Part shown: one piece after another, positions 1 through 64,000 of the stretch
How positions within the stretch are numbered: the first letter of the stretch is position 1
Layout: the number at the start of each line of letters is the position of its first letter
Assembly (NCBI RefSeq): GCF_003634215.1
Contig: NZ_RBWX01000007.1
Location: forward strand, 50,001-114,000
Source of the DNA: Sphingosinicella microcystinivorans
GTDB lineage: Bacteria; Pseudomonadota; Alphaproteobacteria; Sphingomonadales; Sphingomonadaceae
DNA: 64,000 nt
Direction: 5' to 3'
Position numbers and translations under genes: made by a program
The notes under the pieces: model-generated
The model's database searches: none
Told to the model about the DNA's origin: nothing
Seen by the model: the letters and a program-made list of their open reading frames with translations, nothing else

Positions 1-596
1 CGACGCGCATGTTCGTGCCCGCCGGGCGCATGGACGAGGCGAAAACGGTGGCGAAGGCGACTGCCGACGCGTGGGCGCCGGGCGATCCGAACGGCAACGC
101 GCGCATGGGGCCTGTCGTTTCCGAGCTGCAGTGGACCAAGATCCAGGGCCTGATCCAGAAGGGCATCGATGAAGGCGCCGAACTCGTCGCGGGTGGCACC
201 GGCAAGCCCGAGGGGCTGGAAACCGGCTATTACGTGAAGCCCACCGTGTTCGCGAACGTCACCAACGACATGACGATTGCGCGCGAGGAAATCTTCGGGC
301 CGGTGATCTCGATCCTCGGCTACGACAGCCTCGACCGCGCGATCGAAGAGGGCAACGACACCGTCTATGGGCTCGCCGCCTACGTGCAGTCGACGGATAT
401 CGAGAAGGCCCGCGAGATCGCGTCGCAGCTTCGTGCCGGCCAGGTCATCATCAATGGCGCGGGCAGCGACCTGATGGCACCGTTCGGCGGCTACAAGCAG
501 TCCGGAAACGGGCGCGAATGGGGCGATCATGCATTCGGCGAGTTCCTCGAAACGAAGGCGATGATCGGCTACGGCGAGGCGATCGCCGCCGAATAA
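1..596 (+). CDS. Aldehyde dehydrogenase, C-terminal part (cut by window start)
   Basis: NAD(P)-dependent aldehyde dehydrogenase that would oxidise an aldehyde to its acid. The reading frame is open to the window edge, so only about the last 197 residues are present. The visible part carries the family's EEIFGPV motif and the C-terminal PFGGYKQSGNGRE stretch followed by EFLETKA, which belongs to the oligomerisation arm. The first visible residues, TRMFVP, normally lie a few residues after the catalytic cysteine, so that cysteine should be just outside the window. The gene ends directly against the stop of a convergent MgtC-like gene. The substrate cannot be inferred. The family call is secure. 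Confidence 0.93.
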   Translation, partial: TRMFVPAGRMDEAKTVAKATADAWAPGDPNGNARMGPVVSELQWTKIQGLIQKGIDEGAELVAGGTGKPEGLETGYYVKPTVFANVTNDMTIAREEIFGPVISILGYDSLDRAIEEGNDTVYGLAAYVQSTDIEKAREIASQLRAGQVIINGAGSDLMAPFGGYKQSGNGREWGDHAFGEFLETKAMIGYGEAIAAE

Positions 597-1034
597 TCAG
601 TCCTCCGCGTTCGGCGTGACCCGGTAAAGGATACGCAGCACCACAAGCACCGTGAGCCCGAGCAGTGTGCCGATCACCACGAGCGGCACCTGCCCGGCGC
701 CGCACGCGATGCCGACAGCCGCGCAAAGCCAGATGTTGGCCGCCGTCGTCAAATTCTTCACCTTGTCGCCGCGCACGAAGATCAGTCCGGCGGCGATGAA
801 GCCGACAGCCTGGGCGAGGCCTTCGATCGCACGCAGCGGATCGGGCTGCGCGTTCTCCCCGCGATGCGCTTCGAACAGCATCAGCGCCGAAATCACGATC
901 ATCGCAGAGCTGAGAGCAACAAGCGCGTGCGTACGCAGTCCCGCCTCGTGCCCGCGCATCTCCCGGTCGAAGCCGAACGCCAGCCCGATCGCAGTCGCGG
1001 CGCCAAGCCGCAGGGCGATGTCTTCCCACGTCAT
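597..1034 (-). CDS. MgtC/SapB family membrane protein
   Basis: Small integral membrane protein of about 145 residues from the MgtC/SapB family, whose members are linked to magnesium homeostasis, ATP synthase modulation and envelope stress. After the first helix the sequence shows the family signature GFDRE..GHEAGLRTHALV, with four or five hydrophobic segments in total. I chose the ATG at 1034 (MTWEDIALRL) because it begins at the conserved first helix; an in-frame start nine codons upstream is also possible. Its stop abuts the stop of the upstream aldehyde dehydrogenase on the other strand. It is a single-gene unit. The physiological role here is not deducible. Confidence 0.85.
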   Translation of the reverse strand: MTWEDIALRLGAATAIGLAFGFDREMRGHEAGLRTHALVALSSAMIVISALMLFEAHRGENAQPDPLRAIEGLAQAVGFIAAGLIFVRGDKVKNLTTAANIWLCAAVGIACGAGQVPLVVIGTLLGLTVLVVLRILYRVTPNAED

Positions 1035-1160
1035 GGCTGTTTGAATTGCGCGGGCCGGCAAAGGTTCCTTGCGCTGTTTACAGCTTATCAGGAACGCGAG
1101 CTACGCGCCGCGCCGACAGCGCCGCATACTCCGGCCAATTGAAACAGCCGGGAGGTCAGA

Positions 1161-2120
1161 ATGTCCCTTCGAACCCCGATCTGCGACCTGCTCGGCATCG
1201 AACACCCGATCCTGCTCGCCGGAATGGGCGGCGTTTCCTATGCGGAGGTGTGCGCGGCGGTTTCGAACGCTGGCGGCTTCGGATCGCTCGGCATGGCGGG
1301 CACCAGTCCCGCGTTCATTCGCGATCAGATGAAACGCGTGAGGGATTTGACGGACAAGCCCTTCGGTGTCGATCTCCTCGCCGCGCAGCCCGAAACGCTC
1401 ACTGCGAGCGTGGACGTCATCATTGCGGAAGGCGCGAAGGCGTTCATTGCGGGGCTCGGCGTACCGACGCCGATCCTCGCGCAGCTGAAGGCGGCGGGCA
1501 TCGTCGTCATGTCGATGTGCGGCACGGTCGGCCATGCCGTGAAGGCGGCGGCGGCAGGCTGCGACGCGGTGATCGCTCAGGGCACGGAGGGCGGCGGACA
1601 CACGGGAAAGGTGGCAAGCGCGGCGCTTTGGCCGCAATGCGTCGATGCCGTCGATGTGCCGGTGATCGCCGCGGGCGGACTTTATGACGGGCGCGGGCTC
1701 GCAGCGGCCCTCGCGTTCGGTTGCCAGGGAGTGTGGATGGGCACGCGCTTCATCGCCAGCCACGAGGCGCACGCGGGCCAAGCCTACAAGGATGCGATCG
1801 TCGCCATGCACGACACGTCCACCACGATCAGCCGCGGTTTCACCGGCAAGACGCTGCGCGCGATCGCCAACGAGACGACCGATCATTTCGACAGGCACCC
1901 AGAAGAGTTGAAGCCCTTTCCGCTGCAGGCGATGGAGTCGGCGCAGGCGAATCGGCTGGGGCCGGTCGCCGGCATCCTGGATGTTGATCCGAACACCCAG
2001 TGCCTCGCGGCGGGGCAGGGCGGCGGCGGGGTCGATGCGATTCTCAGCTGCGCAGAAATCGTCGCGCGCACGCTTTCCGAGGCGGAGGCGGCTTTAGCTC
2101 GGCTCCGTGTGCTCGGCTGA
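1161..2120 (+). CDS. Nitronate monooxygenase (2-nitropropane dioxygenase family)
   Basis: FMN-dependent TIM-barrel enzyme of 319 residues that oxidises alkyl nitronates such as propionate-3-nitronate to carbonyl compounds. The N-terminus has the typical GMGGVSYAEV and NAGGFGSLG flavin-binding pattern. Around residues 140-150 lies the AQGTEGGGHTG motif, which contributes to phosphate and substrate binding. Length and motif order fit the class II enzymes; some homologues are instead enoyl-ACP reductases of the FabK type, so the substrate is not certain. A purine-rich GGGAGGT sequence precedes the ATG at 1161. The 3' end overlaps the convergent SulP gene by 27 bases. Confidence 0.9.
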   Translation: MSLRTPICDLLGIEHPILLAGMGGVSYAEVCAAVSNAGGFGSLGMAGTSPAFIRDQMKRVRDLTDKPFGVDLLAAQPETLTASVDVIIAEGAKAFIAGLGVPTPILAQLKAAGIVVMSMCGTVGHAVKAAAAGCDAVIAQGTEGGGHTGKVASAALWPQCVDAVDVPVIAAGGLYDGRGLAAALAFGCQGVWMGTRFIASHEAHAGQAYKDAIVAMHDTSTTISRGFTGKTLRAIANETTDHFDRHPEELKPFPLQAMESAQANRLGPVAGILDVDPNTQCLAAGQGGGGVDAILSCAEIVARTLSEAEAALARLRVLG

Positions 2121-3758
2121 GGCCATCGCGAGCGCGGCAGCATAATCTGGCGCGAAGCGCACCTTGCCGCTGCGGGGGCCAAGGCCGTTGCGGCGCAGCA
2201 CCTGCGCGGGCTCGGGCTGCACGTTCGAAAAGATCACAGCCGCACCGTGCCTGTGCGCCATCGCCACGAACTCCTTTATGCCTTCAACGCCGCTTGCGTC
2301 GAGCAGCGGCACCTCGCGCAGCCGCAGGATGATCACGCGCGGCGGCTGGCCCATGCGGCGCAGCGTCTCCACGAGATCGGATGCGACCCCGAAGAAGAAC
2401 GGCCCGGTGATGCGGAAAACCTCCACGCCCGGCGGCAGGTCGTCCCGCTGCGCGGCGTCCTCGGTTTCCACCTCCCGCACCGTCACCGCGACCGTGCGGC
2501 TCATCCGTTCCATGAACATCAGGCTGGCGAGCGTGACGCCGACACCGATCGCAACAGTAAGATCGACGAGCACGGTCAGCGCGAAGGTCAGCAGCAGAAC
2601 GACGCGGTCGCCCCCCGGCATGGCGCGGATACGCAGCAGCCGCTCGTATTCGCTCATGCCCCACGCCACCATGAACAGGATCGCCGCGAGCGCCGCCATC
2701 GGGATATAGCCCATCAGCTTCGTGCCGAAGGCCATGAACAGCAGCAGGAACAGCGCGTGGAACATGCCCGAAACGGGCGTGCGCCCCCCGGCGCGAATGT
2801 TGGTCGCGGTGCGTGCGATGGCACCGGTTGCCGGAAGCCCGCCGAAGAGCGCCGAGGCGAGATTGGCGGCGCCCTGCCCCACGAGTTCCTGATTGGAACG
2901 GTGGCGGTAGCCGGTCATGCCGTCGGCGACGACGGCGGAAAGCAGCGCCTCGATGCCCGCAAGGAAGGCGATCGTGAACGCCGCCGGAAGCACCGAGGTC
3001 ACCTTGTCGAGGTCGAGCGCGGGAATATGCGGCGCCGGAAGGCCGGACGGAATATCGGGAAAGCGCGATCCCACCGTATCGACGGGAAGGCCAAGCAGCG
3101 ATACGGCAAGCGCTGCCGCCACCACGGCGACCAGGAAGCCCGGCACTTTCGGCGCCGTGCGGCGCAGCACGATGATGATGCCGAGCGCGGCAGCGCCAAC
3201 GCCAAGCGTCGCGAGATCGATGGTGCCGATCGCGTCGGCATAGGCGGCGAGCTTGGGCAGGAAGTCGGCGGGCACCGCCGCCATGCGCAGGCCAAGGAAA
3301 TCCTTCACCTGCGTTGCCGCAATGATGACGGCGATCCCGGCCGTGAAACCGGTGACGACGGGGTGCGGAATGAACTTGATGAGGCTGCCGAGCCGCGCGT
3401 AGCCCGCAACAAGCAGGATCGCGCCCGCCATCAGTGTCGCAAGCACCAGCCCGTCATAGCCGTGCTCGGCGATGATGTTGAACACGACGACGACAAACGC
3501 GCCCGTCGGCCCGCCGATCTGCGTGCGCGAGCCGCCGAGCGCCGAAATCAGGAACCCGGCGACCACCGCCGTCACCAGCCCCTTGTCAGGCGAGGCGCCG
3601 CTCGCGATGCCGAGCGCCATGGCAAGCGGCAGCGCGACGATGGCGACGGTAAGCCCGGCGAGCGCATCGGTGCGCAGCTGCGCAATGCCGTACCCCTCGC
3701 GAAGCACGGTGAAGAGCTTCGGCGTGAACGGAACGGGCAGGATGTCGCGCATGGGCAA
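2094..3758 (-). CDS. SulP family anion transporter with STAS domain
   Basis: Inner-membrane SLC26/SulP transporter of 554 residues for sulfate, bicarbonate or another anion. The hydrophobic core runs from about residue 25 to 420 with the usual Gly/Ala-rich helices (for example GGSRTQIGGPTGAFV near residue 80). A cytoplasmic STAS domain occupies about residues 440-545 and contains LLDASGVEGI, the pattern at the STAS phosphorylation site. No carbonic anhydrase or cys gene is adjacent, so the substrate is open. A 14-bp palindrome lies just upstream (3815-3828). The STAS end overlaps the nitronate monooxygenase gene on the other strand. Confidence 0.92.
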   Translation of the reverse strand: MPMRDILPVPFTPKLFTVLREGYGIAQLRTDALAGLTVAIVALPLAMALGIASGASPDKGLVTAVVAGFLISALGGSRTQIGGPTGAFVVVVFNIIAEHGYDGLVLATLMAGAILLVAGYARLGSLIKFIPHPVVTGFTAGIAVIIAATQVKDFLGLRMAAVPADFLPKLAAYADAIGTIDLATLGVGAAALGIIIVLRRTAPKVPGFLVAVVAAALAVSLLGLPVDTVGSRFPDIPSGLPAPHIPALDLDKVTSVLPAAFTIAFLAGIEALLSAVVADGMTGYRHRSNQELVGQGAANLASALFGGLPATGAIARTATNIRAGGRTPVSGMFHALFLLLFMAFGTKLMGYIPMAALAAILFMVAWGMSEYERLLRIRAMPGGDRVVLLLTFALTVLVDLTVAIGVGVTLASLMFMERMSRTVAVTVREVETEDAAQRDDLPPGVEVFRITGPFFFGVASDLVETLRRMGQPPRVIILRLREVPLLDASGVEGIKEFVAMAHRHGAAVIFSNVQPEPAQVLRRNGLGPRSGKVRFAPDYAAALAMASAEHTEPS

Positions 3759-3814
3759 CCCCCGAAATCTCGCGGAATGTCGTCTTGCTAGGCTTGAATT
3801 ATGGCAAAATCATC

Positions 3815-3828
3815 CCGGAATGTTCCGG
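3815..3828. promoter_or_regulatory. Perfect palindrome upstream of the SulP gene
   Basis: CCGGAA and TTCCGG arms are separated by TG, in the 110-bp gap between the orphan [2Fe-2S] gene and the SulP start at 3758, both on the minus strand. It could be an operator for SulP. No protein can be assigned and no T-run follows, so a terminator is less likely. Confidence 0.3.
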
Positions 3829-3868
3829 AAAATGTGGGCAGGCTCATCAGGGTTGAAGGCGATCGACC

Positions 3869-4327
3869 TTATCCCTCTTTCGGCGTCCCCGCCGCGCGCA
3901 GGATCGCCTTCTTGATGCGCGGATACGTTCCGCAGCGGCAGAGGTTGGTGATCCCTGTTTTTATGTCGTCCTCGGTGGGCTTCGGCGTGTCCTTCAGAAA
4001 CGCCGCCGCCGCCATGATCATGCCGGGCTGGCAATAGCCGCACTGCGGCACCTGCTCGGCGATCCAGGCCTGCTGCACGGGGTGGTTGCCGTCTTTCGAA
4101 AGCCCCTCGATCGTTGTGACGAATGTCCCTTCGATGTCCCCGATATTCACCTGGCAGCTGCGCTGTGCCTGCCCGTCGATGTGCACCGTGCAGGCGCCGC
4201 AAAGCCCTGCGCCGCAGCCGAACTTGGTGCCCGTGAGATTCATTGCGTCGCGCAGGGCCCAGAGCAGCGGCGTGTCTGCCGGCAGGTCAAAAGCGACAGG
4301 ATTGCCGTTGATGGTGAAGCGAGTCAT
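3869..4327 (-). CDS. Orphan [2Fe-2S]-binding subunit of a molybdenum hydroxylase (IorA/CoxS type)
   Basis: Electron-transfer subunit of 152 residues from the xanthine dehydrogenase/isoquinoline oxidoreductase family. It has the plant-type cluster cysteines (38, 43, 46, 58) and the second-cluster cysteines (96, 99, 130, 132, in CGYCQPGM and CRCGTY). Length matches IorA. The start at 4327 (MTRFTINGN) is the family's normal N-terminus. A partner molybdopterin subunit should be adjacent, but the neighbours are SulP on one side and a divergent crotonase on the other. The only molybdopterin subunit in the window is at 35-37 kb, and that one already has its own [2Fe-2S] subunit. It is an orphan or pairs with a distant gene. 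Confidence 0.9.
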   Translation of the reverse strand: MTRFTINGNPVAFDLPADTPLLWALRDAMNLTGTKFGCGAGLCGACTVHIDGQAQRSCQVNIGDIEGTFVTTIEGLSKDGNHPVQQAWIAEQVPQCGYCQPGMIMAAAAFLKDTPKPTEDDIKTGITNLCRCGTYPRIKKAILRAAGTPKEG

Positions 4328-4360
4328 GACGAGGTGAGATTTAGACGCAGAGGTGTCCGA

Positions 4361-5179
4361 ATGGAACTGCAAACGCTGTCGCTCGCCGTGAACGACGGAA
4401 TCGCGCGCGTAACGATGACGCGGGCCGAGGCGCTGAACACCATGACGGAAGCGTTCTGGACCGAGATCATCGACGTTTTCGAGGCGATTGAGGCGGATCC
4501 GTCGGTGCGCGCGGTGCTGATCGTCTCGACCGGTCGGCACTTCACGGCGGGACTCGATCTCGCATGGGCTGGCGCGGACCTGCTCGCCGCGGGGGATGGA
4601 GAGGTCGCGCGGCAGCGGCTGGCGCTCCGTCGCAAGGTGAAGGCGATGCAGCGGAGCTTCACGGTCATCGACCAGTGCAAGGCGCCGGTGATCGCGGTGG
4701 TGCAGGGCGGCTGCATCGGCGGCGGTGTCGATCTCGTCACCGCGTGCGACATCCGCATCGGCACGGCGGACTGTTTTTTCAGCATTCAGGAGATCAATGT
4801 CGGCATTGTCGCCGACGTCGGCACGCTGCAGCGTATCCCGCACCTGCTGCCGCAGGGTCTGGTGCGGGAGCTGGCCTATACGGGGCGGCGCTTCATGGCG
4901 GACGAGGCGGTGCGCCAGGGTTTCCTGAACCGCGCGCTCCCCACGCACGATGAGGCGATTGCCGCAGGCGAGGCGCTGGCAGCGGAGATCGCGTCGAAAT
5001 CGCCCGTCGCCATTCAGGGGACGAAGGCGGTGCTCAATCGTGGCCGCGACCAGAGCATTGCCGAGGGACTCGACTATGTTGCGATCTGGAATTCGGCGTT
5101 TCTGCCGGGCGCGGATCTCGGCGAGGCGATGGATGCGCAGCTTCGAAAGCGCCCGCCCCGCTTCAAGGATGCAGGGTGA
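4361..5179 (+). CDS. Crotonase family enzyme, delta(3,5)-delta(2,4)-dienoyl-CoA isomerase-like
   Basis: Enoyl-CoA hydratase/isomerase superfamily protein of 272 residues. It resembles mammalian ECH1 rather than a plain hydratase: the segment GGGVDLVTACDIR is followed by EINVGIVADVGTLQRIP. Asp124, Glu144 and Asp152 align with the three acidic residues used by dienoyl-CoA isomerase in degradation of unsaturated fatty acids with odd-position double bonds. I chose the ATG at 4361 because it starts the conserved beta strand (MELQTLSLAV); longer in-frame starts run into the divergent [2Fe-2S] gene. No other beta-oxidation gene is adjacent. Confidence 0.85.
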   Translation: MELQTLSLAVNDGIARVTMTRAEALNTMTEAFWTEIIDVFEAIEADPSVRAVLIVSTGRHFTAGLDLAWAGADLLAAGDGEVARQRLALRRKVKAMQRSFTVIDQCKAPVIAVVQGGCIGGGVDLVTACDIRIGTADCFFSIQEINVGIVADVGTLQRIPHLLPQGLVRELAYTGRRFMADEAVRQGFLNRALPTHDEAIAAGEALAAEIASKSPVAIQGTKAVLNRGRDQSIAEGLDYVAIWNSAFLPGADLGEAMDAQLRKRPPRFKDAG

Positions 5180-5227
5180 ACGGGCGCCGCGCTTCGCCGG
5201 AAAGCGCCGGGTGCGGCAAGCTATCGC

Positions 5228-5256
5228 TTGTTCACGAATCCGGGCGCATCTATAAG
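5228..5256 (+). promoter_or_regulatory. Probable promoter of the cytochrome oxidase operon
   Basis: TTGTTC (5228-5233) and TATAAG (5251-5256) are separated by exactly 17 bases and lie about 70 bases before the ctaC start. They are good matches to -35 and -10 elements in an otherwise GC-rich gap. The assignment is by pattern only. Confidence 0.5.
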
Positions 5257-5324
5257 GCGCGCCAAATCGATTCCGTCGGTGCGTTCGCGCGCCGACCGTC
5301 CGTATGTGAACAAGTGGGGGTTTG

Positions 5325-6314
5325 ATGCGCGGATTCAAGGCATTGGCGGTTGCTGCGGCGCTGACGTTCGGCGCCGTTCAGGCACAGGCGCAGGACGCGT
5401 CGGCTCCGGCCGCCGCCACGGCCGAGCAAGCTGCGGCTGCTCCGGTCGCGGAAACGGCGGCGCCCGCCGTCAATCTGGCGAACATGGGCACGGCGCCCGA
5501 TGCAACGGTCGGTCAGCCGCAGGGCGGCTGGCACATCCAGCCGCAGGTGACCGAGCTCGGTCAGCGCGGTTCGGATTTCAACAGCGCGCTGCTGCTCATC
5601 ATGGGTGTCATCACCGCCTTCGTCTTCGCGCTGCTGATCTGGTCGATGATCCGCTTTCGTCGCAGTGCGAATCCCGTCCCTTCGAAAACGACGCACAATG
5701 TGCTGATCGAGGTGGTGTGGACGCTGGTGCCCGTGCTCGTGCTCGTCGGCATCGCGATCCCCTCGTTCAAGCTGCTCGCGTCGCAGTACGATCCGCCCAA
5801 GGCCGATCTCACGATCAAGGCGACCGGTCACCAGTGGTACTGGAGCTATGAATATCCGGACCAGGGCGGTTTCGGTTTCGATTCCATTATGCTTTCGCCT
5901 GAAGATGCTGAAAAGGCTGGCGAACCGAAGCTTTTGGCTGTCGACAACCGCATCGTCGTTCCCGCCGGCGCCGTCGTGAAGGTGCTGCTGACCGCGTCGG
6001 ACGTGATTCACAGCTGGGCGGTTCCGGCCTTCTGGGTGAAGATGGATGCCGTTCCGGGCCGCGTGAACGAAACCTGGTTCAAGACCGATCGCGAAGGCCT
6101 CTACTACGGCCAGTGCTCGGAGCTTTGCGGCACCAAGCACGGTTTCATGCCGATCGCGGTCGAAGTCGTGTCGAAGGACAAGTTCGATGCCTGGGTCGCC
6201 GCGCGCCAGGCCGATGCCGGCGTCGAGGTCGCGGCTGCCGCGCCTGCGGCTGATGCCGCCGCCGCCCCCGCTGCACCGGAAGCGGCGCCTGCCGCTGCCG
6301 CTGAAACGCTTTAA
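5325..6314 (+). CDS. ctaC: Cytochrome c oxidase subunit II
   Basis: Subunit II of the aa3-type terminal oxidase; accepts electrons from cytochrome c through its periplasmic dinuclear CuA centre. It has 329 residues. A signal peptide (1-23) is followed by an Ala/Pro-rich linker, two membrane helices (about 88-108 and 128-148) and the cupredoxin domain. CuA ligands are visible: His229, Cys264, Cys268, His272 and Met275 in CSELCGTKHGFM. The tail after residue 295 is low-complexity Ala/Pro. There is no CXXCH, so no fused cytochrome c. I start at the ATG at 5325 rather than the adjacent TTG at 5322, since GTGGGGG sits just upstream. It is first in the oxidase operon. Confidence 0.97.
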   Translation: MRGFKALAVAAALTFGAVQAQAQDASAPAAATAEQAAAAPVAETAAPAVNLANMGTAPDATVGQPQGGWHIQPQVTELGQRGSDFNSALLLIMGVITAFVFALLIWSMIRFRRSANPVPSKTTHNVLIEVVWTLVPVLVLVGIAIPSFKLLASQYDPPKADLTIKATGHQWYWSYEYPDQGGFGFDSIMLSPEDAEKAGEPKLLAVDNRIVVPAGAVVKVLLTASDVIHSWAVPAFWVKMDAVPGRVNETWFKTDREGLYYGQCSELCGTKHGFMPIAVEVVSKDKFDAWVAARQADAGVEVAAAAPAADAAAAPAAPEAAPAAAAETL

Positions 6315-8003
<1,689 letters not shown>

Positions 8004-8012
8004 GGCACACTG

Positions 8013-8930
8013 GTGGCCAGCGTACCCGCAGTTTCCGTCACGCCGGTCAGCGACTTCGCTGACTGGCGCGACTATTTCGCGCTCTTGAAGCCGCGCGTGA
8101 TGACGCTTGTCGTCTTCACCGGGCTTTGCGGGCTGTTGGCGGCGCCCGGCCATATCCACCCGGTGATCGGCTTCACGGCGGTGCTCTGCATCGCCGTCGC
8201 GGCTGGTGCCTCGGGCGCGCTCAACATGTGGTACGAGGCTGATCTCGACGCGCGAATGAAGCGTACGGCGAACCGTCCGATCCCGGCTGGGCGCATCGAT
8301 CCGGCTTCGGCCTTCGGCTTCGCCGTCAGCCTTGCCATCGGCGCTGTCGCGGTGATGGCGCTGGCCGTGAACCTTGCCGCCGCCGCGCTCCTCACCATTT
8401 CGATTCTGTTCTACGTGTTTGTTTACACGGTCTGGCTGAAGCGCCGCACGCCGCAGAACATCGTCATCGGCGGCGCGGCCGGCGCCTTCCCGCCGGTGAT
8501 CGGCTGGGCGGCCGTCACGGGTGATGTGACCGCGCTCCCCGTTCTCCTCTTCGCGCTCATCTTCCTCTGGACGCCCCCGCATTTCTGGAGCCTCGCGCTC
8601 TTCGTGCGCGGCGACTATGCGAACGCGGGCGTGCCGATGCTGCCCGTCACGCACGGCGCGCGCGTAACGCGCAACCAGATACTCGCCTACACGCCGCTCC
8701 TCATCGGTGTCAGCCTCGTGCCGTGGGCGATGCGCCTCACCGGTGCGATCTACGGCGTGACGGCGGCTGTCCTCGGCGCAGTGTTCATGGCGCTTGCGAT
8801 CGCGGTGTTCCGCAATGACGCGACCGATCCCGCCGCGATGCGGCCGGAACGCCGTCTCTTCGCCTTTTCCGTCCTTTATCTCTTCGTCATGTTCGGCGCG
8901 CTTGTCGCCGATCGCTGGCTGCTGGCTTGA
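8013..8930 (+). CDS. ctaB: Protoheme IX farnesyltransferase (heme O synthase)
   Basis: UbiA-superfamily prenyltransferase of 305 residues that attaches farnesyl to heme b, giving heme O, the precursor of heme A. The aspartate-rich motif [15 protein letters not shown] is followed by NRPIPAG, the standard substrate and magnesium site, and a second loop carries [11 protein letters not shown]. About eight or nine membrane helices. The start is a GTG at 8013, the only good initiation codon before the conserved region (MASVPAVSV). It belongs to the oxidase operon between the subunit I gene and the ctaG assembly gene. Confidence 0.96.
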
Positions 8931-8932
8931 TC

Positions 8933-9046
8933 ATGGCGGACGACGACCTTCAGAAAAAGCGGAAGAGCCGCAATTTCGCACTCGGCGCGGTGCTCATCGG
9001 GCTCGCCGTGCTGTTCTACGCCATCACGATCGCGAGGATGGGATGA
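8933..9046 (+). CDS. 37-residue single-helix protein (CoxF-like position)
   Basis: A very short gene in the oxidase operon. The translation begins MADDDLQKKRKSRNF and continues with one hydrophobic helix (about residues 16-34), ending ARMG. The charged N-terminus followed by one helix fits the small proteins found between ctaB and ctaG in many alphaproteobacteria (called CoxF or a hypothetical oxidase assembly protein). It starts 3 bases after ctaB and its stop overlaps the ctaG start as ATGA, so it is almost certainly co-translated. Its role is unproven, probably oxidase assembly or stability. Confidence 0.8.
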   Translation: MADDDLQKKRKSRNFALGAVLIGLAVLFYAITIARMG

Positions 9047-9633
9047 ACGGCGAGCGCGGTATCCGTCGCACCGGCCTCATCGCCGGGGGCGTCGCAGTCG
9101 CGATGCTCGGCCTCGCTTATGCGAGCGTGCCGCTCTATCGCCTGTTCTGCCAGGTCACCGGTTTCGGCGGCGCCACGATACGCGTGGATGAAGATGCCGC
9201 GCCGAAGGTGGTCGACAAGGTCATCAAAGTACGCTTCGACGCGAATGTCGCACCCGGCCTCGCCTGGACTTTCAAACCCGTGCAAACCCAGGCGACGATC
9301 CGCATCGGCGAGCGCAAGATGGCCTTCTATCAGGCGACCAATCTCACCGACAAACCGATCACCGGCATGGCGACCTACAATGTCTCGCCCGATACCGCCG
9401 GCGGCTACTTCATGAAGATCCACTGCTTCTGCTTCGATCAGCAGACGCTGCAGCCCGGCGAGACGGTGGACATGCCGGTCAGCTACTACATCGACCCGGC
9501 GATTCTGGACGACCAGAGCGCCCGCCGGATCGATGAGATTACGCTCAGCTATACCTTCTTCCCACAGGAAGAAGAGACGAATAAGACAGCAGCCAATACG
9601 GCCGTAAAGGCGGCCGACGGAACACAGGGGTAA
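9043..9633 (+). CDS. ctaG: Cytochrome c oxidase assembly protein CtaG/Cox11
   Basis: Copper chaperone of 196 residues that delivers copper to the CuB site of subunit I. One N-terminal membrane anchor (about residues 11-29) is followed by a periplasmic immunoglobulin-like domain. The copper-binding CFC motif is at residues 128-130 (HCFCFDQQ), with a further conserved cysteine at position 36 after the helix. I chose the ATG at 9043 because it overlaps the stop of the 37-residue gene as ATGA and leaves a normal length; the frame also extends upstream inside ctaB. It is followed 4 bases later by subunit III. Confidence 0.95.
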
Positions 9634-9637
9634 GACC

Positions 9638-10465
9638 ATGGCCGGTGCCAAGAACCACGACTTCCACATCCTGCCGCCGAGCCCGTGGCCGCTCATCGGT
9701 GCTTTCTCGGCGCTTACGATGGCAGCCGGCGGCGTGGGCTGGATGCATGAGCAGGCGTGGGGCGGCTGGGTCTTCTTCCTTGGCTTCGCCTTTGTGCTGT
9801 TCACCTTCTACAGCTGGTGGTCGGATGTGATCCGCGAAGCGAACACGGGCGATCACACGCCGGTCGTGCAGCTGCATCACCGCTACGGCATGATCCTGTT
9901 CATCGCGTCTGAAGTGATGTTCTTCGTTGCGTGGTTCTGGGCCTATTTCGACGCCGCGCTCTATCCGGACACGGGCGAGGCGGTCGGCGGCGTCTGGCCG
10001 CCGCACGGTATCGAGGTGCTCGATCCCTTCGTCTATCCGCTGCTCAACACGCTCATCCTGCTGCTCTCGGGCACCACGGTCACGTGGGCGCACCATGCGC
10101 TGATCCACGGCGACCGCGAAGGGCTGAAGAAGGGCCTCTGGCTCACCGTCATCCTCGGCTTCATCTTCTCGTGCGTGCAGGCGTATGAATACAGCCACGC
10201 CGCCTTCGGCATGGCGGGCAACATCTACGGCGCCACCTTCTACATGGCGACTGGCTTCCACGGCTTCCACGTCATCGTCGGCACGATCTTCCTGATCGTC
10301 TGCCTTATTCGCACCTACAAGGGCGACTTCACGCCGAAGCAGCACTTCGGTTTCGAAGCGGCCGCGTGGTACTGGCACTTCGTCGACGTCGTGTGGCTGT
10401 TCCTCTTTGTGGCGATCTACGTCTGGGGCAGTGATTTCGGCGCGGCTGTCGTCGCGGGTCACTAA
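9638..10465 (+). CDS. ctaE: Cytochrome c oxidase subunit III
   Basis: Core membrane subunit of aa3 oxidase, 275 residues with seven helices, stabilising subunit I and proton uptake. Conserved features are the N-terminal [15 protein letters not shown], the [14 protein letters not shown] helix and the C-terminal [15 protein letters not shown] signature. A GGGG Shine-Dalgarno-like run precedes the ATG. The stop overlaps the start of the DUF983 gene as TAATG, showing translational coupling. Length and motifs are standard. Confidence 0.97.
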
Positions 10466-10857
10466 TGGCTTCGGGCCCGGACGGCGTCGGCGCTGTCGAC
10501 CCGGTTCGGGCCGCGCTTAAGGGCTGTTGCCCGCGCTGCGGCAAGGGCAGGCTCTATCGCAATCTCCTGGAATTCACGGATCGCTGTCCGGCGTGCGGGC
10601 TCGATATCGCCGGCTTCAATGTCGGCGATGGGCCAGCCGCGTTCCTGATCTTCCTGCTCGGCTTCCTCGTTGTCGGCCTCGCCATGTGGCTGGAATTCGG
10701 CGTGCATCCACCGTGGTGGGTCCACGCGCTGCTCTGGCCGCCGATCCTCGTCGTACTCACCGTGTGGGGCCTGCGCGTCGGCAAGGCGATCCTTCTCGCG
10801 CTCGAATTCCGGAACGAGGCCGCGGAAGGCCGGCTTAGCGACAAGCCGGACGCCTGA
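10465..10857 (+). CDS. DUF983 family membrane protein
   Basis: Small membrane protein of 130 residues, family DUF983, regularly found in alphaproteobacterial oxidase operons. The N-terminus carries two CxxC knuckles (Cys22/Cys25 and Cys41/Cys44 in CPRCGKG and CPACGLD), suggesting zinc or redox binding, followed by two membrane helices (about 60-82 and 88-110). It overlaps ctaE upstream and SURF1 downstream by single bases. A role in oxidase biogenesis is inferred from context only; the biochemical function is unknown. Confidence 0.9.
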   Translation: MASGPDGVGAVDPVRAALKGCCPRCGKGRLYRNLLEFTDRCPACGLDIAGFNVGDGPAAFLIFLLGFLVVGLAMWLEFGVHPPWWVHALLWPPILVVLTVWGLRVGKAILLALEFRNEAAEGRLSDKPDA

Positions 10858-11450
10858 TGCGCCTGCCGCTTCTGCCGACATTGATGGTCACCGTGATGGT
10901 GCCGGTGATGATCGGCCTCGGTTTCTGGCAGTTGCACCGCGCGGGCTGGAAGGCCGATCTGCTCGTGCGGCTGGACGCGCAGGCGAAGCTGCCGGTTCTC
11001 GAAACCGCCCGTCTTTCCGATGATCTGGAATTTCGCCGCGTCCGCCTAATGGCGGATTGCCCCGATCCATCCGTGAAGGGCCGCAGCGGCAAGAACGCGG
11101 CCGGGCAGGTCGGTTTTTCGATGCTCCTGCTGTGCAGCGCCGCGGCGCAGCCGATCTTTGTCGATGCTGGCTGGTCCGATCGCCCCGATGGCTGGACGAA
11201 GCTGGCCGCGCCGTGGCCGCCCAAGGGCGCGTTCGCCGTTACCGGCACGCTCGTCCGCACGGGCGGGGCCGGGCCGCGCTACACGCTCGTCTCCGAAGCT
11301 GCGCCCGCGCCGTTGGTGCCGAGCGCGCCGCCGTCGCCCGAAGATATACCCAACAACCACATGGCCTATGCCGTGCAGTGGTTCGCTTTCGCGGCCACGC
11401 TGGGCATCATCTATGCGGTTTACGTGTCGCGGCTGAGACGGGGGAAATGA
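10857..11450 (+). CDS. SURF1 family cytochrome oxidase biogenesis protein
   Basis: SURF1 homologue of 197 residues, a heme a-binding assembly factor for aa3 oxidase. It has the typical architecture: an N-terminal membrane helix ending in GFWQLHRAGWK, a periplasmic domain, and a C-terminal helix (about residues 170-190) beginning NNHMAYAVQWF. The conserved histidine before the second helix and the WQ/R motif after the first are both present. It is somewhat shorter than many SURF1 proteins. Coupled to DUF983 (TGATG) and overlapping the FAH gene by one base. Confidence 0.9.
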   Translation: MRLPLLPTLMVTVMVPVMIGLGFWQLHRAGWKADLLVRLDAQAKLPVLETARLSDDLEFRRVRLMADCPDPSVKGRSGKNAAGQVGFSMLLLCSAAAQPIFVDAGWSDRPDGWTKLAAPWPPKGAFAVTGTLVRTGGAGPRYTLVSEAAPAPLVPSAPPSPEDIPNNHMAYAVQWFAFAATLGIIYAVYVSRLRRGK

Positions 11451-12124
11451 TGGCTTTACCGAAGGTCGAGGTGCCCACGATCGCGATTGCCGGCACGACG
11501 CAGCGCTTTCCCGTGCGGCGCATTTTTTGCGTCGGGCAGAACTATGCGGATCACGCGCGTGAGATGGGCGGGAGCCCGGATCGCGAGCAGCCCTTCTTCT
11601 TCTCTAAGCCCGCCGATGCGGTAGTCGAAAGCGGTGCGACGCTGCCGTTCCCGATCCAAACGAACAATCTCCACCACGAGGTCGAACTCGTCGTCGCGCT
11701 CGGAGCGGGCGGCAGCGATGTCGCCGTTGCGGATGCTGGCGCGATGATTTTCGGCCACGCCGCCGGAATCGATCTCACCCGCCGCGATCTGCAGGCGGAT
11801 GCGAAGGCGAAGGGTCGCCCATGGGACATGGCGAAGGGCTTCGATGCCTCCGCGCCTGTCGGCGCGCTGACGCCAGGCGCACCGCCCACCGCGGGCGCGA
11901 TCACGCTCCGCGTGAACGGCGACCTCCGGCAGAACGGCGACCTCTCGCAGATGATCTGGAACGTCGCCGAGGTGATTTCCAAGCTCTCCTCTTATGTCGC
12001 TCTCGCCCCCGGCGACCTCATCTTCACCGGCACGCCCGCCGGTGTCGGTCCGATCCTGCCGGGTGAAACGCTCGTCGCGGAAATCGCAGGCACGGCGCCC
12101 GTCGAGATTCGCTTCGAACCTTAA
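11450..12124 (+). CDS. Fumarylacetoacetate hydrolase (FAH) family protein
   Basis: Enzyme of 224 residues from the FAH superfamily, which hydrolyses or isomerises C-C bonds next to carbonyls in aromatic or sugar acid catabolism, or decarboxylates oxaloacetate. The metal-binding HEVELVVAL motif is near residue 76, a downstream acidic residue lies in GIDLTRRDLQ, and TGTPAGVGP is the standard family C-terminal motif. I start at the ATG overlapping the SURF1 stop (11450). Length matches single-domain FAHD1-type proteins. The substrate is unknown, and the location at the end of the oxidase operon does not explain it. Confidence 0.9.
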   Translation: MALPKVEVPTIAIAGTTQRFPVRRIFCVGQNYADHAREMGGSPDREQPFFFSKPADAVVESGATLPFPIQTNNLHHEVELVVALGAGGSDVAVADAGAMIFGHAAGIDLTRRDLQADAKAKGRPWDMAKGFDASAPVGALTPGAPPTAGAITLRVNGDLRQNGDLSQMIWNVAEVISKLSSYVALAPGDLIFTGTPAGVGPILPGETLVAEIAGTAPVEIRFEP

Positions 12125-12600
12125 ATCGGATCGTTGTGGTCCTTCTGAACCAAAGTTCCGCCGTCGGATTTGATAAAGCTGATTTTGCCCTGCGGCTCGA
12201 TGATCGCCCACGCCACATCCTTCAACGAAGCGATTCCCGCGAGGCGCATTTCTGATTCCAGCTCAGCGCGCGTCACCCGATCCCGCCGCAGATTCTCGGC
12301 GATGATCGTGCCGTCCCGTATGACGACGCGCGGTTTGCCGTCGAGCAGACATTCCATCGCGGGAGACAGATAGGTAATCCAGCTGAGGAGCAGCGCCAGA
12401 AAACCGAAAGTGGCGACCGCGAGCAGTGCGCCCGTCAGACTAAAATCGTTGTGCGTCACACCTTGCTGGATGAGATCGCCCATCACGATCATCACCAGCA
12501 ACTCGAAAGGGGTCAACTGGCCGAGCTCCCGCTTTCCGAGCAGGCGCAGCAGCAAATAGAGGATGACGAAAACGGCCGAGGCGCGAAGTACGATATCCAT
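12121..12600 (-). CDS. YetF/DUF421 family membrane protein
   Basis: Protein of 159 residues with three N-terminal membrane helices and a C-terminal cytoplasmic DUF421 domain. The family pattern is clear: LLRLLGKRELGQLTPFELLVMI, then GDLIQQGV, and a C-terminal segment with AWAIIEPQGKISFI. Its last bases overlap the convergent FAH gene, and its start overlaps the stop of the upstream unknown gene by one base, so the two are probably co-expressed. The function of YetF proteins is not established. Confidence 0.9.
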   Translation of the reverse strand: MDIVLRASAVFVILYLLLRLLGKRELGQLTPFELLVMIVMGDLIQQGVTHNDFSLTGALLAVATFGFLALLLSWITYLSPAMECLLDGKPRVVIRDGTIIAENLRRDRVTRAELESEMRLAGIASLKDVAWAIIEPQGKISFIKSDGGTLVQKDHNDPI

Positions 12601-13115
12601 CAGGGACGCACCTCTAGCCGTGTGGGCAGCGCGGCGAGCGGCGTCTCTCCATCGTAGAGCGTGATACGGCCAGTCGTGCCGCCGAAGAGCGCCGGATTGA
12701 CCTGCCCGTCCACCTTGATGAAGAGCGTGTCACCTGCCGCCAGCGGCGCGTATTCGAAGCGGTAACCGCCGCGTCCGTAATTTTCATCGGCCGCAGGCAT
12801 CATCGTATTGATCGTCAGCTCATGCCAGTAGCTTGGGGAGATCGCAATCACGGGCCGCGGGATAGCGCGCGCGGCGTCGATGCGCATCCGCATCTCGAAG
12901 ACCATGCCGCTGCGCGCAATTCCTGGGGCTTCCAGCGTCAGCCGTGCTTTCGGACCTACCACGCTCTGCGACGGATTTGGAAAGCCGCCGAGTGCGCCCG
13001 AAAACGCGACCAGCATGAGGGCAGAGAGAACGAGGAGAGATAGCGGATTGGCGCATCGCAGCCCACGATGCGTGACATGCGTTTGCGTGATGCCGTCCGG
13101 GTAGCGGTCGCCCAT
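12600..13115 (-). CDS. Unknown membrane-anchored protein
   Basis: About 171 residues; no family recognised. The N-terminus (MGDRYPDGITQTHV) is followed by one hydrophobic segment (about residues 22-41, LSLLVLSALMLVAF) and an extracytoplasmic part of mostly beta-strand character that ends in a short strand-rich domain (GRITLYDGETPLAAL). Topology suggests a membrane anchor with a periplasmic domain. The downstream YetF-like gene overlaps it by one base. I prefer the ATG at 13115; an ATG 18 bases upstream is also in frame. This arrangement with YetF may point to a shared envelope role, but that is inference. Confidence 0.7.
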   Translation of the reverse strand: MGDRYPDGITQTHVTHRGLRCANPLSLLVLSALMLVAFSGALGGFPNPSQSVVGPKARLTLEAPGIARSGMVFEMRMRIDAARAIPRPVIAISPSYWHELTINTMMPAADENYGRGGYRFEYAPLAAGDTLFIKVDGQVNPALFGGTTGRITLYDGETPLAALPTRLEVRP

Positions 13116-13161
13116 GTGTCTCTCCGGGGGCACAATCCCGGAAGGGGCGGAAAGTTCCCGG

Positions 13162-13575
13162 TCAGGAAAGCGCGACGCCGCCGTATACTGCGGCCGGGTA
13201 GCGCCCGACCAGCAATTGCCGGGCGCGCCGGATCGAGCGGATCGGCGGAAGCGCCGTCACGTCTGTCGAAACCGCGGGCGCGACCGGGCGCAGGAATGCT
13301 GCATCGAGCGCCGCGTGGTCGATGCCGTCGGTTGTTTCCGCTGGAAATCGGCGGCGTAGGCCCTCGCTCTCGTGCGCGCGCGGGAGAATCCGTGCCTTAA
13401 GGCGACGACCGACCGAAACCCGGATGGGGAGGCCCGCGGAGACCTTGATCCAGCTGTTCCAGCTGATGCCCGCGCGGCGCATGATCTCGCTCTGCGATCC
13501 GGTAAGCGGCGCGATCTCCGCCACCAACGCCGGGTTCACGATGCACATTCCGGGTCTGCCGCGTGTCACATCCAC
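13162..13575 (-). CDS. Conserved-looking protein of unknown function
   Basis: 137 residues, no family recognised. The N-terminal half (IVNPALVAEIAPLTGSQSEI, then RRAGISWNSW) resembles a short helical DNA- or protein-binding module, followed by an Arg-rich linker and a C-terminal segment rich in Arg and Pro. There is no signal peptide or membrane helix. A GTG at 13575 is supported by a GAGAGGAGA ribosome-binding sequence directly before it; an ATG at 13548 is the alternative. It lies between the opposite-strand YetF block and thrC. Codon use looks like its neighbours. Confidence 0.6.
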   Translation of the reverse strand: MDVTRGRPGMCIVNPALVAEIAPLTGSQSEIMRRAGISWNSWIKVSAGLPIRVSVGRRLKARILPRAHESEGLRRRFPAETTDGIDHAALDAAFLRPVAPAVSTDVTALPPIRSIRRARQLLVGRYPAAVYGGVALS

Positions 13576-13719
13576 TCTCCTCTCTCTGGTCGTGTATGAA
13601 AGCCGCGGTCCGGCGCGTGCCCATATTTTCTGTTTTCCGGCCCATGAAGATCGGGAATAGCGTCGGATTGTGCGCTATATGTTGCGATGCCCTCCGCTTC
13701 CCGATAAGTCCGCGCGGTT

Positions 13720-15117
13720 ATGCGGTACATCAGCACGCGCGGGGGAGCACCCGCACTCGATTTTCGGGGCGTCACGCTCGCCGGTCTCGCGTCGGACGGC
13801 GGCCTTTACGTGCCGGAGGAATGGCCGGTCCTGTCGAAGGACGAGATCGCCGCGCTCTCCGGCCTCAGCTATGCCGACACGGCCTTCGCGATCTTCCGCC
13901 GCTTCACCGGCGATTCGATCGCGGCTGCGGACCTGAAGCGCCTGATCGATGAAGCCTATGCGAGTTTCGATCACGCCGCGGTGACGCCGCTCGTGCAGCT
14001 CGATGCGCGGCACTTCCTGCTCGAGCTTTTCCACGGCCCGACGCTGGCGTTCAAGGATGTCGCACTGCAGTTCCTCGGCCTGCTGTTCGAGCATTTCCTG
14101 AAGGACGCCGGCCGTCATCTCACGATCGTAGGCGCCACCTCGGGCGACACCGGCTCTGCCGCGATCCAGGCGCTGGCGGGCCGCGAGCATGTCGACGTGT
14201 TCATGCTGCACCCGGAAGGCCGCGTCAGCGACGTCCAGCGCTGCCAAATGACCACTGTGATGGCGCCCAACATCCACAACATAGCGATTTCCGGCACATT
14301 CGACGACGCGCAGGCGATGGTGAAGCGCATGTTCGGCGACACGGATGTCACAAGCCGCTTCGAGATCAGCGCGGTCAATTCGATCAACTGGGCGCGTCTG
14401 ATGGCGCAGGTCGTCTATTATTTCTACGCTGCCGTCCGCCTCGGCGCACCGCACCGCGAGGTTGCCTTCTCGGTGCCGACGGGCAATTTCGGTGACGTGT
14501 TCGCTGGCTATGTCGCGGCGCGCATGGGGTTGCCCGTCGCGCGGTTGATCGTTGCGACCAACATCAACGACATCCTGCACCGCGCGCTCTCCGCCGGAGA
14601 TTATTCCGCCGGCACGGTCACCCCCACCGCGGCGCCCTCGATGGACATTCAGGTGTCGAGCAATTTCGAGCGCCTGCTGTTCGATCTTGCAGGCCGCGAC
14701 GGCGGGAAGCTCACCGCGATGATGCACGCGTTCGACGCCTCGAAAGTGCTCGAAATCCCCGCCGACATGCGCGCGCGCGCCGCCGAGCATTTCACCAGCT
14801 GCCGCGTGGACGAGGACGAGATGGCGCTCACGCTGCGCTGGGCGTCTGAAAAGGCCGGCAACATCATCGATCCGCACACGGCGATCGGCCTTGCCGCCGC
14901 GCGTGCGGTTGATCTCGATCCCGCCATCCCCGTCGTCACGCTCGCAACCGCGCACCCCGCGAAGTTCCGCGATGCCGTGGAGCGCGCGACCGGCGTGCGA
15001 CCCGTGCTGCCTGCGCGCCTCTCGGGCCTTTTCGACCGCGAGGAGAGCTTCACGTCGCTCCCCGGCAATTATGCCGCCGTCCGCGATTTCGTCACGGCGA
15101 GGGCTACGCCCAGATGA
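13720..15117 (+). CDS. thrC: Threonine synthase
   Basis: PLP-dependent enzyme of 465 residues that converts O-phosphohomoserine to threonine. The N-terminus (MRYISTRGGAP) is typical of the long type II enzymes. The PLP-binding lysine is Lys112 in HGPTLAFKDVALQF. The phosphate-binding loop ATSGDTGSAA follows near residue 140, and PTGNFGDVFAGY near 250. Length is right for the fungal/proteobacterial clade. The stop overlaps the next gene (M16 peptidase) by 4 bases. In many alphaproteobacteria thrC directly follows the oxidase operon; here an opposite-strand block lies between. Confidence 0.97.
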   Translation: MRYISTRGGAPALDFRGVTLAGLASDGGLYVPEEWPVLSKDEIAALSGLSYADTAFAIFRRFTGDSIAAADLKRLIDEAYASFDHAAVTPLVQLDARHFLLELFHGPTLAFKDVALQFLGLLFEHFLKDAGRHLTIVGATSGDTGSAAIQALAGREHVDVFMLHPEGRVSDVQRCQMTTVMAPNIHNIAISGTFDDAQAMVKRMFGDTDVTSRFEISAVNSINWARLMAQVVYYFYAAVRLGAPHREVAFSVPTGNFGDVFAGYVAARMGLPVARLIVATNINDILHRALSAGDYSAGTVTPTAAPSMDIQVSSNFERLLFDLAGRDGGKLTAMMHAFDASKVLEIPADMRARAAEHFTSCRVDEDEMALTLRWASEKAGNIIDPHTAIGLAAARAVDLDPAIPVVTLATAHPAKFRDAVERATGVRPVLPARLSGLFDREESFTSLPGNYAAVRDFVTARATPR

Positions 15118-16340
15118 TGCGCCTCTCGATCCTCGCGAACGGGCTTCGCGTGGCGACGCGCGAGATGCCGAGCGTCGAGACGGTGTCGGTGGGCCTGTTC
15201 GCGGACATCGGGTCGCGCCACGAGCGCACGCGCGAAAACGGCCTCGCGCACCTCTTCGAGCACATGGTCTTCAAGGGCGCGGGCGGGCGCAGTGCACGCG
15301 CCATCGCCGAAGCGATCGAGGATGTCGGCGGCGAGCTCAATGCCGCGACGAGCCGCGAGACCACCGTATTCTCCGCACGCCTGCTGGCGGAAGATCTCGC
15401 GCTCGGCACCGGCATCATTGCCGATCTCGTGCGCCTGCCGCATTTCGACGATGAGGAAATCGAGCGCGAAAAGCGCGTGGTGCTTCAGGAGCTCGGCGAG
15501 GCGCGCGACACGCCGGGCGACATTATTTTCGATAATCTGCAGTCGGTCGCCTTTCCCGGCCAGCCGCTCGGCCGCTCGATCCTCGGCGACGAGGCGAGCG
15601 TGGGCGGCATCACGCGCGCCGATCTCATCGGCTGGCAGCAGCGCTACCGGCCGGCCGGGCTGATCCTGGTCGCGGCGGGCAAGGTCGATCACGACATGCT
15701 CGTCGATCTCGCCGCCGTGCGCTTCGGCGATCTCGTCCACGCCGAGCCCACGCTTCCCGAGCCCGCGACTTTCGTCGGCGGGCTTTCGGCGGACCCGCGC
15801 CCCTTCGAGCAGGCGCATCTCGCGCTCGGTTTCGCCGCGCCGCGTGCGCTCGCGCCCGATTATTTCGCCGCGCGACTGTTCGCGGAGGCCGTGGGCGGCG
15901 GCATGTCCTCGCGCCTGTTCCAGTCAGTGCGCGAGGAGCGGGGCCTTGCATACAGCATCTACGCTGCGCTGCAGTCCTTCGACGATGCCGGGCTGTTTTA
16001 CATTTACCTAGCCACGGAACGGCGCGAGGCAGCAGCGGCGATGGCGCTCGTGCGTGATGAGCTTGCCGGCGCCGTGACAAGCCTTCAGCCCGCCGAGCTG
16101 GAACGCGCCCGTGCGCTCGTGAAGGCCGGGCTGCTCATGAGCCTTGAAAGCACCGAGGGGCAGGCGAGCTATGTAGCGCGGCAGCTCGCGCTCTGTGGCC
16201 GCCTCGTCGAGCCTGCAGAGGTTGTCGCCGAAATCGATGCCGTGACGCTGGAGGCCGCCCGCGCCGCGGGGCATTCGATGCTTGCCGGGGCGTCGGCGCG
16301 CGCCTCTGTGGGAGCTGCCGAGAAAGCGCTCGCGGCCTGA
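15114..16340 (+). CDS. M16 family zinc peptidase (mitochondrial processing peptidase-like)
   Basis: Metallopeptidase of 408 residues similar to the beta subunit of mitochondrial processing peptidase. The inverted zinc motif HxxEH is at residues 46-50 (HLFEHMVFKG), and the third ligand is probably Glu126 in the EREKRVVLQE segment. The C-terminal domain has ERGLAYSIYA, the usual substrate-contact motif. No signal peptide, so cytoplasmic. It overlaps thrC by 4 bases and the methyltransferase by one base. A general peptide-degrading role is likely; no specific substrate is known. Confidence 0.93.
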   Translation: MMRLSILANGLRVATREMPSVETVSVGLFADIGSRHERTRENGLAHLFEHMVFKGAGGRSARAIAEAIEDVGGELNAATSRETTVFSARLLAEDLALGTGIIADLVRLPHFDDEEIEREKRVVLQELGEARDTPGDIIFDNLQSVAFPGQPLGRSILGDEASVGGITRADLIGWQQRYRPAGLILVAAGKVDHDMLVDLAAVRFGDLVHAEPTLPEPATFVGGLSADPRPFEQAHLALGFAAPRALAPDYFAARLFAEAVGGGMSSRLFQSVREERGLAYSIYAALQSFDDAGLFYIYLATERREAAAAMALVRDELAGAVTSLQPAELERARALVKAGLLMSLESTEGQASYVARQLALCGRLVEPAEVVAEIDAVTLEAARAAGHSMLAGASARASVGAAEKALAA

Positions 16341-17200
16341 TGGCACTCGAAACGCTCGTCACCGATCCGTGGGCCGATTTCGGCCTCGTCGACAGCGGTC
16401 ATGGCCGCAAGCTTGAACGTTATGGCCCATGGCGTTTCATCCGCCCGGAACCGCAGGCGATGTGGGCGCCAGCTACTCCCGATTGGCGTGCCGACGGCGA
16501 GTTCGTCGGCGGATCGGATGCAGACGGCGGCGGACGTTGGACGCTTTCACCGAAAGTCCCGCCCAGCTGGCCGCTTTCGCGCGGCAACGTCAAGTTCTGG
16601 GCCTCGAACACGCCGTTCCGCCACCTCGCCTTCTTTCCGGACATGGCGCCCCAGTGGGATTGGATCGAAAGCCACATCGCTCCGGGCGACGAAGTGCTCA
16701 ACCTCTTCGGCTACACCGGCGTTGCCAGCCTCGTGATGGCGGCGAAGGGCGCGCGCGTCACGCATGTCGATGCGTCGAAAAAGGCGGTCAGCGCAGCGGT
16801 CGAAAACCAGAAGCTCTCGGGCCTCGGTGACGCTCCCATTCGCTGGATCATCGACGACGCGCTCAAGTTCGTGGAACGGGAGGTACGTCGCGGACGTCGC
16901 TACGCCGGCATCATTCTCGATCCGCCCAAATACGGCCGCGGGCCGAAGGGCGAGGTGTGGGAGCTCGATGAAAAGCTCGCCGCACTGATGGCGGCGTGCG
17001 CAGCGCTCCTAGACGAAGGCTCGAAGTTCCTCGTGCTCACGGCCTATGCCGTACGCCTTTCCGCTATCGCCATCGCGAACGTCACCGAAGAGGTCACGCG
17101 CCCGCTTGGCGGCAGCGTGCAGGCGGGTGAAATGACGATCCGCGAGGAAGCGCGGGGGCTGCTGCTGCCCACGGCGATCTTCGCGCGCTGGTCGCGGTGA
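16340..17200 (+). CDS. Class I SAM-dependent methyltransferase (RlmI-like fold)
   Basis: 286-residue methyltransferase. The SAM-binding motif I is LNLFGYTGVASL (about residue 118), followed by THVDASKKAV (motif II) and DPPKYGRGPKGE near residue 194, the catalytic DPPK loop of nucleic-acid and protein N/C-methyltransferases related to RlmI. Unlike RlmI there is no N-terminal PUA domain, but a distinct N-terminal region of about 90 residues. The likely target is rRNA. Its start overlaps the peptidase stop by one base. Confidence 0.85.
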   Translation: MALETLVTDPWADFGLVDSGHGRKLERYGPWRFIRPEPQAMWAPATPDWRADGEFVGGSDADGGGRWTLSPKVPPSWPLSRGNVKFWASNTPFRHLAFFPDMAPQWDWIESHIAPGDEVLNLFGYTGVASLVMAAKGARVTHVDASKKAVSAAVENQKLSGLGDAPIRWIIDDALKFVEREVRRGRRYAGIILDPPKYGRGPKGEVWELDEKLAALMAACAALLDEGSKFLVLTAYAVRLSAIAIANVTEEVTRPLGGSVQAGEMTIREEARGLLLPTAIFARWSR

Positions 17201-17234
17201 GCGAAGCCCACCACGTTTTCCGCTTTATGCTGTG

Positions 17235-17711
17235 ATGGGCACAATCCTTGTCGAACTCGTGCGTACGCTCGGCGCGCTTGAGGCCATCCGGCTGCTGTTT
17301 CGTGAGTATGAGGCATCGCTCGATGTCGATCTCTCCTATCAGGATTTCGAAGCCGAACTCGCCGGTCTGCCCGGCAAGTACGCGCCGCCTGGCGGTGAGC
17401 TGCTCCTCGCGGCAACGGCGGACAGGCATCCTCTCGCCTGTGCGGCGCTGCGCGCGATGCCGTGGGATGGTGCGTGTGAAATGAAGCGCCTCTTCGTTCG
17501 TCCGGAAGCGCGGGGCACTGGCGTCGGCAGGGCGCTTCTTGATCGCCTTATCGAAACGGCCCGCCTGCGAGGCTATCGGGAGCTATGGCTGGATACAGTG
17601 CCCACGATGCACGCCGCTCAGCAGCTTTATCGCCGCCATGGGTTCACGCAGGCCGAGGCATATTACGAGACGCCCGTCGCGGGAACGGTCTTCATGCGGT
17701 TGGAACTGTAA
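17235..17711 (+). CDS. GNAT family N-acetyltransferase
   Basis: 158-residue acetyltransferase. The acetyl-CoA-binding motif A is clear (MKRLFVRPEARGTGVGRALL, about residues 83-102), followed by LDTVPTMHAAQQLYRRHGF, typical of the fold's C-terminal half. The substrate is unknown. I chose the ATG at 17235; the GTG three bases earlier is possible. It is the last gene of the thrC run and ends 13 bases before the convergent M23 peptidase. Confidence 0.88.
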   Translation: MGTILVELVRTLGALEAIRLLFREYEASLDVDLSYQDFEAELAGLPGKYAPPGGELLLAATADRHPLACAALRAMPWDGACEMKRLFVRPEARGTGVGRALLDRLIETARLRGYRELWLDTVPTMHAAQQLYRRHGFTQAEAYYETPVAGTVFMRLEL

Positions 17712-17724
17712 AGGCTACGGGCCT

Positions 17725-19206
17725 TTACGCGTCGTGGCTTACCGCGATCGGCTTCATCTGCCGCATACGCTGCAGCTCGGCCTTGAAGCGGGCGAGTTCC
17801 TGGCCTTCCAGCTGTTCCTGAATCGGCAGCTTGGCGGAGCGCGGGTTCACGGGGCGACCGGCGACGTGGACTTCGTAGTGGAGGTGCGGGCCGGTCGAAA
17901 GGCCGGTGGAGCCGACATTGCCGATCACGTCGCCCGCGCCGACGCGCTGGCCGCTGCGCGATGCAATGCGCGAAAGGTGGCTGTAGGTGGTGACGATGCC
18001 GTTCGCGTGGCGCACCTGCACTTGGTTGCCGTAGCCGCCGTTGCGGCCCGCGAAGATCACCGTGCCCGGCGCGGTGGACATCACCGGCGTGCCGCTACGC
18101 GCCGCGAAATCGACGCCCGCGTGCATCCGCGCACGCTTCAGGATCGGGTGGAAGCGCGTGCCGAAGCCGGAGCTGAAACGCGCGCCCGCCACCGGCGACT
18201 TGATCATGCCCTCGACGGCCGAGGAGCCGTCGGCGAGGAAGAACTTGGTGCGGCCGTTGTGGACCCAGCGCAGCAGCTCGACATCGCGCTTGCCGCCGAG
18301 CTTCGCATAAATGAGGTTGCCCGTCTCGGTCTCGCCGGTTTCGGCACGGCGGTGCTCGACGACCATCTGGAAGCTGTCGCGCGAGCTGACGTCCCGCTGG
18401 AAGTTCACCTTGGGGCTCAGCGCCTTGATGTAGCTCGCGACGACGCGGCTCGGCAGGCCGAAGGCGCGCGCGGACTGGTAGAGGCTACCGCCGACATCAC
18501 CTGCAACGACGAGCGGGCTGTCGTCGACCGCGATCTCGTCGCGCGTCACGATCAGGTCACCGGCCTGGCTGCGGTTCACTTCAAGGCGCAGGTCGAACGC
18601 GGCACGGAAGGCGAGTGATTCGAGCGGGCGCGGCTGCGACTTGTCGCTGCGGCGGCCGAGCACGAGGTCGATCGTGGCGCCGGGCTTCAGCGATTTCACG
18701 TCCGTATGGCCGGCAACGAGCAGCGACACGTTGGCGATATCCGCTGCGGAAACGCCGGCACGGCGCAGCGCGCCGTTGAAGCTGTCCACATCGCGCAGGC
18801 GTGCGGTCACTTCGATGCGCGGGCGCTCCGGCGGCTCGGCGAGCGCGGTGACGCGGGATGTGGGCTGGTGAAAGGCAAGGCCCTGCGACGTCTGCGCGAG
18901 CGGGGCGATGGAAACGGTCTCGAGCGCGGCAAGCTGCGTGGGCGCGAGTTCGGGCTGAACGGGCTGAACGAGCGGCGCCGGGTTCAGCGCAACGGTCGCC
19001 GCAACACCAAGCATCGCGCCGAGTGTGCCCATGCCGCGCCACCAGCGCTTCGAGCCGATATCTGCGCCGAGATCCACGACAATGTCGGCCCCGCGCATAC
19101 CGGACAGGCGCGCGGCAGGCTTTGCGGACGCAAAGGGACCCTGCGCCGAAGCCGCCGGGATGGAGAATGTCGCGCCTTCAAAAGCGCGTGTGGTGGGTTG
19201 AAACAC
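17725..19206 (-). CDS. M23 family peptidoglycan endopeptidase
   Basis: Membrane-anchored LytM-type peptidase of 493 residues that cleaves peptide crosslinks in peptidoglycan or activates amidases. A single membrane helix lies near residues 60-78. Middle domains of the OapA/LysM-like type (about 130-280) precede the catalytic domain, where His362 and Asp366 (HAGVDFAARSG) and His441/His443 (GPHLHYEVHV) form the zinc site, so it should be active. Translation probably starts at the GTG at 19206, preceded by GAGGCGGGGG. A gap of 359 bases separates it from the divergent helicase. Confidence 0.92.
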   Translation of the reverse strand: MFQPTTRAFEGATFSIPAASAQGPFASAKPAARLSGMRGADIVVDLGADIGSKRWWRGMGTLGAMLGVAATVALNPAPLVQPVQPELAPTQLAALETVSIAPLAQTSQGLAFHQPTSRVTALAEPPERPRIEVTARLRDVDSFNGALRRAGVSAADIANVSLLVAGHTDVKSLKPGATIDLVLGRRSDKSQPRPLESLAFRAAFDLRLEVNRSQAGDLIVTRDEIAVDDSPLVVAGDVGGSLYQSARAFGLPSRVVASYIKALSPKVNFQRDVSSRDSFQMVVEHRRAETGETETGNLIYAKLGGKRDVELLRWVHNGRTKFFLADGSSAVEGMIKSPVAGARFSSGFGTRFHPILKRARMHAGVDFAARSGTPVMSTAPGTVIFAGRNGGYGNQVQVRHANGIVTTYSHLSRIASRSGQRVGAGDVIGNVGSTGLSTGPHLHYEVHVAGRPVNPRSAKLPIQEQLEGQELARFKAELQRMRQMKPIAVSHDA

Positions 19207-19565
19207 GAAGCCCCCGCCTCAAATTTTCAACGCAGATGTTGCCCTTGACGCTGGCAACCTATCTGCGTGCGACCCATCAATTTGGAATTGGCCGAAAATC
19301 GACCGTTCCCCGCGAGCCGCAAAGTGTCGTTCAGGGTGCTTAATGTCAATTTAACACGGGGGGTTAAGCGGCGTGGCTGCGATGAAACGACAGGATTCGA
19401 GCGGCGAGCCGTTGGACGCACACGAAACGATTCGTTTCATCGTTTCGTCGCTTGCGTGTCGCAGGGATCAGTGACACCATATGTTGTGTTTTAGGGAGAT
19501 GTGCTGTTTCGTGAGTGCAATGCACCGAAACCTTCGCCTGAAGATCCCGGTCAGGAAGCGCGCCC
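19207..19565. other. Divergent intergenic region between M23 peptidase and SUV3-like helicase
   Basis: About 359 bases without a gene. It is more AT-rich in its middle (19320-19370, with a TTAATGTCAATTTAACAC stretch) than the flanking genes. It contains a cluster of GAAACG half-sites (listed separately) and must hold the promoters of both divergent genes. No small reading frame with convincing features is visible. Confidence 0.6.
19384..19446. promoter_or_regulatory. Cluster of GAAACG half-sites
   Basis: GAAACG occurs directly at 19384-19389 and 19424-19429 and inverted (CGTTTC) at 19433-19438 and 19441-19446. The central pair forms the perfect palindrome GAAACGATTCGTTTC (19424-19438). Four copies within 63 bases of a divergent promoter region suggest an operator for a dimeric regulator. 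No binding protein can be named. Confidence 0.45.
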
Positions 19566-22081
<2,516 letters not shown>

Positions 22082-22085
<4 letters not shown>

Positions 22086-22396
22086 TGCCCTTGGTATTCG
22101 GACCCGCGCTTCGTCTCGATAAATGGCTCTGGTACGCGCGCTGCACCCAGTCCCGCAGTGAGGCGCAGAACCTGTGCGAAAGCCGTCGCCTCCGCATGGA
22201 CGGCCGCGTCATAGACCGCGCCTCGGCGCGGGTGCGGCCCGGCGCCGTGCTCAGTTACACGCGCGGGGGAGAGGTGCACATCGTGCGGGTGGAAGCGCTT
22301 GCGGAACGGCGCGGCCCCTATTCGGAGGCGCGCCAACTCTACACCGATCTCTCGCCGGAATCAGGTGGATTGACGCCGGCCACTGTCGCTGTGTAG
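22082..22396 (+). CDS. S4 domain RNA-binding protein (Hsp15 family)
   Basis: 104-residue protein with an S4 RNA-binding domain at about residues 9-65 (LRLDKWLWYARCTQSRSEAQ). It resembles Hsp15/HslR, which binds stalled 50S subunits carrying nascent chains. The start at 22082 overlaps the helicase stop by 4 bases; a second ATG at 22085 is also possible. The remainder is a short charged tail. Function is by family only. Confidence 0.88.
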
Positions 22397-22439
22397 CAGA
22401 CGCGGGAAACACGCCGTTCGTTTTTGAAGGTGACACGCG

Positions 22440-22769
22440 ATGACTTATGTGGTGACCGAAGCCTGCATCAAGTGCAAGTATATGGACTGCGTGGAAGTCT
22501 GCCCTGTGGATTGCTTCTACGAGGGCGAGAACATGCTCGTCATCAATCCCAGCGAGTGCATCGATTGCGGCGTGTGCGAGCCGGAGTGCCCCGCGGAGGC
22601 GATTCTGCCCGATACCGAAGACGGTCTCGATCAGTGGCTGGAGCTGAATGCGACCTATTCGGCGCAGTGGCCGAACATCACTGCCAAGGGTGACGCGCCC
22701 GACGACGCGGACGCCCACAAGGGCGAAGCCGGCAAGTTCGAGAAGTATTTTTCTTCAAATCCGGGCTGA
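22440..22769 (+). CDS. fdxA: 7Fe ferredoxin
   Basis: 109-residue soluble ferredoxin with one 3Fe-4S and one 4Fe-4S cluster. By comparison with Azotobacter ferredoxin I, Cys9, Cys17 and Cys50 should bind the 3Fe cluster and Cys21, Cys40, Cys43 and Cys46 the 4Fe cluster; Cys12 and Cys25 are extra. The C-terminal extension after residue 60 is usual for the proteobacterial FdxA type. The electron-transfer partner is unknown. It is 43 bases after the S4 gene. FdxA upstream of CarD is a common arrangement in alphaproteobacteria. Confidence 0.97.
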
Positions 22770-23038
22770 TTTCGCCCGGCCTGCGCCCGATTGACGCAGA
22801 TTCGACGTAGCGCCGACGTCACTTTTCTGTTATATAAGCGTCGTTGAGCGCAGTTTTGCGGGCTTTCTAGCCCCCTGAACCGCGCTCTTGCTTTGTATAA
22901 TCCACCGCGCGCGGTCGCACCTGCCGGCCGCCCGCCTGAACGCAGGGTCGCGGCAGGACAATCTGAATTTTTCGCGTGTCCGATTTAGGTCGGGGCCACG
23001 TCCGCGCTCTTTGAACATCTGACGAAGGAACCAAATCT
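22770..23038 (+). promoter_or_regulatory. Leader/promoter region of carD
   Basis: 269 bases without a gene. It contains a perfect -10 hexamer TATAAT at 22896-22901 (138 bases before the carD start) without a good -35 at the right distance, and another AT-rich stretch, TTATATAAG, near 22830. CarD-family proteins stabilise promoter complexes, so a weak -35 might be relevant, but that is speculation. Confidence 0.4.
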
Positions 23039-23578
23039 ATGGCAGCAAAGGCACCTGGCTTCAGCGTTGGCGACCATGTCGTGTATCCGAAGCATGGCGT
23101 CGGCCGTATTGTTGAACTCCAGGCGACCGAAATCGCGGGCGCGAAACTGGAGCTCTATGTGCTGCGCTTCGAGAAGGAGCGCATGACGCTCCGCGTTCCC
23201 ATGAACAAGGCCGAAGCCGTGGGTATGCGCAAGCTTTCGAGTCAGGCGACGCTCGCTGACGCGATGACGACGCTGAAGGGCAAGCCCAAGGTGAAGCGCA
23301 CCATGTGGTCGCGCCGAGCGCAGGAGTACGAAGCGAAGATCAACTCGGGTGACCTCGTTTCGATCGCCGAGGTGGTTCGTGATTTGCACCGCGCTGAAGA
23401 CCAGCCCGAGCAGAGCTATTCCGAACGCCAGATCTACGAAGCGGCGATCGGTCGTCTTGCCCGCGAACTCGCCGCCATGGAGGGCGTCGACGAGGCTGCG
23501 GCGCAAACCAAGATCGAAGAAGTGCTCATGAAGAAGCTCGCCGGCGTGAAGGCACAGCAAGACGCTGTAGCGGCCTGA
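23039..23578 (+). CDS. carD: CarD/CdnL family transcription factor
   Basis: 179-residue RNA polymerase-binding regulator that stabilises open promoter complexes, especially at rRNA and growth promoters. The N-terminal Tudor-like RNA polymerase-interaction domain begins FSVGDHVVYPKHGVGRIVEL (about residues 6-25); the C-terminal helical domain (about 80-165) carries the WSRRAQEYEAKINSGDL segment containing the tryptophan that wedges into DNA. Single gene followed by a clear terminator. Confidence 0.95.
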   Translation: MAAKAPGFSVGDHVVYPKHGVGRIVELQATEIAGAKLELYVLRFEKERMTLRVPMNKAEAVGMRKLSSQATLADAMTTLKGKPKVKRTMWSRRAQEYEAKINSGDLVSIAEVVRDLHRAEDQPEQSYSERQIYEAAIGRLARELAAMEGVDEAAAQTKIEEVLMKKLAGVKAQQDAVAA

Positions 23579-23603
23579 TTGCGGCATCTTTTTTCAGTTA
23601 AGA

Positions 23604-23632
23604 AGGGGCGATCCGAGAGGGTCGCCCTTTTT
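23604..23632 (+). terminator. Rho-independent terminator of carD
   Basis: GGGCGA pairs with TCGCCC around a short loop, extended by flanking AAG and CTT, and followed by TTTTT. It lies 26 bases after the carD stop. Confidence 0.85.
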
Positions 23633-23734
23633 CATGGGGCAGCCGCTGATCCGCTGTTGCGGTCAGCGATTTTCCCTGCTAGAGGCCCACGCCTTGCCAG
23701 TCGGCAGAGCGCGAATGCGCCCTGCTTTTCACGT

Positions 23735-23821
23735 GCGGTCGTGGCGGAACTGGTAGACGCGCAGCGTTGAGGTCGCTGTGGCCGAAAGGCCGTGGAAGTT
23801 CGAGTCTTCTCGACCGCACCA
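23735..23821 (+). tRNA. tRNA-Leu(GAG)
   Basis: 87-nt class II tRNA with CCA encoded. The acceptor stem is GCGGTCG with CGACCGC, the anticodon stem CAGCG with CGCTG encloses TTGAGGT, giving anticodon GAG at 23769-23771, and a long variable arm follows. The T arm contains GTTCGAGTC. It reads codon CUC (and CUU by wobble). Confidence 0.95.
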
Positions 23822-23873
23822 AGTAGTGGTAAGTAATTGATATAGAAGAGAAATCCTCTTCCTCCGCCAGAAT

Positions 23874-24362
23874 ATGGTCGAGTTTCCGGAGGGCGCCCCT
23901 CCCTTCAATCCCGATGCGGAAGAGATCGCGGAAATCTGCGTTGCGCGCGGCCTTTTCGAAGCCGATGCTCTGCGGCTCGGTATGCAGTCCGATCCCGACA
24001 AGCTGATCGTGGCGCTGGGCAGGATTGTCGCCCAGGCCGCGATTGCCGTGGAAAAGAGCGATCTTGAAACGGTGGAAGCGCTCGATACGAATTTCCACGA
24101 AACGCTGCTGCGGCTATCGGGCAACCGCTACCTGCTGGAGAGCTATTCGCGTCTCGCGCTCAAGATGCGCGCGCTGCGGCACCGGCTGCCTTCGTCGCGC
24201 ACGCGCATGTCGGAGGCCATCAGCCAGCACCGCCGCATCGTGGATCTCATCGCCGTTGGGGCCGTGGACGAAGCGGTTCAATCGATCGCCGATCATGTAA
24301 AAAATGTTCAGCAGGTGCTCGTCGCAAACATGGCGCGATCCGCCAACGGCGACGCAGGCTGA
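23874..24362 (+). CDS. FCD-domain protein, probably a GntR regulator lacking its DNA-binding domain
   Basis: 162 residues that align with the C-terminal ligand-binding FCD domain of FadR-type GntR regulators, starting almost at once with the domain (EEIAEICVARGLFEADALRL). The metal-binding set is present: Asp and His in LDTNFHETL, then His in SQHRRIVD and ADHVKNV. The usual N-terminal winged helix is missing. The frame upstream is closed by a TGA at 23838, and no Shine-Dalgarno sequence is visible before the ATG. It starts about 50 bases after tRNA-Leu. It may be a decayed remnant or a stand-alone sensor domain. Confidence 0.6.
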   Translation: MVEFPEGAPPFNPDAEEIAEICVARGLFEADALRLGMQSDPDKLIVALGRIVAQAAIAVEKSDLETVEALDTNFHETLLRLSGNRYLLESYSRLALKMRALRHRLPSSRTRMSEAISQHRRIVDLIAVGAVDEAVQSIADHVKNVQQVLVANMARSANGDAG

Positions 24363-24383
24363 TCGAACCGGACGGCGTACCTT

Positions 24384-25943
24384 TCAGCGCCGCTCCAGCT
24401 TCACGGTATAAGAGAGCGAAGCCGAGCCGTTCTCCGGCACGGTAACCGGCAGCACCCAGCCGCCCTGACCACGCTCGGTTCCCGGCAGGCGCTCTGCAAG
24501 ATCGAAGGGCACGATGATCTCGGCACGGACCGGAACGGGCCGGGCGTTTGTGAGCTCGACACGCCAATCCTGCCGCTTCCGGCTCTCCTTCACCTTCGTC
24601 AGGCGCCATTGCACATCCGGGCTCTGTCCGATCGGGAATTCGACGCGTTCGTTCACGGCAAGATCGGCAAGGTCGGCGCTGCCCACCAGAAGATCGTTGC
24701 CTTCGATCGTCTCGAAAATGGTCACGGCGCCCGCGGGCAAGGGCACGCCCAGCCCCTTTTCCACGCTGTTCCTGCCGCGCAGCAGGAAGGGCATCGGCCG
24801 ATAGTCCGGCGATCCCGAAGACACGTTCGCGGCGTATATCCGCTCGAACACGGCGGAAGGTTTTTCGATCATCGCGACCTGCTTCTGCCCTTGCGCCGAC
24901 ACGGTCACGCGTTCCGGCACGCGGTAGAGTTTCAGATCGCCGAGGTCTTCCTGCTCTGCCACCATCGCGACCGGTGCGGGTGCGGGCGGTGGCGGAGGCA
25001 TCGGGATGGCGGGTCGACCCCGCCGCTGCGCGGTTACCACGATGTCTGCGAGGGCTTCGTAGGACCGCTCTTCTTCCGCGGGCCAGGGAAGACGGCTGAA
25101 AACGTGCCGGGGGTGCGTGCTGGTTATGTCCATCGGCCAGCATTTCAAATGCAGGGCAGGGTTCGATGGCTTCGGGGGCCGCGCGCTGCGTTCCCTCTTC
25201 GGCTGTCGGGCCACAACCTGAAGCCGCGCATCCGGGAACGTCTGCGCCCCACCATTGGCAAGCGTGAGCCAGGCGAACAGGGCGATCTTGCCGCTATCCG
25301 TGTCCGCCCTGGCAACATAGCTCGCCGACCAGTCGAACCCCTGTGCCATGTAAGTAAGCTGAACCGTTGCGGTCACCCGCCGGTCGCTGCGCGTCAACAC
25401 GGAGAGCGTTGGGCGCGGCGAAAGGTCGGCCGGAATTTCGGGATAAAGCATCCGTTCGGGCAGGCCGGAGCAGGCGAGGGCCTCATAGCCTTCGGCGGTC
25501 TGGACAATCACGCCGCCGTTCGGTCCCGCCTGGATGATCGCATCCTGCTTGGTGACCTTGCCCGTCTGGCGGTTGGTGCGCTGCAGCGTGACGCGCCGCT
25601 TCAGGAAGGCGTCTACAAGCCCGGCGGGCGAAACAAGCCGCGCGTCGCGGTTCTTCTCGCGGACATCTTCCGGAAGGCCGGTAACGATCGCGGTTTCGGG
25701 CAAAAGGCCCTCCGCCACGCCTTCGAAGCGCACAATGCTGTCGCCGGCCGGAATGGTGATCGTCCGGGTTTCGCTGATGAGCGCGTAACCGGCCGGCCAC
25801 GCCCGATCCAGAGCGCCGCTGCTGCGGCCCGGCGCCCGGTAGATCGTCACCGCGACATCGGAAACCTCACGAGATACGACGGTTGCGGCCGGAGCGGGCG
25901 CGGCCCAGCCGAGAAGCAGCAGGAGGGGCGCGATCACGCGCAC
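24384..25943 (-). CDS. DUF4139 domain protein, exported (paralogue 2)
   Basis: About 519 residues with a signal peptide (MRVIAPLLLLLGWAAPAPAA) and a DUF4139-type mucoidy-inhibitor-like architecture: an N-terminal beta domain, a central segment similar to TYMAQGFDWSASYVARAD, and a C-terminal beta domain ending in EIIVPFDLAERLPG and VTVPENGSASLSYTVKL. I prefer a GTG start at 25943 just upstream of this signal peptide, since the open frame extends further into the preceding gene without a sensible N-terminus; a GTG at 25937 is the alternative. It follows its paralogue by only 5 bases, suggesting one operon. The function is unknown; an envelope role is likely. Confidence 0.75.
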   Translation of the reverse strand: MRVIAPLLLLLGWAAPAPAATVVSREVSDVAVTIYRAPGRSSGALDRAWPAGYALISETRTITIPAGDSIVRFEGVAEGLLPETAIVTGLPEDVREKNRDARLVSPAGLVDAFLKRRVTLQRTNRQTGKVTKQDAIIQAGPNGGVIVQTAEGYEALACSGLPERMLYPEIPADLSPRPTLSVLTRSDRRVTATVQLTYMAQGFDWSASYVARADTDSGKIALFAWLTLANGGAQTFPDARLQVVARQPKRERSARPPKPSNPALHLKCWPMDITSTHPRHVFSRLPWPAEEERSYEALADIVVTAQRRGRPAIPMPPPPPAPAPVAMVAEQEDLGDLKLYRVPERVTVSAQGQKQVAMIEKPSAVFERIYAANVSSGSPDYRPMPFLLRGRNSVEKGLGVPLPAGAVTIFETIEGNDLLVGSADLADLAVNERVEFPIGQSPDVQWRLTKVKESRKRQDWRVELTNARPVPVRAEIIVPFDLAERLPGTERGQGGWVLPVTVPENGSASLSYTVKLERR

Positions 25944-25948
25944 TGGCG

Positions 25949-27313
25949 CTAGTACCGCGTGTCGAATGTTGCGGTCAGCTCGGTGGTGCCGTTGGCGGGG
26001 ACGGGGACCTTCCATTCCATGCGGTCTGCAGAAACCCGGTTGCCGGCAATGCTCTGCGCGGGAACACGCACGTCACCCCACAGGCCGCCCTGCAGCACAT
26101 CCACCGTCACCGGCTCCGGGCGGGCGTTGGTCAGCGTGTAGCGCATCGTCGTCTGCCACCGCCGTTCGGAGAGGCGCTTGCGCTCCTCCACCACGGTTTT
26201 CACCTTCACGTCGAAGGCGTCGCCGGTGGGCACGGCAAGCGAGGAGCCCATCGGCGTATGATCGATCCGACTTTCGCCGATGAACTGCGGGTCACCGCGC
26301 GCGTCGCGCATGTAGACGCGGATCGTGCCGGCGGGCAGTTGATCGCCGAGACCGCCCTGCCTGGAGGTGGAGAACTTGATGACGCTGACGGCGCTTCTCG
26401 GCGTGTCGTTGCTGCCGAGCCAGCCGTTCACGAACTCGTAGGTCTTGCGCGCGGGTGCGCCTTTCACATCCAGGAAGCTCACCTGCTTCTGCTGCGCGTT
26501 GGCGATCGTCGTGCGCTCGGCGAGCGGATAGAGATAATAGTCGCCCAGCCGCTCCCGCGTGCCGCTTTCCGTGCCCGCTTCGTCGAGCCGCCCGCCCAGC
26601 GCCTGGAAACGGTTTTGGCCGCCGCCGACATTGCCGGCGACGAGCAGCGTTCGCGCATTCGTGTAGGTCGTGCCGGTGTTGTTCGTGAGCGTCACCCAGC
26701 CCTGCATGTCTGTGGCGCCCGTCTTCTCGTCGAACAGCATCACATAGTCGCTGGTCCACCCAAGGCCGGGCGTAAGGTAGGAAAGCCGCGTCGGCACCGA
26801 TCCGGCCCGCGCGGCTTCGATCGTCACCGAAAGCGTCGGGCGCGCGCGGAGGTTTTCCGGCACCTTGTCGAAGACGACGCGGACGGGAAGCCCGTCGTCC
26901 CGCAACACCTCGATCCGCGTACCGATCTGAAGCACGATCCCGCCGTTTGCCGCGAGAACGCGGGCCTGCTCGCGGGTTTCGGCGCCGGTGGCGGGATTGG
27001 TGCGGACGATCGTGATCGTCTTGCCGACCGCCTTTTCCATGAGTTTGTCCGGCGAGAGCAGGTCGTAATCGAAATTCTGCTCGACGATCGCGATGCCTGC
27101 CCCGGAAAGGCTGGTGGTTTCGGGGCGGATCTGCGCCGAAACATCCGGAAACTCCTGACGGCTGCGGCCCGCGGGGACGGTCAGCATGCGCGCATCCTGC
27201 ACGAGTGCGATGTTGTTGTTGTAGATGGTGACCGCGAGGTCGCCCTGTGCGCCTTCAGCCAATACCGGTTCGGCCAAAACCAGAAACGGCAACGCGACCA
27301 GCAACGAACGCAT
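25949..27313 (-). CDS. DUF4139 domain protein, exported (paralogue 1)
   Basis: 454 residues with a signal peptide (MRSLLVALPFLVLAEPVLAE). The central LSYLTPGLGWTSDYVMLFD segment matches the DUF4139 signature and the paralogue's GFDWSASYV region. The C-terminus ends VPANGTTELTATFDTRY, the same final beta strand as in the other copy. The two proteins thus share the same order of domains, which supports tandem duplication followed by divergence. No partner enzyme is visible nearby. A GGGAGAG Shine-Dalgarno sequence precedes the ATG at 27313. Confidence 0.85.
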   Translation of the reverse strand: MRSLLVALPFLVLAEPVLAEGAQGDLAVTIYNNNIALVQDARMLTVPAGRSRQEFPDVSAQIRPETTSLSGAGIAIVEQNFDYDLLSPDKLMEKAVGKTITIVRTNPATGAETREQARVLAANGGIVLQIGTRIEVLRDDGLPVRVVFDKVPENLRARPTLSVTIEAARAGSVPTRLSYLTPGLGWTSDYVMLFDEKTGATDMQGWVTLTNNTGTTYTNARTLLVAGNVGGGQNRFQALGGRLDEAGTESGTRERLGDYYLYPLAERTTIANAQQKQVSFLDVKGAPARKTYEFVNGWLGSNDTPRSAVSVIKFSTSRQGGLGDQLPAGTIRVYMRDARGDPQFIGESRIDHTPMGSSLAVPTGDAFDVKVKTVVEERKRLSERRWQTTMRYTLTNARPEPVTVDVLQGGLWGDVRVPAQSIAGNRVSADRMEWKVPVPANGTTELTATFDTRY

Positions 27314-27415
27314 GGGTCTCTCCCGACAATATGGAAGATAGTGGCCCGAACGTCTTGCTTTGAAAAGGCCTGAAAAAATGGAAGACGGCGGGGGCGTCCA
27401 ACGCCGGCGCCGCCT

Positions 27416-27865
27416 TCAGGCCTGGCGCCGCAGGCGGACGAGCGCATCGTCGAGAGCCGAGAGAAAGCGCGACCGGTCTGCCTTGGTGAACGGAGGCGGC
27501 CCGCCGATCGCGTCGCCGTTGGCGCGCAGGTCTGCCATGATCGCCCGAGTGGCAACCGCACTTCCGATGGAATTGGCGGTGAAGAGCTTGCCGTTCGGTG
27601 CGATGACCGTCGCCCCGGCCTTTAGGCAGCGATCGGCGAGCAGGATATCGGCCGTGACGCACACCGCGGCGCCGTCCGCGCGTTCGGCGATCCAGTCGTC
27701 GGCCGCATCGAAGCCGTCGCTGACGACGACGCGGCTGATAAGGTCATGCGCGGGGGTGCGGATCGGGCTGTTGCTCACGATCGTCACCGGCACCGCATGA
27801 CGGAAGGCGACCTTGTATATCTCGTCCTTCACCGGGCATGCATCGGCATCGACGAGGATTCGCAT
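27416..27865 (-). CDS. YaiI/YqxD family protein (DUF188)
   Basis: 149-residue protein of the UPF0178 family, related to NYN/PIN nuclease folds. It carries the family hallmark RILVDADACPVKDEIYKVA at the N-terminus and TADILLADRCLKAGA near residue 90. Function unknown; the fold suggests a metal-dependent nuclease acting on RNA. I start at the ATG at 27865, which overlaps the stop of the DEAD-box helicase as TGATG; a GTG one codon upstream is the alternative. The pairing with an RNA helicase supports an RNA-related role. Confidence 0.88.
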   Translation of the reverse strand: MRILVDADACPVKDEIYKVAFRHAVPVTIVSNSPIRTPAHDLISRVVVSDGFDAADDWIAERADGAAVCVTADILLADRCLKAGATVIAPNGKLFTANSIGSAVATRAIMADLRANGDAIGGPPPFTKADRSRFLSALDDALVRLRRQA

Positions 27866-29646
27866 CACCGGGGGCGAGCCGGCTTCTTGTAACCGCCCGG
27901 CTTGCGGCCTGGATGCCGCGGACCGCGTGCGTCGCCGCCGCGTGCATCCGCGCCCCGTGCCCCGGCGCCGTGCGAAGGTTTCGGGCGATGCGGACGCGAT
28001 GGCCCCGGCCCGTCGTTGTTGGCATTGCGGCGGTTATGCCGCGCCGCTTCGCGCGGCTGTCCCTCAATTGGCACGATTTCCACATCGTCATCGCTCTCGC
28101 TCGCCGGGGAACGGACCATGCTGAGGAACCGCGCGGCGGCGGCCTGTTGAACTTCAAACAGGGTCTCGTTCGCGGTGATGCGGATCGCGCCGATATCGCT
28201 GCGGCTGACATGGCCCCGGCGACAGAGCAGGGGCAGAATCCAGCGCGGATCGGCGTTCTGTCTGCGGCCAAGGTTCAGGCGGAACCACGCGCTGCCTTCG
28301 AAGCCGTCGCGTGGCGCGCGCGGGCCGGGCGCGCCGTTCTCGGCCAGCAATTCCTCCGGCTCGGGCAGAGCCGCGCGGTGAACATGCACCAGCGCGGCGG
28401 CGATCTCCTCGGGACTGCGTTCCGCCAGAAGCCGGTTGGCAAGAGCGCGGTCTTCCTCAGCGATTTCGGTCGGCGTCAGCAGCCGGGCGAGCAGCCTTTC
28501 GCTGTCGGCGCTGCGAATTTCATCGGCCGAAGGCGGCGCGATCCACTCGGCCGCGATCCGCGCCCCGCGCAGCATGGACTCCACGCGACGGCGCCGCGGA
28601 TAAGGCACCACCAGGATCGCGGTGCCTTTCTTGCCGGCGCGGCCCGTGCGACCCGATCGATGCTGCAACGCTTCCGCATCGCGCGGTATCTCGACATGGA
28701 TGACGAGCGAGAGGCCCGGCAGGTCGATACCGCGCGCGGCGACGTCGGTTGCGACGCAAACGCGCGCGCGCCGGTCGCGCAGCGCCTGAAGCGCTTGATT
28801 CCGCTCGTTCTGGCTGTGTTCGCCGGAGAGCGCCACGGCCGCAAAGCCCCGCTCGATCAGGCTTGCGTGCAGATGCCGCACATTATCGCGTGTCGCGCAG
28901 AACAATATGGCGGTTTCCGCCTCGTGAAAGCGCAGCAGATTGACGACGGCGTGTTCGATGTCTGACGGCGCGATGGCGACGGCCTGATAGCTGATGTCAC
29001 CATGCCCGCGGTTCTCCTCCACCGTGGAGATGCGCAGCGCGTCGCGTTGATAGCGGCGCGCCAGTGCGACGATCGGCTTTGGCATGGTTGCCGAAAACAG
29101 CAACGTGCGGCGTTCCTGCGGCGTTGCGTCGAGCAGCTCTTCCAGGTCTTCGCGGAAGCCCATGTCGAGCATCTCGTCCGCTTCATCCAGGATAACGGCG
29201 GCAAGCGCGCGAAGCTCGAGTGCGCCGCGCTCCAGATGGTCGCGCAGGCGACCCGGCGTGCCCACGACGATCTGCGCGCCGCGCGCAAGCGCACGCCGCT
29301 CGAGCGAAGGGTTCATGCCGCCCACGCACGTCGTGACGCGCACGCCGGTGCTTTCGTACAGCCACGACAGCTCGCGGCTCACCTGAAGCGCGAGCTCGCG
29401 CGTCGGCGCGATGACCAGCGCAAGCGGGGCCTCGGCGGGCAGCGCCATGCTCTTTTCATCCAGCAAATCCGCGGCGATGGCGAGGCCGAAGGCTACGGTC
29501 TTGCCGGAACCTGTCTGGGCGGAAACGATCAGATCCCGCCCCTCCGCCTCGGTTTCAAGCACGGCAGCCTGTACGGGGGTGGGCGCAGAGTAGCCGCGCG
29601 TTACGAGCGCTTCGGATAGAAGCGCGGGAATGTTCTTGAAAATCAT
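27865..29646 (-). CDS. DEAD-box RNA helicase with DbpA-type RNA-binding domain
   Basis: 593-residue ATP-dependent RNA helicase. The Q motif (PTPVQAAVL) is near residue 22, Walker A is AQTGSGKT (43-50), motif II is DEADEML, motif III is SAT, and motif VI is HRSGRTGRAG. After the helicase core (about 380 residues) comes a DbpA-like RNA-binding domain (RLNLGRRQNADPRWIL to about residue 545) and a basic, Gly/Arg/Pro-rich disordered tail. This resembles CsdA/DeaD, so ribosome assembly or mRNA turnover is likely. I chose MIFKNIPALL at 29646, preceded by AAGAGAAC; an ATG six codons upstream is also in frame. Confidence 0.9.
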   Translation of the reverse strand: MIFKNIPALLSEALVTRGYSAPTPVQAAVLETEAEGRDLIVSAQTGSGKTVAFGLAIAADLLDEKSMALPAEAPLALVIAPTRELALQVSRELSWLYESTGVRVTTCVGGMNPSLERRALARGAQIVVGTPGRLRDHLERGALELRALAAVILDEADEMLDMGFREDLEELLDATPQERRTLLFSATMPKPIVALARRYQRDALRISTVEENRGHGDISYQAVAIAPSDIEHAVVNLLRFHEAETAILFCATRDNVRHLHASLIERGFAAVALSGEHSQNERNQALQALRDRRARVCVATDVAARGIDLPGLSLVIHVEIPRDAEALQHRSGRTGRAGKKGTAILVVPYPRRRRVESMLRGARIAAEWIAPPSADEIRSADSERLLARLLTPTEIAEEDRALANRLLAERSPEEIAAALVHVHRAALPEPEELLAENGAPGPRAPRDGFEGSAWFRLNLGRRQNADPRWILPLLCRRGHVSRSDIGAIRITANETLFEVQQAAAARFLSMVRSPASESDDDVEIVPIEGQPREAARHNRRNANNDGPGPSRPHRPKPSHGAGARGADARGGDARGPRHPGRKPGGYKKPARPR

Positions 29647-29751
29647 GTTCTCTTGCTTGTGCATTCCGCGACACATGTCGGCGGCGGCAAGGCGCTGTCG
29701 CCCGCTTTCGTCACGCGATAGGCGTGTCGCGGCGTTGACGCAATAGATGAA

Positions 29752-29776
29752 CCGGCCTGGCGCCGGCCCAGGCCGG
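29752..29776. other. GC-rich hairpin between divergent genes
   Basis: CCGGCCTGG (29752-29760) and CCAGGCCGG (29768-29776) form a perfect 9-bp stem around a 7-base loop, in the 217-bp gap between the DEAD-box helicase and the GntR gene. No T-run follows. It could be a REP-like element or part of a leader; no function can be assigned. Confidence 0.4.
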
Positions 29777-29863
29777 CCGCCGGCGTCGCCCCGGTGCCCC
29801 TTTGACTTGACATCTCCGGGCTGTACCACTTGGGCAACAGCGGAAACCCGATGCAGGACGAAG

Positions 29864-30547
29864 ATGGCAGATCAACAGACGGAGACCGACTCCCTCGATG
29901 TTTTCGACCGGATCATGGATGCGATCGTCACGCAGCGCCTGGCGCCCGGCCAGAAGGTTTCAGAAAACATCCTGACGCGCATGTTCGGCATCAGCCGCAC
30001 GGCGGCGCGCAACGCCATGGAGCAGATGACCGCTCAGCAGTTCATGGTCTCGAACTCACCCCGGATCACACGGATCGCCCCGCTTACCCTCCGCGACGTG
30101 AAGGAGAACTTCACGATCCGCAAGATGATGGAGCCGAGCATTCTCTCGATGATCTCGCCCCAGATCGAGGAGGCCGAGTTCAAGCGCCGCAACGATGCGA
30201 TCTTCCACGAGGGCCCGATCGAGACCGATGAAGACGCGCTGCGGATTCTGAGAGCGAACCGGGAGTTCAACATTTACATCGCGCAGCAGACGCGGTTTCA
30301 GCTCCTGATCAGCTGGATCCGGCAGCTCGAGGAAACGACGATGCGAATCTACTGGATTTACATCAAGCTCACCAAGTCGCTGCCCTTCCCATGGGAGCAG
30401 CATAAAAGCCTGCTGGAACTGGTGAAGAACAATCAGACCGACGAAATTCGCAGGCATACGCTGATGATGATCTCGTCCTGCGAGGACAGGGTCCTCCATG
30501 CGATCTTTACCCACGGGAAGCTGAACGCCCACAGCCTCGGCCTGTAG
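29864..30547 (+). CDS. GntR family transcriptional regulator (FCD type)
   Basis: 227-residue repressor or activator. The winged helix occupies about residues 10-80 (LAPGQKVSENILTRMFGISR, then RNAMEQMTAQQF). The C-terminal helical domain resembles FCD, with EQHKSLLELVKNNQTDEIRR as the usual His-containing helix, but the first His of the metal site is replaced (REFNIYIAQQ), so ligand binding may be metal-free. I chose the ATG at 29864 (MADQQTETD). It lies upstream of, and probably controls, the TonB-dependent receptor at 30766, with a large inverted repeat between them. Confidence 0.9.
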   Translation: MADQQTETDSLDVFDRIMDAIVTQRLAPGQKVSENILTRMFGISRTAARNAMEQMTAQQFMVSNSPRITRIAPLTLRDVKENFTIRKMMEPSILSMISPQIEEAEFKRRNDAIFHEGPIETDEDALRILRANREFNIYIAQQTRFQLLISWIRQLEETTMRIYWIYIKLTKSLPFPWEQHKSLLELVKNNQTDEIRRHTLMMISSCEDRVLHAIFTHGKLNAHSLGL

Positions 30548-30644
30548 AGGGCCGAATTTTCGCCTGTGCCTCGCGGATGCTTCTGCGTTAAGGCCATCCT
30601 GAAGGCGAGGCGGCTGTTATTCCGGAAGCTGCGAATGAAATATG

Positions 30645-30681
30645 GCAGCCTTATTTCTGAAAAAATCTCCAATAAGGCTGC
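30645..30681. promoter_or_regulatory. 11-bp perfect inverted repeat between GntR and TonB-dependent receptor genes
   Basis: GCAGCCTTATT (30645-30655) and AATAAGGCTGC (30671-30681) are separated by 15 bases and lie 98 bases after the GntR stop and 84 bases before the receptor ATG. The sequence CTTTATTT follows, so it could act as a terminator for the GntR gene; equally it could be the GntR operator controlling the receptor. The sequence cannot decide between the two. Confidence 0.6.
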
Positions 30682-30765
30682 TTTATTTCCAATCAGGAAT
30701 GCTATATCAACTCCCTTGCGCTGAAAAACTCGGTGGAACCGAGAGCGATCAAAGGGGAAATCCAG

Positions 30766-33510
30766 ATGATATTCAGGTCCAAATTCAAGAGCTTGGCTGG
30801 TGTGGCGCTGTGGGCTGTGGCAGCTCCGGCATTTGCGCAGGCCGCCGGCGATGCTGCTCAGGCGGATGAAGCCGCCGAGATCATCACGGTCACCGGTACG
30901 CGCATCAAGGGCAACTTCGAGGCGCCGACCCCGGTCCAAGCGATCGGGACCGAGCTTATCGACCAGCGCGGCACCACCAACGTCGCCAACGTCATCAACG
31001 AAATTCCGGCCTTCACCGGCACGCTGACGCCCGCCTCGACCAACCTGAACAGCCGTCAGAACGGCGTGAACGTGGTCGACCTTCGCGGCCTCGGCACCAA
31101 TCGCAACCTCGTGCTCGTCAATGGCCGTCGCTCGACGCCGTTCGATGAATTCGAGAACGTCGACCTCAACGTCGTGCCGTCACTTGCGCTCAAGCGCGTT
31201 GATATCGTCACTGGCGGTGCTTCAGCGGCTTATGGTTCGGATGCCGTCTCGGGCGTCATCAACCTCGTCTATGATGAAAAGCTCGAAGAGCTGAAACTGA
31301 ACGCGCAGTATGGGCTGTCAGATCGCGGCGATGCAGAGAATCTTCGTCTGTCAGCCGCATGGGGCAGTGGCTTCGATGAAGGCCGCGGTCACTTCCTGCT
31401 CGCAGCAGACTACGACGACAACAAGGGTATTCCTAAGGCCTCCGCGCGCAAGTGGCAGCGCCGCAGCCCGGCGATCGTCTCCAATCCGGATGACACCGGC
31501 CCGAGCGACGGCATTCCGGAGTACATGTTCCGCGATAACGCCGTCTTGTTCATTGGTAGCCCGAACGGCGTGACGCTTCCGTTGGGTTTTGCCACCGACA
31601 ACCTCGAGTTCTTCCCGGACGGCATTGCGCGCACGCGCATCCTCGGCGACATCGGCGGCAACCTGATGATCGGCGGTAGCGGCTCGCGTCTTGCAGACCA
31701 GACCGCGCTGGTGGTTCCTACCGAGCGCTTCAACGTGCTCGGCGCAGTCAATTATGAAGTTTCGGAAAGCGTCACAGTGTTCGGCGAGGCGAGCTTCGCG
31801 CGTTCGAAGTCGCGCGGCGCGCTTGTAAATGCCTTCTCTTTCGGCGACGTGGTGATCACGCCCGATAATCCCTATCTGCCTGCGGATGTGGCTGCGCTCG
31901 GCGATCCCGTCGTTCTGTTCCGCACCTTTGAGGAATTCGATCCGATCACATCAGCGTCGGTGACTGAGAATATTCGCCTGGTAGGCGGCCTCAGGGGTAA
32001 GTTTGGATCGAATTGGAGCTGGGAACTTTCAGGGCAGTACGGCCAAACCGATTTCAGCAACAAGCAGTATAACAATCTGTTGGTTGGCAACCTCGTTAAG
32101 GCGGCCGACGCAGTTGATGTCGGGGGCAACATCGTTTGCCGCGTGAATGCCGATGCCGATCCGCTGAACAATGATTCGGCCTGTGTGCCGATTAACCTGT
32201 TCGGCAAGGGTTCACCGAGCCAGGCCGCGATCGATTACATTACCGAAACCGGCGTTTCGAAGACGCGCATCGAGCAGTCCGTGTTTGCTGGCCAAATCAA
32301 CGGTGAACTCTTCCAGGGCTGGGCGGGTCCGATTCTTGCGACCGTCGGCGCGGAACATCGCAAGCAGAAATTGCATCGCACGGTGAACGCGCCGAACGAC
32401 AACGAGGAGTTCCTGATCGTCAACGCGCAGCCGCTGGACGGTAAGTATGACGTGACGGAAGGCTTTGCCGAAGTTGCCATTCCGCTGATCGACGGCGCCC
32501 AGCGCCTCGATTTCAACGGTGCGGCGCGCTATACGCACTACTCCACGGTCGGCAATGTCGTCACGTGGAAGGCAGGATTGGTGTTCGAGCCGATCGACAT
32601 TCTGCGCTTCCGCGGCACGATCTCCCGCGACATTCGCGCGCCCAGCATCGGTGAAACCTTCGTCGAAACCGTGCTCTTGTTCGGCAACCTCAGCAACCCG
32701 TTCATTCCTGGGAGCGGCACATCTCTCGTAAGGGTTCCGCTTTCGGGCAATGTGAATCTTAGCGAGGAACGCGCGACCACGAAGACACTTGGCGCCGTGC
32801 TGACGCTCGGAAGCTTCCGGGCTTCGCTCGACTGGTGGGATATCAATCTCAAGGATGCGATCGGCTCGCTGAGCCCGCAAGATGTCGTCAATCGCTGCTA
32901 CGCCGGCGAAACGGAAATTTGCTCGCTCATTACCTTCGGACCGGGCCAAACGCTCGAGGAAGTCCGCCAGCAGAACCTGAACCTCGGCACCTACAAGCTT
33001 CGTGGTCTAGACTTCGAAGCGCGCTACGCGACCGACCTCGGCAACGGCACGCTGGGTCTCGGTGCCGTCGCGAGCTATCTCATTCACAAGAAGATCGCAC
33101 CGTCGGGCGGTACGCCGCTGGATGTCGCAGGCGAAGTCGGCGGTCGTAACGCCGGCGGGATGCCGGATTTCAAGGCGACACTTTCGGCCAATTACGAAGC
33201 CGAACGCTGGGGTGCCTTCGTGCAGGCGCGCTATATCGATGGCGGCGTCTACGACGTCACCTTCGGCCCCGAAGATTTGTCGAAGAAAGACAACCACATC
33301 GGCGCGGTTGTCTACGTCGATATGTCGGTGAAGTACAAACTCGAGAACCTGTTCGGTTCGAACACCGAGATCTATGCGGGCGTCGACAATCTGTTCGATC
33401 GCACGCCCCCGGTTGCGCCGATCGACTTCATCTCGAACTCGGCAACCAACGCGTCGATCTACGATGTGATCGGACGCAAGCTGTACGTCGGCGTTCGCGC
33501 CCGGTTCTAG
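30766..33510 (+). CDS. TonB-dependent outer membrane receptor
   Basis: 914-residue TBDR with a signal peptide (MIFRSKFKSLAGVALWAVAA, cleavage near residue 25), a TonB-box-like segment (EIITVTGTRIKG), a plug domain (IDQRGTTNVANVINEIPAFT, VDIVTGGASAAYGSDAVSGV) and a 22-strand barrel ending in the terminal YVGVRARF. Uptake of an unknown substrate, powered by TonB. Start at 30766 is supported by AAAGGGGAAA; an upstream in-frame ATG would add a non-signal extension. The gene ends at a strong hairpin shared with the convergent porin. GntR-regulated TBDRs in this group often serve carbohydrate or aromatic uptake. Confidence 0.94.
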   Translation: MIFRSKFKSLAGVALWAVAAPAFAQAAGDAAQADEAAEIITVTGTRIKGNFEAPTPVQAIGTELIDQRGTTNVANVINEIPAFTGTLTPASTNLNSRQNGVNVVDLRGLGTNRNLVLVNGRRSTPFDEFENVDLNVVPSLALKRVDIVTGGASAAYGSDAVSGVINLVYDEKLEELKLNAQYGLSDRGDAENLRLSAAWGSGFDEGRGHFLLAADYDDNKGIPKASARKWQRRSPAIVSNPDDTGPSDGIPEYMFRDNAVLFIGSPNGVTLPLGFATDNLEFFPDGIARTRILGDIGGNLMIGGSGSRLADQTALVVPTERFNVLGAVNYEVSESVTVFGEASFARSKSRGALVNAFSFGDVVITPDNPYLPADVAALGDPVVLFRTFEEFDPITSASVTENIRLVGGLRGKFGSNWSWELSGQYGQTDFSNKQYNNLLVGNLVKAADAVDVGGNIVCRVNADADPLNNDSACVPINLFGKGSPSQAAIDYITETGVSKTRIEQSVFAGQINGELFQGWAGPILATVGAEHRKQKLHRTVNAPNDNEEFLIVNAQPLDGKYDVTEGFAEVAIPLIDGAQRLDFNGAARYTHYSTVGNVVTWKAGLVFEPIDILRFRGTISRDIRAPSIGETFVETVLLFGNLSNPFIPGSGTSLVRVPLSGNVNLSEERATTKTLGAVLTLGSFRASLDWWDINLKDAIGSLSPQDVVNRCYAGETEICSLITFGPGQTLEEVRQQNLNLGTYKLRGLDFEARYATDLGNGTLGLGAVASYLIHKKIAPSGGTPLDVAGEVGGRNAGGMPDFKATLSANYEAERWGAFVQARYIDGGVYDVTFGPEDLSKKDNHIGAVVYVDMSVKYKLENLFGSNTEIYAGVDNLFDRTPPVAPIDFISNSATNASIYDVIGRKLYVGVRARF

Positions 33511-33520
33511 TTGCGGTTAT

Positions 33521-33553
33521 CCCGGCCCGTGCATCCTGAATGCACGGGCCGGG
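33521..33553. terminator. Bidirectional hairpin terminator
   Basis: A 13-bp perfect stem (CCCGGCCCGTGCA with TGCACGGGCCGGG) and a 7-base loop lie between the convergent TonB-dependent receptor and OprB-like genes. Only a short T-poor tail follows on either strand. Confidence 0.75.
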
Positions 33554-33562
33554 CCCTTGTTC

Positions 33563-34753
33563 TCAGCCCAGAATATTGAACGAGATTTCTGCCCGCAGGC
33601 CGAAGGCGACCGCATTGCGCACGGTCGGGTCGGCGCCGGGATTGATGATGTAGTGCGCGCTCGGCTGGAGTGACAGCCACGACGCGACAGGCGCACGATA
33701 AGTCAGCTCGAAAGCGACCTCCGCGTTATCTGCCGGAACGGCACGCTTATACGCATCCCCCGTGAACGCAGCGGCAACGGCGAATCCCAACTGATCCTCG
33801 TCACGGCCCTTGAACGGCCCTGTGTAATTAAGGCCGGCGCTCGCGAACTTTCCGAACGTATTGAAGCGTCCGTCGGCGATGCCGAGACGGGCGAAGGCGG
33901 CGAGCCCCTGCGCGGGATCGCCGGCTTCCTCGAACAAGGCGGTTTCGCCGCGCACATAGAGACCGTCATTGCCGCGGCCGCTGTTGCCCGTGTGATCGTC
34001 GAAGCGTGCCGTGTAGCTCCAGCCGCCGAACAGAAGCCGCCCATGTGGCAGAGGTGCCTCGATTTCCGCGACGAGGAGCGCGCCGTCACCGTCGCCCAGC
34101 TTCACGGCGGTACGCTTCGTCCGATCAGGGTCGCCCGGAACACCGTCGAGCACGGCGGCGCGCACGACCCATCCTTCGGCTGGTTCAATGGAAACGCGCG
34201 CGGCAAGCGAGGTCGATGGGAAGATCGAAGGGCCGTTTTCGCCGGTCTGGGCGAAGTCTGTACCAATGCCGTGCGGGCTGCCGATGAACAGGCCGGAGGC
34301 GTCAAGCGCGTCGAACTCCGAGTTGAGATCGTAGAGGCCGACCCTCAGCGACCCGCCGACGAATTTCTGCTCGATCCACGCTTCGTAGAGGCGGAAGGCC
34401 TGCACGCCGGTTTCGATATTGCTCGCCGTCTGCGCGTCGCCGGCGAGGTCGCTGAACGACTTGCCGTTGTTGTAGAGGCCGTAGACGTGGGCGCTCGCGC
34501 CCTTCCACCCGGCAATCGCCTCGAGGTCGGCTTCGGCGACGATGTCGAGATTGTCGAGGTAGCGGCTCCCGCGCTTGAGGCCGCCGGAGACGTTGGACAT
34601 CACTTCACCGGTATAGGTTGCCTGGAGCAGCAGCGGGGAATGGCTCTCGTCGATTTCGCCCCGGCTATGCGTGTGGCCGTGTGGAAGATGGCCTTCTGCA
34701 AATGCGGGGAATGAAACAACAGCGGCGAAACCCGCGATCACACAATATCGCAT
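33563..34753 (-). CDS. OprB-like carbohydrate-selective porin with His-rich N-terminus
   Basis: 396-residue outer-membrane porin of the OprB family (diffusion channel for sugars or other small solutes). A signal peptide (MRYCVIAGFAAVVSFPAFA) is followed directly by GHLPHGHTHSRGEIDESH, with six histidines in 18 residues, unusual for OprB and suggestive of metal binding. Family features follow: EAWIEQKFVGGSLRVGLYDL and the C-terminal aromatic-ending barrel strand (EISFNILG). A GGGAGGG Shine-Dalgarno supports the ATG at 34753. A Fur-box-like site lies about 140 bases upstream. Confidence 0.88.
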   Translation of the reverse strand: MRYCVIAGFAAVVSFPAFAEGHLPHGHTHSRGEIDESHSPLLLQATYTGEVMSNVSGGLKRGSRYLDNLDIVAEADLEAIAGWKGASAHVYGLYNNGKSFSDLAGDAQTASNIETGVQAFRLYEAWIEQKFVGGSLRVGLYDLNSEFDALDASGLFIGSPHGIGTDFAQTGENGPSIFPSTSLAARVSIEPAEGWVVRAAVLDGVPGDPDRTKRTAVKLGDGDGALLVAEIEAPLPHGRLLFGGWSYTARFDDHTGNSGRGNDGLYVRGETALFEEAGDPAQGLAAFARLGIADGRFNTFGKFASAGLNYTGPFKGRDEDQLGFAVAAAFTGDAYKRAVPADNAEVAFELTYRAPVASWLSLQPSAHYIINPGADPTVRNAVAFGLRAEISFNILG

Positions 34754-34891
34754 CAAACCCTCCCGACTTTGCAAGTCAATTTCAATATTAATTATGAGAT
34801 GCCAGCATCAATAGGCTGACGCCGCGTATAACGCGGTTCAGTCGTTATCCTGATGATTTTCCGGTTCCTAGGAAAATTTTCGTTTTGATTA

Positions 34892-34906
34892 TGAGAATGA
34901 TTTTCG
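34892..34906. promoter_or_regulatory. Candidate Fur box upstream of the OprB-like gene
   Basis: TGAGAATGATTTTCG matches the 7-1-7 Fur consensus TGATAATNATTATCA at 11 of 14 defined positions, and lies 139-153 bases before the porin start, in an AT-rich stretch. The arms TGAGAAT and ATTTTCG are near-inverted. The adjacent 263-bp gap holds no gene. Confidence 0.45.
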
Positions 34907-35016
34907 ATTTGGATTTCTGTTTAAAGACATCCGAATCTTTTTCTCAATTTCATGCGCGATGCCGACGAAAATTCGTTCCAGCCAGACATCTTCCAAACTT
35001 CAGCGCGGATCTCGCG

Positions 35017-37305
35017 CTAGATTTTCAGCTGCTCTCCGATCGGCAGTGACCGGATGCGCTTGTTTGTCGCGGCATGGATTGCGTTGCAGAGGGCCGGCGC
35101 GACAGGGGGCACGCCGGGCTCGCCGATGCCGCCGGGCGGGGCGTTCCAGTTGCCGCCGCCGACGAGATGCACCTGCGTGACCTTCGGTGCGCCGTCGATG
35201 CGGGTGAGCGCATAACCGTCGAAATTATCCTGCTGGACGCGGCCCCCCTTGAAGCTGATCTCGCCAAGCGTTGCGAGGCTGATCCCCATCACGACCGAGC
35301 CTTCCATCTGCGATTGGATACGCTCCGGGTTCACCTGCGGGCCGCAGTCGACCGCGATGTCGGCGCGCTCGATGGTGAGTTCGCCGTCCGTGACCGAAAC
35401 TTCGAAGGCGCAGGCGGTGTAGCTGACGAAGCTGTAGTGCGCGGCGATGCCGAGCCCGTGGCCCGCCGGCAGCGTACGGCCCCAACCGATGCCCTTGGCG
35501 GCGGCATTGATCACCGCCTTCAGCCGCGCGGTCTCGACCGGGTAGCGCGCCGGGTCCTCGCCGGAGTTGGTGGTGTCGCCCATCGCGCGCGGGTCGATCG
35601 TACGGTCGGGGCCGATAAGCTCGAGCAGATAGTCCTTTGGGTCGCGCCCCGCCGCCGCGGCAAGCTCGGCCACGAACGACTGCACCGCGAAGCAGTGCGG
35701 GATGTTGGAAACCGAGCGGAACCAGCCGATGCGCGTATGCGCGGTCGCTTCGCACGTCTCGGCGCGGAAGTCGGGAATCGCGAACGGCACGTTGCGCAGC
35801 CCCATGCCCTGCTCGAACGGCAGCTGGTGCTTCGGGTCCGGCCCGAAGATCGAGCCGATCGTGGGTGCCGCGCTCCGGTGCCGCCACGCCACCGTGCGGC
35901 CGTTCTTGTCGAGCCCGCCCTCCAGTCGCTCGACCGAAACGGTGTGGAAGTAGCTGTGGTGCAGGTCATCCTCGCGCGTCCACACCACCTTCACGGGCTT
36001 GCCGCCCGCCGCCCGGCTGAGCAGTGCCGCTTCGAGCACGTAGTCGGGCTTGGACTTGCGCCCGAACCCGCCGCCGAGCAGCGTCTGGTGGAGGGTGACA
36101 TCGGCGACCGGAATCTTCAGCGCCTCGGCGATGAGGTCGCGCGCCGCCTGCGGGTCTTGCGTGCAGGCCCACGCCTCGCAGCGGTCGGCGGCGGCGTGTG
36201 CGAGTGCCATCGGCGGCTCCATCGGCGCCTGCGCGAGGTGGGGGAGATAATACTCCGCCGTGATGCGCTTCGCGGCCTTGCCGAGCGCGGCCTCCGCGTC
36301 GCCGTCGCTGCGCGAGACCTGCCCCGGCGCGCGGGCCGCGCGTTCGAGCTCGGTACGATATATGTCTGAATCGTAGGTGCCGTTCGGGCCGTCGTCCCAC
36401 GCGATGGTGAGCGCCTCGCGCCCCTTGATCGCCGCCCAGGTGTTCGCCGCGAGCACGGCAACGCCGCCGAGCGGCTGGAATGCCGAGGGCAGCGTGGGCG
36501 CGGGCAGGTCGACGATCTGGACGACGCCGGGCACCTTCAGCGCCGCGGCTTTGTCCACGCTCTTCACCTTGCCGCCGTAGACGGGCGGGCGGGCGACCAC
36601 GGCGTAGAGCATGTCCGGCAGGCGCGCATCGACGCCGTAGTTCGCGCGGCCCGTCGTCATGGCAACGCCGTCGGCGGACGCCACGTTGCGGCCGATGTAG
36701 CGGAACGTCGCCGGTGCCTTCAGCGTCACACTGTTCCGGTCGGGCACGGCGAGCGCTGCTGCATCCTTTGCAAGTGCGCCGTAGCCGAGCGTCCGCCCCG
36801 TGGGTCGATGCGCAACCGCGTGCAACTGCGCCGCGACCTCGCCGACGGGGACGCCCCAGCGTGTTGCGGCGGCCTGCTCCAGCATGGTGCGCGCCGCCGC
36901 GCCGCAGCGGCGGAGCGGCAGGAACAGATGGCGCATGCTGCGCGATCCATCAGTGTTCTGGTTGCCGTAGCGCGCCTCGTCGCCCACCGCCTGTTCGACA
37001 CGCACGCGGCTCCAGTCCGCCTCGAGCTCGTCGGCGATCACCATGGCAAGGCTGGTGCGGATGCCCTGGCCCATCTCTGCGCGGTGGCAGGTGATGGTCA
37101 CCGTACCGTCCTCTGCGATCGCAACGAACAGCGTGGGATCGTCGCGCCAGCCGCCGGACTGCGCATCGGCGCCATACTTCGGCGTTTCCTTCGCCTGCGC
37201 CAGCACGGTGCGGGGCAGGCCCATCGCGAGCACGAAGGCGCCGCCTCCGCCGAGGAGGCCGCGGCGGCTGATGTTGGCGATCCGGTCGAATGTTTCTGCC
37301 GTCAT
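35017..37305 (-). CDS. Molybdopterin-binding subunit of an IorB/aldehyde-oxidase-type hydroxylase
   Basis: 762-residue catalytic subunit of a periplasmic molybdenum hydroxylase of the IorB (isoquinoline 1-oxidoreductase) type. The N-terminus has a twin-arginine signal ([17 protein letters not shown]). Active-site features include [19 protein letters not shown], the [15 protein letters not shown] loop and the C-terminal [15 protein letters not shown], where the Glu is the catalytic base. The downstream-coded IorA-type partner would be the [2Fe-2S] protein at 37302. Overlap ATGA links the two. There is no cytochrome subunit nearby, so the electron acceptor is unknown. Start chosen at the Tat signal; the longer frame lies over the partner gene. 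Confidence 0.93.
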
Positions 37306-37760
37306 GCGTCCGCTCCTGCCGTGCTCGCCGCCTTTATCGCGGCGCGGATGCGGGCATAGGTGCCGCAGCGGCAGATGTTGCCTGCCATTGCGGCGTCGAT
37401 GTCTGCGTCGGTGGGCTTCGGTGTTTCGGCGAGCAGCGCCGCCGCCTGCATGATCTGGCCGGACTGGCAGTAGCCGCACTGCGCGACGGCGTGCTCGCGC
37501 CAGGCGCGCTGCACGGCATGGTCGCCGCTTTCCGACAGACCCTCGATCGTCGTCACCGACTGGCCTTCCACCGCTGACATCGGAAGCTGGCACGACCGCA
37601 TCGCCGCGCCGTCCACATGCACAGTGCACGCGCCGCACAGACCTGCGCCGCAGCCGAACTTGGTGCCGGTCAATCCCGCAAGGTCGCGCACGTACCAGAG
37701 CAGCGGCATGTCGGGATCGCCGTCATACGTGTGCTTTTTGCCGTTGATAATCAATTGCAT
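37302..37760 (-). CDS. [2Fe-2S]-binding subunit (IorA type)
   Basis: 152-residue electron-transfer subunit that forms the enzyme with the molybdopterin subunit encoded directly downstream (ATGA overlap). Cysteines 37, 42, 45 and 57 form the plant-type cluster and 95, 98, 130 and 132 the second cluster (CGYCQSGQ and CRCGTY). It has no Tat signal of its own and is presumably co-exported with the large subunit. It is similar in length and motifs to the orphan at 3869-4327. The enzyme's substrate, an N-heterocycle or aldehyde, is not deducible. Confidence 0.93.
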
Positions 37761-37818
37761 AGACCGACCTCCGCATCTTCAGTCTATCGGTGTTTGCCCG
37801 CTGGTGCCTAACGGGAAA

Positions 37819-39417
37819 TCACTGTCGCGGCGTCGACGACGCCTCCCACGCATCTTCGGTCGTCGCGACAAGCGCTTTCATCGTCGTCCACGGGCGCGCG
37901 CCGGGCACCTCGTGCGCGCCGCGGATCGCGGCCAAAGCGAAGGCGCGCAGGCGTTCCCGGACGCGCATCTTCTCCGCCTCGGGCCATGTTTCGAACGGGT
38001 GCGGCCCACGCACCACGACAAGCTCCTTAAGCCCCGGCACGCGGTCGTAGGAGGCGATCGTACCTTCCAGGCTGGCGGCATAATCCCAGAGGCCGCGCGC
38101 GAAGAAGGCGGCAGGCCATGTCTTCATGCCCGCAAGGATCGCCGATCCGGGGAAGAAGACAATGTTGTGCTCGATCTGGCTCGCGCCGATGAACAGGCCG
38201 CGATCCTTGCCGAGCCCGCGCTCCTCGTCCTCGGGCGTCGGTGTCGCGGAAACGAAGCCGGGGCCGCTCGTAAATTCCGCCATCAGCATCGCGCCCTTGA
38301 TCGACGGGTCGCGGCGGGGCGGCGTGCAGGCGATCTCGGGAAGATCGTAGCTGCAGTCCTTGTCGAAGTTCATCGTCATCGCCCAGCCGGTCGCCATCGT
38401 GCCGCGCGAATTGCCGAGCAGCAGCGTGGGCAGTTCACCGGCCTTGCCGCGTAGAACGCGGGCGGCATCTGCGCCCGCATAGAGCCTGCCCATCGGCGAC
38501 AGCGCGCGCATCCCTTCGCCCGAGCGGAGGCTGGCGAGCGCCGCCAGCAGATCGCGGCCCTGCTGCAGCGTGTTGGTGTCGCTGAAACCGCTCGAAACGC
38601 CGACGCCGCGCCGGTCATAGGCGAGCACGTCGAAACCCGCCGTATTCAGCATCGCCATCAGCGATCGCCACCCGGCCTGGCCGGGCGAGCCGGTGCGCGT
38701 GTTCGGGAAGGCATTGATCGCGGTTTTCCGGGTTTCGGGATGGACGCTGTAAAGCCGGTCCTCGGGATGATCGATCGCGGCGAGGCGCGTGCCGCCGCCG
38801 CCGCTCATCACGATGAGCGCGCGGACTGTGCGACCCTCCGCATCCGGCACGCCGCGCCCCTGCATATACCAGCCCCGGAGTTTGACCGGCGCTTCGATCC
38901 CCTTGTGGATACGCTCGTGTGCTTCAGCGGGGGCGGTGAATTCGACCGTGTAGGTGTTCGCTTCGACCGCGGCGATGGGTTCGCGATAGGGCGCTTGCGC
39001 GAAGAACGTCGGGCGCCGAATCGCCGCGAGATCGGCATTTTCGTCGGTCTTGCCGAGCAGGTGGCGATGGTGCGGATCGGTGATGCGTTGCTCCCGGTTG
39101 GGCGGCTTCCGGCGATTGACGACCGGCGACACGCGCGCCGCACACACGGGATCGGCCTTGCACTGAAGCCAGCGCGCGCGGAGGACGGGCTCCGCGAATT
39201 CATCGACGTAGAAATCGCCCGTGTAGCCCGCAGGCGTTCGGGCGCCGACGGTGGCGAACGGAACGCAGACCTTCGCACCCGTTTTCGAAGGGATGAGATA
39301 GCCGGGCAGCACCATGTCGCGGTCGTAGGCCACATAGGTTTCGCATTCGGGCGGTGGAAAGCGCTCGGCGCCAGCCGCCCCGCCCATCATCGCAAACAGC
39401 AAGGCCGCAGGCAGCAT
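37819..39417 (-). CDS. Exported alpha/beta hydrolase (DUF6351-like tannase/esterase fold)
   Basis: 532-residue secreted hydrolase with a signal peptide (MLPAALLFAMMGGAAGAERF). The nucleophile elbow LLLGNSRGTMA contains Ser337 in G-N-S-R-G. The preceding VLAYDRRGVGVSSGFSDTN and the large inserts fit extracellular esterases active on esters or lactones. The catalytic His is probably in the RGPHPFETWPEAE segment. I chose the ATG at 39417, preceded by GAGGA and 11 bases downstream of the neighbouring serine hydrolase gene, so they form an operon that probably continues into the molybdenum hydroxylase genes. Substrate unknown. Confidence 0.75.
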   Translation of the reverse strand: MLPAALLFAMMGGAAGAERFPPPECETYVAYDRDMVLPGYLIPSKTGAKVCVPFATVGARTPAGYTGDFYVDEFAEPVLRARWLQCKADPVCAARVSPVVNRRKPPNREQRITDPHHRHLLGKTDENADLAAIRRPTFFAQAPYREPIAAVEANTYTVEFTAPAEAHERIHKGIEAPVKLRGWYMQGRGVPDAEGRTVRALIVMSGGGGTRLAAIDHPEDRLYSVHPETRKTAINAFPNTRTGSPGQAGWRSLMAMLNTAGFDVLAYDRRGVGVSSGFSDTNTLQQGRDLLAALASLRSGEGMRALSPMGRLYAGADAARVLRGKAGELPTLLLGNSRGTMATGWAMTMNFDKDCSYDLPEIACTPPRRDPSIKGAMLMAEFTSGPGFVSATPTPEDEERGLGKDRGLFIGASQIEHNIVFFPGSAILAGMKTWPAAFFARGLWDYAASLEGTIASYDRVPGLKELVVVRGPHPFETWPEAEKMRVRERLRAFALAAIRGAHEVPGARPWTTMKALVATTEDAWEASSTPRQ

Positions 39418-39428
39418 GGCGATCGTCC

Positions 39429-40982
39429 TCAGCCGAGCGTTGAACGGACGGTGGGGAGCGACATCGCCGCTGAATTCACGTTGACGCTGCGATCGAAGGT
39501 CATCGTGTCGCCATCGAAGCGGCACACGACCGTGTCGCGGAAGGCTGTTTCGGCGAATTGCCAGATCATCTCGAACGTGTCCGGCGCAGTCCAGCGCCCG
39601 CCCGCGACGACGACCATCGAATCCGGTTGGTACTGGTGGTGCAGCTTGTTGCCGGTCATGCTCGTCTCGCCCTCGATCCAGCGCCCGATCCCGACATCCA
39701 CGCTGTGTTCGCCGCGTCCGTCGCGCATCGTGAAGCGGCAGCGGTCGCCTTCGAACGTGAAACCGAAACTCTCGATGCCATCGGCATTTTCGCTCGCCTT
39801 GAACGCCTTGCCTGAAATGCGTGCCACCATGGGCGATGTCGTGGCGGGCAGCGCCGGAAGCAGCGACAAGTTGCGTGTGCGCCCCGTCAGCGCCGCATAG
39901 CCCGCGTCGTTCGGCGACAGGCTCCCGGCGGCGAACGCGGCGGGGAAGTGCTTGTCAACGATCGGCGAAAGCATCTCGCTCTTGCGGATCGCGCCCGTGA
40001 CGGCGAGCACCGCGTCGTGATCGGGGAAGACGATCGACATCTGCGTGAACAGGCCGACCGCGTAATACGTGTTGTTCGCGCCGATCCACCACTGATAGCT
40101 GTATTCGCCCTCGGCCACCTGCGGCTTGCTGACGGCCTCCACCCATGCGGGGGAGAGGATCTGCTGCCCGTTCCAGCGGCCTTTCTGCGCGTAGAGCATT
40201 CCGAGTTTGAGCGCGTCGGCGGTTTTCCAGGTGAGGCCGTTGCCGCCCGGATTGATGCCGCCCGGCCCCACGTCCCAGCTGAGCCCGGTGATGCCGAGGG
40301 GCTTGAAGAAACGCGGCTCCATATAATCGCGCAGCGTCTGCCCGGTTACCTTCGTGACGATGGCGGAGAGCATGAAACTCGCGGCGCTCGAATAGACGAA
40401 GCGGGTGCCCGGCTTGTGAACGACCGGCACCTTGAAGAATTCCGCGACCCAGCTCGTCTTGATCTGCCGCCAGACGGAGCCGGAGATTTCCTCGGCGTGC
40501 CCGGTGCGCATCGTGAGGAGGTCGCGCAAGGTCATCGCGGCGAGGTTTTCGCTCACCGTGGGCGGGAGCTCATCCGGGAAGAAGGAGGCGACCTTGTCGT
40601 CGATGCCGAACAGACCCTCCTGCATCGCAATGGCGACACCCGAGACGGCGACGCTTTTCGTGAGCGAGTGCATCATGTGCGGCCGATCGGCGCGATAGGG
40701 GGTCCACCAGCCTTCGCTGATCACGTCGCCGCCGCGCGACAGCATGAAGCTGTGCAGTTCCAGCCCCGCGCCCCGCACCTCGTCGAGAAAGGCGAGGATC
40801 GCCTGCGGATCGACGCCGTGTGCTTCAGGTCGGGCGCGGGGCAGGCCGTCGATGGGCGATACGCCCGGTGTTACCGCCCGCGCGCACGCGGCAAGGCCAG
40901 GCAATGCGATCAGCCCGGCACCGCCAAGCATCGATCCGGTGAAGCGGCGCCGTGAAAGGCTGAAGGTATCCGCTGTTTCCAA
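39429..40982 (-). CDS. Tat-exported serine hydrolase (beta-lactamase/EstB family lipoprotein)
   Basis: 517 residues from a TTG start (40982), chosen because GGGGAGA precedes it and it leaves a Tat signal: SLSRRRFTGSMLGGAGLIAL, then a lipobox LAAC (Cys33), so it is likely a Tat-exported lipoprotein. The catalytic Ser106 and Lys109 are in SLTK, and YSS takes the place of the YxN motif. A C-terminal domain of about 130 residues (after residue 390) is fused to the penicillin-binding-protein-like fold. Class C-like enzymes of this sort are esterases or peptidases more often than true lactamases. Divergent to the TonB receptor at 41231. Confidence 0.82.
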   Translation of the reverse strand: METADTFSLSRRRFTGSMLGGAGLIALPGLAACARAVTPGVSPIDGLPRARPEAHGVDPQAILAFLDEVRGAGLELHSFMLSRGGDVISEGWWTPYRADRPHMMHSLTKSVAVSGVAIAMQEGLFGIDDKVASFFPDELPPTVSENLAAMTLRDLLTMRTGHAEEISGSVWRQIKTSWVAEFFKVPVVHKPGTRFVYSSAASFMLSAIVTKVTGQTLRDYMEPRFFKPLGITGLSWDVGPGGINPGGNGLTWKTADALKLGMLYAQKGRWNGQQILSPAWVEAVSKPQVAEGEYSYQWWIGANNTYYAVGLFTQMSIVFPDHDAVLAVTGAIRKSEMLSPIVDKHFPAAFAAGSLSPNDAGYAALTGRTRNLSLLPALPATTSPMVARISGKAFKASENADGIESFGFTFEGDRCRFTMRDGRGEHSVDVGIGRWIEGETSMTGNKLHHQYQPDSMVVVAGGRWTAPDTFEMIWQFAETAFRDTVVCRFDGDTMTFDRSVNVNSAAMSLPTVRSTLG

Positions 40983-41047
40983 TTTGGTCTCCCCGCGGCA
41001 CGTGATGCCGTTCCTCCACACTAGCCTAGGAAAGCAGTCTGTCGCCA

Positions 41048-41091
41048 AGCTGTCACCCACCCGGCACAGGCGAGACAGGTTTGTGACAGCT
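41048..41091. promoter_or_regulatory. Spaced inverted repeat in a divergent promoter
   Basis: AGCTGTCAC (41048-41056) and GTGACAGCT (41083-41091) are perfect inverted copies, 35 bp apart centre to centre, in the 248-bp gap between the serine hydrolase (minus) and the siderophore-type receptor (plus). The spacing of about 3.3 turns suits two dimer sites or looping better than a hairpin terminator. Confidence 0.5.
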
Positions 41092-41230
41092 AGGCGGCAT
41101 ATCGTCAGCCCGACATCGGCGTTCGCGTATCGCGGCGCGCCGGTCGAGAGACGCGGCGTGCCGGATCGTGCACGCCGGTAAATGGGGAAACTGCCGCTCT
41201 TTCGGGCGGAGATAAAAAGGGGTGCAAGGA

Positions 41231-43423
41231 ATGGCCACGAAGTGGAAATGGATCGCCGGGCTCGGTGTCAGCGGAATCGCGATGGCAGCAGCCGGTCAGG
41301 CGATGGCGCAGCAGGCCGAATCCGGAGCGCAGTCGGGCCTCGTGCTCGAGGAAATCGTCGTCACCGCCGACCGTCAGGACAGCTATAGCGCGGATTTCGT
41401 GCAGGCGGGCAGCTTCCGCGGCGCGCGCCAGATCGATACGCCGCTCACCGTCAGCGTCATTCCCGAGCAGGTGCTGAAATCGCAGCAGGCGCAGAGCATT
41501 CTCGATGCGCTGCGCAACTCGCCGGGCGTCACCAGCTCGCAGACGAGCCCCACGGTTTACAATAACCTCTCGATCCGCGGCATTCCGGTCGAGAACCGCG
41601 GCAACTACCGCCTCAACGGCTCGCTGCCGATCGTGAACCTCATCGACCTGCCGCTTGAAAACAAGGTACGCGTCGAAGCGCTGAAGGGCGCGTCGGCGCT
41701 CTATTACGGCTTCACGACGCCGTCCGGCATCATCAATCTCACCACGAAGCGTCCGACGCTCGATCCGGTGTTCTCCGTCGCGGTGAACGGCAACGATCAC
41801 GGCCAGGTGCAGGGCCACATCGACGCCGGCGGCACGTGGGGCATCCTCGGCGTGCGCGGCAACCTTGTTTACGGCACGGTCGATTCTGGCATCGACAACA
41901 CTTGGGGCCGCCGCAGCTTCCAGTCCGGCGCGTTCCAGCTGACGCCTTCGGACAATCTTCGCATCAACCTCGATGTCGAGCATATCTCGAAAGAGGTGAC
42001 GGAGCCGACCGTGCTTCAGCTCACGACGGCCACAACGGCGCTTCCGCGCCTGACGAGTGCGTCGAACAATCCCGGCAGCAAAGGTTTCATGAACAAGGCG
42101 GACGCGACCAACGTCCTCGGCCGTGTGGCGTGGAAGTTCACGCCGGCATGGGAGATCGTCGCCGAGGGCGGAATTTCATATCTGGAACGCGATCGTCGTT
42201 TCAGCTCGCTGTCAGCCTTCGACCCTGTCACCGGCAAGGGGCGCCTGACCATGGGCGCGGCGGATGGCCAGCTTTACCGGAACAAGAACGGGCGCATCGA
42301 ACTTGCCGGCACCTTTGCGACCGGTCCTGTCATTCATGAACTGCTCGTGGGCGCGTCGAAAAATATCCGCCGTCAGTATTCGCCGTTGTCGAATGCGAGC
42401 GTAGGCACGAACAATCCGACCACGCGCGCAAACTGTGTCGCACTCGGACTTGCCTCGGACTGTTTGCAGAGCGCGTATGATCCGATCGACCTCCCGGATA
42501 TCCGCTACGACGGCACGACGCCGTACAACCCCGCACGCGATACCTCGATCGAGGATACCGGCTTCTATGCCTTCGACCGGATGCGTTTCGGCGGACCCAA
42601 CGATGATCTGATCAGCGTGCTCGTCGGTGCGCGCAAGTCGATCTACAAGGAGAAGCGGAAGAACGCCGTCGGGCCGAGCACGGAAACCTTTTCCGACAAG
42701 CCGCTCGCGCTGTCGGGTGGCCTTGTGGTAAAGCCGCAAGAGTGGATCAGCGCCTATGCGACCTACATCGAAGGCCTTGAATCGACGCCGGGCGCGCCGC
42801 TGACGGCGAACAATGCGGGCGAGATTCTGCCGGCAAGCAATTCGAAGCAGTACGAAGGCGGTATCAAGGTCGAACCGAAGAAGGGCCTGCTGTTCACGGC
42901 GGCCTACTTCGATATCACGCGGCAACTGACGTATCTCAATTCCGCGAATTTCTTCGTGCAGGATGGCAGGGCCACCTATCGCGGCCTTGAACTCAGCTTG
43001 ACGGGTGAAGTTACGCCGGACCTTTCGCTTTACGGATCGGCATTGTTCCTGCGCGCCAAGCAGGGTGAAACGGCAGACACGGCGCTAATCGGCAATCGCA
43101 TCGAAAACACCGCGAAGTCGCAGTGGTCGGTGTCGGGCGAATATCGCCTCACGCAGCTTGTGGAAGGTCTCGCGATCAATGCGGGTGCCTATTACACGGG
43201 AGCGCGGGCGATCAATCCGCAGAACACGCTGTTCGTTCCGGGTTACACGCTGTTTGATCTCGGCGGATCGTATGCCTTCGAGATCGGCGGCGTGGGCATG
43301 ACCGCGCGCGTCAATGCCCAGAACATCACGGGCAAGAAGTATTTCGCCTCCACGAGCAGCAACTACATCGCCTTCGGTGCGCCGTCGGTGATCAAGTTCT
43401 CGCTCACCGCGAACATCTTCTAA
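41231..43423 (+). CDS. TonB-dependent siderophore-type receptor
   Basis: 730-residue receptor with a signal peptide (MATKWKWIAGLGVSGIAM, cleavage after about residue 26), a TonB box region (EEIVVTADRQDS), a plug typical of the siderophore class (DTPLTVSVIPEQVLKSQQA, NLSIRGIPV, ASALYYGFTTPSGIINLTTK) and a barrel ending in IKFSLTANIF. It is shorter than the other three receptors here and fits FpvA/FhuA/ferric-citrate-type transporters. Start at the ATG at 41231, with AAAAAGGGG upstream. It precedes the tricarboxylate operon and is separated from it by a hairpin. Confidence 0.93.
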   Translation: MATKWKWIAGLGVSGIAMAAAGQAMAQQAESGAQSGLVLEEIVVTADRQDSYSADFVQAGSFRGARQIDTPLTVSVIPEQVLKSQQAQSILDALRNSPGVTSSQTSPTVYNNLSIRGIPVENRGNYRLNGSLPIVNLIDLPLENKVRVEALKGASALYYGFTTPSGIINLTTKRPTLDPVFSVAVNGNDHGQVQGHIDAGGTWGILGVRGNLVYGTVDSGIDNTWGRRSFQSGAFQLTPSDNLRINLDVEHISKEVTEPTVLQLTTATTALPRLTSASNNPGSKGFMNKADATNVLGRVAWKFTPAWEIVAEGGISYLERDRRFSSLSAFDPVTGKGRLTMGAADGQLYRNKNGRIELAGTFATGPVIHELLVGASKNIRRQYSPLSNASVGTNNPTTRANCVALGLASDCLQSAYDPIDLPDIRYDGTTPYNPARDTSIEDTGFYAFDRMRFGGPNDDLISVLVGARKSIYKEKRKNAVGPSTETFSDKPLALSGGLVVKPQEWISAYATYIEGLESTPGAPLTANNAGEILPASNSKQYEGGIKVEPKKGLLFTAAYFDITRQLTYLNSANFFVQDGRATYRGLELSLTGEVTPDLSLYGSALFLRAKQGETADTALIGNRIENTAKSQWSVSGEYRLTQLVEGLAINAGAYYTGARAINPQNTLFVPGYTLFDLGGSYAFEIGGVGMTARVNAQNITGKKYFASTSSNYIAFGAPSVIKFSLTANIF

Positions 43424-43440
43424 GCGGGTATTGACCGTTG

Positions 43441-43473
43441 CCGACCGGCGTCAACATGCGTGACGCCGGTCGG
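43441..43473. terminator. Strong hairpin before the dehydrogenase operon
   Basis: A 13-bp stem (CCGACCGGCGTCA with TGACGCCGGTCGG) around a 7-base loop, 17 bases after the receptor stop and 23 bases before the ATG of the next gene. No U-run follows, so it may terminate the receptor transcript, act as an RNA-stability element, or be an attenuator in the leader of the operon. Confidence 0.55.
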
Positions 43474-43496
43474 TGCCGATTGCAACGGACGCTTAC

Positions 43497-44564
43497 ATGA
43501 ATCTCCTTCTGCTTCCCGGCGACGGCATCGGCCCCGAAATCTCCGCTGCCACGCGCCGGGTGCTGGAGGTGCTCGCGGAGACATGCGGCGCGCCGATCAC
43601 GATCGAGGAAAGCGCCATCGGCTTCGCCAGCCTCGCCGCATCCGGCACGACACTCCCCGATGCGGTTCTGGAGCGGATTCCGCAGGTGGACGGCGTCATC
43701 CTCGGCCCCGTCTCGCATTTCGATTATCCCCCGCGCGCGGAGGGCGGTATCAATCCTTCGGCAGCGCTGCGCACACAGTTCGCGCTCTACGCCAACATCC
43801 GGCCTTGCCGTTCGCGGCCGGACCTCAGCATTCTTCGGAAACCGATGGATCTCGTGATCGTGCGCGAGAACACCGAAGGCTTCTATTCCGATCGCAACAT
43901 GCACGTGGGAAGCGGCGAGTTCATGCCCGACGAGGATATGGCGCTCTCCATCCGCAAGATCACCGCGAAAGGCGCTTCCCGGGTCGCACGCGCCGCATTC
44001 GCGCTGGCGCGCACGCGCCGGAAGAAGGTGACAGCCGTGCACAAGGCCAACGTGCTGAAACTGTCGGATGGGCTGTTCCTGCGCGAGGTACGCAAGGTCG
44101 CCGCCGAATTCCCCGACGTGGAGCTGGAGGAAATCATCGTCGATGCCGCTGCCGCGCTGCTCATCCGCAGCCCGGACCGGTTCGATGTGATCGTCACCAC
44201 CAACATGTTCGGGGATATTCTTTCAGACGAAGCCTCCGAACTGTGCGGCAGCCTTGGTCTCGGCGGATCGATCAACGCCGGCGACGACATCTGCGTTGCG
44301 CAGGCGCAGCACGGCTCCGCGCCTGATATCGCGGGCAAGGACATCGCCAATCCGACCTCGCTGATCCTTTCGGCGGCGATGCTGCTGGATTGGTTCGGCC
44401 GGAAGCACAGGCGGGACGATCTCGTCGCTGCCGCCGCGCGGCTCGAAGCGGCGGTCGAAGATGTGCTGAACACCCCGGCCACGCGCACGCGCGACATCGG
44501 CGGCACACTCGGCACCGCCGCATTCGGCGAGGCGGTGTGCAGTGCGGTTCGGGCGCAGCGATGA
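43497..44564 (+). CDS. Isocitrate/isopropylmalate dehydrogenase family enzyme (NAD-type)
   Basis: 355-residue beta-decarboxylating dehydrogenase acting on a 2R-hydroxyacid with a carboxyl group, giving a 2-oxoacid and CO2. Conserved substrate residues are Arg92, Arg102, Arg123, Tyr130, Lys183, Asp240 and Asp244. The RENTEGFYSDRNMHVG loop around residue 123-138 differs from IPMDH and from the classic IDH3 form and resembles the tartrate/homoisocitrate group. HGSAPDIAGKDIANP has an Asp that favours NAD. The actual substrate is unknown; the aconitase in the same operon suggests a tricarboxylate. The ATG at 43497 is chosen; the upstream GTG lies in the hairpin. Confidence 0.85.
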   Translation: MNLLLLPGDGIGPEISAATRRVLEVLAETCGAPITIEESAIGFASLAASGTTLPDAVLERIPQVDGVILGPVSHFDYPPRAEGGINPSAALRTQFALYANIRPCRSRPDLSILRKPMDLVIVRENTEGFYSDRNMHVGSGEFMPDEDMALSIRKITAKGASRVARAAFALARTRRKKVTAVHKANVLKLSDGLFLREVRKVAAEFPDVELEEIIVDAAAALLIRSPDRFDVIVTTNMFGDILSDEASELCGSLGLGGSINAGDDICVAQAQHGSAPDIAGKDIANPTSLILSAAMLLDWFGRKHRRDDLVAAAARLEAAVEDVLNTPATRTRDIGGTLGTAAFGEAVCSAVRAQR

Positions 44565-44962
44565 GCGCCGTCCTGCTGCGGCCTGAAATGCTCTCCGTGA
44601 AGGATCGCGGCGGCGGCATCCGCACGCGGCCCATGGTGACGGCGAAGGTGGGGTCGCGGCAGATGCTGAACGGCGTCACCGTCATCGATCCCGGCTGCGC
44701 GGTGCCGCTTCATTTCCACAATTGCGAGGAAAGCGTGCTCGTGCTTTCGGGCGCGGGACGCGCGCATATCGATGGCGAGGAGCATGATGTGCGTCCGCGT
44801 GACCTGACGTGGATTCCCGCCGGCGTTCCGCATTTCTTTCGGAACGTGTCGGAAAGCGTGCCGCTCGAAATCTTCTGGACCTACGCCTCGCTCGACGCGA
44901 CGCGGACAGTTGTTGCCACGGGCGTTGTCATCCGTATCGACGAGGAGCACGGCGAACGATGA
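44561..44962 (+). CDS. Cupin-fold protein
   Basis: 133-residue single-domain cupin. Both cupin motifs are visible: His51, His53 and Glu57 (HFHNCEE) and the C-terminal His91 in PAGVPHFFRN, so a metal site is probable. No catalytic role can be assigned; members act as isomerases, dioxygenases or ligand sensors. It overlaps both neighbours by 4 bases (ATGA), so translation is coupled with the dehydrogenase and the methyltransferase. Confidence 0.88.
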   Translation: MSAVLLRPEMLSVKDRGGGIRTRPMVTAKVGSRQMLNGVTVIDPGCAVPLHFHNCEESVLVLSGAGRAHIDGEEHDVRPRDLTWIPAGVPHFFRNVSESVPLEIFWTYASLDATRTVVATGVVIRIDEEHGER

Positions 44963-45750
44963 CCGCCGAAAACCAACGTGTCGGTCGGCACATTTTCGGT
45001 TCGGATGCCGCAGGCTACGCCAGCGCGCGCCCGCAGTATCCGGAATCGCTGTATGTCGCGCTCGCAGCCGAAGCGCTTACCCCCGGCGCGGATGTTTTCG
45101 AGATCGGGCCGGGAACCGGGCAGGCGAGCCGGCGGCTGATCGCAGCGGATATCGCTTCCCTCACGCTCATCGAACCCGATCCCGTGCTTGCCGCGCGGCT
45201 CGCGGATCTTGGAAACAACGTTCGCGTCGTGAACGCGCCGCTGGAAGAGGCCGGGCTGCCGCAAAGCGCATTCGATCTGGGTGTTGCGGCGACCTCGTTC
45301 CACTGGGTCGATTCCGCACGCGGGCTTCCGATGGTGCGTGATCTTCTGCGCCCCGGCGGCGTCTGGGCAATGTGGTGGAATGTGCTTCACGATCCCGAAC
45401 AGGATCTGTTCAGCCGGGCGGTATTGCCGCTTCTGAAAGATGCGGAGCTGCCGCCATCGCTGCGCGGGCCGGAACAGCGGCATTATTCGCTGTGGACCGA
45501 TGATCGGCTTGCCGAACTCAGCGCAGCCGGGTTTGCGCACGTGGAGCACCAGATGCACGAACTGACCGTGCGGATGACCGCAGCCGAGATGCGCGCGCTG
45601 TATGCGACCTTCTCGATGATTCGCCGCATGGCGCCGGAATTGCGCGCGCGTATGCTCGCCGGGATCGAGGCTGTCGGCGAACAGGGCTTCGGCGGGGTGA
45701 TCGAGCGCCGCTTTCGCGTTCCGCTGTTTATCGCGCGCAAGGCGCGGTAG
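44959..45750 (+). CDS. Class I SAM-dependent methyltransferase
   Basis: 263 residues. Motif I is VFEIGPGTGQASRRL (about residue 39), followed by IEPDPVLAARLADLG and the CATSFHWVD-like VAATSFHWVDSARG segment near residue 105, placing it among small-molecule methyltransferases of the type 11/25 group. It could methylate a carboxylate such as trans-aconitate, but it does not show the trans-aconitate methyltransferase pattern strongly enough for me to name it. Coupled to the cupin (ATGA) and 2 bases before the aconitase. Confidence 0.85.
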   Translation: MTAENQRVGRHIFGSDAAGYASARPQYPESLYVALAAEALTPGADVFEIGPGTGQASRRLIAADIASLTLIEPDPVLAARLADLGNNVRVVNAPLEEAGLPQSAFDLGVAATSFHWVDSARGLPMVRDLLRPGGVWAMWWNVLHDPEQDLFSRAVLPLLKDAELPPSLRGPEQRHYSLWTDDRLAELSAAGFAHVEHQMHELTVRMTAAEMRALYATFSMIRRMAPELRARMLAGIEAVGEQGFGGVIERRFRVPLFIARKAR

Positions 45751-45752
45751 GC

Positions 45753-48260
45753 GTGTCACCGTCGATGATGGTGAATCTCCCCGGCACGCTCGGGGCGCGG
45801 CTGGCGCACATGCCGTGGGTCCATCGAATCCTCGCCGAGAATCTGCTCCGTCGTAGCGCGGTGGACGCCGATGCCGACCATGCGGCGCAGGAGTGGCTGG
45901 AACGCGGCAACCGGACGATCGAATTGCCGTTCGTGCCCGCGCGTCTCCTGATGCACGACACGACCTGCGGCCCCGCGCTTGTCGATCTTGCCGCGATGCG
46001 TTCGGTGGTCGCTGCCGAGGGCGGGGACCCACGCCGGATCTTGCCGGGCTTGCGCGTCGACGTTTCCACCGATCACAGCATCGCCGTGGACAGCTATGGT
46101 GCGCGCGGTGCGCTCGAAGCCAATCTCGCCGCCGAGATGGCGCGCAATGCCGAGCGTTTCGGGCTGATGAAATGGGCGGGGAATGCTTTCCCTTCGCTGC
46201 ATGTGCATCCGCCGGGCACCGGCATCATGCACACGATCAACCTCGAACGCCTCGCCACCGTGGTGAGCCGCGAGACATGGCAGGGGCGGGACTGGCTGTT
46301 CCCCGATACGCTGATCGGCACGGACAGTCACACGCCGATGATAAACGGCATCGGCGTGCTCGGCTGGGGCGTCGGCGGGCTTGAAGCCGAAAGCGTGATG
46401 CTCGGAATGCCGGTGACGCTGCGCGTGCCCGAGGTTGTCGGCGTGCGCCTCACGGGGCGGCTCCGGCCCGGTGTCACGGCGACGGATCTTGCGCTCACGA
46501 TCACGCAGATGCTGCGCGGCGTGCGGATCGACGGGCGGTTCGTCGAATTCTTCGGGGCGGGCGTTTCGACGCTTTCCGCAGGGACACGCGCCGTCGTTGC
46601 GAACATGGCGCCCGAGTTCGGCGGCGCGACGGGTTATTTCCCGCCCGATGAGGCCGTGATCGCCTATCTGCGCGCGACTGGCCGCGCGTCCGATCACATC
46701 CGGCAGGTGGGGGACTATCTCCGGCGCCAGAAGCTTTGGTTCGATCCGGACGCCGCGCCCGATTACGATCTCGGTCTGCATCTCGATCTGGGCAGCGTCG
46801 TGCCGAGCCTCGCCGGTCCGCACCGCCCGCAGGACCGGATTGCGCGCGCGGAAACATCTGCGTCCGCGGAAAGGCGGCCTGTCGCGCTCGCGGCAATCAC
46901 CAGCTGCACGAACACGTCCGATCCGCGTCTCCTAGTGACCGCCGGTCTTGTCGCGCGCGCGGCGCTGGCACGCGGTCTTTCCGTACCGCGCTGGGTGAAG
47001 ACCAGCCTTGCACCCGGCTCCCCCACGGCCGCGGCGCTTCTTGAACGCGCCGGGCTGCGCGAGGCGCTCGAAGCGCTCGGCTTCGCGATTGTCGCCTACG
47101 GCTGCACAACCTGCATCGGCAACAGCGGGCCGCTTTCGCCCGAGATGGACGCGCTGATCGCCGAAGGCGCGCATCCCATCGCGGTGCTTTCGGGCAATCG
47201 CAACTTTCCCGGCCGCGTTCATCAGGCGGTCCGCGATTCGTATCTCGCCGCGCCGCCGCTCGTCATCGCTTATGCGCTTGCGGGTGATTTCAGCATCGCG
47301 ATCGAAACCGATCCGCTTGGCACCGGTTCAGACGGCACACACGTCTTCCTGCGCGACATCTGGCCCGCCGAACACGAGATCGATAGGGCGCTCGCTGCCG
47401 CCGCGAATCCTGCCGATTTCGAAGCCGCTTATGCGGCTGCGGAAGCGAACGCCGACTGGGCGGCGCTCCCGGCATCAGATGGGCCGCTCTTCCCGTGGGA
47501 TCAGGCTTCGACGTATCTGCGGCCTCCGCCCTTCGTCGCGCTTGGCGCGCAGTCGCGCCTGGGCCGTTACGCAGCGTATCCGCTGCTTGTTCTCTGCGAC
47601 GACATCACGACCGATCATATCTCGCCCGCCGGTGCGATTCCCGCGCAGGGCGACGCAGGCCGCTGGCTCATCGAGCGCGGCGAGCGGGCGGACGATCTCA
47701 ACGTCTTCTCGGCGCGCCGCGGCAATTGGGAGGTGATGCTGCGTGGTCTCTTCACGAACCCGTCCGTGCGCAACCACATCGGCCGGGACATTCCGCCGGG
47801 ATCGACGATCCATGTGCCGAGCGGCGAGGTTCTGCCGCTCTGGGAAGCCGCGGCGCGCTATGCCGCCGAAGGGCAGGCCGTGGTCGTCGTCGCGGGGGAT
47901 CGCTATGGCATGGGTTCGTCGCGCGACTGGGCGGCGAAGGGCCAGTACCTGCTCGGCGTACGGGCGGTGCTCGCCGCGGGGTTCGAGCGCATCCACCGCT
48001 CCAACCTCTGCAACATGGGCATCCTTCCACTCGAACTTCCCGCCGCGCTCTCGCTTGCGAGCGGTGACCGCATCGAGATCGATATGCCGGAACATGCGCT
48101 CGCGCCGTCCGCGCCATGCGCCGTGCGCGTGCTGCGGGCGAACGGCGACGCCCAGGCCCTCACAGCGCGCGCGGCAGTGGAGACGCAGGCCGAGGTGCGC
48201 GTGCTGAAGGCCGGCGGCCTGTTGCCGCTGATGCTTCGCGCATCATTGACAGCTTCGTGA
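45753..48260 (+). CDS. Aconitase A-type hydratase
   Basis: 835-residue [4Fe-4S] dehydratase of the AcnA/IRP family; canonical reaction citrate to isocitrate through cis-aconitate. Cluster ligands are Cys385 (SCTN), Cys451 and Cys454 (GCTTCIGNSG). Active-site motifs are DHSIAVDSYG, GTDSHTPMINGIG, DDITTDHISPAG and GSSRDWAAKG. It is shorter than typical AcnA (about 890 residues). Being in a catabolic operon, it is probably not the housekeeping enzyme; homologues of similar make-up act on 2-methylcitrate, but the usual partner genes prpB, prpC and prpF are absent. GTG at 45753, or ATG at 45765/45768. Confidence 0.9.
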   Translation: MSPSMMVNLPGTLGARLAHMPWVHRILAENLLRRSAVDADADHAAQEWLERGNRTIELPFVPARLLMHDTTCGPALVDLAAMRSVVAAEGGDPRRILPGLRVDVSTDHSIAVDSYGARGALEANLAAEMARNAERFGLMKWAGNAFPSLHVHPPGTGIMHTINLERLATVVSRETWQGRDWLFPDTLIGTDSHTPMINGIGVLGWGVGGLEAESVMLGMPVTLRVPEVVGVRLTGRLRPGVTATDLALTITQMLRGVRIDGRFVEFFGAGVSTLSAGTRAVVANMAPEFGGATGYFPPDEAVIAYLRATGRASDHIRQVGDYLRRQKLWFDPDAAPDYDLGLHLDLGSVVPSLAGPHRPQDRIARAETSASAERRPVALAAITSCTNTSDPRLLVTAGLVARAALARGLSVPRWVKTSLAPGSPTAAALLERAGLREALEALGFAIVAYGCTTCIGNSGPLSPEMDALIAEGAHPIAVLSGNRNFPGRVHQAVRDSYLAAPPLVIAYALAGDFSIAIETDPLGTGSDGTHVFLRDIWPAEHEIDRALAAAANPADFEAAYAAAEANADWAALPASDGPLFPWDQASTYLRPPPFVALGAQSRLGRYAAYPLLVLCDDITTDHISPAGAIPAQGDAGRWLIERGERADDLNVFSARRGNWEVMLRGLFTNPSVRNHIGRDIPPGSTIHVPSGEVLPLWEAAARYAAEGQAVVVVAGDRYGMGSSRDWAAKGQYLLGVRAVLAAGFERIHRSNLCNMGILPLELPAALSLASGDRIEIDMPEHALAPSAPCAVRVLRANGDAQALTARAAVETQAEVRVLKAGGLLPLMLRASLTAS

Positions 48261-48337
48261 AAGACAAAGGCGGCTAGGATGATGCAAATACTGGGACTGC
48301 CCACACGTCGGCAGGCACTGAGGGGGACCGCCGGCTG

Positions 48338-49651
48338 ATGCTATCCATTCTCGCCTTTGGCATGGTCGCCACGTTCATGACTCTGATCATGACGAAGCGC
48401 ATGTCGGCGATGATCGCGCTCATCATCGTGCCGACCGCGTTCGCGCTGATTGCGGGATTCTCGGCGGGGCTCGGCGAGATGATGCTCGCGGGGATCCGGG
48501 ATATCGCGCCGACGGGCGTGATGCTGCTGTTCGCGATCCTCTATTTCGGCATCATGATCGACGCGGGGCTTTTCGATCCGCTGACGCGCAAGGTGGTGGA
48601 ACTCGCGCACGGCGATCCCTTGCGGATCACGATGGGGTCGGCGATCCTTGGTCTCGTGGTCGCGCTCGATGGGGACGGCACGACCACTTACATGATCACG
48701 CTCTCGGCGCTGCTGCCGCTTTACAAGCACATGAAGATGGATGTGCGGGTGCTTACCTGCATTCTGATCATGGCGGTCGCCGCGATGAATCTCGTGCCCT
48801 GGGGCGGGCCGACTTCGCGGGCGGCGATCGCGCTTGGTGTCGATCCGCGCGCGCTGTTCCTGTCGCTGATTCCGCCCGTGCTCACCACGGTCTGCTGGGT
48901 GCTGTTCACCGCGTGGATGCTTGGCCGCGCAGAGCGGAAGCGGCTCGGCGTCACCGAGCGCGTGGCGATGCCGGCGCCCGGTCAGCTCGATCTTTCGACG
49001 CCGGACAGCGACGGAACGCCGTCCACGCGGCGCCCGCGCCTTTACTGGTTCAACGCCGCGCTTACCGCCGCGCTCATGGGCGTCCTGCTGTTCGGTGATG
49101 TGCCGCTGCAGGTGCTCTTCATGGTCGCGTTCGCGATTGCCGCTATGGTCAACTATCCGCAGGTGGAGATGCAGCGCGAGCGCGTCGCCGCGCACGCCTC
49201 GAACGCGCTTGCGACCGCAGGTCTTGTTTTCGCGGCCGGTATTTTCACCGGGGTACTTTCGGGTACGAAGATGGTCGATGCCATGGCGAATACGGTGACG
49301 GGTTTCATTCCCGACGCACTTGGGCCTTACATGGCGCCGATCACCGCGCTCGTCAGCATTCCGTTCACGGTGCTGATCTCCAACGACGCTTTCTATTTCG
49401 GGATGCTGCCCGTGCTCGCACAATCGGCGGGGCATTATGGCATCACCGCGATGGAGGTCGCGCGCGCGTCCCTCGTCGGGCAGCAGATTCACCTGCTCAG
49501 TCCGCTTGTCGCTTCGACCTATCTCCTCGTTGCGACCGCAGGCGTCGAGCTTGGCGACCACCAGCGCTTCACGATGAAATGGGCGCTCGGCGCGTGCGCG
49601 GTGTTCATGGTCACCTGCCTGCTGCTCGGCCTTTTCCCGTGGTACGCCTGA
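48338..49651 (+). CDS. CitMHS family citrate-metal:proton symporter
   Basis: 437-residue membrane protein, family CitMHS, which imports citrate complexed with Mg2+ or another divalent metal. Diagnostic residues are LDGDGTTTYMI near residue 108-118 and NLVPWGGPTSRA near 150. About 12 membrane helices. Located 77 bases after the aconitase with a GAGGGGG Shine-Dalgarno, it probably belongs to the same transcript. The gene fits uptake of citrate or a related tricarboxylate. Confidence 0.9.
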   Translation: MLSILAFGMVATFMTLIMTKRMSAMIALIIVPTAFALIAGFSAGLGEMMLAGIRDIAPTGVMLLFAILYFGIMIDAGLFDPLTRKVVELAHGDPLRITMGSAILGLVVALDGDGTTTYMITLSALLPLYKHMKMDVRVLTCILIMAVAAMNLVPWGGPTSRAAIALGVDPRALFLSLIPPVLTTVCWVLFTAWMLGRAERKRLGVTERVAMPAPGQLDLSTPDSDGTPSTRRPRLYWFNAALTAALMGVLLFGDVPLQVLFMVAFAIAAMVNYPQVEMQRERVAAHASNALATAGLVFAAGIFTGVLSGTKMVDAMANTVTGFIPDALGPYMAPITALVSIPFTVLISNDAFYFGMLPVLAQSAGHYGITAMEVARASLVGQQIHLLSPLVASTYLLVATAGVELGDHQRFTMKWALGACAVFMVTCLLLGLFPWYA

Positions 49652-49655
49652 ATTT

Positions 49656-50765
49656 CTATTCCCCGTCGAGCGCGGCTTGCCAGTTGGCGAGAAAACGCTG
49701 ACGACGAATACGATCGAGGTTCGCGAGCAGCGCGGGTCCGAGCTTCACCGGCCGCGCGGCCACAGCGGGCGGCTTGCTGCCGGCGAGGGGCACGACATCT
49801 TCGCGCGATGGCGCCATGTAGGCGCGCGCCAGATGGCGCTGACCTTCGGCGGAGAGCAGGAAATCGAGCAGGAGTTTCGCGGCATTGGGCTGCCGCGCCT
49901 CACGCGCGATGAGCGCGATGCGCGAGACGACGAGCGTATAGTCGCTCGGCATGATCACGCCGATGTCGGGATTGCGCGTGGCGTGTTCCAGCGCATACGA
50001 ACCGAGCGCATTGTATGCGAACAGGCTGCGCCCGGTTTCAAGGTCGGCAAGCAGCGGCCCGCTCGACGTATGCAGCCGCACGCCCGCAGCGCCGAGTGCG
50101 CCGACAAGCGACATGATATCCCGGCTCGCGTGGTAATCCTGCGTCAGCTGCAAATAGCCGAAACCGGACAGGCGCGGGTCGTAAGTGGAGACCCGGCCCT
50201 GATAGAATGCAGCCTTGTTTCGCAGCAGGCGCTCGAAGCTCGAATGCGTGCGCGGCACGTCCTTCACAGGCACGAGACGCTTGTTATAGGCGATCACCAC
50301 GGGTTCGGCGGTCACGCCCCAGGCCTCGTTCTTCCAGATCGCCCAATTCGGCAAATAGGGCTTTTCCGGCGAAGCATAGGCCTGCGCATAGCCATCGTTC
50401 ACAAGCTTGATCTGAAGATCCATTGCAGAACTCCAGATCAGATCACCCGTGGGCTTCCGTGCGCGTGATTCCGCGATCACACGATTGTAAAGCTTCGGCG
50501 ATTCCAATTCGCGGTAATCGACACGCAGGAACGGATAGCGCTTCCGAAACGCATTCAGCGCAGCCGTCACCTCGTGACGATCTGTGGTGGAATATACGAC
50601 GACAACGCCTTCACGCCGCGCGGCCGCGATCGTATCGGCATAGGAGCGGGGATAGCCTCTCGGTTGCCCCGCTGCTATCAACGCGAATGCGGCAGGCAGA
50701 AGCAATAGAGCGCGCCGCTGGGAAACGAAGCACAGAATTTTGCGAAGCGGCCCGGTCACGCGCAT
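49656..50765 (-). CDS. Periplasmic solute-binding protein (ABC type, iron/thiamine-like)
   Basis: 369-residue periplasmic binding protein with a long signal peptide (LLLLPAAFALIAAG core). It starts with TIAAARREGVVVVYSTTDRH, typical of the AfuA/FbpA-like ferric and polyamine-binding family. No ABC permease or ATPase gene is adjacent. Its nearest neighbour is the divergent TctD gene 49 bp away, so it may present a ligand to the sensor kinase or act with a distant transporter. ATG at 50765 is preferred; upstream ATGs exist, with no good Shine-Dalgarno sequence at any. Confidence 0.8.
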   Translation of the reverse strand: MRVTGPLRKILCFVSQRRALLLLPAAFALIAAGQPRGYPRSYADTIAAARREGVVVVYSTTDRHEVTAALNAFRKRYPFLRVDYRELESPKLYNRVIAESRARKPTGDLIWSSAMDLQIKLVNDGYAQAYASPEKPYLPNWAIWKNEAWGVTAEPVVIAYNKRLVPVKDVPRTHSSFERLLRNKAAFYQGRVSTYDPRLSGFGYLQLTQDYHASRDIMSLVGALGAAGVRLHTSSGPLLADLETGRSLFAYNALGSYALEHATRNPDIGVIMPSDYTLVVSRIALIAREARQPNAAKLLLDFLLSAEGQRHLARAYMAPSREDVVPLAGSKPPAVAARPVKLGPALLANLDRIRRQRFLANWQAALDGE

Positions 50766-50813
50766 AGTGCGCGCAATGTGCGGGCCCATCGCCATTCTGT
50801 CAAAGAGGGAAGC

Positions 50814-51497
50814 ATGGCGCGGATATTGCTGGTGGAGGACGACGTAGCGCTCGCACGCGGTCTGACGGCTGCGCTACGCGGGGAGGGCTATTCGGTCGAC
50901 CCTGCGCCGGACGGCGAAACCGCGCTCGAAATGGCGCGCGACGAGCCTTACGCCGTCATCACGCTCGACGTGAACCTTCCCGACATGAGCGGCTTCGATG
51001 TGCTGAAGTCGCTGCGATCGAACGGTTGCCGCGCCCCGATCCTGATGCTGACCGCGCGCGATTCGCTTGAGGACCGGGTGAAGGGCCTCGATCTCGGTGC
51101 TGACGACTATCTGCTTAAACCGTTCGAGCCTGCCGAACTCGCGGCGCGGTTGCGGGCGCTGCTGCGCCGTCCCGCCGCGGACCCCTCGCCGCTCATCCGC
51201 GTTGGAAATCTTGAGATCGATCGGTCGCGGTGCGTCATTTGGGTCTCGGGCGAACAGATCGATCTGCGCCGCCGCGAATGGGTGCTGCTGGAACGACTCG
51301 TCGTGCGCGTCGGCAAGGTGGTCTCGAAGGATCGGCTTGCCGCCGAGGTGTTCGGATTCGACGAGGCGGTCGCGCCGAACGCGATCGAGGTTTACATTGC
51401 CCGCCTGCGCCGCAAGCTTGGCCCGCAGGGCCCGGCGATCCGCACGATGCGCGGCCTTGGCTATGTGATGGAGAACACGCCTGCCGCTGAGACGTAA
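50814..51497 (+). CDS. tctD: OmpR-type response regulator, TctD-like
   Basis: 227-residue response regulator. The receiver domain has the acidic pocket (VEDD, residues 7-10), phosphoacceptor Asp52 and the conserved Lys in YLLKPFE. The output domain (about 130-220) is a winged helix with VLLERLVVRVGKVVSKDRL and VYIARLRRKLG. Sequence and neighbour match the tricarboxylate regulator TctD. The Shine-Dalgarno AAGAGGGA supports the ATG at 50814. It overlaps the sensor gene. Confidence 0.92.
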   Translation: MARILLVEDDVALARGLTAALRGEGYSVDPAPDGETALEMARDEPYAVITLDVNLPDMSGFDVLKSLRSNGCRAPILMLTARDSLEDRVKGLDLGADDYLLKPFEPAELAARLRALLRRPAADPSPLIRVGNLEIDRSRCVIWVSGEQIDLRRREWVLLERLVVRVGKVVSKDRLAAEVFGFDEAVAPNAIEVYIARLRRKLGPQGPAIRTMRGLGYVMENTPAAET

Positions 51498-52887
51498 TCT
51501 TCGCGTTTCGCTGACCGCGCGGCTTCTCGTCGCGCTGATCGGGCCGACGGCGGCGCTGGCGCTGGTGCTCGGCGTTGGCGGTGCGCTCATCATCGGGCGC
51601 ATCGTCGAAAGCGTGAATGACCGCCTGCTCGATGCTTCGGCGCGCTCGATCGCGGACACGCTTGCACTGGAGGATGGCGAAGTCACGCTCGACCTGCCTC
51701 CCTCCGCGTTCGGGATGCTGGAAAACGACGAGCGCGACAATGTCTACTACAGTGTGCGCGTCGGTGGAGAACTGCTTACCGGCTACCCCGATCTTCCTCA
51801 GATCAAGGCCGGTTCGGCGCGGACGGACGATGTCGCCTTCGCTTATTCGGCGTACCGCGATGCCCCCGTCCGTGTGGCGGCAATCGTGCGGCGGGTGCCG
51901 CGCGTTGAGGCGCCCGTCGTCGTGCAGGTCGCGGAAACGCTCGAAGCGAGGAACAGCCTGTCCTCGCGTATGCTGGCCGGCCTCCTCGTGCTCGAAGCGC
52001 TGATTGTCGGCCTGCTCGTGCTGCTCGTGCCGGTTGCGGTGCGCTGGGGCCTCGTGCCGCTCGCAGAGGTGCGCAGGGGTATCGCCAGCCGCTCACCGAC
52101 CGATTTTACGCCGCTGACGCTGCAGCAGGTGCCGGCTGAACTGCGCAGTTTCGTCGATGCCTTCAATGGCCTTCTGCTTCGCCTGGAAAACGCCGTCGAG
52201 GGCCTGCGCCGCTTCACGGCGGATGCTTCGCACCAGATGCGGACGCCGCTTTCGATCCTGCGTGCACATCTGCAGGTGTTGAAGCGCGAAGGCACGGAAA
52301 CCGAGGGCGGACGCGCCTCACTTGCGGATATCGACACCGCGACTGTACGCTTGCAACGGCTGCTGACGCAGTTGCTCGCGCTCGCCCGCGCCGAGGGCAA
52401 CCGCGAAAACGTCATGCGGCTCGCGCGCAATGTGGATCTCGCCGCGCTTGCCCGGTCGGTCGCGGAGGATCACGTTCCGGCCGCGCTCGAAGCGGGTGTC
52501 GAGATCGAATTCGACGCGGAGGGGAGCGCGGCGGTGCGTACCGTCGGCGAATTCGCGCGCGAACTCATCTCGAACCTTGTCGATAACGCGATCCGCTACA
52601 ACCGGCGCGGCGGCACCGTATGGCTCTGGGTCACGGCCGAGGCGGTGGGTGTGCGTGTTGTGGTGGAAGACGACGGGCCGGGCATTCCGCCCAGGATGCG
52701 CGCGCAGATGTTTCAGCGCTTCCGGCGGCTGGACCGCGACCACAGTGAAGGCAGCGGGCTTGGCCTTGCCATCGTCAGCGAGCTTGCAACCGCGCTCGGC
52801 GGTGGCATTGCGGTCACCGATCGGCCGGGCGGCGGCCTGCGCGTCCTGATCGACTTTCCGCGAGACTTGGGGGCAGGTGGCGCGTAA
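51481..52887 (+). CDS. tctE: TctE-like sensor histidine kinase, probable CTG start
   Basis: About 468 residues. The N-terminal sensor region (MLENDERDNVYYSVR, TGYPDLPQ) is the 2CSK_N domain of TctE, flanked by helices at about residues 15-38 and 165-185. Then come a HAMP-like region, His251 in SHQMRTPLSILRAHL, the N box (SNLVDNAIRY), and G boxes (DDGPGIPP, GSGLGLAIV). No ATG, GTG or TTG precedes the first membrane helix in this frame; a CTG at 51481 sits 7 bases after GGAGA and gives a complete N-terminus. The GTG at 51565 would delete half of the helix. Confidence 0.88.
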   Translation: MPLRRNLRVSLTARLLVALIGPTAALALVLGVGGALIIGRIVESVNDRLLDASARSIADTLALEDGEVTLDLPPSAFGMLENDERDNVYYSVRVGGELLTGYPDLPQIKAGSARTDDVAFAYSAYRDAPVRVAAIVRRVPRVEAPVVVQVAETLEARNSLSSRMLAGLLVLEALIVGLLVLLVPVAVRWGLVPLAEVRRGIASRSPTDFTPLTLQQVPAELRSFVDAFNGLLLRLENAVEGLRRFTADASHQMRTPLSILRAHLQVLKREGTETEGGRASLADIDTATVRLQRLLTQLLALARAEGNRENVMRLARNVDLAALARSVAEDHVPAALEAGVEIEFDAEGSAAVRTVGEFARELISNLVDNAIRYNRRGGTVWLWVTAEAVGVRVVVEDDGPGIPPRMRAQMFQRFRRLDRDHSEGSGLGLAIVSELATALGGGIAVTDRPGGGLRVLIDFPRDLGAGGA

Positions 52888-52951
52888 TGCGACAGGCCGT
52901 TGAAAGCTGCGCGGTCCTAGCTTGGCGTCCGCCGGAGAGATGTGGAGGGAA

Positions 52952-54382
52952 ATGCACGTGTTCCGTTTGACCTCGGTTGCCATTGTTGCCGTTTGCGCTG
53001 TGTTCGGTCCGGCTGCCCTCGCTGCGCCAAAATCCGATCCGGCACGCGCCGGCGAGGCTGATTTTCGGGCCGTTTACCGTGAACTCGTGGAGACGGACAC
53101 CTCGCTTTCGAGCGGCAGTTGCACGCTCGCCGCGGAGCGTATGGCGGCACGGCTGTTGGCAGCAGGCTATGCGAAGAGCGAGGTGCAGGTCGTCGTGCCA
53201 CCGGATTTCCCCCGGCAGGGCAATCTCGTCGCGCGGATCAACGGCAGCGATGCGAAGCTCGCGCCGATGTTGCTGCTTGCGCACATCGATGTTGTCGAGG
53301 CGAAGCGGACCGACTGGAAGCGGGACCCGTTCAAGCTCGTTGAAGAGAACGGCTATTTCTATGCGCGCGGCGCTGTCGACGACAAAGCCATGGCATCGTC
53401 GTTCGTGGATGCTTTCGTCCGCTACAAGAAAGAGGGCTACCGGCCGAAACGAACGATCAAGCTCGCTCTGACCTGCGGCGAGGAAACGGACAGCGTGTTC
53501 AACGGCGTCCGTTATCTGCTGAAGACGATGCCCGATGCATTCGCTGCGGAATTCGCGGTGAACGAGGGTGGTTCGGGAAATCTGGACGAGAACGGCAAGC
53601 GGATTTCTTTCGGTGTGCAGGTCGGTGAGAAAATCTATCAGGATTTCACCTTCACCGTCACGGCGCCCGGTGGCCACAGCGCAAGACCGACGGATGACAA
53701 TGCAATCGGACGCCTTGCCGCGGCTGTTACCCGGATCGATCGCTACCGGTTTCCTGTCAACATGACGGATGCCACCAAAGGGTTCTTCCGGCGCTCGTCG
53801 GCGCTTTACGAAGGACAGATTGCGCAGGATCTGGCGGCAGCCGGCAATGGCACGGCCGATGATGCCGCTTTCGCCCGCATCGGCGCGGCGGATCCGCTCT
53901 GGAACGCGTTCCTCCGCACAACCTGCATTCCCACACAGCTCGCCGGCGGTCATGCGCCCAATGCGCAGCCGCAACATGCGCAGGCGAATGTGAATTGCAG
54001 GGTCATGCCTGGCGAAACCCTCGATGCTGTGCTGGCGCGTCTTCAAGATGTCGTGGCCGATCCGAAAGTCGAGATTCGCCTTGCCGCGGAGCCGGGGCCG
54101 CAGTCTGCCGCGCCGCCGCTTGATGCGCGGATCATGAAACCCGTCGAAGCGATCGCGGCGGACATGTGGCCCGGTGTTCCTGTCATCCCGCATTTGAGCA
54201 GCGGCGCGACCGACGGTCGTTTCCTGAATGCTGCGGGGATTCCGACCTACGGTATTTCGGGCGTGTTCAGGGAGCCGGACGGCAACGGTGTGCACGGTCT
54301 CGACGAACGTATCCGCGTCACGTCGCTGATGGATGCGCGGGCTTTCCTCTACCGCCTCGTGAAGGCCTATTCGGCACACTGA
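52952..54382 (+). CDS. Exported M20 family peptidase/amidohydrolase
   Basis: 476-residue zinc aminoacylase/carboxypeptidase-type enzyme with a signal peptide (MHVFRLTSVAIVAVCAVF, then ALA), so periplasmic. The zinc ligands are His111 (LLAHIDVVEA), the Asp in ARGAVDDKAMA, and Glu-Glu in CGEETDS; further ligands lie in the dimerisation-flanked C-terminal domain (GGHSARPTDDNA and the final VHGLDERIRV). It would release amino acids or acids from amide-linked compounds. GGAGGGA upstream supports the ATG. It directly precedes the PepSY gene. Confidence 0.9.
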   Translation: MHVFRLTSVAIVAVCAVFGPAALAAPKSDPARAGEADFRAVYRELVETDTSLSSGSCTLAAERMAARLLAAGYAKSEVQVVVPPDFPRQGNLVARINGSDAKLAPMLLLAHIDVVEAKRTDWKRDPFKLVEENGYFYARGAVDDKAMASSFVDAFVRYKKEGYRPKRTIKLALTCGEETDSVFNGVRYLLKTMPDAFAAEFAVNEGGSGNLDENGKRISFGVQVGEKIYQDFTFTVTAPGGHSARPTDDNAIGRLAAAVTRIDRYRFPVNMTDATKGFFRRSSALYEGQIAQDLAAAGNGTADDAAFARIGAADPLWNAFLRTTCIPTQLAGGHAPNAQPQHAQANVNCRVMPGETLDAVLARLQDVVADPKVEIRLAAEPGPQSAAPPLDARIMKPVEAIAADMWPGVPVIPHLSSGATDGRFLNAAGIPTYGISGVFREPDGNGVHGLDERIRVTSLMDARAFLYRLVKAYSAH

Positions 54383-54383
54383 C

Positions 54384-55499
54384 ATGAAGCCTTCGACGCG
54401 CACGACACTGCTCAAGCTTCATCGCTGGGTCGGCCTCGCCTTCGCGGTGTTGCTGCTTGTGCAGGGTCTGTCCGGCACGCTTCTGGTGTTCCGTGAAGAG
54501 ATCGAAGGCATCATTCACCCGGCGCTCGTGGTGGCCCCGTCGGAGACGCGGGCCTCCATGCAGGGGATTGTCGACACGGTTCGCGAATCCGCGCCGCAAG
54601 CCCAGCTGCAGCGCATCAAGTTCGCCGACGATCCCACGCGCGCGGCCATGGCTTCCCTAAAACTGGAAAACGATACGCCATGGATTGTCGCGATTGATCC
54701 TTATACAGGCGAGATCGTGCGCGCGGGCAGCTACGGGGCGTGGCCTGCCGAGTGGCTGTTTCACCTCCACGACACACTGCTCGCGGGGAAGACGGGCGAA
54801 ATCATCGTCACCATCGAAGGCGTTGCGCTCATCTTCCTTGCCGTGTTCGGCATCATCATCTGGTGGCCGGGGCGTCGTCGGCTGAAATCCGGCTTTCGTA
54901 TTCTCACGGGACAGGGAGCGGACCGCACTGTCCGCACTGCGCATCGTGCGATCGGTGCAGCGGTCGGCATCGTGCTGGTGATGTCGGGGGTCACGGGCGC
55001 GCTGCTCATCCATCGCGCAGCGTTGCAACCCTATCTTCCCGTTGTGCCGCGACCGAAGTTCGACGTTGCACTGTCGCAAGCTCCTCTACGTCCGGTCGAC
55101 ACGCTGATCGCCGATGCGCGCGTTCGCCATGGGCAACAGCCACTGCGCGAGGTCCGCTTTTCGGGGGCAGCCGGTCAGGTCGTCGCGCTTTATTTTCAGG
55201 ATGAAGCATCGCGCCGTCCAAATGCGACACGCCAGTATTTCTACAACGCTTACGAAGGCGTCGAACTCGGTCGCTACGAGCCTGCCGCGCTGCCGCCGAT
55301 GAACACCGCCTATGACTGGCTGTTCACGATCCACACCGGCAAGGCGGGCGGACTGGTTGGCCGTCTTGTCGTGCTCGCGGCCGGTATCGCGCTTGTGTTC
55401 TTCGCGGGCAGCGGCGTGTGGCTTTGGCTCTCCGCGCGCAGGCAGAAACGTGCTCGGCGTGCGCAGGCAGACGACCGCCTCGTCCGAAATGCGGCTTAG
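54384..55499 (+). CDS. PepSY-associated membrane protein (iron-uptake type)
   Basis: 371-residue inner-membrane protein with four helices (about 12-35, 140-162, 190-210 and 330-355) and periplasmic PepSY-like domains. The N-terminal LKLHRWVGLAFAVLLLVQGLS and C-terminal TIHTGKAGGLVGRL are characteristic. Such proteins are usually linked to siderophore receptors and thought to reduce ferric chelates in the periplasm. It begins 1 base after the M20 peptidase stop, strongly suggesting a joint transcript, and overlaps the SGNH gene. Confidence 0.9.
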   Translation: MKPSTRTTLLKLHRWVGLAFAVLLLVQGLSGTLLVFREEIEGIIHPALVVAPSETRASMQGIVDTVRESAPQAQLQRIKFADDPTRAAMASLKLENDTPWIVAIDPYTGEIVRAGSYGAWPAEWLFHLHDTLLAGKTGEIIVTIEGVALIFLAVFGIIIWWPGRRRLKSGFRILTGQGADRTVRTAHRAIGAAVGIVLVMSGVTGALLIHRAALQPYLPVVPRPKFDVALSQAPLRPVDTLIADARVRHGQQPLREVRFSGAAGQVVALYFQDEASRRPNATRQYFYNAYEGVELGRYEPAALPPMNTAYDWLFTIHTGKAGGLVGRLVVLAAGIALVFFAGSGVWLWLSARRQKRARRAQADDRLVRNAA

Positions 55500-56244
55500 C
55501 GCCTGCACCATCGCCATCTCGGCGATCCTTGCCGCATCCGCCCATGCGGACCCCAATCCCGTCGCTTCGATGACCGTGCAGGATTTCGCCGCGAAATGGA
55601 TGATGCAGCAGGGCGATATCGCGGGCACCGGCGTCTATGCCTCCGCTAACGCGGCGCTTCGGGCATCGCCCGTTGCGGAGCCGCGCATCGTACTGATGGG
55701 CGATTCGATCACCTATCACTGGACGCCCGCGCTACTGCCCCGGCTCGGCAGCGCGGCCTGGGTCAATCGCGGTATCCCGGGGCAGAACAGCAGCCAGATG
55801 CTGCTGCGCTTCGAAGGTGATGTCGTCGCACTCTCGCCAGCCGTCGTCGTGATCCTCGCGGGCACAAACGACCTCAGGGTCTATGCTGGAAGCCATGCCG
55901 ATGCGTCGCCCGCCATCCTCGCGCGGCTCCGCAGCAACGTGACGGCAATGTCGGATATCGCCGATGCGCGCGAGATCCGTGTCGTGCTCAGCGCCATTCC
56001 ACCGTTTGATGCGCCCCGCGATGGCGACCGGCGCGACCCGGAAACGTGGCGCGCAGCGAACGCGTGGCTGCGCACATTCGCAAAGGCGCGACGTTATGCA
56101 TTCGCTGACTACAGCGGATTGGCAAACGCCGAAGGCCGCCTGCGCGCCGACCTCAGCGAAGACGGGCTACACCCAAACCCGGATGGATACATGCTGATGC
56201 GATCGGTTCTCGCAGATGCAGTGAAGGCTATGGGCGTTCGATAA
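55489..56244 (+). CDS. SGNH/GDSL-type esterase, exported
   Basis: 251-residue hydrolase with a signal peptide (MRLSACTIAISAILAASAHA). SGNH blocks are present: LMGDSITYHW (nucleophile Ser), RGIPGQN (Gly), LAGTNDLR (Asn) and DGLHPNPDGY (Asp-x-x-His). It would deacylate a carbohydrate or another ester. The start overlaps the PepSY stop by 11 bases. A terminator follows 5 bases after the stop. Confidence 0.9.
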   Translation: MRLSACTIAISAILAASAHADPNPVASMTVQDFAAKWMMQQGDIAGTGVYASANAALRASPVAEPRIVLMGDSITYHWTPALLPRLGSAAWVNRGIPGQNSSQMLLRFEGDVVALSPAVVVILAGTNDLRVYAGSHADASPAILARLRSNVTAMSDIADAREIRVVLSAIPPFDAPRDGDRRDPETWRAANAWLRTFAKARRYAFADYSGLANAEGRLRADLSEDGLHPNPDGYMLMRSVLADAVKAMGVR

Positions 56245-56248
56245 GGAA

Positions 56249-56280
56249 AAACCCGCGGATCGAAGCAGATCCGCGGGTTT
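56249..56280. terminator. Bidirectional hairpin terminator
   Basis: A 13-bp stem, AAACCCGCGGATC with GATCCGCGGGTTT, with a 6-base loop, flanked by A- and T-runs, between the convergent SGNH and receptor genes. Its core CCCGCGGATC is also found in the hairpin at 59415-59446. Confidence 0.85.
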
Positions 56281-56327
56281 CCTTGACAAACTGAACCTGA
56301 ACTAGGCCGTGATATGGCGTCTTTGGA

Positions 56328-59060
56328 TTAGAAGTTTACCTTCACGCCGCCGGAGAAGTACCGACCCATCACTTCATAGTTCGGATTGGTGTACTGCGTG
56401 CGCGGGGCGCTCACGTTGAATAGATTGTTGACGTTGCCGTAGAGCGTGAACTCGCCAACCTTCATACGCATGCCGAAATCCACATAGGTACGGCTGCTGA
56501 TATCGTTGTTGAGGATCGGCTGTCCGTTTGGTCCGATCTGATTGCTGTAGATGCCGCCATCGACATAACGGAATCGCAGGTCGCTGCCGAAGCGCTCATC
56601 CTGATAGGTGATCGTCGCGGTTCCGCGCCATTTCGGGGTCGAGAACACGGTATCGCCGCCGACGATGCCTGCGCGATCCGTTACGCGAACGCCGTCGTCG
56701 ATCAGCAGTTCGATCACGTGTGTTGCAAGCGCGCGGAACGTCAGCGAGCCGGCGCCGACGGGCATCTGGTAGGACGCTTCAAGATCGATGCCCTTGGTTT
56801 CGTACTTCGCAAGGTTGCGGAAGGTCCGCAGCACCGAGACCAGCCCCCCGCTGGAATCGCGCTCGATCAGTCCGCCGCAGGTGTTGTCGCTCGGATTTTC
56901 CGCGTAGCAGAGACCCAGCACGTCCTGTCCTAGAAGGGTCACGATGACGTCGTCGATTTTGATCTTATAGAAATCGGCCGAAACCCGCAGGCCTGGGACG
57001 AAATTCGGGGAGTAAGAACCGCCGAGCGTCAGCGTGTGCGCGACTTCGGGATCCAGATCGGGATTGCCGCCCGTGTAGCTGTACACGTTGAGCGCAAGCG
57101 CGTTGCTGCGGAACGGATCAATCATGTTGCCGAGATTGGTGGCACGGGCGAGATAATATTCGGTAATGCTGGGCGAACGAATATCACGCGAATAGACGGC
57201 CCTCAGCAGCAGGTCGTTGAAGAGCCGCAGCGTGCTGCCGGTCTTCCAAGTCCAGATGCCGCCGCTCGTGCTGTAGTCGGAGTAGCGGATCGCACCGTTC
57301 ACGTCGAGGCGTGCTGTATCGGCGACATCGAGCAGCGGTGCGTTTACCTCCGCGAAGAACTCCTTCACGTCGAAACCGCCGTTGGTGGCCGAGAAGTTGA
57401 GCGGCGTCAGTTGGCGGTTTACCGAGTAGGGGTCGGTTGAGTTGGTCGTGAACTCTTCCCAGCGCCAGTCGCTGCCGACAGCGATGTCCACGGGCCCGGC
57501 CCACATTGAGAAAAGCTCTCCGCTGAGGCTGACGCCAGCGGTGTCGAGCTTGGTCGTTGTCACCGAACCACCCGACGCGAAAGAATAAGCGCGCGCCGCA
57601 TCGGTGATGTTGCCATTGCCGAGGATGTTGATGGGAACGCAGGCCGGATCATCGTTTGCGAGATTCGCGTCGGCATTGACGCGGCAGACCGGCGTACCGC
57701 CGACCAGAACCGAATCGACCGCACGGTTGAAATTGGCGGTGATCCTCTGGTTGTCCAGCCACTGATCGTTCTTCAGTTCACCATGATTGTAGTAGGCGCG
57801 ATATTTCCATCGATCCCCGATCGAACCATCGACGCCAGCCGCGATCTCCATGTTGCGGCGCTTGTAACGATAGTTGAGGAACCGGTCCGGCCCCACGTCG
57901 TCCAGGATGCGTCCCAGAACGAATGGTCCGGTGACACCTGCCGTGGCGAGTTGTGTGCGTGCCTGATCCGTTAGGAACGCGTTGTCCGGCATGATGACGG
58001 CGATGGGCGTGTCCGGGAAGAACGTGAAATCGGACGACATGCGGTTGTAGCGGGCATCGACCCAAAACTTCATCGTGTCCGTCACGTCATAGCTCGCGCG
58101 CGCGAAAACGTTGATGCGCTTGTAAGGCGTGCTGACCGAGAGATACTCGTAGAGGCCCTGACCGTCGCCGCCGACAGTCTGCTGGCCGAACGTTTCGCTG
58201 CCGAGCGGCAGCGGGCCGACCGAACCATCGGGATTGAAGATCAGATTGTAGGGTGCCGCCGTCAGGCTGAGGATTGAGCCGCCACGATTGAGGATGGTGT
58301 ACTTGATATCTTCAGTCAGAACGAGTTGACCGTCAGCACGCTGAAAGAGGCCGCCGTTCATGTTCTTGCGTGAATCGCGATCCCAGGCGCCTTTGTCCTG
58401 CAGATATTCGCCAGCGATCATGAAATGCCCGCGGTCGTCGGCGAATTTCGTGCCCCAAGCAAGGTCGCCGCCGTAGCGTTGGCCGTCGCCGTATGTGGAC
58501 ACACCCGTGTTGAGCCCCGCTTTTACGCCTGTCATATTGTCGTCGATGATGAGGTTGACGACACCCGCGACGGCGCCCGAACCCCAAGCGGCGGACGCGC
58601 CGCCGGTCACCACGTCAACGCGCTTGATCACATTCTGCGGCACAGAGTTAAGATCGGCGGAGCCGGTGAAGCGGTAACCGTTGAACAGTGTCAGCGTGCG
58701 CGTAATGCCGAGCCCGCGAAGGTCGGCCGGCGATGCCGCTGCGTTCGTATTGCCCGTGGTCGTGGCAGGTGTGTTCGTAGCGCGGAACTGCGGAACGTCG
58801 TTCAGCGCCTGCGCGATGCTCGGCCGATTGCCCTGCGCCAGCTCCTCTACCCCCAGAACGGTCGTCGGGGTCGGCGCATCAAAGCCCGAGCGTTGGATGC
58901 GCGAGCCCGTGACGATGATAAGTTCGGAGTTTTCCGCAGCGTTCGATTCTGCTGCATCCTGCGCGAACGCGGAGTTGGAAAATGTAAGCGCAAGGCCTAG
59001 CGCCAATACACTCACCGAAGCCGCGCGCGCGGATGAACGGATACCAAGCATGGAAGTCAT
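56328..59060 (-). CDS. TonB-dependent receptor (tandem copy A)
   Basis: 910-residue receptor with a signal peptide (SVLALGLALTFSNSAFA), an N-terminal ELIIVTGSRIQRSGFDAPTP segment, a plug with VDVVTGGASAAWGSGAV, and a large barrel ending GGVKVNF. It resembles copy B at 59471-62212 in the same order of motifs (FDAPTPTTV, SPADLRGLG, TLTLFNGYR versus TLVLINGRR). The ATG at 59060 follows AAAAGGGGACTGTC. The substrate is unknown. Confidence 0.93.
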   Translation of the reverse strand: MTSMLGIRSSARAASVSVLALGLALTFSNSAFAQDAAESNAAENSELIIVTGSRIQRSGFDAPTPTTVLGVEELAQGNRPSIAQALNDVPQFRATNTPATTTGNTNAAASPADLRGLGITRTLTLFNGYRFTGSADLNSVPQNVIKRVDVVTGGASAAWGSGAVAGVVNLIIDDNMTGVKAGLNTGVSTYGDGQRYGGDLAWGTKFADDRGHFMIAGEYLQDKGAWDRDSRKNMNGGLFQRADGQLVLTEDIKYTILNRGGSILSLTAAPYNLIFNPDGSVGPLPLGSETFGQQTVGGDGQGLYEYLSVSTPYKRINVFARASYDVTDTMKFWVDARYNRMSSDFTFFPDTPIAVIMPDNAFLTDQARTQLATAGVTGPFVLGRILDDVGPDRFLNYRYKRRNMEIAAGVDGSIGDRWKYRAYYNHGELKNDQWLDNQRITANFNRAVDSVLVGGTPVCRVNADANLANDDPACVPINILGNGNITDAARAYSFASGGSVTTTKLDTAGVSLSGELFSMWAGPVDIAVGSDWRWEEFTTNSTDPYSVNRQLTPLNFSATNGGFDVKEFFAEVNAPLLDVADTARLDVNGAIRYSDYSTSGGIWTWKTGSTLRLFNDLLLRAVYSRDIRSPSITEYYLARATNLGNMIDPFRSNALALNVYSYTGGNPDLDPEVAHTLTLGGSYSPNFVPGLRVSADFYKIKIDDVIVTLLGQDVLGLCYAENPSDNTCGGLIERDSSGGLVSVLRTFRNLAKYETKGIDLEASYQMPVGAGSLTFRALATHVIELLIDDGVRVTDRAGIVGGDTVFSTPKWRGTATITYQDERFGSDLRFRYVDGGIYSNQIGPNGQPILNNDISSRTYVDFGMRMKVGEFTLYGNVNNLFNVSAPRTQYTNPNYEVMGRYFSGGVKVNF

Positions 59061-59153
59061 GACAGTCCCCTTTTGACCTGCTTCGAAATGTGGCGTTCGT
59101 CTACTCACGCGAACGTTATTTCGACCGTGGAAAGTTCACCAAAACTTTCGGCC

Positions 59154-59202
59154 TGTCCACATCAATATCCTAAATGGGACGTAATTTTCCCTATGGGTTG
59201 CT
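59154..59202 (-). promoter_or_regulatory. Conserved 49-nt upstream element, copy A
   Basis: About 40 of 49 bases match the element at 62311-62360. The identical parts include ATATCCT, GGACG and CTATGGGTTGCT (as read on the plus strand). It lies 94-142 bases before the receptor start. It probably contains the promoter and a regulator-binding site. Confidence 0.6.
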
Positions 59203-59414
59203 GTGAAAACACACCAACGGCCGTCGCGAGGCCCGTCAAAAGCTGTTTTCGATCATTCCCCACACCAGGCTGGTCCGGCGAAGGGCTTATTAGCTTGCAC
59301 ATTGCCAGTAACCGCCTCGCCCGGCGTGCTGGCTGGAAGCAATGGATGTTTAGTGGGGTGGAGGCCTGCGCTCAACGCTGATCCGCGCCTACCTTTTTGA
59401 ATGGCGAACAAAAA

Positions 59415-59446
59415 ATGCCCGCGGATCGAGGTCGATCCGCGGGCAT
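59415..59446 (-). terminator. Hairpin terminator of receptor copy B
   Basis: ATGCCCGCGGATCG pairs with CGATCCGCGGGCAT, a 14-bp stem with a 4-base loop, preceded by AAAAAA, which reads as a T-run on the minus strand. It is 25 bases after the stop of copy B and similar to the hairpin downstream of copy A. Confidence 0.85.
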
Positions 59447-59470
59447 CTTGTTCCCGACCCGGGAGGGAAA

Positions 59471-62212
59471 TTAGAAGTTGATACGGGCTCCGACCGTGAA
59501 ATAGCGGCCGATCAGATCGTGATATGGTGAGCTGACCGCAGCGACCGCCGGATCACGGTCGAAGAGGTTCTGGACGTTGCCGTAGACGGTGAACTTCTTG
59601 CCGTCGCCGTACGGGATGTACGCACGGGCACCGAGGTCGAAGTACCAGCGAGCCGAGATGCTGTTGGACGGATCCTGGTTTGGCAGCACGTTTGCCGGAG
59701 CATAGCCACCGCCGTCGACGTAGCGAACGCGGAGGTCCGCGCCGATGCGCTCGCTTTCGTAAACGGAGGAGAGCGTTCCGCGCCATTGCGGGACGAGGAA
59801 GGGCTGTTGCGAACCGAGGTAACCAACGCCATCGATTTTCACGACCGTGTTGTCGAGTGCCAGCGTGTCCGTGTAGTTCGCAAGGGCGCGAACGTTCAGT
59901 TGACCCGGAAGACCGATGCTGTCGAGGTCGGTCTTGTAGGATGCTTCGAAGTCGAGGCCCTTGGTCCTGAACTTGGCAATGTTCAGGTACGCGGCGTTGA
60001 TGGTCGCAATCGCGCCCGTGCCGTCACGAACGATCTGGTCGCAAGCGGCCTGGATGTTCGAATTGTAGCAGTTGTTGACGATGGTCTGTGCATTCAGCGT
60101 CGTGATGACATCATCGATCTTGATGTCATAGTAGTCAGCCGAGAAGCGGAGGCCCGGGAGGAAGCTCGGCGTCAGGACGATGCCGACGGTGAGCGTATCA
60201 GCCTTTTCGGGCTGCAGCTCAGGATTACCGCCCGTGTAGGCGATGATGCTCGTCAGCGGGCTACTCGGACGGCCGAGATCGTTCACCGACGTGTACAGCG
60301 TGGAGCGGGTACCGAAGAGTTCGGTGATGCTGGCTGCACGGACGTCACGCGAGCGCGTTGCACGCAGCGTGATGCTTTCGTTGATGTCCCACGTTGCGCC
60401 GACCTTCCAGGCCCAGATCGTGCCTTCGGTGCTGTAGTCCGACCAGCGGGCTGCTGCGTTGACCATCAGCTTTTCGGCGAACGGCAGGTCCGCAAGAACC
60501 GGCACTGCAACTTCGACGAAGGCTTCCTTCACGTTGTTGCCGACACCGTCGATGTTCACGCCGTTGATCGTCGTGAAACGATTCGCCAGCGCGTTTTCAT
60601 CGTACTGGGAACGGAAGCTCTGCTTGCGATAGTCAAAGCCGGTCGCGAACGAAACCGGGTGGTTCCACAGTTCGAACGGCTCGCCGCTCAGCGTGAACCC
60701 CGCGTTGGTCAGCTTGTAAGTCTGGACCACGTTCCAATCGGCGGTTGCATAATCAATAGCAGCCGCATCGGCATTGCCCGAACCAAACAGATTGAGCGGC
60801 CGACACTCCGTCGTCGGGTCCGTGAGCGCAATGCGGCAGACAGGGGTTCCGCCCGGTCCCGTCACAGCATCCACGGCATTGAAGAAGTTCTCACGAAGCG
60901 TGATGTCCTTCAGGGTCATATCCTGCGTCTGCTTACCCTTGCTGACGAAAGCAGAATAACGCCACTTGCCGTCGGCGAAGCTGCCGTCGAAGCCGATCGC
61001 ACCCTGGTAGGTCTCACGCTCGAAGTCGTACCGCGCCAGCGACATGTCGGTGAGCGCGCGGCCCATCCGGAACTCAGTCTGGCCGGCGGTCGCGAGCTGG
61101 CTCTTGATCGCGTCGGACAGGTAGGCGTTGTCAGCCTGAATGGTCAGCTGATTGATGCCGAGGTCCGGGAAGAAGACGCGCTCATTCCAAACGCGGTTAT
61201 AGTTGCCTTCAGCCCACACGGTGAACGTGTCGGTGAGGTCGTAGCTGGTGCGCACCAGCGCATTCACGCGCTCGATCGGAGCGGACAGTGAACGGTAGTT
61301 GTCGATGTGGTAGCCTTCGCCACCGATCATCAAACTGCCGCCGCCAGGGTTGATCTGGCCATACTGGTACGGCCGCAGCGTGCCGTCGTTATTGAAGACC
61401 TGGCCAGCAAGGACGCCGGTGTTGATGACACCCTGCTCGTGGCGATTGTTTTCTGTCAAGCCCATGGTGGGCTCCAAAAAGCCGTTCTCGTTCGGATAGA
61501 AAGCTGCAGCACCGATGCGCGGACGAGCGACGCCGGGGATGACGCCCTTGTCGTTGAGGTAGTCGGCGCCGAAGATCACGTGGCCGCGCCCGTCGTCGAA
61601 CTTGAAGCCGCCCGAACCCTCCAGGAGATACTTCTGACCGTCACCGCGCGATGAAATGCCGGTCTGCGCGCCGAGCTCGATGCCCTCGCGCTTGTTGTCG
61701 AGCATGATGTTGACCACGCCCGCGACGGCGTCGGTGCCGTAAGCGGCCGAGGCGCCGCCGGTCACAACGTCGATGCTCTTCACCAGCCCGTAGGGGATCG
61801 TCTGCAGGTCGTTGATGGTGACGTAGCGGCGTCCGTTGATGAGAACGAGCGTGCGCGATGCACCGAGGCCGCGAAGGTCCGCCGGTGAAACGCCCGAAGT
61901 CGTCACCGTGTTCGTCGAGGTTGCGCTCTGCGACATGCGGAACTGCGGAAGGTCGGCGAGTGCCGCCTGGATGTCCGTACGCCCGGCGATCTTCAGGTCT
62001 GCCGCGCTGACGACCGTGGTCGGCGTCGGCGCGTCGAAGCCGACCGTGCTGATGCGCGAGCCGGTGATGATGATGACCTCCGAATTTTCGGCTGCGGTTG
62101 TGTCTGCGGCTTCCTGCGCAGATGCCGGACCGGAAACCGCGAGTGCGATTCCAATCGCCAGCGCGCTGGCCGACGCGATGCGGGTGGATGAACGGATAAC
62201 AGGCATAGTCAT
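59471..62212 (-). CDS. TonB-dependent receptor (tandem copy B)
   Basis: 913-residue receptor with a signal peptide (ALAIGIALAVSGPASAQ), a TonB-box-like stretch (SEVIIITGSRISTVGFDAPT), a plug with VDVVTGGASAAYGTDAVAGV and barrel ending FTVGARINF. The whole organisation parallels copy A. ATG at 62212 with AGAGGGGACTGTC before it; the open frame extends upstream without a signal peptide. Both tandem receptors probably respond to the same signal. Confidence 0.94.
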   Translation of the reverse strand: MTMPVIRSSTRIASASALAIGIALAVSGPASAQEAADTTAAENSEVIIITGSRISTVGFDAPTPTTVVSAADLKIAGRTDIQAALADLPQFRMSQSATSTNTVTTSGVSPADLRGLGASRTLVLINGRRYVTINDLQTIPYGLVKSIDVVTGGASAAYGTDAVAGVVNIMLDNKREGIELGAQTGISSRGDGQKYLLEGSGGFKFDDGRGHVIFGADYLNDKGVIPGVARPRIGAAAFYPNENGFLEPTMGLTENNRHEQGVINTGVLAGQVFNNDGTLRPYQYGQINPGGGSLMIGGEGYHIDNYRSLSAPIERVNALVRTSYDLTDTFTVWAEGNYNRVWNERVFFPDLGINQLTIQADNAYLSDAIKSQLATAGQTEFRMGRALTDMSLARYDFERETYQGAIGFDGSFADGKWRYSAFVSKGKQTQDMTLKDITLRENFFNAVDAVTGPGGTPVCRIALTDPTTECRPLNLFGSGNADAAAIDYATADWNVVQTYKLTNAGFTLSGEPFELWNHPVSFATGFDYRKQSFRSQYDENALANRFTTINGVNIDGVGNNVKEAFVEVAVPVLADLPFAEKLMVNAAARWSDYSTEGTIWAWKVGATWDINESITLRATRSRDVRAASITELFGTRSTLYTSVNDLGRPSSPLTSIIAYTGGNPELQPEKADTLTVGIVLTPSFLPGLRFSADYYDIKIDDVITTLNAQTIVNNCYNSNIQAACDQIVRDGTGAIATINAAYLNIAKFRTKGLDFEASYKTDLDSIGLPGQLNVRALANYTDTLALDNTVVKIDGVGYLGSQQPFLVPQWRGTLSSVYESERIGADLRVRYVDGGGYAPANVLPNQDPSNSISARWYFDLGARAYIPYGDGKKFTVYGNVQNLFDRDPAVAAVSSPYHDLIGRYFTVGARINF

Positions 62213-62310
62213 GACAGTCCCCTCTTGACGTGCGTGTGAAGGAAATCGCGCTCGGCGCGGTTGCGCGAGCGTCTGTTTCAAAATCGGAAAATCACCCAAA
62301 AATTTTCAGT

Positions 62311-62360
62311 TGTCTACATCGATATCCTGAATAGGACGATGTTTCTCTCTATGGGTTGCT
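62311..62360 (-). promoter_or_regulatory. Conserved 50-nt upstream element, copy B
   Basis: Counterpart of the element at 59154-59202. It lies 99-148 bases before the copy B start and overlaps the stop codon of the serine hydrolase upstream. It contains TCCTGAATAGGA, with TCCT and AGGA inverted around GAAT. Confidence 0.6.
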
Positions 62361-63840
62361 ATTTAACAACACGGTAAAGAACGTGCGGCTGCGAGGAGAA
62401 CGACATTTTCCGGTCGTTCTCCGGCCCATAGAACTCAAGCTTCTCGAACGGGCCGCCGTCGCGTGCTGCCGTAACCTGCTCGTAGAGCTGCGGTCCGATC
62501 TGCTCCCAATAGGTCTTGTTGCCGCGATTCTCGACCACGAGACCATGCGGCCCGGAGGCGCTGACCTTGATGTCGAACTCGGGCTGCGGCGGATCGCTGT
62601 AGGTCCGGCGGTTCGTGCGATAGGCGCCGACCGTCGGCGTGGATGTGCCGGTCCAGCGCGGCGCGGGGTTTTCAGGGAAAACGCGGCCGATAATGGCGTT
62701 CTGAAGCTCCGTGCGTGCGCCGTAGCTTCCCCAGCCACCTGTCGTGGACACGAAGAAGCCGAAGTCGGCCTCAGGTGCGAGGATCAGGAACGAGTGGAAA
62801 TCGGCGGTGTTGCCGCCATGGCCGACAAGGCGCGGCCCCGCCTCGCGCACGACCATGTAGCCATACGCCATGCCCGGCAGAGACGGTGCATTCTTGTGAA
62901 GCGTCTCGCGCATCAGCTTCATGGTTTCCGGTTTCAGGATGCGCGCGTCGCCAAGCGCGCCGTCGCCGAGATGGGCGAGCATGAAGCGCGCCATGTCGGG
63001 GCCCGTCGCGGAAGCTGAGCCTGCGGGCATGATGTTCCCATAAAGCTCGAACGGCTTGGCGACGAAGCGGCCATCCTTGAGTTCGTAGCCGAGCGCCATG
63101 TTTTCGGCGCGCGTGCCCGTCAGCGGCTCGCGAAAGGTCGCGCTTGTCATTCCGAGCGGGCTGAAGATGTGGCGGTCGATGTAGTCAGGGAACGCCTCGC
63201 CCGAGACGCGCTCCACGATATAGCCGGCGATCGCCGAGCCATAGTTGGAATACGAGGTTTCGACTCCCGAGTCGCGAACGCGGGTGGGGATGTTGTTCTT
63301 CAGGAATGTGCCGAGTGGAACGAAGCCTGCCGGGCTTTCCACCGTAATGCCGCCCCTGTCTTCAAGGCCGGGTGCGTGGGTAAGAAGGTCGCGGACGAGG
63401 ATCGGCTTCGCGTATGTGGCTGGAATCTTGAAGTCGAGGTATTTGTTGACGTCGTCGTCCAGCTTCACGCGCCCTTTTTCGACCTGCTGCATAAGCGCGG
63501 TCCAGGTGAACAGCTTTGATACCGATCCCGGTCGAAAGAGCGTCTTTTCGCCATCCACCGGTATTTTTCGATCGATATCGGCGTAGCCGTAACCCTTGCT
63601 GAAAACGACCTTTCCGCCGGAAACCACGGTGACGACGGCGCCTGCCACCTCCCGCGTGGCAATTTGCTGCGCCATCACGCCGTCGACGAACTCCGGGAGC
63701 CCGGCAAGGCGCGCTGGATCGACGTTTGTGACGGACGCGGTCGGCGCTGCGGCCGAGGGCGCAGTTGCCAGAAGTGCGAGAGCAAGCGCAGCCCCGCCGA
63801 AAACACGCCGCATTGCCACGGACCGATTGCGTTCGCGCAT
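62359..63840 (-). CDS. Exported serine hydrolase (class C beta-lactamase/DD-peptidase-like)
   Basis: 493 residues with a signal peptide (VFGGAALALALLATAPSAAA). The catalytic Ser106 and Lys109 are in SVSK (RPGSVSKLF), YSN (TSYSNYGS) follows near residue 197, and HGG replaces KTG (VGHGGNTADF). An additional C-terminal domain of about 110 residues follows. It is a probable esterase or D-amino-acid/peptide hydrolase rather than a resistance enzyme. Start at the ATG at 63840, after GGGAGAGTCGGGGTG. It lies upstream of the tandem receptors on the same strand. Confidence 0.87.
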   Translation of the reverse strand: MRERNRSVAMRRVFGGAALALALLATAPSAAAPTASVTNVDPARLAGLPEFVDGVMAQQIATREVAGAVVTVVSGGKVVFSKGYGYADIDRKIPVDGEKTLFRPGSVSKLFTWTALMQQVEKGRVKLDDDVNKYLDFKIPATYAKPILVRDLLTHAPGLEDRGGITVESPAGFVPLGTFLKNNIPTRVRDSGVETSYSNYGSAIAGYIVERVSGEAFPDYIDRHIFSPLGMTSATFREPLTGTRAENMALGYELKDGRFVAKPFELYGNIMPAGSASATGPDMARFMLAHLGDGALGDARILKPETMKLMRETLHKNAPSLPGMAYGYMVVREAGPRLVGHGGNTADFHSFLILAPEADFGFFVSTTGGWGSYGARTELQNAIIGRVFPENPAPRWTGTSTPTVGAYRTNRRTYSDPPQPEFDIKVSASGPHGLVVENRGNKTYWEQIGPQLYEQVTAARDGGPFEKLEFYGPENDRKMSFSSQPHVLYRVVK

Positions 63841-63884
63841 CACCCCGACTCTCCCTTCCCAATGTTATGTTCCAGAATTTTGAC

Positions 63885-63899
63885 ATATCAGGATGATAT
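63885..63899. promoter_or_regulatory. Inverted repeat upstream of the serine hydrolase
   Basis: ATATCA and TGATAT, perfectly inverted around GGA, in an AT-rich stretch 45-59 bases before the start codon. It could overlap the promoter. The last 100 bases of the window show only AT-rich non-coding sequence. Confidence 0.4.
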
Positions 63900-64000
63900 T
63901 TTCAAATTGGGATTGTCAAAAAGCATACCTGCGTTTTCAGAAATAAATTTAATTCCATTTTATCAAACACATAACGAGATGCGTATCTCGTGTTGCAATT

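Follow-up and report, generated by a model that had tools for sequence, protein, structure and literature searches.

A cluster of about 15 kb in the genome of Sphingosinicella microcystinivorans looks built to sense, import, and degrade a citrate-like acid. It lies in the 64,000-nucleotide stretch of DNA analysed here (hereafter, the window), and we read it, with somewhat better than even confidence, as a regulon of the TctD/TctE type that takes up and breaks down a tricarboxylate resembling citrate, probably a substituted or conjugated form and not free citrate. The narrower proposal, which we rate a little below an even chance, is that the substrate is a citrate analogue not yet described, such as an alloisocitrate, a citrate that is hydroxylated or substituted at position 2, or a conjugate of such an acid. 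It would be processed by two enzymes from subfamilies without an assigned reaction: an accessory aconitase that shares the His of AcnD, and a dehydrogenase bearing an N-x-S signature instead of S-x-N. On our reading, a variant of TctDE-type tricarboxylate uptake is here joined to an unassigned catabolic module. The gene set, its conservation, the operator candidates, the separate clades, and the altered conserved residues can be read directly from the DNA.

Pfam identified a receptor (Plug and barrel), Iso_dh, Aconitase plus Aconitase_C, CitMHS, a bacterial solute-binding protein on the minus strand, Response_reg/Trans_reg_C, a 2CSK_N histidine kinase, an M20 peptidase, and PepSY_TM. NCBIfam agreed on the cluster genes, with the TonB-siderophor and CitMHS models above cut-off, and the gene inventory of the earlier note was thereby borne out position by position. 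That inventory had overlooked a cupin (Cupin_2; 44561..44962, plus strand), a class I methyltransferase (Methyltransf_11; 44959..45750, plus strand), and a GDSL hydrolase. All 12 cluster genes occur in the same order in genomes G262 and G778 and in G076, which belongs to another family and whose order-conserved cluster encodes proteins of 36–77% identity; the conserved co-occurrence expected of a single locus was therefore found. Preservation of this order across the genus and in one genome from another family marks the cluster as a real unit, though a rare one, the full set being seen only in these. Among 396 genomes of the order, the dehydrogenase was matched at E 1e-60 in ten; four of the matches reached at least 74%, and the other six genomes had no further cluster gene nearby except a 28% match to the aconitase superfamily.

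The direct repeat GACAG-N6-GACAG is very likely an operator and as such supports TctDE-type control. Two exact copies face each other before the receptor as a candidate TctD operator (41039..41089; 41039–41054 minus, 41074–41089 plus), against 0.17 expected, and two were reached in none of 100 shuffles. This facing pair is present in all five genus loci examined, including the window, and G076 has one exact copy before its receptor. One-mismatch copies precede CitMHS (48248..48263, plus strand) and lie between the kinase and M20 genes (52891..52906, plus strand); these are weak alone, as sites this close to the repeat occur nine times across the window, and G076 carries an exact copy at the first place and likewise a one-mismatch copy at the second. 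The whole G076 genome (4.0 Mb) contains four exact copies, three of which fall inside the cluster, before three transcription units. Related loci that have the regulator but not these enzymes were compared over 170 bases at the start of the regulator: 13 of 13 held a copy with at most one mismatch just upstream of it, compared with 47 of 2,600 random stretches. The junction between the binding protein and the regulator in the window holds a two-mismatch repeat at best. The repeat reads the same backwards, which makes a control with the reversed pattern uninformative.

TctDE-type uptake was recognized from a TctE-like 2CSK_N sensor kinase (51565..52887, plus strand; Pfam) and a TctD-like OmpR-type response regulator (50778..51497, plus strand; Pfam and NCBIfam; likely start 50814 by eye) with a divergent binding protein. 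The TctD label is given by architecture; the best NCBIfam scores of the regulator, PmrA 205.3 and TctD 202.5 bits, lie under the curated cut-offs of 330 and 337, which places it outside the TctD equivalog. The periplasmic binding protein (49656..50795, minus strand) was assigned to the 3c9h/7f6e family by homology to solved structures, with full-length homology to 7f6e (E 3e-64) and Ser or Thr at the three mutated positions compared (three of seven mutant chains of the 7f6e type). We take this 7f6e-type family to bind metal-citrate. No permease genes of its own lie beside it, and Pfam found no TctA/TctB permease among the cluster genes; the protein more likely serves the sensor kinase or passes its ligand to CitMHS. 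Literature searches for an MctA citrate-binding protein in one open library returned nothing related. Salmonella tct and P. aeruginosa tctDE-opdH-tctCBA are alike in having an OmpR-type regulator and sensor kinase adjoining a binding-protein gene, and P. aeruginosa TctDE, as described in passages of PMC4513871, resembles the window cluster in that its regulon is small and a site precedes the regulator gene. The window cluster differs from these systems in that CitMHS takes the place of the TctA/TctB permease for import, a TonB receptor stands in place of OpdH or a porin, and catabolic enzymes are included.

The importer (48338..49651, plus strand; Pfam and NCBIfam) belongs to the CitMHS citrate:proton symporter family (TIGR00784, 564.9 bits; cut-off 259.7), and together with the binding protein it would fit citrate equally well. 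At 13 of 18 other CitMHS loci, the regulator, kinase, binding protein, and CitMHS occurred with no match to the accessory aconitase or dehydrogenase; thus, citrate import need not go with these enzymes. In this simple module of other genomes of the order, the four proteins are homologous to those of the window at 35–59%, the same repeat stands before the regulator, and the gene between binding protein and CitMHS is Porin_O_P in the one scanned. The module differs from the window cluster in having no receptor match in 12 of 13 loci and, in the stretches fetched, no match to the cupin, methyltransferase, M20, or PepSY proteins either.

The accessory aconitase (45753..48260, plus strand; search, tree, and alignment) is an extra paralogue, since the genome has two further aconitase-superfamily genes. 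In trees, one of them built on 24 of 43 rows (duplicates removed, all above 700 aa), it fell in a separate clade, supported at 100/100, and did not group with the other AcnA-type gene of the genome, as a housekeeping AcnA would. His at residue 68 is found in all 11 rows of this clade (five from one genus); AcnD has His in 20/20 rows and AcnA has Gln in 10/11. The Fe-S cysteines and the examined Asp, His, Asn, Ser, and three Arg positions are retained. The protein scored 920 with TIGR01341 (945 required) and exceeded two AcnA subfamily cut-offs (PRK12881, 1131 vs 905; PRK09277, 1002 vs 686). It does not classify as an AcnD 2-methylcitrate dehydratase, given 701 bits with TIGR02333 (1419.85 required) and a position outside the AcnD clade. 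The AcnD-PrpF 2-methylcitrate route offers a likeness, in that AcnD too forms a distinct clade of AcnA-type enzymes and has His at the position of the AcnA Gln, but the window aconitase forms its own clade and Pfam found no PrpF match among the cluster genes. Loss of the arginine equivalent to mitochondrial aconitase Arg580 was dropped as a candidate change, since that site had been mis-assigned and the sequence around the alternative, residue 642, is variable among ordinary AcnA proteins as well. The clade carries the generic label "aconitate hydratase AcnA".

The dehydrogenase of the isocitrate/isopropylmalate family (43497..44564, plus strand; Pfam, NCBIfam, and alignment) is likewise an extra paralogue in a genome with two further Iso_dh genes. 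Of the 74 rows at or above 48% (duplicates included), 68 shared its N-x-S signature, and 53 of 85 more distant rows had S-x-N; from its motif, we take the enzyme to be NAD-type. Each of the 17 NCBIfam models listed for isocitrate, homoisocitrate, isopropylmalate, and tartrate dehydrogenase equivalogs scored below cut-off (tartrate model TTC, 224; 470 needed). The subfamily is labelled generically "isocitrate/isopropylmalate dehydrogenase family". Among 25 dehydrogenase loci from other genomes of the class (all of the 26 listed except G769), an aconitase stood beside the dehydrogenase at one, a cupin at one, and a 33–36% aldehyde dehydrogenase at one. Several loci with relatives at 55–74% showed no aconitase in plasmid gene tables that are incomplete, and some loci of relatives hold sugar-acid enzymes. 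Both enzyme kinds meet again, within 12 kb, at one Agrobacterium pusense plasmid locus, with an ABC importer whose binding protein belongs to the family of the window's. The cupin accompanies the dehydrogenase in G076, G039, Duganella, A. pusense, and Roseomonas, and none was seen at the G776 locus. A semialdehyde dehydrogenase is an addition of the relatives' loci and is missing from the genus of the window (best match in the window's genome, 36%). The methyltransferase is a remote relative of HvrF, which passages of PMC7858074 call highly homologous to trans-aconitate methyltransferase.

At the cell surface, the cluster encodes a TonB-dependent siderophore-type receptor (41231..43423, plus strand; Pfam and NCBIfam; TonB-siderophor, 262 bits, cut-off 223.5) whose nearest solved relative is FemA. 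Downstream of the kinase are an M20 amidohydrolase of the PRK09133 subfamily (52922..54382, plus strand; 636.6 bits, cut-off 349), a PepSY_TM inner-membrane protein (54384..55499, plus strand; Pfam), and the GDSL hydrolase (55489..56244, plus strand), whose likely start at 55489 overlaps the PepSY stop and which also occurs in G262, G778, and G076 (cut by the stretch end in the last). Both hydrolases have a signal-peptide-like start by eye.

From these parts we propose a route in which the substrate, bulky or bound to metal, would cross the outer membrane through the receptor. In the periplasm, the GDSL and M20 hydrolases would release the acid, and any bound metal may be reduced by the PepSY protein. 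The acid or its metal complex would be presented to the TctE-like kinase by the binding protein, and CitMHS would import the acid along with a divalent metal. Inside the cell, its hydroxyl would be shifted by the accessory aconitase, the dehydrogenase would decarboxylate the isocitrate-like product, and the methyltransferase could cap by-products resembling trans-aconitate. The cupin and a dehydrogenase of the succinate-semialdehyde type may complete the route in relatives. TarRAB, a trans-aconitate assimilation system described in passages of PMC11495376, is alike in tricarboxylate use, regulator, and importer, but the window cluster has neither its PrpF-type isomerase nor its MFS importer among its genes. 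If correct, the proposal would trace how a tricarboxylate made by plants or microbes passes from the cell surface into central metabolism, starting at the outer membrane, and would single out two generically labelled enzyme subfamilies, for which a small assay panel could reveal the substrate; the candidate operator is a ready reporter for an inducer search. The earlier note had inferred capture of a metal complex, import of the acid, and its oxidation through aconitase and dehydrogenase under TctDE-type control. Its locus, its tricarboxylate class, its logic from outer membrane to cytoplasm, its co-occurrence, and its TctDE-type control (2CSK_N kinase, OmpR-type regulator, and repeat) are supported, whereas plain citrate oxidation became less likely.

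The strongest alternative is use of plain citrate (or ferric or Mg citrate), with inducible isoenzymes carrying the flux on citrate. The CitMHS family, the 7f6e-type binding protein, and the TctDE-type regulators suit it, as do the Fe-S cysteines and other examined positions retained in the aconitase and its scores above the AcnA subfamily cut-offs; P. aeruginosa TctDE answers to citric acid, according to passages of PMC6403454. We nevertheless consider it unlikely, given the simple CitMHS loci that manage without either enzyme and the conserved changes in both. Extra aconitase and dehydrogenase copies with altered conserved residues suggest that an analogue or conjugate is the more likely substrate.

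Less likely still is a hydroxylated di- or tricarboxylate of the sugar-acid type (tartrate-, pentarate-, or hydroxycitrate-like), from which the dehydrogenase would yield a hydroxy-oxo acid. Some of OtnK, OtnC, TpiA, lactonases, and amidohydrolases do lie in the same loci as dehydrogenase relatives at 55–59%, but Pfam found no OtnK, OtnC, or TpiA in the window cluster, the fetched G076 cluster has no unassigned large ORF, and the TTC score argues against tartrate. The aconitase, methyltransferase, and CitMHS point instead to a citrate-like carbon frame. In one open library, nothing was found on alloisocitrate with a dehydrogenase, nothing related joined three or more of 3-oxo-tetronate kinase, aconitase, isopropylmalate dehydrogenase, and semialdehyde dehydrogenase, and nothing apt on bacterial hydroxycitrate catabolism stood among the matches listed.

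Capture of a metal or iron chelate, like the roles of the receptor and the PepSY protein, is suggested by homology only. The PepSY protein belongs to the PepSY_TM family, as do FoxB-type siderophore reductases, and is a weak relative of FoxB (7abw, 41.8 bits). Upstream of the receptor, one Fur consensus (plus strand) was matched at no more than 9/19 positions, a level that hundreds of other sites in the window also reach, and the TGA-N9-TCA ferric-control pattern was not found. A locus primarily for iron or metal acquisition, with the acid as carrier only, would account for the siderophore-type receptor and the PepSY_TM protein, and a receptor with a FoxB-like PepSY protein is the iron pair of Caulobacter hiuABC in passages of PMC13001220. 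Unlike that system of ferri-siderophore reduction, the window cluster yielded no Fur-like site near its receptor under the consensus tried and contains carbon enzymes, whose genes share the candidate operator, so we regard this explanation as very improbable. No locus combining CitMHS, a TonB-dependent receptor, citrate, and PepSY appeared in titles or abstract starts among the matches listed in the same library. A chance neighbourhood of unrelated genes, for which one might cite the many other contexts of the dehydrogenase subfamily (surveyed with four genus loci and the six loci at 45–47% set aside), is scarcely credible, being contradicted by synteny across families and by the common operator repeat.

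Pfam and NCBIfam scans bore out the genes that an earlier note had named from the sequence alone, and three further cluster genes had been overlooked: a cupin (44561-44962), a class I methyltransferase (44959-45750; found with Pfam, its start taken from the sequence and translation), and a GDSL hydrolase that probably starts at 55489, overlapping the PepSY stop. The extent of the twelve-gene cluster is best stated as 41039-56244. The earlier proposal of TctDE-controlled capture of a metal chelate and breakdown of its tricarboxylate was upheld in part. The cluster is a conserved, putatively co-regulated unit for uptake and catabolism of an unassigned tricarboxylate, a new form of TctDE-type system that includes two enzyme subfamilies of unassigned function, the aconitase and the dehydrogenase; a metal or iron role is suggested by homology. 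Both flanks carry minus-strand genes, namely a molybdopterin-binding xanthine-dehydrogenase-type protein upstream (35020-37638), and two further TonB-dependent receptors with a beta-lactamase-fold gene after the cluster (56331-63843).

All twelve genes were found in identical order in two genomes of the window's genus (G262 and G778). Two other genus genomes yielded nine of the twelve in a fetched stretch that stops at the kinase (G779), and ten of the twelve in a stretch outside which the GDSL gene falls and in which the cupin was not detected (G776). The latter carries a block with ChrB, chromate transporter, and superoxide dismutase genes between the binding protein and CitMHS (L152:5537-8633). 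The dehydrogenase was present in five of six genus genomes, the remaining one being 78% complete. In G076, from another family, all twelve genes keep their order at 36-77% identity, with the GDSL gene cut by the stretch end. An extra gene of the succinate-semialdehyde-dehydrogenase type lies there between the dehydrogenase and the cupin (best model PRK09406, 548 bits, below the cut-off of 730). In the genome G039, the cupin gene stands with those for the dehydrogenase, the semialdehyde dehydrogenase, and the PepSY protein, and the genome holds a 62% relative of the aconitase about 35 kb off on the same contig. The neighbors of that aconitase (L231:7664-16776) include a beta-propeller lactonase and a tannase/feruloyl esterase, as well as an alpha/beta hydrolase (BD-FAE) and a gene of the ornithine-cyclodeaminase family, a setting that hints at plant ester substrates.

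Alignment of the receptor upstream regions revealed conserved repeats, GACAG-N6-GACAG, with an 11-base period, as is usual for OmpR-type regulators. The 64-kb window contains just two exact copies, both upstream of the receptor, a number reached in none of 100 shuffles. In the G076 locus, the receptor and CitMHS are each preceded by an exact copy, a third exact copy separates the binding protein from the regulator, and a one-mismatch copy lies between the kinase and the M20 gene. At the binding-protein/regulator junction of the window, the best copy has two mismatches. One-mismatch copies at 48248 before CitMHS and 52891 before the M20 gene are weak on their own, because sites with no more than one mismatch number nine across the window, counting the two exact copies, and one of them (54910) falls within the PepSY gene. 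A regulator of this kind is present at 13 of the 18 other CitMHS loci examined in the order, and a repeat with at most one mismatch occurred within 160 bases upstream of it in 13 of 13, versus 47 of 2600 random stretches from the same loci. We take the repeat as a candidate operator of this regulator family. Exact copies genome-wide, and in the cluster, numbered 4 and 3 in G076, 5 and 2 in the genus genome G000, 4 and 2 in G262, and 7 and 2 in G778, counts whose accompanying control was uninformative. An identical copy outside the cluster is common to three of these (G000:C1:1617191, G262:C12:137964, and G778:C1:3383653), possibly a further regulon member or a coding coincidence.

The regulator, kinase, binding protein, and CitMHS occurred together in 13 of the 18 further CitMHS places, and a match to the accessory aconitase in none of the 18. 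The regulators, binding protein, and CitMHS are therefore a common module, to which the window cluster adds the receptor, hydrolases, PepSY protein, and catabolic enzymes. Isolated matches at these loci were to the dehydrogenase (36%, L203), methyltransferase (37%, L186), and receptor (25%, L199). The gene between the binding protein and CitMHS was Porin_O_P in the one module scanned.

The window genome has three aconitase-superfamily and three Iso_dh genes, the cluster's own included. An AcnA-type gene on contig 2 clusters with AcnA of other genomes, and the remaining genes were read, from position, length, and motif with no named model, as putative LeuC, LeuB, and Icd; the window aconitase and dehydrogenase are thus additional copies. 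In the tree, the aconitase falls in a clade (support 100/100) separate from both AcnA and AcnD, which it shares with the G039 gene and with plasmid-borne genes from A. pusense, N. galegae, A. tumefaciens, and Paracoccus. We aligned 11 rows of the accessory clade, five of them from a single genus, with two more accessory sequences (genome G746 and Pantoea), 20 AcnD, and 11 AcnA. At the position that we equate with Gln72 of mitochondrial aconitase, a substrate contact, the first three groups have His throughout (11/11, 2/2, and 20/20); AcnA has Gln in ten rows and Asn in one. The genome's LeuC, by eye, also has His in the corresponding motif. Three Fe-S cysteines and the examined Asp, His, Asn, Ser, and three Arg positions were unaltered in all four groups; a further position tried, 642, varied and was dropped. 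An aconitase of the second accessory group precedes the dehydrogenase in G746 and lies a few genes away from it in Pantoea agglomerans; the tree program warned that the joining of these two could be a long-branch artefact.

The co-occurrence that the earlier note proposed to look for in other Sphingomonadales held for gene order in genus genomes and in G076 and proved rare beyond. The dehydrogenase was detected at E 1e-60 in 10 of 396 genomes of the order, four of them at at least 74%; the other six loci (45-47%) had no further cluster gene except a 28% aconitase-superfamily match. At E 1e-100 it occurred in 26 of 385 genomes of the class, and 25 of the 26 places outside the window genome were retrieved; of these, one had an adjoining aconitase, one a cupin, and one a 33-36% aldehyde dehydrogenase. 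None of the 12 best loci from the named-genome scan matched the accessory aconitase; in that set, Duganella groups the dehydrogenase with an aldehyde dehydrogenase and a cupin, and one MAG carries a cupin plus a 35% aldehyde dehydrogenase farther away. The cluster is therefore a real unit, though one confined to few genomes, and its dehydrogenase subfamily, whose neighbors vary between loci, is also employed in other settings. In Nostoc sp. 210A, a 56% relative directly follows genes for an NRPS and a class V aminotransferase (L032:9-11065), as if recruited to natural-product synthesis. Two further genomes, G431 and G731, carry two dehydrogenase matches in tandem (L148 and L149, near 9600-11100), with Gln at the position of Tyr130 in the one aligned.

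As for the ligand, CitMHS and the binding protein suit citrate equally well as a citrate analogue. The best solved relatives of the binding protein are 3c9h and the 7f6e series, the latter named in the database only as an iron-binding ABC protein and presumably the Thermus metal-citrate-binding protein MctA. The window protein has T, S, and S at the S/T positions mutated in three aligned mutant chains of that series, positions that we infer to contact ligand. Dehydrogenase relatives adjoin tripartite tricarboxylate transporters in Roseomonas, Cupriavidus, Shinella, and, with tcuAB also present, Thalassospira; in A. pusense and in Rhizobium sp. NXC24 the adjoining transporter is an ABC importer with a binding protein 38-39% like the window's. 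In isocitrate dehydrogenase an S-x-N pair contacts the gamma-carboxylate. The pair is N-x-S in 68 of 74 dehydrogenase rows at 48% identity or more, and among 85 rows below 48% it is S-x-N in 53 and N-x-S in one, the same gene from several loci being included in such rows. The cupin is paired with a semialdehyde dehydrogenase in G076, G039, Duganella, A. pusense, and Roseomonas; of the latter enzyme only a 36% relative was found in the window genome, which counts against our preferred reading of a citrate analogue or conjugate as substrate. The rival reading of a hydroxylated acid draws on dehydrogenase relatives at 55-59% whose loci also hold OtnK, some of them together with OtnC or TpiA, which suggests such substrates there.

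Judging from homology, the substrate complex may include iron or another metal. The receptor is of the siderophore type, with FemA nearest among solved structures, and no Fur-like site was found upstream of it with the one consensus tried. The PepSY protein weakly matches 7abw, an entry linked with FoxB in an excerpt of PMC13001220. The methyltransferase matches HvrF (E 1.5e-6), which an excerpt of the pantaphos paper (PMC7858074) terms highly homologous to trans-aconitate methyltransferase; it matches 4hg2 better, an entry that bears only the name 'Methyltransferase type 11'.
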